Positions 1 through 35,306 of a stretch of 35,306 nucleotides of DNA are shown one piece after another (position 1 is the first letter of the stretch; each line of letters starts with the position of its first letter). Source of the DNA: Segetibacter sp. (GTDB lineage: Bacteria; Bacteroidota; Bacteroidia; Chitinophagales; Chitinophagaceae). Below the pieces are notes generated by a model that was not told where the DNA came from, searched no databases, and saw only the letters and a list, made by a program, of their open reading frames with translations. Location of the stretch: assembly GCA_021154405.1 (NCBI GenBank), contig JAJKIP010000088.1, positions 1 to 35,306 on the forward strand, given 5' to 3'. The translations under genes and the position numbers were made by a program.

Positions 1-747
1 AACTGCCAAAACAGGATATCCTAATAAGATGGCATACCAGGGATAATTGGGATCATTAGCCGGCCGCACCAAATTCCAATAATGACTGGGAGCGCGGTGA
101 AATAATTCTCTTATGCCACCAATCTTATTAATACCAATAACGGTAAGGAGAAAAGAAACCAGGATCAACAGTATCATCTGAAACACATTCACTCTTGCAA
201 TAGCTTTCAATCCACCTGCAAATGCAAATAATCCAGCAAATAATACCAGCACAATAACTGATTGCCACATGGGTATTCCCAATATCTGTCTTACTAAAAA
301 CCCTCCGGCAAACAGTCCAAGCGAGAGCCAGGAGATCAATATCTTGATCAATGCATACCATGCCAGTATATTTCTTGTGGTATCACCATACCTGTTGCCC
401 ATGAACTCAGGCATGGTAGTTACCCTGTTGGCCAGGTAGCGTGGTGCAAATACCATTGCGAGAAGAAACAGGAATACAAATGCATACCATTCAAAATTCC
501 CTGCTACAATCCCCGTGCTATATCCAATACTGGCAAAGGCCAATAACATGGATGGTCCTACATTGGTCCCCCACATATTGAAACCGATGCTGTACCAGTT
601 GAGTGATTTACCTGCGAGGAAAAGGTTCTCATCATTTTTTTTCCTGTTTCCAAAGCTCGCTCTGTAGCCTATATATAATAATATAAGCAGGTACACCCCT
701 ACTATTACATAGTCTACAGTTTGCAGCTTTGAAAGCAGGTTGTTCAT
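1..747 (-). CDS. Sodium:solute symporter (SSS family), 3' end cut by window edge
   Basis: This is the first 249 codons of an inner-membrane sodium/solute symporter; the frame is still open at base 1. The ATG at 747-745 follows the upstream gene's TAG by 15 bases. The product begins MNNLLSKLQTVDYVIVGVYL, so a first membrane helix starts within 20 residues. It continues with IGFNMWGTNVGPSMLLAFAS and FAPRYLANRVTTMPEFMGNR, which match the glucose/galactose-type (SglT-like) branch of the SSS family. The SSS family couples sugar or organic-acid uptake to sodium. Following a dehydrogenase and a series of glycan enzymes, it probably imports a released monosaccharide or its oxidised product. It is clearly a different subfamily from the two symporters at 6749 and 10175. 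The substrate cannot be read from the sequence. Confidence 0.9.
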   Translation of the reverse strand, partial: MNNLLSKLQTVDYVIVGVYLLILLYIGYRASFGNRKKNDENLFLAGKSLNWYSIGFNMWGTNVGPSMLLAFASIGYSTGIVAGNFEWYAFVFLFLLAMVFAPRYLANRVTTMPEFMGNRYGDTTRNILAWYALIKILISWLSLGLFAGGFLVRQILGIPMWQSVIVLVLFAGLFAFAGGLKAIARVNVFQMILLILVSFLLTVIGINKIGGIRELFHRAPSHYWNLVRPANDPNYPWYAILLGYPVLAV

Positions 748-762
748 TTCTTAATTAGTTGA

Positions 763-1827
763 CTATGCCAGTCCGTTTTCCGCGAGCACATCTTTGATCT
801 TCACCGGAACTCCTATCTGCAGACTACGGTCCATTGCCTGTAACAGCGCGATGGTACCAATGCCTTCCTGCAGATCAGGATATGCCGTGAAATTCTGTTC
901 TATTGAATCAGCAAAATATTCCAGATAATTCTGGTATTCACCGGCATGATGACTCTTTCCTTCAAACCGGAAATAATGCTTGAGTTTATGCTCCCAGGTC
1001 AGCATTCTTTCCTCACCTGTCCTGTCGGTAATCGCATAACGAAGGTCCATATAGTCGCCCTGGCTGCAACCTTCCGTTCCACGCAGGATGCAACTCATTT
1101 CGCTATCTCTTGTTACCGGTTGCACAGGTCCGGTATAGCACCCACTTACTCTGGCCACTCTTCCATCTGAAGCTCTGAATATAAAATGCATGGTATCCGG
1201 GTTTTTCAATCCACCTTTTTTACCATTACTACTTAGCATTCCATATCCCATTACTTCCTCAATATTTGGCAAATACCAGCGAATGAAATCTACAGGATGA
1301 CTTAGTCCCCCATACAACCATTTGAATGATGCCTGGAGTGACCAGGGCTTTTCCAAAAACCAGCGATGGTCTGCATGGTAGTATGATTCAATAGAGATCA
1401 GTTCTCCTATCAATCCATCCTCATAATCCTTACGCTGTTTCTTCATGGGTTCAAAAAATCGCGAGCTCTGTCCTACAAATACTTTTTTGCCGGTCCTTTT
1501 TTGCAGTTCAATCAATTCCTTTGCCTTTGACAGATCATCGATAAAGGGCTTGGTACAGACCACGTGTTTATTGTGGAGCAACGCCAGCTTTACATGCTCT
1601 GCATGCAGGTGGTCAGGCGTATAAATGGCAATGATATCGATCTCCTTATCATCCAGCATTTCCTGGTAATCAGTAGTAAAATCATAAACTTTGAATTCAT
1701 CTCCTCTTTTCCTGCACAGCTCAAGACTCAGATCACAGATTGCTTTTAATCGCAGTTTTTCACTTTGGAGAACTGCGGAAATGGTGCTCCTTCCTTCCCC
1801 TAATCCAAGTATGCCAACTGATAACAT
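763..1827 (-). CDS. Gfo/Idh/MocA family oxidoreductase
   Basis: A 354-residue cytoplasmic NAD(P)-dependent sugar or sugar-acid dehydrogenase of the Gfo/Idh/MocA family, of usual length. The N-terminal Rossmann fold starts at once with GILGLGEGR (residues 5-13). The catalytic Lys lies in CTKPF (Lys93, matching the family's EKP motif). The C-terminal domain carries GGLSHPVDFIRWYLP, with His177 and Asp180 in the usual active-site positions. No signal peptide is present. The start is well supported: the ATG at 1827 is preceded by AGGA at a 6-base spacing, overlapping the TAA of the beta-helix gene. Family members oxidise or reduce diverse sugars (inositol, glucose-6-P, galacturonate-type substrates). 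In this locus it probably modifies a pectin-derived sugar before or after the aldolases, but the substrate is unknown. Confidence 0.93.
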   Translation of the reverse strand: MLSVGILGLGEGRSTISAVLQSEKLRLKAICDLSLELCRKRGDEFKVYDFTTDYQEMLDDKEIDIIAIYTPDHLHAEHVKLALLHNKHVVCTKPFIDDLSKAKELIELQKRTGKKVFVGQSSRFFEPMKKQRKDYEDGLIGELISIESYYHADHRWFLEKPWSLQASFKWLYGGLSHPVDFIRWYLPNIEEVMGYGMLSSNGKKGGLKNPDTMHFIFRASDGRVARVSGCYTGPVQPVTRDSEMSCILRGTEGCSQGDYMDLRYAITDRTGEERMLTWEHKLKHYFRFEGKSHHAGEYQNYLEYFADSIEQNFTAYPDLQEGIGTIALLQAMDRSLQIGVPVKIKDVLAENGLA

Positions 1828-1837
1828 ATTTCGTCCT

Positions 1838-4348
1838 TTATTTTAGTTCTTTTAAGAATACCCATACTTCACCGGGCTTTGTACCGGGTATCCCTTCCTG
1901 GTATTTACTCATGATCTTATTCCACTCTGCCACGCGAGGATTATTCTCGGTAGTTTTTGGGTTTAATTTATCCAGTGATTCTCCCTTGGGTATGCTGATC
2001 ACCAGCATAAGTTGTCTGCCATTCCTGTAAACGAGCAATTGCTGGAAATCAGCAGCACAAAACCCCTGGGACACTTCCGGCCATTTAGTGAATTGGGTTT
2101 GATGATAGGCAAGATATTCGTCTATCATTTTTTGATCCTTTACCAGGTTCGCCGTTAACAATATATGATCCCAGTCCTCCGCTTTCTTCTTATTCGTACA
2201 GTGGTCCCTGTTGAATTCATAAAATGGCTCGTTGTATGATCTGACCTGGATTTGCTTAAACTGATTACTTATATCGTTCGTCAAGGCTCCCAAATCGGGC
2301 ACTTTCCCATAAATCACATACCGGTTAAAATATTGATAAAGCCTGACGTCCAGTTTTTTTTGATTGGCAAGAAAAGTTTCCAGGTCTGCGCTATTGATAT
2401 TACTACTTGTTCTGGATATAATTTCAAGCATCACCGGGATTTCATGATTAATTGGCCAACTGGAAGCAACCTGCCTGTCTTTTAAGAGCGCCTGATAGAA
2501 AGAAGTGATACCAGCATTTCTCTTTACATCTAGTGAAACCTGCGGACCATTGTTTTCCCAGGTATTTCCCGGACCATTTGCGTTCTGTAAGAATTTGGAG
2601 GATGGGCACCAGTTATTCCTTACAGTCATATCTGAGCTTCCTTCATCAGTATATAAATAAAACCAGTGACTGGGAATATGTGCATAAGGAGCTTTATAAA
2701 TACTATCAATATAATTTTCACTGATCAGTGTCCCCGGTTGTGCAGATAACGTGTAGATAGCAGCCACATCATAACAATGCTTGCCATAATGGTGAATCCT
2801 GTTGGCAGTGATCTTATTATCCCTCATCACATTAGGCGTCTTTGTCCACCCCCAACCCACACTAATGCCTGTATAGGAAACATCCGATATCTCATTATGG
2901 GTGATGGTAGTTTCTTTTACATACCCTGCCCCTATGCCCACACATCCCCAATCTTCATTCGTCACACCTGTAACAAGGTTATTACTGATCATCAGACCAC
3001 GCGTAATATCCCGCTCATCTTTTGGCTCATAAGGAATATGTACTTCAGTTGATTCATCGGAATAAACACCTGCCAGCAATCCGGTGCCACCTATATCCTT
3101 AAAAAGATTACCATTGATTGTACAATCATAATTTCCCTTCTCTATATCCAGTCCGGTTGAGCCCATGTGCTCAAAAGAGCAGCTTTCAAACTGAAGTGAA
3201 TCCGCATAATTAACTTTCACTGCTGCCGCCGGCCGACCCACCCATGCCTGATTCTCCAATGTCTGCTTATATGGCGTTCCCGGAACCTTCAGTTTATAAG
3301 CATCGGTCATATACATACCGGCCTGAAGGGGAACATGACCATACAAAGAAGGACGTAACCAGCCTGTATGTTCAAAGCTTATCCCTTTGAAGTAAATATT
3401 TGAAACCGGGTGATCAATTGTTCCTTCAATCTTCAATAATGTTTCTAATGCAGGAGCTGTAACTATTGCTTTGGTGAGATCTTCTCCGGGCCTTGGCCAG
3501 TAATATATTTTACGATTACGTACATCCAGCCACCACTCTCCCGGTTCATCCAAAAATTGCATTGCATTGGTTAAATAAAATGCACTGTTACCTGTCTCGG
3601 AAGATATCCATGGAGCCGGCCAGGGATGCTCACTCTGGATCCTGCTTTCTGGCTGCTGAAAGAATAATTTGCTACTGTCTCCATGCACTTCCATTTTCTT
3701 AATGCGAAGTATGGCTACTGCCCACCATTGGTGAATGAACATTTCCATACCCTCAGCATTCTGAAGAGAGAATGTTTTTGGAGTAGGAATCCAGCAGGTT
3801 TCTTCCTTTTTGTTCCAGCTCAATATGCGATACATACTATCTGCATTCCTGTCTCTTGCCCTTTTAGCTTTTATATTGTTGATCCATAATTGACGAAAGG
3901 GAATAAAGTTGCCATTTGCCAGAGGCACATTAGCCACCCAGATCTTTCCTCTGGCATTTTTTGATAAACCGGGAAGCGGGTTGATTAATGGTGACCAGTT
4001 TCCAATAGTAAAGCCACCACTTATTACTGCTTTAGAACCAGGAATGTTTTCTATGTAAGTAGGGCTTGAAGCTGTTCCTGCATCTTCAGGTCGGATAAAA
4101 ACGGGCTCATATAATTTGTAAATACCTTCTGCGAGAATGATATGTACACCACCCACAATGGATGGGTCATTCTGTCTGCGTAGCTCACGCACTTTTCGCA
4201 ATGCACAAGCTAAGGTTGCCAGCGGCTTATCCTGTGTACCAGGATTGGAGTCTGAACCATTGGATGCAACGTAAATATCAACAGCATGACCATGACTGGC
4301 AATTAGCATTAAAAATGCAAATAGGCACAGGGGCAATCGTTTGATCAT
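1838..4348 (-). CDS. Exported parallel beta-helix protein fused to two L-rhamnose-mutarotase-like domains
   Basis: An 836-residue exported protein. A Sec signal peptide (about 1-22, cleaved near HAVD) is followed by IYVASNGSDSNPGTQDKPLA, a typical opening of right-handed parallel beta-helix proteins; helix coils run to about residue 605 (many N-x-I/F and G-x-G repeats). The C-terminus is different. Residues about 736-836 resemble L-rhamnose mutarotase (RhaM/DUF718): EYLAYHQTQFTKWPEV holds the candidate catalytic His749 and the W-P-E motif, and the end reads GEVWVFLKEL. Residues about 654-735 (RLYQYFNRYVIYG and on) look like a degenerate first copy of the same ferredoxin-like fold. RhaM interconverts the anomers of L-rhamnose; the beta-helix may be a glycosidase or lyase of unassigned family. 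The fusion and export suggest release and anomer conversion of rhamnose in the periplasm. The RhaM resemblance is fairly sure; the beta-helix activity is unknown. Confidence 0.85.
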   Translation of the reverse strand: MIKRLPLCLFAFLMLIASHGHAVDIYVASNGSDSNPGTQDKPLATLACALRKVRELRRQNDPSIVGGVHIILAEGIYKLYEPVFIRPEDAGTASSPTYIENIPGSKAVISGGFTIGNWSPLINPLPGLSKNARGKIWVANVPLANGNFIPFRQLWINNIKAKRARDRNADSMYRILSWNKKEETCWIPTPKTFSLQNAEGMEMFIHQWWAVAILRIKKMEVHGDSSKLFFQQPESRIQSEHPWPAPWISSETGNSAFYLTNAMQFLDEPGEWWLDVRNRKIYYWPRPGEDLTKAIVTAPALETLLKIEGTIDHPVSNIYFKGISFEHTGWLRPSLYGHVPLQAGMYMTDAYKLKVPGTPYKQTLENQAWVGRPAAAVKVNYADSLQFESCSFEHMGSTGLDIEKGNYDCTINGNLFKDIGGTGLLAGVYSDESTEVHIPYEPKDERDITRGLMISNNLVTGVTNEDWGCVGIGAGYVKETTITHNEISDVSYTGISVGWGWTKTPNVMRDNKITANRIHHYGKHCYDVAAIYTLSAQPGTLISENYIDSIYKAPYAHIPSHWFYLYTDEGSSDMTVRNNWCPSSKFLQNANGPGNTWENNGPQVSLDVKRNAGITSFYQALLKDRQVASSWPINHEIPVMLEIISRTSSNINSADLETFLANQKKLDVRLYQYFNRYVIYGKVPDLGALTNDISNQFKQIQVRSYNEPFYEFNRDHCTNKKKAEDWDHILLTANLVKDQKMIDEYLAYHQTQFTKWPEVSQGFCAADFQQLLVYRNGRQLMLVISIPKGESLDKLNPKTTENNPRVAEWNKIMSKYQEGIPGTKPGEVWVFLKELK

Positions 4349-4470
4349 TTTTAACTGTTGGCGCTATAAATGTGCTTAACTAGCAGGCAATTAGCAAATA
4401 AATGTACCCCCCGATGCTACCTTAAAAAATGTCGGTAACCACTAAAAAGATGTATAATCTTACTATTTTA
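4349..4470 (-). other. 122-bp intergenic gap, possible internal promoter
   Basis: This is one of the few gaps over 100 bases in an otherwise tightly packed gene chain. Read on the minus strand it is A/T-rich near the downstream ATG and contains TACATTTA, which resembles the Bacteroidota -7 element TAnnTTTG at 7 of 8 positions. I could not find a convincing TTG -33 element at the right distance. It also holds a run of six G. An internal promoter for the last three genes is possible but unproven. No small gene was seen. Confidence 0.25.
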
Positions 4471-5334
4471 CTATTGCCCCTGGAATACCTTTTTGAGATA
4501 GGCTGTATTAGCCCCATAATTGCCTTTTACATCAGATGGCTTTCGCGCATCTCGGCTTCTTTCGATCACCAGCCATCCACTCCATTTCATTTTGTCGAGA
4601 GTCGCCCTGACTTTAGGCATATCGATCTGCGGGTCGTTCTCCAGCCAAACACTATCCTTATTGGTCGCATGGATGGCGCATATCCTGTCCTTTCCTAATA
4701 TCTGTAATTCTCTTGTCAGGTCCCGGCCTTCTTTCAATGGATTAGAGAAATTGAAATAGATCTTTATTCCTTTTGAATTGATCTCCTTTAACAATTGCAC
4801 TTCTTCTGTAGCATTAAGCGCTGTTTCAATACCAATCACCACTCCGGCCGCTTCTGCCATTTTACCCGCTACTTTTAACCTTGCTACTACTGAATCTCTG
4901 ACTTCCGGATGCTTTTTAAGATCACACTGCACACCCAAAGGAAGAAAAGCAATTTTAATATTCATCAGCTTCATGGTGGCAATACAGTCTTCAATTGATC
5001 TTTTATACTCAGCACGGCCGCAGAATGATTGAGCATAATAGCCTGTCATGGCTAGTGAGAATAATTCCACCTTCAATTCTTTTGCCTTATCAAGGAATTG
5101 CTTCCGCACGGAATCAGTCAGGAGCTGATTATCAAAGGTAGGCCTGGTTCCAAGTCCTCCCATATCCACCTCCAGTCCATCTGCCCCTATCTGCTGGGTG
5201 AGTGGAATAGCGCCAAGTTTCTGACGCTTCAAAAGCATCAGATCGATCAAACCCACTTTATAACGCTGATTCTGCTGTGCATAAGAACCAATAGCAGAAA
5301 GCAGAAACAGAATGCAAATCAGTTTCTTAATCAT
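4471..5334 (-). CDS. Exported sugar isomerase/epimerase-like TIM barrel (xylose isomerase-like)
   Basis: A 287-residue protein of the xylose-isomerase-like TIM-barrel superfamily (the AP-endonuclease-2/sugar phosphate isomerase group). I chose the ATG at 5334 over an upstream alternative at 5379 because it gives a clean Sec signal peptide (MIKKLICILFLLSAIGSYAQ) and sits one base after the previous gene's stop, implying translational coupling. Likely metal ligands are Glu170 (GIETALN), His222 (IHATN) and Glu258 (VIERSRD). The position usually taken by Asp in this fold appears as Asn195 in YFNFSNPL, so the metal site may be altered. Family members isomerise or epimerise ketoses, normally in the cytoplasm; the signal peptide here suggests a periplasmic role on a free sugar, or a non-isomerase role. 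The substrate is not assignable. Confidence 0.85.
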   Translation of the reverse strand: MIKKLICILFLLSAIGSYAQQNQRYKVGLIDLMLLKRQKLGAIPLTQQIGADGLEVDMGGLGTRPTFDNQLLTDSVRKQFLDKAKELKVELFSLAMTGYYAQSFCGRAEYKRSIEDCIATMKLMNIKIAFLPLGVQCDLKKHPEVRDSVVARLKVAGKMAEAAGVVIGIETALNATEEVQLLKEINSKGIKIYFNFSNPLKEGRDLTRELQILGKDRICAIHATNKDSVWLENDPQIDMPKVRATLDKMKWSGWLVIERSRDARKPSDVKGNYGANTAYLKKVFQGQ

Positions 5335-5335
5335 T

Positions 5336-6736
5336 TTATTTCCCAATTGATTTATAGAATAATGTTTCAAGGTTAGCAAATCCTTTTACTGCATGGGCTG
5401 GCAATAACTCTCCATTCTTGCCGAATACATACAATGCCTGTTCCGGTTCAATAGTGATCTTTGATTCATCAATTTTTCCAGACGCATCCTGTATTGCTTT
5501 GATGTTTAAACCAAGATGCTTTGCCATGAATTCATACACTGCGGCCCTTTTATTGATTCCGAAATCATGACCCTCTTCTTTTAAATGCACATTCTCTACC
5601 TGACTGGCACTTTTATACCATCCATACATTTTCTGAAGGTATAAGAAATCATGTTCTGGCATCCGGTCTGTCCAGTCTTTCCCATCACTAACAATTAATT
5701 GGGGACGCGGTGCTGCCATGGCAGCAATCTCTACATTATCTGTATGTCCACCACAATTATGAACGGGCATTCCGCTTTCGCAGGGACATCCGCCATAGAA
5801 ATAGGAAGAGAGTGATACCACAGGTGCAGATACTTTAATACGGTCATCCAGTGCTGTCATTAACACAGTATGGCTTCCCGCACCTGAGCCTCCTGTCATT
5901 GCCACTCTTGCAGTATCTGCATCCTTCAATGACAATAAATAATCAAGGATACGGATGGAGCCCAGTGCCTGTATGGTCATTGATAAACTGCGTCGATGGT
6001 CAGGTACCTCGAATTGCAAAAGTGATTCTCCCCACGCAAAAAGATCATAACTGAATGCCATTGCGCCCATTTTTGCCAGAGCTGCACAGCGGTATTGACA
6101 ATCGGGGCGATAGCGTTGCTTTTCCCAGTGACCATCAGGATTTAATATCACAGGAATTTTTCCTTTATACTTTGAGGGTTTGTACAAGGAACCATTGATC
6201 CATACCCCTGGCAATATTTCAATGGCAATATTCTCTACCGTATATCCATCAAATTTCCTTTTTGGGGTAATAATTGGTTTGGAGGCGGGCGCGGGAGGTA
6301 ATTTACTTAATTGCAGGGATTCCAGCATACAGGGTTTTAATTCAGCCTTCCTTTTCTTCCATTCTGCCAATGTGGAATATTGTGAAGCGATCTTGTCCAG
6401 ATCAGCCCATCCTTCTGCCACCGGCCAACGGTAATATTCATAATACTGAACACGATATAGTTTATCACCATCCTTTCTCACCTTCATATCCAGGGGCTTC
6501 AGCACATTATCCAGGGTTTGGTCAACATCATTTCTGTATCGCCAGTCGGCATACTTTACAGTTTTCCCTGTTACCATAGAATCAGCATATTTGATAGTTA
6601 CCCCATACCTGGTTTGAATATCACTCAGTACATCCTTCAATGGTTTTGCATACGAATTATCTGAATCCATTTGTGCCGGTAATTGCAGTGATACAATGAG
6701 CACGATTGCAAGGGCTATATGATTTCTTATTTTCAT
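5336..6736 (-). CDS. Exported alpha/beta-hydrolase esterase with N-terminal STN-like domain
   Basis: A 466-residue exported esterase. A signal peptide (MKIRNHIALAIVLIVSLQLP) is followed at about 30-97 by an STN-like module (KPLKDVLSDIQTRYGV, then DVDQTLDNVLKPLDMKV), the small domain usually found at the N-terminus of secretins and TonB-dependent transducers. Residues about 160-415 form an alpha/beta hydrolase resembling bacterial acetyl-xylan-esterase-like enzymes. The nucleophile is probably Ser284 (TGGSGAGSHT), the acid Asp351 or Asp354 (VSDGKDWT) and the base His390 (EEGHDFG). It probably removes acetyl or methyl esters from pectin fragments. A GTG at 6742 lies two codons upstream; I preferred the ATG at 6736, and either gives the same mature protein. 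The STN fusion is unusual for an esterase. Ester specificity is not known. Confidence 0.85.
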   Translation of the reverse strand: MKIRNHIALAIVLIVSLQLPAQMDSDNSYAKPLKDVLSDIQTRYGVTIKYADSMVTGKTVKYADWRYRNDVDQTLDNVLKPLDMKVRKDGDKLYRVQYYEYYRWPVAEGWADLDKIASQYSTLAEWKKRKAELKPCMLESLQLSKLPPAPASKPIITPKRKFDGYTVENIAIEILPGVWINGSLYKPSKYKGKIPVILNPDGHWEKQRYRPDCQYRCAALAKMGAMAFSYDLFAWGESLLQFEVPDHRRSLSMTIQALGSIRILDYLLSLKDADTARVAMTGGSGAGSHTVLMTALDDRIKVSAPVVSLSSYFYGGCPCESGMPVHNCGGHTDNVEIAAMAAPRPQLIVSDGKDWTDRMPEHDFLYLQKMYGWYKSASQVENVHLKEEGHDFGINKRAAVYEFMAKHLGLNIKAIQDASGKIDESKITIEPEQALYVFGKNGELLPAHAVKGFANLETLFYKSIGK

Positions 6737-6748
6737 TTTCACGATATA

Positions 6749-8293
6749 TTATTTAGATGGTTTCAATCCGCTATATAAAAGGTTTCTATCCAATACTGGC
6801 TTGGGAAAGAATAAACTGGCTATATACCCTACCAGTATTACCACCAGGTGACTGTAAACTCCCAGCATCAGCTTATGATGTTTAAAATTATAAGGTCCCA
6901 GATCTAATAACAGTTTCTTTTCTTTTACACCAATAGGTGTTGATGTCAAAAATGCATAGGAGGTAAATAATATACAGGCAATGATGCCAATATTCACTCC
7001 CTGCCTGTTGACCCGGGCACTAAGTATCCCCAATAAGAATATCCCAACGATGCCACCAGAGAAAATCGCATAAATAGTAAAGATCACACCCAATACTCCT
7101 TCGTTTCCTATATATAAATAAAGTGCCCCAATTGCAGCTGCCAGTATGCCGGATATGACCACAATTAATTTTCCGGCAAGCAGGTACTGTTTATCATCCT
7201 TACCCGGATTTATCCTCCGATAATAATCCTCCACCCCAACCGCTGCCATTGAATTGAGGTCTGCGCTTAAACTGCAAATAGCGGCTGAGACTAGCGCTGC
7301 CACAATAAAACCGGTAATTCCTGTGGGCAACTGTGTCATCATGAAATAAGGAAACACCTCTTCCGCTTTAGTTCCTGCAGGCAGAGGATTTTGTTTATAA
7401 AATACAAAAAGAGCGGTGCCGATAAGCATGAACAATACCCAAACAGGAACAGTGAGTGATATACCCAAAAGCGATGCCCTGATAGCGGAGCGATCCGTTT
7501 TCGCAGCCAGATAACGCTGGACTACTGTCTGATCAGTGCCATATTTCTGAATGGCATAAAAGGCCCCATTGATGATCATAACAGGAAGGGTGAGTTGTGA
7601 CAGGTCTGTTCTATAGGGACCAAATCCCGTTCTACCATTGGCAGACGCAATAGAAACTGCCTCGGTTACACCGCCTTTAATCGATAACAATAAGATGCTT
7701 AAACAGATAATTCCACTGGCAAATAGCATGAATCCCTGGAACACATCAAGCCAGATAACGGCTGTTATCCCTCCTTTCAGATTCACTATTACTAATACAA
7801 AACTTACAATCACCAGTATAAGATAATCATTCATACCGGTCAGTTTGCCAATAGCAACCGCTATCAGGAATAGCACGGTACCCATTCCTGCAAACTGCCT
7901 GAGCACAAAAGAGGAGGAACTGTAATACCTCGCGAAAAGACCAAAGCGTTTTTCAAAATACTCATACGTACTTAGGCCGATAACCTTTCTATACAGTGGA
8001 ACAATAAACCATATTGTTCCCATTAAAACCACCGGTACCATTAAGCCCTGTACCAATAGTATCCAGTTACTTGAATAGCCCTGCGCAGGATAGCCCAAAA
8101 AGGTAATACTGCTGATCAGTGTTGACAGCAGTGAAAGGCCCAATGCCCACCAGGGGAAATGTCCTTTTGATAGAAAGAAATTCTCTGTCGATTTCTGGCG
8201 GCCTGAAAACCGGAACCCAAGGTAAAGGGTAGCGCCCAGTACAATGAGAATGATCAGGTAATCCACCAGGTGTAAGTGATTCATTGGCGCCAT
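6749..8293 (-). CDS. Sodium:solute symporter (SSS family)
   Basis: A 514-residue polytopic inner-membrane symporter with about 13-14 hydrophobic helices. It begins MAPMNHLHLVDYLIILIVLG and shows family marks LISSITFLGYPAQGYSSNW, the GGITAVIWLDVFQG motif, and VAALVSAAICSLSADLNSMA near the sodium-binding region. The start at 8293 is 2 bases after the stop of the DapA-family gene; an ATG at 8284 is also possible. A TTG-initiated extension to 8431 would lie inside the upstream gene and adds a non-membranous basic stretch, so I rejected it. It is paralogous to the symporter at 10175, and the two bracket two DapA-family enzymes, an arrangement like NanT-type SSS carriers with N-acetylneuraminate lyase. 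It probably imports an acidic sugar released by the upstream enzymes. Confidence 0.92.
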   Translation of the reverse strand: MAPMNHLHLVDYLIILIVLGATLYLGFRFSGRQKSTENFFLSKGHFPWWALGLSLLSTLISSITFLGYPAQGYSSNWILLVQGLMVPVVLMGTIWFIVPLYRKVIGLSTYEYFEKRFGLFARYYSSSSFVLRQFAGMGTVLFLIAVAIGKLTGMNDYLILVIVSFVLVIVNLKGGITAVIWLDVFQGFMLFASGIICLSILLLSIKGGVTEAVSIASANGRTGFGPYRTDLSQLTLPVMIINGAFYAIQKYGTDQTVVQRYLAAKTDRSAIRASLLGISLTVPVWVLFMLIGTALFVFYKQNPLPAGTKAEEVFPYFMMTQLPTGITGFIVAALVSAAICSLSADLNSMAAVGVEDYYRRINPGKDDKQYLLAGKLIVVISGILAAAIGALYLYIGNEGVLGVIFTIYAIFSGGIVGIFLLGILSARVNRQGVNIGIIACILFTSYAFLTSTPIGVKEKKLLLDLGPYNFKHHKLMLGVYSHLVVILVGYIASLFFPKPVLDRNLLYSGLKPSK

Positions 8294-8295
8294 TG

Positions 8296-9204
8296 TTATT
8301 TCTCTACAAACTCGCTGTCTCTGTATTTCTGCTTTAAGTTTTGTTTTTCTTCTTCCCCCATCCCGGCAAGCGGTGGCATCATGAAAGATTGACACAATTC
8401 TTTTTCTTCCATTAATACTTTTAATGCCCAAAGTGATTCTCCCTGCGTTTTCCCTTCCTGGTATATCTTACCCAACTTATCTGATAATTCCTGTTGCTTA
8501 TAGGCATGATCCCGATCATTCTGTCCTACAGCAATAAACATTTCTGAATAGATATCCGGGGCAATATTTGCAGTGGAAGGGACCAGGCCATCTGACCCCT
8601 TAAATAATGCTTCGGCTGAGCGTGCGCCCCAACCCAGGAAATGACTGAAATCCTTGCGGTCCTTCCACAGCATGATGGATTGCTGCAAACGCTCATCATT
8701 CCGTTCTGAATCTTTTATTCCTACTATATACGGATCATAGCTCAACTCATCAATTAATGAAATGGGAATGCTCATGTGAGTGGTTGCAGGGATATTATAG
8801 ATTATCAGTGGAGCCCTCAGCATTTCCACGAGATCAAGGAAATATTTTTTCATCTGGGATTCCGTTAATGAATAATAGCAGGGCAGGTTCGCCACCAGCA
8901 CATCTGCACCATGATGCATGCAAAACCGTCCAAATTCTACTGATTCTTCAAAACAGTTGCCTGAGATACCGGCATATAATATGGTGTCCTGCATCTTTAA
9001 TTTACCTGCCTTCCTCATGTATTTCTGCTTAAGGTCCAGCGATAAAGAAGCAAACTCGCCCGTGGTTCCCAGTATGAAAGGAGAGATCGAGTGTTCATAG
9101 AACATTCCGAATATCCGTTCCACTGCCGCCTTATCCAGTTTATTACCTTCAGTCAGCGGTGTTACAACTGGTGCAATAATCCCTCTATATTTCTTGTGAG
9201 TCAT
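8296..9204 (-). CDS. DapA/N-acetylneuraminate-lyase family aldolase (first type)
   Basis: A 302-residue cytoplasmic class I aldolase or dehydratase of the DapA superfamily, of typical length. It carries the pyruvate-carboxylate-binding motif GTTGE (residues 46-50), the catalytic Tyr136 in IIYNIPATT, and the Schiff-base Lys164 in VGIKDSE. The ATG at 9204 is preceded by AAGGA at a 7-base spacing, which decides the start against a TTG at 9246 that would overlap the previous gene. DapA relatives include dihydrodipicolinate synthase, N-acetylneuraminate lyase and several 2-keto-3-deoxy-sugar-acid aldolases. Between two symporters in a pectin-type PUL, cleavage of a 2-keto-3-deoxy acid is more likely than lysine synthesis. 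The exact substrate is unknown. Confidence 0.92.
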   Translation of the reverse strand: MTHKKYRGIIAPVVTPLTEGNKLDKAAVERIFGMFYEHSISPFILGTTGEFASLSLDLKQKYMRKAGKLKMQDTILYAGISGNCFEESVEFGRFCMHHGADVLVANLPCYYSLTESQMKKYFLDLVEMLRAPLIIYNIPATTHMSIPISLIDELSYDPYIVGIKDSERNDERLQQSIMLWKDRKDFSHFLGWGARSAEALFKGSDGLVPSTANIAPDIYSEMFIAVGQNDRDHAYKQQELSDKLGKIYQEGKTQGESLWALKVLMEEKELCQSFMMPPLAGMGEEEKQNLKQKYRDSEFVEK

Positions 9205-9224
9205 GATTCTGTCCTTATATGATA

Positions 9225-10178
9225 TTAGCCAACTAATTTCTTGCAATCCACAGGCTCTATTTCCAATCGTTCACACCATCCCAGGAAGCTGTCATATATT
9301 TCATCCAATACCCCTTTTTGCTCCGGAGTCAGCTGCATGATATGCGCCCTGCTGATCATTCTTACAGGTAAACCCCGCTTGGCTAAAAAATATTTTGCAC
9401 TCATCGGATAGGCGATATGGATAAGAGGGTCTACCCTGGTCAGCTCCCTTTGTAACCATTCTACTTCTTTCTTTTTTGAAGGGTCATTGGCGTTATTGCA
9501 CATCCAGACCAGGATCTCAGGATAGAAATTGCCTGAAATAGACGACATACCCCTGGCACCAGCCTGTAAAGAAAATTGTGCATTCGGTGTATGGGCATCA
9601 TAGAATTCCAGTTTATCATTTCCTTTTGCTACTTCCAGCTTTGCTTTTACATTTTCCGGAAGAATAGATGTGTCTTTATGATATACCAGCCGGTCAGCTT
9701 CCAGTAATTGCCTGAATATATCCGCACTCAGGATTCGTTTGTAGGGAGCAGGACATTCGTAAAGCCCTAAAGGAATAGGACCTGTGAGCTCAAACATCTT
9801 ATCGAAATTTCGTAACAACACCTCATCAGTTTCACCTACTCTTGCAAAATGACCAGTGATCAGGATCACGGCATCAATTCCCGTATCATATATCTGTTTG
9901 GTAAATTCTGCCTTGTCTTCCAGCGTCAATCCAAAGGAACCTGTAGCTACTACAGGTACACGTCCATTCACATATTTTACTATATGCCTGGTAAGCTCCA
10001 GCCGTTCATCCTCTGAAATGCTGAACATTTCACTACTCAGGCAGTTAGCAAAGAATCCTTTCACACCAGCTGCAAGGTAAAAATCAACCAGGGTTGATAC
10101 TACATCCAGATCAACTTTTGCCTTCAGGTTGAACGGCGTGATCATGACCGGCACAAATTTTTTATCGCTGTTATTCAT
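9225..10178 (-). CDS. DapA-family aldolase/dehydratase (second, divergent type)
   Basis: A 317-residue cytoplasmic member of the DapA superfamily, clearly different from its neighbour. The Schiff-base Lys168 (VYHKDTS) and active-site Tyr140 (GLYECPAPY) are present. The usual GTTGE loop is replaced by ANCLSSEMFS at about 44-53, so carboxylate binding and substrate choice probably differ. The start ATG at 10178 overlaps the symporter's TGA in an ATGA arrangement and is preceded by AGGAG, so translation is likely coupled. With the next gene it makes two aldolase-like enzymes in a row. They could handle successive steps (dehydration then aldol cleavage) or two different keto-deoxy acids. Function is inferred only to the superfamily level. 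Confidence 0.9.
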   Translation of the reverse strand: MNNSDKKFVPVMITPFNLKAKVDLDVVSTLVDFYLAAGVKGFFANCLSSEMFSISEDERLELTRHIVKYVNGRVPVVATGSFGLTLEDKAEFTKQIYDTGIDAVILITGHFARVGETDEVLLRNFDKMFELTGPIPLGLYECPAPYKRILSADIFRQLLEADRLVYHKDTSILPENVKAKLEVAKGNDKLEFYDAHTPNAQFSLQAGARGMSSISGNFYPEILVWMCNNANDPSKKKEVEWLQRELTRVDPLIHIAYPMSAKYFLAKRGLPVRMISRAHIMQLTPEQKGVLDEIYDSFLGWCERLEIEPVDCKKLVG

Positions 10179-11749
10179 ATTTCTCCTGCTTCTACGTTTT
10201 GAATATTTCTATTTCTGATCCTTGTTATCAATAGGCCTGATAAGAATATTCCGAGGGTTCCTACTACAATGATCATATTCTTATGCAGGGGGCTTCTTAA
10301 AAACTGATAGCTCACGGGTAGCCGGTCGCTGAATGTCATCCATAATATTATTATGATGCCGATCAGTACGGCTGTAAAGGCTTCGGGACTACTTGTACGT
10401 TTACTGATCAATCCTAGCAAAAACAGACCCAACATTCCTCCTGCAAAAATGCCAGACAGTTCCCACCAAACATCCAGCAGGCTCCTGCTTCCGATCATGG
10501 CCAGACCGGTAAATAAACCAATCAGTCCAAAAATGATCGTGAACATTTTCAATACCATGAGTTGTTTCTTATCAGAGATTGAACGATTAACATATCTCTT
10601 ATAAATGTCCATAGTAAACACTGTGGCCGATGAATTCATATTGGAACTGATCGTGCTCATTGCTGCAGATAATATAGCTGAAACAATTAACCCAACCAGG
10701 CCTGTTGGAATTTTTGTAACCATGAAAAATGGCAATACCTTATCTCCATAATCTGCAGGCCTCAATGATTGGGTAAGGCCCATAATCGTATGGGAATTTA
10801 CACTTCCCTGTTCGGCTACTACCTGCATTTTTACAGGCTCTATCATTTCAGGGTTTACCTGGTAAAATGCATACAATGCAGTACCGATAATAAAGAACAG
10901 TAATGAAGCCGGAACATACATCCATACGCATAACCATATTGAACGACTAGCCTGTTTAGAAGATTTGGCGGTATGATATCGCTGGATATAATTCTGGTCC
11001 ATTCCAAAATTGTTCAGGTTAATGAAGAACCCATAGAATAATATCACCCAGAAAGTGGATTCTGTCAGGTCTGGCGATAAACTGCCTAAACTGATCTTAT
11101 GGTCTCTTGTTGCAATATCCCAGATTGCAGACACACCACCTGGCATCTGGCTAATAATGATCCCCAGTATTAATAATGCACCCAGTGTTTTAATAATACC
11201 CTGTACCACTTCCGTCCAAATTACCGCTTCCATACCTCCCATTACAGTGTATATTATAATACATATTCCCATCACGATCATGATGGAGGCCATTGAAAAA
11301 CCAGTAAGCGCCTGCAGGCTTAATGCCATTCCAAAAAAAATAGAGCCCATCCTGGCAAACTGGGTCAGGAGGAAACAGATTACTGCATAAGTCCTTGCCC
11401 AGGGTCCAAATCTTTTTTCCAAATGCGTATAGGCGGATATTTCTCCCGTACTCCTATAGAATGGAACAAAATAACGTGAAGCAATCCAGGCTGCCAGTGG
11501 CATGGAAAGACTGAATACAAATGCATTCCAGTTACCTCCAAACGCTTTTCCCGGTACCCCTAAAAATGTATTGCTGCTTAAAAAGGTAGCGTAAATGGAT
11601 AATCCTATTGCCCAGCCGGGAATCTTTCCGGAAGCGCTGGTGAATTGTTCCGTGTTCTTATTCCGCCTGGAAAAATAAAAGCCGATCATTACCATCGCAG
11701 TGAGGTAAATGAAGATGATGACGATATCCAGGACCGGCAGATTATTCAT
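10175..11749 (-). CDS. Sodium:solute symporter (SSS family, NanT-like arrangement)
   Basis: A 524-residue inner-membrane symporter with about 13 helices. Family marks are FLSSNTFLGVPGKAFGGNW near the N-terminus, GGMEAVIWTEVVQG around residue 170, and GLIVSAILSAAMSTISSNMN around 370, which covers the conserved sodium-binding helix. The ATG at 11749 comes 5 bases after the stop of the GH78 gene. A soluble insert lies at about 300-340. Its stop codon overlaps the start of the DapA-type gene by 4 bases, so transporter and aldolase are made together. It is related to the symporter at 6749 and probably transports a similar acidic sugar. No substrate can be stated from sequence. Confidence 0.92.
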   Translation of the reverse strand: MNNLPVLDIVIIFIYLTAMVMIGFYFSRRNKNTEQFTSASGKIPGWAIGLSIYATFLSSNTFLGVPGKAFGGNWNAFVFSLSMPLAAWIASRYFVPFYRSTGEISAYTHLEKRFGPWARTYAVICFLLTQFARMGSIFFGMALSLQALTGFSMASIMIVMGICIIIYTVMGGMEAVIWTEVVQGIIKTLGALLILGIIISQMPGGVSAIWDIATRDHKISLGSLSPDLTESTFWVILFYGFFINLNNFGMDQNYIQRYHTAKSSKQASRSIWLCVWMYVPASLLFFIIGTALYAFYQVNPEMIEPVKMQVVAEQGSVNSHTIMGLTQSLRPADYGDKVLPFFMVTKIPTGLVGLIVSAILSAAMSTISSNMNSSATVFTMDIYKRYVNRSISDKKQLMVLKMFTIIFGLIGLFTGLAMIGSRSLLDVWWELSGIFAGGMLGLFLLGLISKRTSSPEAFTAVLIGIIIILWMTFSDRLPVSYQFLRSPLHKNMIIVVGTLGIFLSGLLITRIRNRNIQNVEAGEI

Positions 11750-11754
11750 TACTA

Positions 11755-14700
11755 TTAATCATCAGAGGGTTTTAAAGTCCTTGCTGTAATACCTGGCCAT
11801 TGCTCATTCACAATGGGATCTCCTTTCAATTGGGAAGGATCAAGCACAACATGCTTAATTCTTTCCCTTCTCCAGGTATAAACAATATGCACCAGGCCAT
11901 CCTTTGTTTGAATTACAGACGGATAAGAATACTGGCTTACCGGTGAATCTTCCAGGATCACCACTGCATCCCAGTTCTTTCCATCTTTTGAAACAGCCAC
12001 GTTCAAAGGAGTGCGGGCGCCTTTTCCATTGGGAAGAGAGGCTTCTGGCTTCACATGATTATATACCAGTAATTGCCTTCCATCTTTCAGTGTCACAGCA
12101 TCTGTTCCTGAATTATTATTGGGCAAAGAAGAGGCAGTCATGGCACTCCAGGTCTTGCCTCTATCACTGCTCCAGGATTCATTGATGGTTCTGTTCTTAC
12201 TCCTGCAAAGAATCTGCATACGACCATCTGAGTAAGTCAATATGCTGGGCTGAATGGCACTGACTAATTTCCCATCATTCAATGAATCTGTTTTTGACCA
12301 GGTATGACCATTATCCTTAGTTAATTCAAAGTGCACTTTCCAACCGGTTCGCTCTGTACTGCTGGGACACCACAAAGTTCCGTCGATCATTACCGGTTTA
12401 TTTTTTATAGGGCCGAGATATCCTTCCGGCAATGCTTCTCTTTTGCCCCAGGTTTTGCCATTGTCTGTTGACCGGGTCATCCAACCTGTCCATCCAGCCA
12501 CATTAGGCCCAATCTTAAAGAATAATAATAACTCTCCGCCAGGCACCTGGTAGAGAACCGGATTATAACAGGCATATCGTACACTGTCATTCATTACACC
12601 GTCTGCCACCTTAACGGGCACAGTCCATTTATCATTAACAAGTCGGCTGGTCCAGATACATACATCTTTATTTCCTTCCTTTGTTCCCCCAAACCAGGCA
12701 GCTATCAATCCTTCCGGTGTTTCAGCAATTGTAGAAGCATGGCTTTCAGGGAAAGAAGTTCTTTCAAAAATGAATTCATCTTTTATAATTCCTTTCCGGA
12801 ACCGGTCATTAACCTTAAAGTGATAGTCCCCGGAAGGGATCTCAAAGCGGAAATAAAGTCCATCCATTCCGGTATACTTAATTGCATCATTATCCTTTAC
12901 TGGTATATCTCTTTCAGTGATCTCATCCAGGTTCTTTGCTGGTATGTACACAACTGCAGAGGTATTTGCTGGAATGCTGATCCTCCATTCAAAGGATGGA
13001 CCAGTCAGTTTCTTTTCCCAATCGCTACTGATCAATCCATAAGGTGAGTGATAAAAAGCATTTGTCCATTGTAAACCGTCAATGATCTCCGGCTTCATGA
13101 TGATCTTTTTAAATCCGGGCTCAGACCTGTCTGCTTTTATACCTGCTACATTCTCATTCAGCCAGATCAATAGATCACCGAGCAGCATCACATGATTCTG
13201 AGAGTTCATTTGCGGATTGGCAGTATTGCCATTCCAGAGTTCCCAGATAGTAGTGGCGCCATTATTCGCCATGTATCCCCAACTCGGGTACGATGTATTG
13301 GAAGCGAGTGTATAGGCAATATCCGAACGCTGAAAATCGGAAAGACCGCGCATCAGCCATTGAGTACCGATCACACCGGTACTTATATGCATATGATCTG
13401 TTAGCTTAATCCGGTTATATAAATTATTAAATACGGCATCCCTAAGGCTATCAGCCGTTATCCCGAAATAAAGCGGAAGGAGATTAGCAGTTACCGTATT
13501 ATTATCATAAATTTTTTTCTGTGCGTTAAAGAATTTCTGGTTAAAGGCCTGTTTTACTTTTACTTCCTGGTCCTCGTAAACTTTGATATCTCCCGGCTTT
13601 CCTGCCAATGCCGCAAATCGTTTCATATACTGTAATAACCAATAGTAATAAGCGGTGGAGATCAGTTCTCCTTTGGTGGTACGCAGGCTATCTGTTGAAC
13701 GGATAAGTTCCAGTGATTCCGGGGGCACACACCAGTCTCCATATTTGTCTTTTGTCAGGATATTGTTCTTCATGTATTTCGTCCGCATATATTCGATCCA
13801 TTTCTTCATGGAGGGATAATGAGCAATGATCGGCTGCTTATCACCATACTGCCTGTATAACATATCTGCGATCAGGATATAAGTGCCCGGCCAGGTCATA
13901 TTATCACTGTAATAATTCCAGAAGGCAGGTGCAACATCAGGAATAGCTCCTTCTGCCGTTTGCGATTGCTCTATATCGTTCAGCCATTTTGCATATAAAT
14001 TGCCGTTGTTAAAGAGGAAGGCTTCTCCACCCGCGCCCGTTGAACGATCTCCCAGCCAGGGCTGCCGTTCATTGCGTTGAGGACAATCGATGGGCATGCC
14101 TTTATAGTTAGAAGCAATTCCCCACCAGGCATTCCGGTATATTTTATTAATGGTATTATCAGAACAGGAAAAGCGTCCGGACCTTTCCATATCGTCATAT
14201 ACAAAATGACCTTCAAAATCCTGCAATTGAGGCGTCCGTGGGTATCCTGTGATCTCCACAAAGCGAAATCCGTGCGTTACAAACGTTGGCTGCCAGCTTT
14301 CCCTGCCTTCACCTTTTAGTGTATAGATATCTGTAGCCCTTGCATCCCGAAGATTGGCAACATATAATTGTCCATCAGGCTGCAGGCTTTCAGCAAATCG
14401 CAATTTTACCCTGTCTCCCTTCTTTCCTTCTACATTCATTTTCACCCAGCCGGAGAAATTCTGTCCAAGGTCAAGAACGTATTTTCCTTTCTCAACCTCT
14501 TTTAATGAAACAGGTTTAATGGTATCCATGATCTTCATGGGTGGGATCATCTGGGCAGCAAGGATGCCAGGAGGCGCTTTCACCAGTTGTGGACGCATCC
14601 ATTTACTGTCATCATATTTTACAGAAGTCCAGTTACCCAGCTCCTTTGTTGCATCATACTCTTCCCCATCATATTCATTATTAGTACGGATAGGACCATC

Positions 14701-15558
14701 GGCAGTTAATTTCCAGGATTCATCACTCGTTACCTGTTTCTTTGTTCCATTCGCATATTCAATCTCCAATTGTAACAGCAACCTGGGATAACCAAAGCTG
14801 TTAATCTTTTGTGGCTTGTAACCCTGCCGCATGGTGAAGTATCTTCCATTACCGAGAACCGTTGCAATTGCATTCGCTCCATTAATGATATTAGTGGTTA
14901 CATCATACGTATTATATAATACCGATTTCCGGTAATCAGTGGGTGCAGGTCCCAGGCCAGAGCCTGAGACCTTTTTGCCATTGATAAACAATTCATAGAG
15001 TCCGAGACCAACTATATATACGGTTGCTCGTTTGACCTGTCCCGGAGATTGAAACTCCTTCCGCAGGTAACGGGCAGATAATCTGGACCATTGGGTGATA
15101 CTATCCCAGGGAGCCGCTTTATCATAACCGATCCATTTAGCCTTCCAATCAGTTTTATTCAGCAATCCCATACTCCAGGAAGCAGGCTGACTCCAGGCGG
15201 TTTCTCCTTTAGTGGTATACACTTTTACTTTCCAGAAATATCTGCCTTTAGTTGTTAGTGATTTGCCTGCATAGGAAACCATTATGGAAGAAGATGAGAT
15301 GATCTTTCCCGGGTTCCATATATCTCCTTCATTTTTATCCAGTAATTCTTTTGAAGAGGCTACAAGGATATGATAGGCAGTTTGCTTTGTGTCATTTACC
15401 CTCGATATAATTTGCCAGCTTAACCTGGGCGATTTCGCATCGATTCCCAATGGATTCTCCAATTGTTCACATCTCAGATGGGTTACAAATACGGACTGCG
15501 CCTGCAGCCAATGCGACACCAAAAAAGAGAAAATAGTTAATATGAAAAGTCGTTTCAT
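11755..15558 (-). CDS. GH78 alpha-L-rhamnosidase fused to a C-terminal BNR/sialidase-like propeller
   Basis: A 1267-residue exported fusion enzyme with a signal peptide (MKRLFILTIFSFLVSHWLQA). Residues about 23-915 are a full GH78 alpha-L-rhamnosidase: N-terminal Ig-like domain (LRCEQLENPLGID), beta-sandwiches, and an (alpha/alpha)6 barrel. The substrate motif DCPQRNERQPWLGD is complete, with Asp491, general acid Glu497, Trp501 and Asp504; the general base is Glu773 in TTIWELWNG. Residues about 923-1260 form a second enzyme-like unit resembling the BNR_2 sialidase-like propeller: ESHASTIAETPEGLIAAWFG, then Asp-box-like repeats STDNGKTW, TKDNGHTW, SSDRGKTW. GH78 removes terminal alpha-L-rhamnose. 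The propeller's activity is not known; true sialidase is doubtful because no FRIP-like motif is seen. The fusion suggests two neighbouring linkages are cut in sequence. Confidence 0.92.
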   Translation of the reverse strand: MKRLFILTIFSFLVSHWLQAQSVFVTHLRCEQLENPLGIDAKSPRLSWQIISRVNDTKQTAYHILVASSKELLDKNEGDIWNPGKIISSSSIMVSYAGKSLTTKGRYFWKVKVYTTKGETAWSQPASWSMGLLNKTDWKAKWIGYDKAAPWDSITQWSRLSARYLRKEFQSPGQVKRATVYIVGLGLYELFINGKKVSGSGLGPAPTDYRKSVLYNTYDVTTNIINGANAIATVLGNGRYFTMRQGYKPQKINSFGYPRLLLQLEIEYANGTKKQVTSDESWKLTADGPIRTNNEYDGEEYDATKELGNWTSVKYDDSKWMRPQLVKAPPGILAAQMIPPMKIMDTIKPVSLKEVEKGKYVLDLGQNFSGWVKMNVEGKKGDRVKLRFAESLQPDGQLYVANLRDARATDIYTLKGEGRESWQPTFVTHGFRFVEITGYPRTPQLQDFEGHFVYDDMERSGRFSCSDNTINKIYRNAWWGIASNYKGMPIDCPQRNERQPWLGDRSTGAGGEAFLFNNGNLYAKWLNDIEQSQTAEGAIPDVAPAFWNYYSDNMTWPGTYILIADMLYRQYGDKQPIIAHYPSMKKWIEYMRTKYMKNNILTKDKYGDWCVPPESLELIRSTDSLRTTKGELISTAYYYWLLQYMKRFAALAGKPGDIKVYEDQEVKVKQAFNQKFFNAQKKIYDNNTVTANLLPLYFGITADSLRDAVFNNLYNRIKLTDHMHISTGVIGTQWLMRGLSDFQRSDIAYTLASNTSYPSWGYMANNGATTIWELWNGNTANPQMNSQNHVMLLGDLLIWLNENVAGIKADRSEPGFKKIIMKPEIIDGLQWTNAFYHSPYGLISSDWEKKLTGPSFEWRISIPANTSAVVYIPAKNLDEITERDIPVKDNDAIKYTGMDGLYFRFEIPSGDYHFKVNDRFRKGIIKDEFIFERTSFPESHASTIAETPEGLIAAWFGGTKEGNKDVCIWTSRLVNDKWTVPVKVADGVMNDSVRYACYNPVLYQVPGGELLLFFKIGPNVAGWTGWMTRSTDNGKTWGKREALPEGYLGPIKNKPVMIDGTLWCPSSTERTGWKVHFELTKDNGHTWSKTDSLNDGKLVSAIQPSILTYSDGRMQILCRSKNRTINESWSSDRGKTWSAMTASSLPNNNSGTDAVTLKDGRQLLVYNHVKPEASLPNGKGARTPLNVAVSKDGKNWDAVVILEDSPVSQYSYPSVIQTKDGLVHIVYTWRRERIKHVVLDPSQLKGDPIVNEQWPGITARTLKPSDD

Positions 15559-15567
15559 AAGTTTGCT

Positions 15568-18375
15568 TTATCTGAAATTGAACCACAGCACCAGCTTTAA
15601 TGCTCTTGCAGGGTCCTTCTCATAATCATAAAACCCGTATTTCATTCCCTGCGGGCCGGTAGATTCCTTTGTCTGGCTCTTGGTGCCAATTGCAGGAATT
15701 CCCTGCATAAAGGAAATATCACCAGAAGGAAATATGGGTTCATAGTTATGCCACTGATCAGTTTTCCATGTCGGGGTAAATAGTCGAAGAAACACATCTT
15801 CAGTTTCGGTGCCCACATAGAAAGAACGATTATCATTTAAAAAAAAGCGACTCCAGTACATATTGGCGTAATAGCCTTTGAATTCAGGATAGATCCAGGG
15901 ATACTCACCAGTCTCCGTTTTATTATAATCCTTTTTCCAGACACCAAACTGTCCTCCCTTCATCCGGTTTTTCCAAACCCTGTATGGGCCGTATCCCATA
16001 TATTCTACCTGCCTGATCCTGTTCTCCGGGAATGAAAAATTAATGCCCACCATTGTGGAATAGAATTCTGCTGGAAAATAGTTGACCTCCATTCTAACAA
16101 GGCCAGATGGATAAATGATCCATTGAAGGGTATTATAGCCCGACCTTCTATCAAACTTTGAGCTGATAATAATATCAGATCCGATCTGTCTGGCCGCAAG
16201 ACCAGAAAAATTATTGACTCCTTCCTGGATCACGGGTCCGTTATTAAATGGCAGAGACTTGTTTTCAACCTCAACTGCGGAAAGAATTCCGGTACTTTTT
16301 TGAAAGCTCAGTTTTACTCCTTTCGCAGTTACCACAAAGAGACTATCAGTCTCTATCAATTCCGGGACTTTGCTTCCATGATCCTTTGCCATATACCGGT
16401 TAAAATAGATTGGCTGGATCAACGGAAAACTTTTGGTCATTATTTCCCTGTTGAATTTGTCTTTAACTGTTATATACAATACCTGGAAGCCCATCCACCC
16501 TGCGGGAAGATTTACTTTCAAAATTCCCTTTTGAAGCGGTTTGATATCCGGCGCATTTATGGTTCCCTTAACTGAAGCCAGCTTCGGATCCCAGGATTTC
16601 AACTCATAACTGAATTTACATTGATTGATATTGGTAAAATGATACCGATTCTCGATTGGGAAGTTAGCATCCGAACCAGACGTTATTTCCTTTTCTTCAA
16701 AATGAACAGGGCTCCAGATGGCTTTGATGGCATAATAACTACCCTCTTTTTCATGATACGGTCCCATAATCCCATCTGCCGCACGAAATTTATCTGTATC
16801 CAGGGAATCATGCAGATCGCGTCTTACCACTCCCTGGTCAGCGAAATCCCACAAAAAGCCTCCCGCATATAAAGGTTTACGCCACATCATTTCCCAATAA
16901 TCTTCAAGACCGGCACCATGCCCTCCGTCAAACCATCCATGTAGAAACTCAGTTGGCATGATAATACTATGTCCATGGTCATAGTTCCCAATCCCATAGT
17001 CATACTGCCGATAATGCTGCGTTTCTATTCCGCCGTAATTTTCCCAGGGATGAACTACTCCCCGTTGCTGGATATCGTATTGATCAAACAACGTATCAAG
17101 TTCCAGGTTATGTCCACCCTCATTACCATTTGACCATAACACAATGGACGGATGGTTCACATCATGGTCAATCATTTCCTTTAGCAGTTTAGTTCCAGTA
17201 ACAGTAGAATAATGACCATGCCAGCCAGCCAGTTCATCCATAACAAATAGTCCCAGGGAATCACAGACATCCAGGAAATGATCATCGGGCGGATAATGGC
17301 TCATGCGAACTGCATTCATATTCATGTCTTTCATCAACAATACATCATCAATGCTTATCTTTTTACTGGTTGTTCTTCCGCTGGTTGGCCAGAACGAGTG
17401 ACGGTTCACTCCTTTCATTTTTACTTTTACCCCATTAACATAAATCCCGTCCCTGTATCTGATCTGTATGGTTCTGAATCCAAATTTCTGTTGGACCTTG
17501 TGAAGCGGGATGTCACGATTAACCAGGGTAAACTGCGCGGTATATAAGGCTGGTGATTCTGGAGTCCACAGTGCAGGAGAAATAACCCTGCCGTAATAAA
17601 TTAATGCAGTATCTCCTTCTTTTTCCTCCGATAAATACAAATTATTAATCAATTTTCCCTGCTGATTCAATATCTTGACGCTTACTCCAGTTATATTTTT
17701 ACCCTTTATATAAACTCTTGCTTTAAAGTCGCCGTTTGCTTTTGCATCAATAGCTAATCTTTCAATATGGTTCACAGGTAATGCCTCCAGCCATACAGGC
17801 CTGAATATCCCGCCGAAGATCCAGAAATCACCACTGCGCTCTGCTGCATTCACGCTTGCATCTGAGGAATGTTTGGAAACTTTTATCTCCAGTAAATTCT
17901 CTCCTTCGAAATTGAGCAGTTTTGAAATGTCATATTTAAATGCATAAAAAGCCCCGCGATGAGTTTCTCCGGCACTCTTCCCATTGATTTTTACTTCTGT
18001 ATCGGTCATTGACCCTTCAAATACAATATTCACCTGCTTATTCTTCCATTGCGCTGGTACGCGGAAACGATATTTATACATCCCCTGCTCCTTACCTCGC
18101 ACACTATCCGGTGAAAACCCATAATCATATTTACCAAAACCCTGCAATTCCCAACAGGAAGGAACAGGAATGGTAACCCATTTACCTGCACTCATTCCTC
18201 CCGTACAATAAAACTCCCAGGGTACTGTATTATCATTTCCGGTTCCTGAGAGATATAATTTTTCGGTTGATTGCGCGGCAAGCTCTCCCTGATCCTTTAT
18301 AATAAAGAATAGAGCGAGACCCAGGAATACCATCCTTTTCCTGCTTATATATTCTATAGCCTTCCGGCCTTTCAT
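15568..18375 (-). CDS. GH2 family beta-galactosidase-like enzyme
   Basis: A 935-residue exported retaining glycosidase of family GH2. The sandwich domain (residues about 60-200, with PVPSCWELQGFG), Ig-like domain and TIM barrel are in the usual order. The barrel shows MKGVNRHSFWP, the acid/base Glu419 in LWSNGNEGGH and the nucleophile Glu476 in IIMPTEFLHGW. The C-terminal region from about 670 (YMGYGPYRVWKNR near 790) matches the beta-galactosidase small-chain domain. The N-terminus is basic, then a hydrophobic stretch (MVFLGLALFFII) ending near LAAQ, so export is likely; the internal ATG at codon 15 is a possible start. GH2 includes beta-galactosidases, glucuronidases and arabinopyranosidases; galactose is the default guess. 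It lies 9 bases before the GH78 gene and 6 bases after the six-hairpin gene. Confidence 0.92.
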   Translation of the reverse strand: MKGRKAIEYISRKRMVFLGLALFFIIKDQGELAAQSTEKLYLSGTGNDNTVPWEFYCTGGMSAGKWVTIPVPSCWELQGFGKYDYGFSPDSVRGKEQGMYKYRFRVPAQWKNKQVNIVFEGSMTDTEVKINGKSAGETHRGAFYAFKYDISKLLNFEGENLLEIKVSKHSSDASVNAAERSGDFWIFGGIFRPVWLEALPVNHIERLAIDAKANGDFKARVYIKGKNITGVSVKILNQQGKLINNLYLSEEKEGDTALIYYGRVISPALWTPESPALYTAQFTLVNRDIPLHKVQQKFGFRTIQIRYRDGIYVNGVKVKMKGVNRHSFWPTSGRTTSKKISIDDVLLMKDMNMNAVRMSHYPPDDHFLDVCDSLGLFVMDELAGWHGHYSTVTGTKLLKEMIDHDVNHPSIVLWSNGNEGGHNLELDTLFDQYDIQQRGVVHPWENYGGIETQHYRQYDYGIGNYDHGHSIIMPTEFLHGWFDGGHGAGLEDYWEMMWRKPLYAGGFLWDFADQGVVRRDLHDSLDTDKFRAADGIMGPYHEKEGSYYAIKAIWSPVHFEEKEITSGSDANFPIENRYHFTNINQCKFSYELKSWDPKLASVKGTINAPDIKPLQKGILKVNLPAGWMGFQVLYITVKDKFNREIMTKSFPLIQPIYFNRYMAKDHGSKVPELIETDSLFVVTAKGVKLSFQKSTGILSAVEVENKSLPFNNGPVIQEGVNNFSGLAARQIGSDIIISSKFDRRSGYNTLQWIIYPSGLVRMEVNYFPAEFYSTMVGINFSFPENRIRQVEYMGYGPYRVWKNRMKGGQFGVWKKDYNKTETGEYPWIYPEFKGYYANMYWSRFFLNDNRSFYVGTETEDVFLRLFTPTWKTDQWHNYEPIFPSGDISFMQGIPAIGTKSQTKESTGPQGMKYGFYDYEKDPARALKLVLWFNFR

Positions 18376-18381
18376 TTTTAA

Positions 18382-19917
18382 TTAAAGGCTTGCCTCAATT
18401 TTACATAACACTTCTGCCCTTTTCAATAATTTTCCATTGGCGTATACACTTAGGCCTTTTCCTTTTTTATACTTCTGACCGCTCTTATCCCAGATAATAG
18501 TAATGATCTTACCATGATACAATACGTTATCCAGGCAAAACCAGTCCCATTTATTGGAAGGCAGCAGAGGATTTACTTCAATGATATTATCTGCTCTTGG
18601 CCGTAAACCAACCAGCCCCGTGATCAAAAGGTCATTAAAGGTTGAATGATTGTAATACCGGCTTCTTTCCTGGTCACCCTTTAGCCAGTAACCTGTTTTC
18701 TCATCCAGGTACTCACCTACATAAGGTTTGCCACGATAATACTGTGATTCCACATAGGTTTCCAGCAGATCAAAATAAAGGCTGTCTGTTACAGTCTTTT
18801 GCTGGTGATTATTCATCAGGTTGGCCATTGCCGTCAATGTTTGTGAAGTGGCAAATGGCCAAACAGCTCCATCCCATTCACAATTGCAGCAGCCATGCAT
18901 GCGAAATTGCGGATGGCTCCTGTCTGCCGTAGTTATTCCAAATGGCGCACAGAATTGTTTGGTATCTGCAAGGCTGGTCCAGGCCACATCATACTGCGCA
19001 TCAGGCATATTGAAGTACCAGGGAATAAAGCCTATTTCTTCTTTTACATTGGCGCTTGTATCTGCTTCCTTCAATACTTCAAAAAAGCGATGGTTATTAT
19101 TCCAGAGTTTCGCTTGTGTAAGCTGCTTGATACTATCAGCTTTCCTGTTATACAGGGCAGCAGTTTCTGGCTGATGAGCCAGGCTGGCGATAGATGCAAT
19201 TGCTTTTGCATTACCATACATATATCCATTGATGGAAGGTCTTGCATTCTTCTCCCGTCTTCCGCCACTGATCGTTTCTTCCATTGCATCCCTAACATCA
19301 TATTGCCAGAATAATCCGCCCGGCAATTTCTTATCATGCTCCCAGGCAGTATAGTCCGCTTCCAGATCTGGCAACAGGTTTACAACAAATGCAGCGTTGT
19401 TGTTGACAAGGTACCGGTTATAAATAGCATCGCTAGCCCAGCTACTGTACGCGCGCAATTTACTCATGGGCCTTCCCTCATTGCCACGGAACCATACCAT
19501 AATATTGTTGTCAAGGTAACGCTGGTCGTGCAACCACCTGCCTTCGTAAATATGATGTCCCAGGGCACTGCTGATCATATTGTATTTATCAGCATAATTC
19601 CGCTGGATAAGGAACTCTGTAAAAACAAAGCCTTTCTCAGTTTTCTTTATATGCTTACGAATGGTCCACCAGCGATAATAAAATATCTCCTCAAAATTCT
19701 GTTGAGGACATTCAAACAGGGGAATATTCTTTTGCATCCACTGCCATGCACTGTCGTTTGGAATGGCCTGCTTTATATTCTCATCCTCCATCCTGTTGAA
19801 GTAATCGACATAATGCTTAAATGATGCGGCTTTTAATACAAGTGGTTTGCTAATCTGGCTAAATCCCTGGCTTACCAGGCAGATACCAGTCAGTAATATG
19901 ATTAACCGCTTCTTCAT
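18382..19917 (-). CDS. Exported six-hairpin (alpha/alpha)6 glycosidase-like protein
   Basis: A 511-residue exported protein (signal MKKRLIILLTGICLVSQGFS) that folds as an (alpha/alpha)6-barrel glycosidase, closest in look to the MGH1-like/GH63-like group. Marks include MVWFRGNEGRPMSKLRAYSSW, GLFWQYDVRDAMEETISGG (candidate acidic residues), NGYMYGNAKA, and CCNCEWDGAVWPFATSQTL, an aromatic-rich barrel segment with a Cys cluster. A C-terminal beta-sandwich follows (EVNPLLP onward). I cannot assign a CAZy family with certainty. Its ATG overlaps the preceding gene's TGA by 4 bases (ATGA), so it is probably co-translated with the propeller protein. It likely trims a side-chain sugar after the propeller enzyme has acted. 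Confidence 0.85.
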   Translation of the reverse strand: MKKRLIILLTGICLVSQGFSQISKPLVLKAASFKHYVDYFNRMEDENIKQAIPNDSAWQWMQKNIPLFECPQQNFEEIFYYRWWTIRKHIKKTEKGFVFTEFLIQRNYADKYNMISSALGHHIYEGRWLHDQRYLDNNIMVWFRGNEGRPMSKLRAYSSWASDAIYNRYLVNNNAAFVVNLLPDLEADYTAWEHDKKLPGGLFWQYDVRDAMEETISGGRREKNARPSINGYMYGNAKAIASIASLAHQPETAALYNRKADSIKQLTQAKLWNNNHRFFEVLKEADTSANVKEEIGFIPWYFNMPDAQYDVAWTSLADTKQFCAPFGITTADRSHPQFRMHGCCNCEWDGAVWPFATSQTLTAMANLMNNHQQKTVTDSLYFDLLETYVESQYYRGKPYVGEYLDEKTGYWLKGDQERSRYYNHSTFNDLLITGLVGLRPRADNIIEVNPLLPSNKWDWFCLDNVLYHGKIITIIWDKSGQKYKKGKGLSVYANGKLLKRAEVLCKIEASL

Positions 19918-21746
19918 TTGCCGGCAGCTGTTTTAAGATAATCTATCGAATAAACTGCTTCCTTATCCTTTGCATTTGGATTAGGCAGATCATACATTTG
20001 ATCAGTGGGAGTATCAGCATCAGGGAAGCGACGAGCAATACCTGTCCGGAATACAATTCGCTCCACGCTTTCAACTGGGGCAAAGCATAAATTATTGATC
20101 GGGTTCTTTCCATTTATGCTAACTGTAAAGAAGCGTGTGGAAGTATTCAGGTCAATTTTAAATGAAACCGGCTTTCCTGCCTCATATTTTCCTACGGCTC
20201 TGTTCCTGTATCCCGCTTTGCTGAGAATATTTCCGGTAGAATCAAATACCAGACGCAGGCAGGGAGTACCTTTTGCGTCCACCAATTCAATTTCCAGCCC
20301 TCCATAGCTGTTTTGTTTAGGCGTAATAACAAACTCTGCTGTCAATCTTTTTGAAACGGGAAATATCCTTTCTGCCTTTGCAAAATCAAATGGATCACTG
20401 TCTTTCAGTACCAGTGCTTTCCCATTACCATTCTTCTCAATGCTTACATTACACCAGAGCGGACTGTAGATATTCCAGTTAGCCAATTCATCTCCGTCTT
20501 TCATGGAACCAAAAACATCATTAACATGTTCAGTAGCCTTATCCCTTACTGGCACAGGTATCCTGCTGATCCAGATATCTTCCTTATTCATGCTATAAGT
20601 CACCCATACATTTCCATCGGGAGGCGTTCCATCCATTTCCTGTATACCTCGTACATATTGCGGGCCGTAGGATTTATAAGCTCCGCCATAACGTAATGAG
20701 GTGATCTCCCCATTTACCAGTAGCAGATTCTTATAATTCAAACCATCATCACTAACGGATAATGCCAGTGGCCAACGGAATTCTGAAGGATTATACACCG
20801 TTACATATTTACCATCACTCGTCCTTTGCGCCCATATCTTGGCATTTGCATTTACAAAACCTGGGCCTCTGACAGGGCTATATTGCCAGGTCTTTCCCTC
20901 ATCTTTTGTAATACTCGTTAACGCATATTTCCAGAACCCAACGGCTCTGCCGTCTGGAAGGTGATAATAGCTTAATGCCTTAAAATCCATTTTCAGTGGG
21001 ATCAGGGGATCATTCCGGTCTGCCTCTTCTACCATCTGCTGCATCAATAAAGGTGTGGATAGTATTTCCTCACAGGCAGCTACCAATCCTTTATCCTTCG
21101 AAGTCTTAAAAAAAGGATAGTCAGTGTTCTTTTCAGAAAAATCATGGTTGTAACGGAGAAAATAGATCGGGCCATAGGTTCCATCTGCTTTTATCTCCCG
21201 TATTACACGACCAATTCCATTTCCATCATTCGGATCATCTCCTTTACCCAGTGCAATGCCGTAATAAGCCAGCGCAAATAATCTTTTGCTTTTGGCTGTA
21301 TAGAATCCAATTCGCTGGTGCATTACTGCATCTGTATTATGGGCAGTGTCCTTTTCTCCTTTCTTTACAAATCCATCTGGTATCCTGTAAGGAGGAAATA
21401 GCACAACAGGGTCTGTCCAATGATAACCATCCTTTGAAGTTTGCAATACTGTGCGACCAGGTGGTACATGTTCCCCAACCGGATTGGAAAGAAATTCGAG
21501 ATAATAAGTATTGTTCCAGTATGCGAGCATCGGAGCATGGTTATACGTCCAGTTATTGGTAGTATTACTCCTATTTGCCCGCATGGTCTGTATATTATGT
21601 ACACCAATGGCAGGACTTAGTTGCCCATGATGATAATCTACATTCACCAGGGTTTTACCAGTATATCTTGCCGTGTCCTGGGCATTAACATATAATACCA
21701 GAACTGTTGCAATTGTAATAGCCAGTATTCTGAATAAATTCCTCAT
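19914..21746 (-). CDS. Exported beta-propeller protein, GH145/PL42-like by appearance
   Basis: A 610-residue exported protein: signal peptide (MRNLFRILAITIATVLVLYV), a beta-propeller of sialidase-like blades at about 40-415, and a C-terminal beta-sandwich at about 425-605. The first blade has TYNHAPMLAYWNNTYYLEFL and SNPVGEHVPPGRTVLQTSKD, with conserved-looking His70 and His93, and later blades carry TKDEGKTW and SVSDDGLNY-type Asp-box motifs. From memory this layout recalls GH145/PL42 (rhamnose-alpha-1,4-glucuronate-cleaving propellers), but no alignment was possible. If right, it would cut Rha-GlcA caps, fitting a rhamnose-rich pectin or arabinogalactan. It is coupled by ATGA overlaps to both neighbours (GH43-like and six-hairpin genes). 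An exo-sialidase-like or non-catalytic role is the alternative. Confidence 0.8.
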   Translation of the reverse strand: MRNLFRILAITIATVLVLYVNAQDTARYTGKTLVNVDYHHGQLSPAIGVHNIQTMRANRSNTTNNWTYNHAPMLAYWNNTYYLEFLSNPVGEHVPPGRTVLQTSKDGYHWTDPVVLFPPYRIPDGFVKKGEKDTAHNTDAVMHQRIGFYTAKSKRLFALAYYGIALGKGDDPNDGNGIGRVIREIKADGTYGPIYFLRYNHDFSEKNTDYPFFKTSKDKGLVAACEEILSTPLLMQQMVEEADRNDPLIPLKMDFKALSYYHLPDGRAVGFWKYALTSITKDEGKTWQYSPVRGPGFVNANAKIWAQRTSDGKYVTVYNPSEFRWPLALSVSDDGLNYKNLLLVNGEITSLRYGGAYKSYGPQYVRGIQEMDGTPPDGNVWVTYSMNKEDIWISRIPVPVRDKATEHVNDVFGSMKDGDELANWNIYSPLWCNVSIEKNGNGKALVLKDSDPFDFAKAERIFPVSKRLTAEFVITPKQNSYGGLEIELVDAKGTPCLRLVFDSTGNILSKAGYRNRAVGKYEAGKPVSFKIDLNTSTRFFTVSINGKNPINNLCFAPVESVERIVFRTGIARRFPDADTPTDQMYDLPNPNAKDKEAVYSIDYLKTAAGK

Positions 21747-22684
21747 CCCTGCTTTGAATATTTAATTAAATGCTTCACTATCTTTTTTTTAACTGTGAGT
21801 ATAGTACCATGTTTATGTCCTTTGGGAACAGAAACCTCATTGGTTATATCCCGGAAATTCACAAAATCATGGGTAATTGCTGCGCCGTAAATACTTTTCC
21901 GGTAGGAATCATAATAGATCAGCCAGTTATCTTTGACTTTTACAACAGCCGGTCCTTCCGTAAACTGCTCCGTAAAAGGTTTAGATACGTTTGTATAGGG
22001 CCCCAACGCTGAATTGGAAAAAGCTACTTTGATATCGCGTTCCGGTCTCGTATTATCTTTCAACACCAATACATAATCATGCTGCCCTTTCTTCAGGATC
22101 ACACAATCAATTACACTGAATTTGGGATCAAGAAACAAACGTGTTGGTGTGAATGACTGAAAATCCTTTGTAGTGGTCACATATATCCGGTGATTATTGC
22201 TGTCTGGTTCAATCCCTTTTTCAAATCTGCCGGGAATTGCAGATGCCCATATAATAATGAATTGCTTACTGGCATCATCATAAAAAAGTTCCGGTGCCCA
22301 CACATTTACTGTATTGGGCTCATATTCCATTGCCGGTATCATTTTCTCATCACTCCAGTGGATCAGGTCTTTTGAAGAAGCATAACCAAATCCTTTATCT
22401 CCTCGCCAGCTGCTGGTCCATACCAGGTGAAATATGCCATCTGGCCCCTGTACCATCGACGGATCACGCATTACTTTTTGATTGCCGATCGACGGCTTCA
22501 GGAATACCGTATCCAGGTCAGTCCAGTGATAACCATTATAACTGTACAGCATTCTTAACCCCTGATCCGCTGGCTCATGAAAGGAAGTGAATAGATAGAC
22601 CTTTGATGAGCAGGAACACAATAATACAACAGCCATAAGGCTGGTAAATATTGCCAAATTTCTGCCTCTTCTGCCTGGTCTCAT
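21743..22684 (-). CDS. GH43-like five-bladed propeller lipoprotein
   Basis: A 313-residue predicted lipoprotein. The signal MAVVLLCSCSS suggests lipidation at Cys25 (LCSC). The mature part has GH43-type marks: VMRDPSMVQGPDGIFHLVWT with base candidate Asp74, VNVWAPELFYDD in blade 2, VIDCVIL with Asp193 as the pKa-modulating residue, and FTEGPAVV with acid candidate Glu243. This points to a glycosidase acting on arabinose, xylose or galactose side chains, anchored in the outer or inner membrane. It is short for GH43, with no accessory domain. Its stop overlaps the start of the propeller gene by 4 bases. The ATG at 22684 is directly preceded by AAAAAGGA. Substrate not assigned. Confidence 0.85.
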   Translation of the reverse strand: MRPGRRGRNLAIFTSLMAVVLLCSCSSKVYLFTSFHEPADQGLRMLYSYNGYHWTDLDTVFLKPSIGNQKVMRDPSMVQGPDGIFHLVWTSSWRGDKGFGYASSKDLIHWSDEKMIPAMEYEPNTVNVWAPELFYDDASKQFIIIWASAIPGRFEKGIEPDSNNHRIYVTTTKDFQSFTPTRLFLDPKFSVIDCVILKKGQHDYVLVLKDNTRPERDIKVAFSNSALGPYTNVSKPFTEQFTEGPAVVKVKDNWLIYYDSYRKSIYGAAITHDFVNFRDITNEVSVPKGHKHGTILTVKKKIVKHLIKYSKQG

Positions 22685-22696
22685 TCCTTTTTCTTT

Positions 22697-24082
22697 TTAA
22701 TTCAGTTTTTCCAAAACCAGTACCCAGTCATTTCCATTTTCTTCTGTTCCAGGTGGATCAAATGTTCCAACCCCTGTATTTCCGATTGTACCGGTATCAA
22801 TTTTTTTTCCAGAGCGGGGATCAAACCAGTATGCCTTCAGTGTTTTTCCCGCAAGCTTACCCATTTGTACCTGAATTATCCGGCCGGTGTAAGTATATAA
22901 TAGGGCGTAATCCTTACCCCGCATAGCGGCCACTCTTTGATATTGTTCCCCATTATTTACAACAAGGCTTTGATCAGGCACCCTGTCAAAATAGGAATGG
23001 GATAATAACAGCTGTTTAAGGTATTGAACCTGTGAAGCCCCAGGTGAATGTATTTTTTCCTTCCAGGAACCTTTTACATCATAGTTGGCATCAGCATCGC
23101 CTGGTTTATGAAATTGCATTACTGAATTTTCACCATAAGTAAAACCGGCACCGCCTGCAAATACTTCCCAGTAAGCATACCGGCGAACGTCTGCTGCCGT
23201 CCATTTCGGACGGCTGTAATCATGAAGGCCCTGCGGAATGTTTTCATAAGAAGGTTCTCCATCCATCGTAGGTTTAACAGGCTTTAATGCATAATCTGCC
23301 TGAACATATTTCCAGTTATCTTCCCCATAATGATTTGGCTCACCAGTTGTTGTATCCTGGCTGTAATTCCGGTGACCGCTCTGAAACATATTGAAATCAA
23401 GCCAGGTTTCTTTGTGAAACCATTCTGAAGAAGACGCTCTTCCCCTGGGGTGGTAGGTTTGCAAGTGATTGGGATCGAACCTCTTTATGGTTGTACCAAT
23501 CATCTTCCAAACTCCAATTGAATCAGTCCCTTTTATATCACCCCCATTCAACCACACAATGTTACTTCTGTCCTTAAAACGCAGTGCAAGGAATCTGGCA
23601 TAGACCGCAGCCTGTTTAACACTAACTTTCCCGCTTTTTACAATGCTTCCCCAAACAGGCACCAATCCCACATATAGTCCTCTTTTGGCAGCTTCATCAA
23701 TTATATAATCAACGTGGTCCCAATAATCATACGCTTTTGTATCCCTGTAATCATTGCCCGGCGTGATCAATGGTTTTGATACATCCCCATTTTCCAGCGC
23801 CGGATCTCCATATACATTTTTTTCATTTGCTTCATGCAATACCATTACCTGGATCAAATTGAAACCCTGGTCCTTTCTAGTCTGGAGGTATTCAACTGCA
23901 TCTTCCCGTGAGGTTTTTGAAAATAATAACCAGCCTGTATCCCCCAGCCAGAAAAAAGGTTTGCCATCTTTTGTTTGAAAGAATCGTTTATTGGAGGATA
24001 TGGAAAGCGCCTGCAATGGTTTAACCTGTGCATTTGTATACAGGCACAAAAGTATTCCACCTGCTATAAACAGCTTTTTCAT
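22697..24082 (-). CDS. GH140-type glycosidase (apiosidase family, DUF4038 plus C-terminal sandwich)
   Basis: A 461-residue exported enzyme (signal MKKLFIAGGILLCLYTNAQV) resembling GH140. The DUF4038-type TIM barrel opens with GKPFFWLGDTGWLLFSKTSR, and the candidate catalytic pair is Asp182 in IVWLNGGDIKG and Glu276 in TMDGEPSYEN, close in spacing to the published apiosidase BT1012. A small C-terminal beta domain (putative collagen-binding-type) covers about 375-461. GH140 was defined by release of apiose side chains of rhamnogalacturonan II, so its presence is the strongest hint towards RG-II-type pectin; related proteins of this fold may have other specificities. The gene follows the 1063-residue gene after a 46-base gap containing a short palindromic element. 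Confidence 0.88.
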   Translation of the reverse strand: MKKLFIAGGILLCLYTNAQVKPLQALSISSNKRFFQTKDGKPFFWLGDTGWLLFSKTSREDAVEYLQTRKDQGFNLIQVMVLHEANEKNVYGDPALENGDVSKPLITPGNDYRDTKAYDYWDHVDYIIDEAAKRGLYVGLVPVWGSIVKSGKVSVKQAAVYARFLALRFKDRSNIVWLNGGDIKGTDSIGVWKMIGTTIKRFDPNHLQTYHPRGRASSSEWFHKETWLDFNMFQSGHRNYSQDTTTGEPNHYGEDNWKYVQADYALKPVKPTMDGEPSYENIPQGLHDYSRPKWTAADVRRYAYWEVFAGGAGFTYGENSVMQFHKPGDADANYDVKGSWKEKIHSPGASQVQYLKQLLLSHSYFDRVPDQSLVVNNGEQYQRVAAMRGKDYALLYTYTGRIIQVQMGKLAGKTLKAYWFDPRSGKKIDTGTIGNTGVGTFDPPGTEENGNDWVLVLEKLN

Positions 24083-24097
24083 TCAGATTATTATGAT

Positions 24098-24127
24098 TAC
24101 TATAGTATTGTCCCGATAGCTATCAGG
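24098..24127. repeat. Two short palindromes between genes
   Basis: The 46-base spacer between the 1063-aa gene and the GH140 gene holds a 10-bp palindrome TACTATAGTA (24098-24107) and, 4 bases on, an imperfect 16-bp palindrome CCCGATAGCTATCAGG (24112-24127) whose core GATAGCTATC is perfect. As RNA the second could form a small hairpin. It resembles short repeated palindromes scattered in Bacteroidota genomes, but only one copy is in this window. Confidence 0.5.
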
Positions 24128-24128
24128 A

Positions 24129-27100
24129 TTATTTCTTCTTCAGCCACAAAACCCAATTGCCTCCGGCAGGTTTGCTCATACTTATTAACTTTCCACCTTT
24201 TACCGCTTTGTCCTTTTTGTCCTGTCCATTTATTGTATTTATCCAAACGGCGTCATAATTACCGGCAGCAGGCTCAGCAGAAAGGCTATTACCGGCTGAC
24301 TCATATATTATATACCCTGTCTGGGCATTGGACAATTCCCATTGTTTTGAGCCTCCTTTCGTTACGGGCCGCATTTTTGAAGCAGCTGAAAGAAATTCTT
24401 TATTTTTTATATTCAGGTTGGCGAAAGATCCTCCTGCCATTAGCACTGGCCAGCCATACCTGTCATAAGCGTCAGCCGAATACATAACTGCCTTATCCGG
24501 AAATCTGGTTTTGTATTCCAGTACTGCCCTGTAAACCTGTTCTGGTGAAGTGCTCTTTGGATTTAACAAACGGGCATGTTGCCGTGGAGCAAGGCTTTGT
24601 CCTCCCTTTGGTTCATACCCAATTCCATCAGCCTGGTAATACCAGTAGCGTATATCAATAATATCTATCAGTGATGCAAAAGCGGGATTGGCCAGAATCG
24701 CATCCTGTACATCCCGGGTAGTAGCCAGACCAATTAGTTCCTTTTTACCTTTTTCCTGTTCCCATTCACGGATAGTATTCAGCCAAAACTGTACAAAATG
24801 TAATGGACCGGTGAATTCTTCGCCAATTAGCTGGATGACTCCGTTATTATTACTAAAATTATCAAGGCACTGCCGAATGTATTTCCTGTTCAACTCACGA
24901 CGAACAGCGATTGAAGTATCATAAAACTGTTCCGCCATAAATAATCTTTTATCTCCGGCATAAGGAACAGGTTCGGGGAATCCGGTACTATTTATATTAT
25001 TCGCAGTGCGCCATGGGAAATCAGCATAGTGCGCTCCTGCTTCGATAATATTGTGTTGAAAATAATCCTGGTGAATAAGTACAAGTCCCTTTTGATCCGC
25101 GAGATCTGCAAATTGTTTTAATCGGTTCCAGTACCAATAATTATATTTTGTAAGATCGTATTTGCTCAATCCATCCCAGGCCAGTTCTTTTCCACTACGC
25201 GCAAAAGGCAATTCATAGAATGGCGGCCATACATCCCCATCCATCCGGCGAATACGCTCATGATCATCTCTCCTGCGGTCATACCATAATCCATAGTTCT
25301 GCTCAATGGCAGTAATATTTTTGGAAAGCATAGTATCCGTCAATGCAGTCAGGTCATCAGTTAATCCATTACCGGTTCTGCCAGGGACATACCGTGTGAT
25401 GGCAGGGCCTGCTTTTACAGCTGCATATAGTCTTGAAGAGCCATTCCACCAGGGAACACTTGATCTTGCTCCAAGTACCAGTTGATCACCACGTACAAGC
25501 CAGCCATTCTTTATTTGCAATGCCGGGGCTTTGGTAGTCACTGCTGCCTTAGGAATATCTGTTTCTTTGATTGTCTTGATATAATTACCCGGAATCGTTA
25601 AAGGTTCTCTTTTCGGTGCTTCGAGTATATACTCCAAAACTGTTTCTGCAGGGGCGTAAGCAATTTTCGTAAGCGCTGCTGCCTGCTCCACTGTGGGACT
25701 GCTGGTAGCATCAGTTTCAATATCCATTACCTGCACACGATCTTTCAATGGCTTACCCAGCCTTTCCTTTAATTGCTGGTAATACAGGCTTCGGGGTTCA
25801 ATACTATTATTGGATTCACCCCAGTATCCATCACCTGAAAACTGGCTCCATGAACCTAATGACCAGTTTTGAGCCGTTGGTGGTTTATAACAATCAATTC
25901 GTGCGGCCGAACAATTCCATAATACACTATTGGCAATATTCCAGCCCGCTCCCTGTCCGTCTTGTCCACGATTCATAAAGCTAATAGCCTGTCCATCCAC
26001 TGTAACTATATCAAATAAAACTCCAGAGGACCAGCTATCCAACCCTCCGCTAAATCCATAAGGCTGTTGGGAATGGCATTGAACAAATGCATTGGGACCT
26101 GGCGCACAAAAGCCTGTTCCAAAATCATGCATGCCATTTTCTCCATAGCAGCGTTGAAAAAGTGTTTGCTGACCTTCCGTATAAAAAGTGTTTCTCCGTT
26201 CGCCTCCTATTTCTGAAACTGGTTGCTGAGATATGCAGTCTTCAACAGTTGCCCTGCTGGATGTTCCATAAACAGCAACTGCACTTCCGGCAAAATGTTT
26301 AAACACTATCTGTCTCACCCAGGTATCTATGGAATTATCCATACTAATTGCATTCCATGCATGGTCTTCATCTTTAGGATTAGAAGAGTCATAGGTTGAA
26401 ACCAGTTGAATGTTTTCGACGCCACAATTACTGATTCGACCAGGCCAGGAATACCCAATTATAAATCCACCTCCATATCTTTTATCCAGCGCAGTAGTGA
26501 GCGGCACGTCAATGTTAACGCGGTTTTCATTCATTGCGGTTATAACGCGGCTCCATACAATTTCCCGCTGTCCCGGTTTCCATCCCAGCGCAGTAATACC
26601 TCCACCGAAATGTTCTGTTCCCAAATCTGCGATCCATTGCGCTGTTGATTCCCTGATAATAAGGACGCTATCGCCTACCTTAAAACTTTGATTTTGTTGA
26701 ACCGAAAAGCTATTGGCATTTACAGGAACATATTCATCATTAATACCCCATCCTGCGGACCAGAGCTTTATGTCATTTTTTCCTCTTATTTGTATCAACG
26801 TTGCACGGTCCCGGCTTGTACTGCGGATAATTGTTCCACCATCCGTTGAACCGGAACCTCTGAGCACTACTCCGGAATTTCTAATTAAGAGGCTACCATC
26901 CACATTATAAGTCCCTTTTTCAAGGAATACAGCACCACGAAATCCATTTTTATCAAGCGGCAGTTTTCCTACATAATCTATTGCAGTCTGAATAAGCGCA
27001 GTCGCATCACCTGCAATAAGAGGTACAAATACGCCATTGGAAATGTTAGGTATCGATTCTTCACCTGCCTTATACCCGCAGTAGGAAAAATCAGGAATGC

Positions 27101-27320
27101 GGTTACCCAATGAATCTGGAGAATAATGCAGTTTTCCCTGCGACCATGAGATCGGGGGTTGCGATTTTGTCGCAGCCTTCTGTGCGTTAAGAAATAGAAC
27201 AGGAATAACCAATGCCAGTCCCAGGCATATTGCTGAAACGCGACATTGGTTATTCCTGCCTATTGTTAATTGATCATCCAAAACAGTAAGATATTGTTCG
27301 ATAAAGGTCGCTAAAGCCAT
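24129..27320 (-). CDS. Exported beta-helix plus TIM-barrel-like protein (DUF6298-like, uncertain)
   Basis: A 1063-residue protein with two units. Residues about 75-510 are a pectate-lyase-like right-handed beta-helix (GAVFLEKGTYNVDGSLLIRN, VVLRGSGSTDGGTIIRS, then many short coils). Residues about 640-930 look like a glycosidase TIM barrel: VLIHQDYFQHNIIEAGAHY and LIGEEFTGPLHFVQFW, with Glu834/Glu835 as candidate catalytic residues. A small beta domain ends at VLWLKKK. It resembles DUF6298-type proteins of pectin PULs by memory only. The start is unsure: the ATG at 27320 has GGGAG 4 bases upstream but yields an odd 25-residue stretch before the hydrophobic signal (CLGLALVIPVLFLNAQ). A TTG at 27281 is also in frame, and a better-placed ATG at 27246 is out of frame. 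No stop codon interrupts the body of the gene. Confidence 0.82.
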   Translation of the reverse strand: MALATFIEQYLTVLDDQLTIGRNNQCRVSAICLGLALVIPVLFLNAQKAATKSQPPISWSQGKLHYSPDSLGNRIPDFSYCGYKAGEESIPNISNGVFVPLIAGDATALIQTAIDYVGKLPLDKNGFRGAVFLEKGTYNVDGSLLIRNSGVVLRGSGSTDGGTIIRSTSRDRATLIQIRGKNDIKLWSAGWGINDEYVPVNANSFSVQQNQSFKVGDSVLIIRESTAQWIADLGTEHFGGGITALGWKPGQREIVWSRVITAMNENRVNIDVPLTTALDKRYGGGFIIGYSWPGRISNCGVENIQLVSTYDSSNPKDEDHAWNAISMDNSIDTWVRQIVFKHFAGSAVAVYGTSSRATVEDCISQQPVSEIGGERRNTFYTEGQQTLFQRCYGENGMHDFGTGFCAPGPNAFVQCHSQQPYGFSGGLDSWSSGVLFDIVTVDGQAISFMNRGQDGQGAGWNIANSVLWNCSAARIDCYKPPTAQNWSLGSWSQFSGDGYWGESNNSIEPRSLYYQQLKERLGKPLKDRVQVMDIETDATSSPTVEQAAALTKIAYAPAETVLEYILEAPKREPLTIPGNYIKTIKETDIPKAAVTTKAPALQIKNGWLVRGDQLVLGARSSVPWWNGSSRLYAAVKAGPAITRYVPGRTGNGLTDDLTALTDTMLSKNITAIEQNYGLWYDRRRDDHERIRRMDGDVWPPFYELPFARSGKELAWDGLSKYDLTKYNYWYWNRLKQFADLADQKGLVLIHQDYFQHNIIEAGAHYADFPWRTANNINSTGFPEPVPYAGDKRLFMAEQFYDTSIAVRRELNRKYIRQCLDNFSNNNGVIQLIGEEFTGPLHFVQFWLNTIREWEQEKGKKELIGLATTRDVQDAILANPAFASLIDIIDIRYWYYQADGIGYEPKGGQSLAPRQHARLLNPKSTSPEQVYRAVLEYKTRFPDKAVMYSADAYDRYGWPVLMAGGSFANLNIKNKEFLSAASKMRPVTKGGSKQWELSNAQTGYIIYESAGNSLSAEPAAGNYDAVWINTINGQDKKDKAVKGGKLISMSKPAGGNWVLWLKKK
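27200..27258. repeat. 15-bp perfect inverted repeat over the gene start
   Basis: CAGGAATAACCAATG (27200-27214) recurs as its exact reverse complement at 27244-27258, separated by 29 bases. It lies in the signal-peptide region of the 1063-residue gene. On the mRNA it would form a 15-bp stem that hides an AGGA and an ATG at 27246. It may be a regulatory hairpin, a chance or recombination product, or an assembly artefact. Confidence 0.75.
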
Positions 27321-27358
27321 TAACTCCCGCAACCTTAAAACTTAAGCACAATTATGTA

Positions 27359-29011
27359 TTAAAATCCTTTCAACGGCTGAGGCGTAACATTCTGTACAGG
27401 CACCACACTGTTAAGGTATTCTTCAATGTTTGTATAGGTCTTTCCTTTGCTGATCTGACTCGCATCCGCCGAATTATTGGGATTCAGCCCGATCTTCTTC
27501 TCATAATCATCTGGCATACCATCATTATCAGTATCCTTATATGGAGTGCCCTTGTATTCCGGATAACCTCCTACCTGTGTTACATCTGTGATGATGCCTT
27601 TTTTATAAGAATCGATGGGTGCACGTCTATGCTCAAACTGAGTAGTGGGCAGCTTCACACCTTCAATATAATCAATCTTGCCAGTCCTCACCTGTTTAGT
27701 GATCCGCAAATCAACTGGATCACGTTTTGGCAGGGTAGCACCAGCATTATCCAGTACATATTTTCTGGCGTCATCAGCACTTACAAGCGATACTGGGGCC
27801 ATTGGCAAAGGTTTATCCACTTTCATATAGGCTGTATATTCCCCTGCATTTGGCAGTTCTTCCACTTGCACACCACCATTCCAGTTGTCTTTGGTAACAG
27901 CAGGATAGCCCTCCATTATATTACCATTTACATAAGCACGGCCATATACTTTATATTTTAATTTACTCCGTCCGCTTTCAGGTTTAAGTATCCTGTGACC
28001 TACATTGTTATCCTTAGGAGTGGAAGGGCCAGGCTGAAAATAGTTATTAATAATATTGTATCTGGCCCTGTAATCACCTCCGTCTACCGAACGATGAACC
28101 CAGTTGAACACTACATTATTGATGAAATTGAAAATACCATTCTCGCCAACGGAAGGATTTCGACCTGTATTATTAGCCCAGAGATTTCTGGTGAACGTAC
28201 AATTCTCCCCTCCTAATGTACTACCAAATGAATGGTTCCAGGTATCCAGTGCTTCTGCGAAAATGGAATTCTGGATGGTAATATTAACAGTCGGGAATTT
28301 GTCTTCGATCTTTCCTGTACTATCATTATACATATGACGGTACATACTCATGTTCTCGTCCAGGCCCCAGCTGGCAGATACGTGATCGATCATGATATTG
28401 CCGATTGGGTTGCCGCCGATAGCATCATCCCTGCGACCAACCCATGTTTCACCTCTGCGGAAACGCATGTACCGAATGATCACATCATGTGTATTGATCC
28501 ATACGCTTTCTCCAGCAATACAAACGCCATCGCCAGGAGCTGTCTGTCCTGCTATAGTAATATAAGGAGCTCTGATGATCACAGGTGTTTTGATACGAAT
28601 GATACCTGCTACATTAAATACGATTATTCTGGCACCACCCTGTTCAACAGCCCAGCGGAAACTTCCTGGACCATCATCATTGAGATTTGTTACCACTATC
28701 ACTTTACCACCACGTCCGCCAAAACTGTATTTACCTCCTCCTTCTGCACCGGGGAAAGCAGGCACTTCTGCCTGTGGCAATTCATCTGGTCTTGATGCCC
28801 ATGGAATATAAGGCTTTCCTTTTTTTGCTTCTGCATCGATAATGGGAAGAGCCTCCGCCCATGCTTTATCAGAATGAATACGTGCAGCTTCCAATAATGA
28901 ATCAGAAGAACGCTGCACATCAGATGTGATGGTTGGATACTGTGCATGTGCTGCAAAAAGAATTCCTGTAGTAGTGGCGAGAGTAAATAATTTTTTGAAA
29001 CTATACTTCAT
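27359..29011 (-). CDS. PL1-family pectate lyase with calcium-binding repeat
   Basis: A 550-residue exported polysaccharide lyase (signal MKYSFKKLFTLATTTGILFA). After a helical linker, the parallel beta-helix begins at PAFPGAEGGGKYSFGGRGGK (about 84-103), the hallmark of Bacteroidota PL1 pectate lyases. Probable calcium-binding acidic residues are in GRRDDAIGG (Asp195/196) and SWGLDENMS; the catalytic Arg is probably Arg284 in NNTGRNPSV. The C-terminus has a thrombospondin-3-like calcium loop DTDNDGMPDDYEKKIG at about 500-516. PL1 cuts polygalacturonate by beta-elimination, releasing unsaturated uronides. It is the first enzyme after SusCD, consistent with pectin as substrate. The gene ends 38 bases before the 1063-residue gene starts. 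Confidence 0.95.
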   Translation of the reverse strand: MKYSFKKLFTLATTTGILFAAHAQYPTITSDVQRSSDSLLEAARIHSDKAWAEALPIIDAEAKKGKPYIPWASRPDELPQAEVPAFPGAEGGGKYSFGGRGGKVIVVTNLNDDGPGSFRWAVEQGGARIIVFNVAGIIRIKTPVIIRAPYITIAGQTAPGDGVCIAGESVWINTHDVIIRYMRFRRGETWVGRRDDAIGGNPIGNIMIDHVSASWGLDENMSMYRHMYNDSTGKIEDKFPTVNITIQNSIFAEALDTWNHSFGSTLGGENCTFTRNLWANNTGRNPSVGENGIFNFINNVVFNWVHRSVDGGDYRARYNIINNYFQPGPSTPKDNNVGHRILKPESGRSKLKYKVYGRAYVNGNIMEGYPAVTKDNWNGGVQVEELPNAGEYTAYMKVDKPLPMAPVSLVSADDARKYVLDNAGATLPKRDPVDLRITKQVRTGKIDYIEGVKLPTTQFEHRRAPIDSYKKGIITDVTQVGGYPEYKGTPYKDTDNDGMPDDYEKKIGLNPNNSADASQISKGKTYTNIEEYLNSVVPVQNVTPQPLKGF

Positions 29012-29119
29012 GATGATTAAGTTGGATTATATCAGATCAATGATATTATTTAGACGATTTCTATTGCTTAAAGATGCATGTTTAATAAAAAGTTTTTTCA
29101 ATAGTTACTTTATTAAATA

Positions 29120-29169
29120 CCATGAGCCGTAAGCACCGATTATTTGATACCGGAGCCTGCAGCTCATAG
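29120..29169 (-). promoter_or_regulatory. Possible hairpin in the SusD-PL1 gap
   Basis: The 191-base gap between SusD and PL1 (29012-29202) has no gene. Arms CCATGAGC (29120-29127) and GCTCATAG (29162-29169) can pair over 8 positions, one a G-U wobble, around a 34-base loop. No T-run follows on the minus strand, so a standard terminator is not supported; a processing or stability hairpin that favours susCD mRNA is possible. Confidence 0.3.
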
Positions 29170-29202
29170 TCCATTCTGTCAATTACGCTGTACTGTTATA
29201 CT

Positions 29203-31182
29203 CTACTGTCTGTAGTCAAAGGTTCCTTCAGCACCATTATAATCCTGCCACCCTTTTGTCTGCGTCAACCATGGATTATTTGATAAGATGGCGCTTGTTA
29301 ATCCTGAAACATAATAGTTTGATCTAAACAGAATATTAATTGGAGTCGTACCATCTCTGTCCCATGCCTGGTCTAACGGAGTCATCACCAGTCTGGTTTG
29401 ATATAAGGTTTTCAACTTTCCAATTTCTGTAGCGAAATTTGCTGCTGTTCCATCAGGATCAATAGAAATATTTCTTTCTGCAGCAGGAATTGGATCAGTA
29501 TTAACAGGACTAAATACTTTTGCCTGCCAGTAATAACCCTGACGAGTGGTACCATTGAATACTGGTATTCCTAATTTAGCATTTGTATCATCACCAATGC
29601 CCGCATCATCACTGTACAACATCCAGCGTTGCATATCCCAGAAACGCTTTCCTTCGTAAGCAAGTTCTACACGGCGTTCATATAAGCAGGCTTCCAAAGC
29701 TTCATATTTTGTTGCAAGAGTCCCAATGCCATAGTTATTGGCATTTGGAATACCTATACGCTTACGTATTTTGCCAAGATAAGCAACTGCATTATTTATA
29801 TCTCCCTTACCTGCATACGCTTCAGCAATGTTTAACAATAACTCACCATATCTATAATCAAAAATATCCGTACCTGAAAAATTGAATGCAGTGCTATCTG
29901 CAGCGGGATTAGACATCTTGCGAACAACAGCCGGACTATTAGTCTGGTTATTTCCATAATAGGCAGAAGCCCCAGTTGCACTAGCTCTCCACCTGTAAAA
30001 AAAAGTCACCTTTGTGCTATTTCTTGCATTTCCCCATCTTATTCCTGAAAAGGCAAACGTGCGATAAAAGCGGGGATCCCTGTTCTCAAAAAAGAAAGTA
30101 TCAACGTACCCGTTTGCAGCAGTAGGGCGAAGACCATTTGCTAATGGGAACAGGTCCAGCATCTGCTTGGGTACAGAGATACCGTTTCCACTTCCATTAT
30201 GATCTTTTGGTCTGATTGAGTTTTCCCAGCCATTGTAAATGGAAGTAGCTGTAGAAGCGGCATTATTGGAAAGAAGATTTACTATTAAAGCCTCTCCATT
30301 AAATGCATTGTCATTTTTATAAGTTACATCTGCCCAGTCTTTTGCCGAATTTATGGACGTACCATAACCTGCAGCGGTCAACGCAGTTTCGGCAGCAAGT
30401 CCTGCATCCAGTGCTTTCTGCCATTTATCACTTCCTGCATTATCCCAATCTGCATTAAATAAAGGGCTTGCCGCGGTCAGCAACACACGGCTTTTCATTG
30501 CCAAAGCTCCAGCAGCAGTAAGGCGACCATAATTAGTTGCATCCCATTTCATGGGTAACAGTAATGCCGCTGAATCCAGATCTTTTATTACCTGGGCAAA
30601 TACCTCAGATGTTTTTGAACGCGGTATTCTGATAGATTCATCGGTTGCGCTTGCCTCCTGCGTATGCAATACAATAGGAACTCCTCCATAAACTCTCGCA
30701 AGATCAAAATACTGAAGTGCTCTCAGAAAATACATCTGGCCTTTTGCAGTATTTCGGAAAGTTTCAGATAGAGGCTGACCCAACTCATCAATTTTCTCAA
30801 TCAGCAAATTACAGGCACGTATGCGGGTATATGAATTATTATTAATGCCTCCCGGTAAGGCCGTACCATAATATGCATCTGCCTCACTCGCCAGCTTCAA
30901 TGTTTTATTAGGATTGATATAATTATGTATAGTGCCTGCAACCTCCTCAGTTATATTCCTTCTATCGTCATTATATAAACCAACAACAGTTTTTGTAGGA
31001 CTATTATAGCCTGCGAAATACCAGTTATAAAGACGATCTATATAGAAGCCTGTTTGTGCCTCATTCGCGAATATACTTTCATCGAACCTGTCGAATGGTT
31101 TGATATCTTCCAAAAAATCCTTTTTACATCCCGCCGACACCGCAACTACCAGGATCAGGAAATAAATTAATTTATTCTTCAT
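29203..31182 (-). CDS. SusD/RagB family glycan-binding lipoprotein
   Basis: A 659-residue outer-membrane lipoprotein. The lipobox SAGC (Cys19) sits after MKNKLIYFLILVVAV and is followed by KKDFLEDIKP, typical of SusD proteins. Later family marks include GQMYFLRALQYFDLARVYGG around 145-167, which lies in the TPR-like helices, and LLNIAEAYAGKGD plus RRVELAYEGKRFWDMQRWM near the C-terminus. SusD forms a lid over SusC and binds the glycan at the cell surface. It starts 32 bases after the SusC stop, the usual PUL order. The length is slightly above the common 500-600 residues. The glycan ligand cannot be read from sequence. Confidence 0.97.
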   Translation of the reverse strand: MKNKLIYFLILVVAVSAGCKKDFLEDIKPFDRFDESIFANEAQTGFYIDRLYNWYFAGYNSPTKTVVGLYNDDRRNITEEVAGTIHNYINPNKTLKLASEADAYYGTALPGGINNNSYTRIRACNLLIEKIDELGQPLSETFRNTAKGQMYFLRALQYFDLARVYGGVPIVLHTQEASATDESIRIPRSKTSEVFAQVIKDLDSAALLLPMKWDATNYGRLTAAGALAMKSRVLLTAASPLFNADWDNAGSDKWQKALDAGLAAETALTAAGYGTSINSAKDWADVTYKNDNAFNGEALIVNLLSNNAASTATSIYNGWENSIRPKDHNGSGNGISVPKQMLDLFPLANGLRPTAANGYVDTFFFENRDPRFYRTFAFSGIRWGNARNSTKVTFFYRWRASATGASAYYGNNQTNSPAVVRKMSNPAADSTAFNFSGTDIFDYRYGELLLNIAEAYAGKGDINNAVAYLGKIRKRIGIPNANNYGIGTLATKYEALEACLYERRVELAYEGKRFWDMQRWMLYSDDAGIGDDTNAKLGIPVFNGTTRQGYYWQAKVFSPVNTDPIPAAERNISIDPDGTAANFATEIGKLKTLYQTRLVMTPLDQAWDRDGTTPINILFRSNYYVSGLTSAILSNNPWLTQTKGWQDYNGAEGTFDYRQ

Positions 31183-31214
31183 AAAAACAATTAATCAGTT
31201 AATGAATTAAATAA

Positions 31215-34200
31215 TTAGAATCCTACGTTTACACCCAACGCCCATGTTCGCAATGTGGGATATCCGATATTTGGCGAATCGTACATATTGCGGTATTTGT
31301 GGGGATAAGGATTATAAAAATCCCATAGATTATTCCCGGAAATATATAACCTGGCACTTGACAGGTGCGCCTTTTTCACCCATTCCTGCGGCAAGGTGTA
31401 TCCAACACTCAGTGATCTGACAAAGCATCGGAATGAACTGATTGTAAAGAAATCAGAAGTGGTTCCTCCAAATGCATCGTAAAATGCAAGGCTTGGATAT
31501 TTGCCATTTGGATTGTCTGTGGAATCATACATATCAACCAGGTGAATCGGTTGCGCCCACATACCCTGGGTACTGCCGGTTCCCTGTTTTATATAATCAA
31601 TCTGGTTAATTCCGCCATCCCATGATGTGGAAATCTGGGCAACAAGGCTAATTCCTGAATAAGAAAAATTAAGATTGGTTGTAAATCCATATCCTTTGGC
31701 TTTCTTTGCCAGCTTCACAAAATCTTCGTCTTTTTGAATTGAACCGTTCTTGCCACCATAAGTACGTGTTATTGAATTAAGAACTCCAGCCTGATCTTCA
31801 TAAACAAGCATACCTTTCTTTAAACCAGTTTTACTTGAAATATCCAGGAACTTGGGTGCTGCACCTGGTATTCCGGATTTATTTGCAAGATCTGTGAGGT
31901 AAGCCCAGTAATTATCAATATCGGCATTTGTACGCAAGATGCCATCACCACCAGAAGTCTCTTTCCAGGTCCTGAAGCCCCACACAGGTGCGAATGTTGA
32001 TTGTCCGGATTCCCTGCGAGTTGTCATTTTTGACGGGTAATCAAATGGCTGATCTATGTATTTGTTGACATGATTGTAACTGAATCCAAAGTTCACATTT
32101 ACTGTATAGTCAATTTTTCTGGCGATCCTGTCTCTCCAGGTAACAGAGAATTCACTACCCCATGCCGTAATACCTGAATAGTTTTGTTCAGCAAATGCAC
32201 CACCCAGGGAAATTGGAACATTAATAGCCCCTGACATTAATGTGAGCATGTTAGTGGATGTATTGTAATACTGGTCCGCACTTATGGAAAGACGATTTCT
32301 TAATATACTAAGATCTATTCCATAGTTTCTTTGAACGGTGCGGTCCCATTTGATATTCTCGTTAGGAGAAACTTCCATGGTAATTCCATTTGTAAGTGAT
32401 CCCCCACCGGTAGTTGAACTACTTCCAAATCCACTACCCTTATCAGTTTCCAGTTTGTAAAGTTGTAACCATTTAAATGCCTTCACATTGTCATTTCCCG
32501 TTATACCCAGTGAGGCTCGGAACTTCAAACTGTTTATCCAGCTAAACCTGTCTCTGAACCAGGGTTCCTCAGATATTACCCAACCTACTGATCCACCAGG
32601 GAACCGTCCCCAGTAATTTTTTGGAGCAAATCGTGAAGATGCATCTGATCGGAAAATAAACTGGAAAAGATATTTACTTTTATAATCATAGTTCAGGCGA
32701 CCCAGGTAAGAAAGCGTACCACTTTCCAGCCTCGAGGTAAACGTGTTACTTGGATTTAAAGTTCCAGCGGATGAGGAAGAGCCGTTATAAACACCAGGAA
32801 TCGGACTATCATAGATCTGGAACCTGTCTTCAAATTCATTTTTGGCCTTTTCACCAGAATACAATGCAGTAATATGGTGATTACCAAAGGTGCGTTCATA
32901 ATTCACCACGATATTCATCTGTGTTGTCTTTCCCGTTTTGTTATCATAAGTAACCCTGGATTGAGACTTGTTAATAACAGGAGCATCCCATACTGCTGAG
33001 TCATACAGATGATGCTCTGCCGTATTACCCTTACCATTTCGTGAAAGTGTTACTGGCATCAGGGCCTGTTCCGTATTGTCAGAACTATAGGCTACAGCAT
33101 AACTTCCCTTTACTGATAAACCTTTAACAAAAGGAACTTCATACGTCATGGAGAAATTAGCGTTGTAACCAAAAAGCTTTGTTGTTGTTCGGTTTAACGG
33201 GTCAGCCAGCATCGCATAATAGTTTTGATTTGCTACCGTACCATTCCCACTCACATTACCCAGTTTATTGGGTCCCATTGCCGGAGAAACAAATCGGGTT
33301 ACACCCCCAATATTGTATTCCCAGGGAATATATTTGGGATAATGCAACAGCATACTATAATCATTCTGTTCACCACCTAATCCAAAGCTTCCGTCCTGAA
33401 CAGCAACTTTAGTGAATGATTTCTCAAGGTTTGAATTGTAGGCGGCGATATTGGCACCGAATTTCAGGCCATTGGCAACAGTAATATCTGTACCTGATCT
33501 GAATCCGTAACGGCCATAATCCTGTGAACCCAGATTTGGACTCTGTGTATAATAATTTCCTCCAACAAAATAAGTAGCCTTTTCTGTTCCACCACTAACC
33601 TCCAGTGAATGCTGCATGGCTGTGCCGGCATTCCAATCATGCCTCATCCAGTCATAGTTCAATGATTTCATACGTTCCAGTTCAGCATTGCTGAATAACT
33701 GATCATTATTCCAGCCTAATGCCCGTCCAAAACGATTGGCGAAAATGCCGTACTCATAAGCATTCATCACCTTTCCATGGCTCACGGCATCATTGGTTTC
33801 GAATTTTCCTGAGTAGCTAATTCTTGGAGGACCTGCCTTACCTCTCTTGGTTTTGATAAGGATAGCTCCCTGTGATGCTCTTGATCCATAAATGGCAGCA
33901 CTTGCATCCCGCAACACAGTAATACTTTCTATTTCAGAAATATCAAGCAGGTTAAAACGATCCAGTGAAGCCAATCCGGTTGCAGGATCAGTTTGTATTA
34001 CATCATCAATAACAATCAAAGGAAAAGGATTACCGCCATCCTTACCCCAGTTGAACTGCTGGCGAATATTCAGGGTTGGCATAATACCAGGCCTGCCGGC
34101 ATATCCAACCACATTCAATCCTGGCACCTGACCTCTTAGTAAATCCGTAATAGTAGGCACAGGTATATCTTTCAGTTTGTTAGGATCAACGGAAACTACA

Positions 34201-34568
34201 GATCCGGTTACATTTTTCAAGCGTTGCGTTCCATATCCAACCACTACCACATCTTCCAGATCAAGATTAGTCTGGAACATTGGAATGGAAAGATTTCCGG
34301 TCCCTGCCTTCGCTTCATACACGCCAAATCCTACGTGTGTAAAACTCAGAACAGATTCAGCTGATGGAACAGTAATTTGAAATATGCCCTGGGCATCAGT
34401 CTTCGTAACAGCAGTACCATTTTTTACCTTAACAGTAACGCCTTCAAGCGGATCGCCTGAGGCCTGATTAATGACCTTACCACTAATGGATTTTTCCTGG
34501 GCGGCAGCATAAGTAAAACTAAAAAGCAGAAAGCACAGCAGTAGCTTTGGTAGTCGCGGAAAATTCAT
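31215..34568 (-). CDS. SusC/RagA family TonB-dependent outer-membrane transporter
   Basis: A 1117-residue outer-membrane barrel importing oligosaccharides with TonB energy. A signal peptide (MNFPRLPKLLLCFLLFSFTY, ending near AAAQ) is followed by a carboxypeptidase-regulatory-like domain (about 26-104; SISGKVINQASGDPLEGVTV), the TonB box-like VVVVGYGTQ (107-115), a plug domain (IESITVLRDASAAIYGSRAS) and a 22-strand barrel ending in an aromatic C-terminus (LGVNVGF). I chose the ATG at 34568 because the longer TTG-initiated frame to 34631 places 21 non-signal residues before the signal peptide. The gene is preceded by a 126-base gap with a 14-bp palindrome. No STN domain is present at the N-terminus, so it is a plain importer rather than a sigma/anti-sigma transducer. 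Confidence 0.97.
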   Translation of the reverse strand: MNFPRLPKLLLCFLLFSFTYAAAQEKSISGKVINQASGDPLEGVTVKVKNGTAVTKTDAQGIFQITVPSAESVLSFTHVGFGVYEAKAGTGNLSIPMFQTNLDLEDVVVVGYGTQRLKNVTGSVVSVDPNKLKDIPVPTITDLLRGQVPGLNVVGYAGRPGIMPTLNIRQQFNWGKDGGNPFPLIVIDDVIQTDPATGLASLDRFNLLDISEIESITVLRDASAAIYGSRASQGAILIKTKRGKAGPPRISYSGKFETNDAVSHGKVMNAYEYGIFANRFGRALGWNNDQLFSNAELERMKSLNYDWMRHDWNAGTAMQHSLEVSGGTEKATYFVGGNYYTQSPNLGSQDYGRYGFRSGTDITVANGLKFGANIAAYNSNLEKSFTKVAVQDGSFGLGGEQNDYSMLLHYPKYIPWEYNIGGVTRFVSPAMGPNKLGNVSGNGTVANQNYYAMLADPLNRTTTKLFGYNANFSMTYEVPFVKGLSVKGSYAVAYSSDNTEQALMPVTLSRNGKGNTAEHHLYDSAVWDAPVINKSQSRVTYDNKTGKTTQMNIVVNYERTFGNHHITALYSGEKAKNEFEDRFQIYDSPIPGVYNGSSSSAGTLNPSNTFTSRLESGTLSYLGRLNYDYKSKYLFQFIFRSDASSRFAPKNYWGRFPGGSVGWVISEEPWFRDRFSWINSLKFRASLGITGNDNVKAFKWLQLYKLETDKGSGFGSSSTTGGGSLTNGITMEVSPNENIKWDRTVQRNYGIDLSILRNRLSISADQYYNTSTNMLTLMSGAINVPISLGGAFAEQNYSGITAWGSEFSVTWRDRIARKIDYTVNVNFGFSYNHVNKYIDQPFDYPSKMTTRRESGQSTFAPVWGFRTWKETSGGDGILRTNADIDNYWAYLTDLANKSGIPGAAPKFLDISSKTGLKKGMLVYEDQAGVLNSITRTYGGKNGSIQKDEDFVKLAKKAKGYGFTTNLNFSYSGISLVAQISTSWDGGINQIDYIKQGTGSTQGMWAQPIHLVDMYDSTDNPNGKYPSLAFYDAFGGTTSDFFTISSFRCFVRSLSVGYTLPQEWVKKAHLSSARLYISGNNLWDFYNPYPHKYRNMYDSPNIGYPTLRTWALGVNVGF

Positions 34569-34608
34569 ATGGCTTTTTTTTATATAAATTGAGTAATCCA
34601 GAAATACG

Positions 34609-34693
34609 CAGTCAGGTGGCAAATTTGCCAAAGCTCACAGGATGGTTTAATTTTTTTAGGGATACGAGTGAAAGAGGATGGTTACAGTCAGGT
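34609..34693. promoter_or_regulatory. Palindrome and direct repeats upstream of susC
   Basis: The 126-base region 34569-34694 holds a perfect 14-bp palindrome TGGCAAATTTGCCA (34617-34630), about 49 bases before the susC ATG. It also holds two copies of CAGTCAGGT (34609-34617 and 34685-34693), 76 bases apart; the first shares one base with the palindrome. An operator for the locus regulator is possible. No clear TAnnTTTG promoter was found. Confidence 0.45.
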
Positions 34694-34694
34694 A

Positions 34695-35306
34695 TTATTT
34701 GTTTTCAGCCTGCTTAGCCATTTCCTTTCTTTCTTTTATTCTTTCCTGCCAGGCATGTTCCTCATCTCTTACGTTATATCCCTGGGCAGCGAGATAATTA
34801 TTAATTCTTCCTTTATACTTTCCAAAAATCTGATGCTTCTTATCTGATGATTCCCCATCCACTGCCAGTTCTCGCGCTTCTACCAGCCAGGCATAGATCT
34901 TATCTTTCTGTTCAGTTGTGAGGCGTGGGATCATATCCACATAGGCATCATAAGTGACATGCAGAACACTGTATGTCATACCATCTTTTATTTTGTCAAC
35001 CTGTTCTCCTGATAATTTTTTTTGCAGCGCAGCAACAAACTCATCATGTCCTTTCTTTAACTCAACCATTCTGGTATCATCCTCCTTCTTTACGAGAGCA
35101 TCTTTCTCTTCATTAGACAGGTTTTGAGATTTAATTGCTGCAATAGCCGCCTTGCTCTTTTCACTCAAAGCGTTAATAATATAATAGCGCTGAGATACTA
35201 TATCCATCACACTGTTATAATTGGCTACGTCTGAAATATTGAGTGGATCTATAAATTTGGCAACCCTGTCGTGGATCACCTTTTTGTAAGTAGCATCCTG
35301 ATCTGC
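34695..35306 (-). CDS. DUF3826-type protein, 5' end cut by window edge
   Basis: The last 203 codons of a gene whose start lies beyond base 35306; the frame is open to the window end (ADQDATYKKVIHDRVAKFID). The sequence matches my memory of DUF3826 proteins from pectin PULs: an all-helical, charged protein with LTTEQKDKIYAWLVEARELA, GKYKGRINNYLAAQGYN and a lysine-rich tail. A signal peptide is expected upstream but not visible. Function is unknown. It precedes susC by 126 bases in the same direction and is likely in the same or an adjacent transcription unit. Confidence 0.85.
   Translation of the reverse strand, partial: ADQDATYKKVIHDRVAKFIDPLNISDVANYNSVMDIVSQRYYIINALSEKSKAAIAAIKSQNLSNEEKDALVKKEDDTRMVELKKGHDEFVAALQKKLSGEQVDKIKDGMTYSVLHVTYDAYVDMIPRLTTEQKDKIYAWLVEARELAVDGESSDKKHQIFGKYKGRINNYLAAQGYNVRDEEHAWQERIKERKEMAKQAENK

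Follow-up and report, generated by a model that had tools for sequence, protein, structure and literature searches.

Mutarotases are usually viewed as small cytoplasmic helpers. RhaM itself works as a dimeric alpha/beta barrel, and the fold of NanM is a beta-propeller. In the non-phosphorylating pathway, L-fucose mutarotation is carried out by FucM (PMC11199699), and NanM of E. coli is a periplasmic sialic acid mutarotase, which serves the beta-anomer-selective NanT (PMC8141875). Among the enzymes that act on rhamnogalacturonan II (RG-II), BT_1002 of B. thetaiotaomicron cuts the polysaccharide and yields 2-O-methyl-D-xylosyl-alpha-1,3-L-fucose as its product (PMC10154630). Its residues D523 and D564 are essential (PMC10154630, PMC12786026).

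Here we describe a protein encoded in a stretch of 35,306 nucleotides from Segetibacter sp., which we call the window. We read the protein as an exported two-enzyme fusion of a GH141 hydrolase and a FucM-type, mutarotase-like module, whose activity is predicted. For this explanation as a whole we have modest confidence, on the favourable side.

The GH141 protein and its surroundings

The window is an RG-II-type PUL. It encodes a GH140 enzyme related to 5msy/3kzs (E 5e-129) and a BT1020-like enzyme (E 3e-220), together with GH78, GH2, GH43 and SusC/D proteins. Of the 1108 residues of BT1020 (5mqr), only the N-terminal half, residues 24-611, is covered by the alignment with the product of 19914-21746, and the next gene (21743-22684) encodes a separate GH43-like protein. 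The GH78 alpha-L-rhamnosidase at 11755-15558 carries a C-terminal BNR/sialidase-like domain (PF13088, E 1.6e-90), and a 1067-residue protein with DUF6298 (PF19815, E 2.7e-243) is encoded at 24129-27332. Two consecutive genes for DHDPS-family aldolases, with SSS symporters on the flanks, occupy 6749-11749. These aldolases probably act on 3-deoxy sugar acids, e.g. Kdo or Dha of RG-II.

The protein of interest is encoded by a single uninterrupted frame on the minus strand (4348..1838) and is 836 aa long. The signal peptide named in the original prediction was seen again by eye in the translation, as a signal-like N-terminal segment ending in ...ASHGHA. NCBIfam offered no useful name either for the whole protein or for its C-terminal module. 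The features of the protein and of its two downstream neighbours are listed in Table 1.

Table 1. Positions of the protein features and of the neighbouring genes in the window
Feature	Positions	Strand	Basis
Signal peptide, residues 1-22 (MIKRLPLCLFAFLMLIASHGHA)	4283..4348	-	by eye from the translation
GH141 catalytic parallel beta-helix, residues 23-621, BT_1002-type	2486..4282	-	phmmer against PDB 5mqp
GH141 insertion domain (PF21231), residues 134-286	3491..3949	-	PF21231, E 5.5e-70
Asp527, equivalent of BT_1002 Asp523 (catalytic)	2768..2770	-	5mqp alignment; Asp in 70/70 homologues
Asp568, equivalent of BT_1002 Asp564 (catalytic)	2645..2647	-	5mqp alignment; Asp in 70/70 homologues
Ferredoxin-like domain 1, residues 638-717, without RhaM signature	2198..2437	-	AlphaFold2 models and fold search
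RhaM/FucM-family domain 2, residues 723-836, mutarotase-like	1841..2182	-	PF05336; 7byu and 1x8d folds; FucM profile scores
His749, putative catalytic residue, matching in alignment the invariant His of FucM and RhaM	2102..2104	-	81/81 sequences
W756-P757-E758 motif	2075..2083	-	residue counts over 81 sequences; FucM and RhaM alignments
Gfo/Idh/MocA oxidoreductase without signal peptide	763..1827	-	PF01408
SSS-family sodium/solute symporter SSF1, truncated at the window edge	1..747	-	PF00474

The long parallel beta-helix, which had been proposed from the translation, is present (PF13229, right-handed beta-helix), and residues 22-621 matched PDB 5mqp, i.e. BT_1002, with an E-value of 1.2e-205 in phmmer. 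The helix had been suspected to represent an unassigned glycosidase or lyase family, which is ruled out by this match together with the PF21231 hit. The equivalence of the two Asp residues was read from the 5mqp alignment, in which the PDB chain numbering is offset by 5 residues. Because of the 5mqp and PF21231 matches and the conservation of the Asp pair, the beta-helix is, by its sequence, an ordinary and intact GH141 domain, orthologous to BT_1002 and with both catalytic Asp residues kept. Across 72 GH141 segments from related loci the mean identity to our query was ~61 %. We predict that the domain acts as an alpha-L-fucosidase-type enzyme on chain A of RG-II.

The C-terminal module

Residues 636-836, aligned with 77 homologues, were modelled by AlphaFold2. 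The model consists of two consecutive ferredoxin-like units, with a mean pLDDT of 93.6 and a pTM of 0.89. The profile of the module found no PDB chain by sequence. The second unit, domain 2, matched PF05336 (rhaM) with an E-value of 2e-11 for the whole protein, and the match at residues 737-834 scored 44.5 bits where the curated cut-off is 23.4. A chance match is excluded, because all 78 members of the module alignment match PF05336 and His749 is invariant. The fold comparison agreed with this assignment: the second unit superposed on the L-fucose mutarotase 7byu with Z 9.9 over 103 residues (rmsd 2.5 A), on E. coli RhaM 1x8d with Z 8.1 over 95 residues (rmsd 2.4 A), and on RhaU 2qlw and Formosa RhaM 6hhn (Z 7.5 each). 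The RhaM fold, the family match, the conserved His749 and the W-P-E motif of the original prediction are thus all borne out for this domain. The motif residues W756, P757 and E758 were found in 78, 79 and 77 of the 81 sequences, respectively. The Tyr/His/Trp/Glu/Trp set that is invariant across FucM and RhaM corresponds to Y745, H749, W756, E758 and W809, each kept in 77-81 of the 81 sequences.

Within the family, domain 2 groups away from the RhaM proteins of rhamnose operons. When its profile was compared with proteins of related genomes, FucM-type ones scored 46-63 bits and RhaM ones below 10 bits, and by this sequence comparison the domain is nearer to FucM. The FucM-type relatives adjoin FucP-like, altronate-dehydratase-like, amidohydrolase, FAH and SDR genes. 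Elsewhere in the genome from which the window comes there is a single further PF05336 gene, which belongs to a rhamnose operon and encodes a classical cytoplasmic RhaM.

Relative to both FucM and RhaM, three additional residues are inserted in domain 2 after His749 and before the W-P-E motif, and the domain contains an invariant stretch, LNPKTTENNPRV, which is particular to the exported module. The pocket is therefore probably altered compared with FucM, and the substrate or the chemistry may differ as well. Moreover, C717 and C764 are invariant in all 81 sequences and could form a disulfide bond, which would fit an exported protein.

Regarding domain 1, the situation is different. The original prediction described the C-terminal half as RhaM twice, with the first copy degenerate. 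The second domain is of the RhaM family and both domains are of the ferredoxin-like fold class, domain 1 having the beta-alpha-beta-beta-alpha-beta topology, but a sequence relationship of domain 1 with RhaM or FucM found no support (hhalign probability 5-9 %). When folded alone it matched generic ferredoxin-like folds only, and RhaM was absent among the listed fold matches. Two RhaM copies are thus unsupported by the profile comparison and by the folding of domain 1 alone. Residues 638-717 may still be a very diverged copy of the RhaM-family domain. The whole module aligned end to end with tandem ferredoxin-like proteins (Z 8-11), as one would expect of a dimeric alpha/beta barrel built from one chain. 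Since domain 1 varies freely (mean pairwise identity 34 %) and domain 2 is held at 72 %, above the value for the GH141 part, the comparison suggests a single active site in domain 2, with domain 1 as its probable structural partner.

Distribution of the module and its conserved neighbours

We scanned one genome per species and kept the best 80 module loci in other genomes, nearly all of which belong to Bacteroidota. The module forms the C-terminus of a GH141 protein in 60 of them, and the partner is GH141 in every one of these fusions and never GH78. In the other 20 loci the module is a separate protein of ~230-280 residues, with a signal or lipoprotein-like N-terminus as judged by eye. A GH141 gene lies immediately upstream of the separate module in 9 of the 20, and a BT_1002-type GH141 occurs somewhere in 9 of the 10 genomes with a separate module that we examined. 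When the phylum was sampled evenly (296 genomes), the module was found in 12 genomes and BT_1002-type GH141 in 14, and all 12 were among the 14 (Fisher p 1e-19, a value that ignores relatedness). In the order of the L058 genome, 3 of 247 sampled genomes carry the module.

Fused and separate forms are interleaved on the tree and imply at least 6 changes, many of the branches being weak. A one-off fusion or an assembly artefact is ruled out by the 80 loci elsewhere and by this interleaving. The arrangement is thus common in Bacteroidota, as these best 80 loci show, and the fusion architecture is spread through soil and marine members of the phylum. Two loci deserve a comment. In L009 (Niabella defluvii), one of the 60 fused loci, the GH141 part is split over several frames while the module is open, owing to sequencing errors or to a decaying hydrolase. 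L022 is titled Williamsia (Actinomycetota) and carries a Chitinophagaceae-type locus on the tree, so it is probably a mislabelled or contaminated bin. No description of a mutarotase-GH fusion was found in the open-access literature, subscription journals not being covered. The protein is thus a widespread variant of known parts, undescribed in the open-access papers searched.

The two neighbours of the gene are also conserved. A Gfo/Idh homologue (68-83 % identity) lies within 5 kb in 70 of the 80 loci and an SSF1-like symporter in 71. Two of the sampled genomes, G219 and G291, are the ones with BT_1002-type GH141 but no module, and they lack both the Gfo/Idh gene and the symporter, and in all 8 module genomes tested both are present, next to the module. 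From this pattern it follows that the module tracks the symporter and the oxidoreductase more closely than it tracks the GH141 hydrolase. The original prediction had considered an isomerase as a possible downstream partner, a role not reflected in the steady partners, which are the SSS symporter and the Gfo/Idh oxidoreductase. The nearest solved relatives of the latter include the sugar oxidoreductase DgpA. Its identity as a D-apiose dehydrogenase was also considered, but no NCBIfam model reached its cut-off. A gene for an AP_endonuc_2-type TIM-barrel protein, sugar isomerase/epimerase-like and with a signal-peptide-like N-terminus, closely precedes the GH141 gene in the window (4471-5379), and this position is conserved in many loci.

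Some lineages differ in their gene content. In Dysgonomonadaceae and in L047/L049 the module occurs without a close Gfo/Idh homologue in the locus. In Dysgonomonadaceae the separate module is accompanied by a GH31 alpha-xylosidase-like enzyme lacking a signal peptide, and the loci also encode a second uncharacterised protein, Fe-ADH, PdxA, a DUF1537-type kinase and a related symporter. An MtaB-type (cobalamin-type) methyltransferase gene occurs with the module in L038 and L066. With this set of genes, the loci L038, L054, L066 and L067 of the family may encode an anaerobic pathway that handles methylated RG-II sugars. In both L041 and L063, the gene for the GH141-module fusion has the GH31 gene directly after it, the symporter is two genes further on, and the Gfo/Idh gene is upstream. 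A cytoplasmic alpha-xylosidase and methyl transfer are what a cell importing 2-O-methyl-D-xylose-alpha-1,3-L-fucose whole would need.

Possible role of the module and comparison with known systems

We propose, as the reading that we moderately favour, a relay in which release by GH141 is followed by mutarotation by the exported FucM-type module and by uptake through the symporter. The GH141 domain would release an L-fucose-terminated product from RG-II side chains, as BT_1002 does. The module, as a single-chain pseudo-dimer with a FucM-type site in its second domain (Tyr745, His749, Trp756, Glu758 and Trp809), would convert the alpha and beta anomers of the free reducing-end L-fucose into each other, whether this is the monosaccharide or part of the disaccharide. 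The SSS symporter encoded nearby would then import whichever anomer it accepts, and the conserved Gfo/Idh enzyme would process the sugar in the cytoplasm, a task that would fall to the GH31 alpha-xylosidase in other lineages. In short, the module probably brings the freed sugar into whichever form the neighbouring transporter accepts. The reading builds on the domain identities, the residue conservation, the export-type N-termini, the pattern of fused and separate forms and the linkage to the symporter and Gfo/Idh genes; the mutarotase activity, the fucose-type substrate and the anomer selectivity of the symporter are what we infer from them. Taken generally, as an exported glycosidase joined to a mutarotase-family domain so that a deoxysugar is freed and its anomer changed ahead of transport, the original idea is plausible in view of the domain identities and the conserved His. 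Mutarotation would not be required for the cleavage itself, because GH141 works without the module in G219 and G291 and BT_1002 is stand-alone. Against fucose counts the presence of other reducing sugars in RG-II, namely L-rhamnose, apiose and galacturonate.

A more specific version, which we put forward only tentatively and think rather doubtful in its entirety, is a dedicated uptake of the methylated RG-II disaccharide. Here the exported FucM-type mutarotase, fused to or beside GH141, would set the anomer of the reducing-end fucose of 2-O-Me-Xyl-alpha-1,3-L-Fuc and the SSS symporter would import the disaccharide intact. It would be opened in the cytoplasm by the GH31 alpha-xylosidase and cobalamin-dependent demethylation in anaerobes, or by an oxidative route led by Gfo/Idh in aerobes.

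The module might instead be a non-catalytic sugar-binding or docking domain on a mutarotase scaffold, holding the product or substrate of GH141 near the enzyme or the transporter. The altered loop beside the active-site His and the other domain, devoid of any signature, would suit such a role. We regard it as unlikely, however, as almost all of the 81 sequences retain the Tyr, His, Trp, Glu and Trp invariant in FucM and RhaM, conservation is higher in domain 2 than in the GH141 enzyme, and a separate lipoprotein-like form exists, which an enzyme-tethered binding module would not need. A different reaction of the same scaffold on the released sugar, e.g. on a sugar oxidised to a keto or lactone form and connected with the Gfo/Idh enzyme, would account for the tight linkage to this oxidoreductase, with DgpA among its solved relatives, and for the distinctive invariant motif NPKTTENNPRV and the insertion. 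But the Gfo/Idh protein lacks a signal peptide and so acts across the membrane from the module, and the module does without a close homologue of it in Dysgonomonadaceae and L047/L049, which makes this explanation quite unlikely.

The sugar of the original prediction was rhamnose or a rhamnose-linked sugar. In a rhamnose reading, the module would be an exported L-rhamnose mutarotase for rhamnose freed by neighbouring GH78 enzymes. The Pfam family is indeed named rhaM, GH78 rhamnosidases are present in the window, and GH78-like proteins occur near many module loci. Nevertheless, the domain is FucM-like by its profile scores, the same genome already has a separate cytoplasmic RhaM in its rhamnose operon, and the partner in the 60 fused loci is an RG-II alpha-L-fucosidase-type GH141. 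We therefore consider this proposal improbable, and an L-fucose-type substrate seems to fit the module better.

If the relay is true, a conserved exported mutarotase joined to a polysaccharide-cutting enzyme would make extracytoplasmic anomer control a part of glycan uptake in many Bacteroidota. This is a clear and testable claim, concerning a domain which is currently hidden beneath the label 'L-rhamnose mutarotase'.

The closest described counterpart of the N-terminal part, BT_1002 (5mqp) from the RG-II PUL of B. thetaiotaomicron, shares with our protein the beta-helix with its insertion domain, both catalytic Asp residues and the RG-II-type neighbourhood, but its chain stops at residue 624 and lacks the mutarotase module. 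For domain 2, FucM of Acidovorax avenae (7byu/7byw) has the same fold and the same Tyr/His/Trp/Glu/Trp set, and FucM-type proteins are the nearest sequence relatives. FucM is, however, a free-standing cytoplasmic protein of ~110 aa, whereas the domain described here is exported, is joined within one polypeptide to a diverged ferredoxin-like domain, and carries the 3-residue insertion beside the His. RhaM and RhaU (1x8d, 2qlw, 6hhn; PF05336) share the family, the fold and the catalytic-type His, but they are cytoplasmic, their sequence similarity to the module is weak, and this genome has its own RhaM elsewhere. In its proposed working principle, an exported mutarotase feeding an anomer-selective transporter, the system would resemble NanM (PMC8141875), which acts on another sugar and belongs to another protein family.
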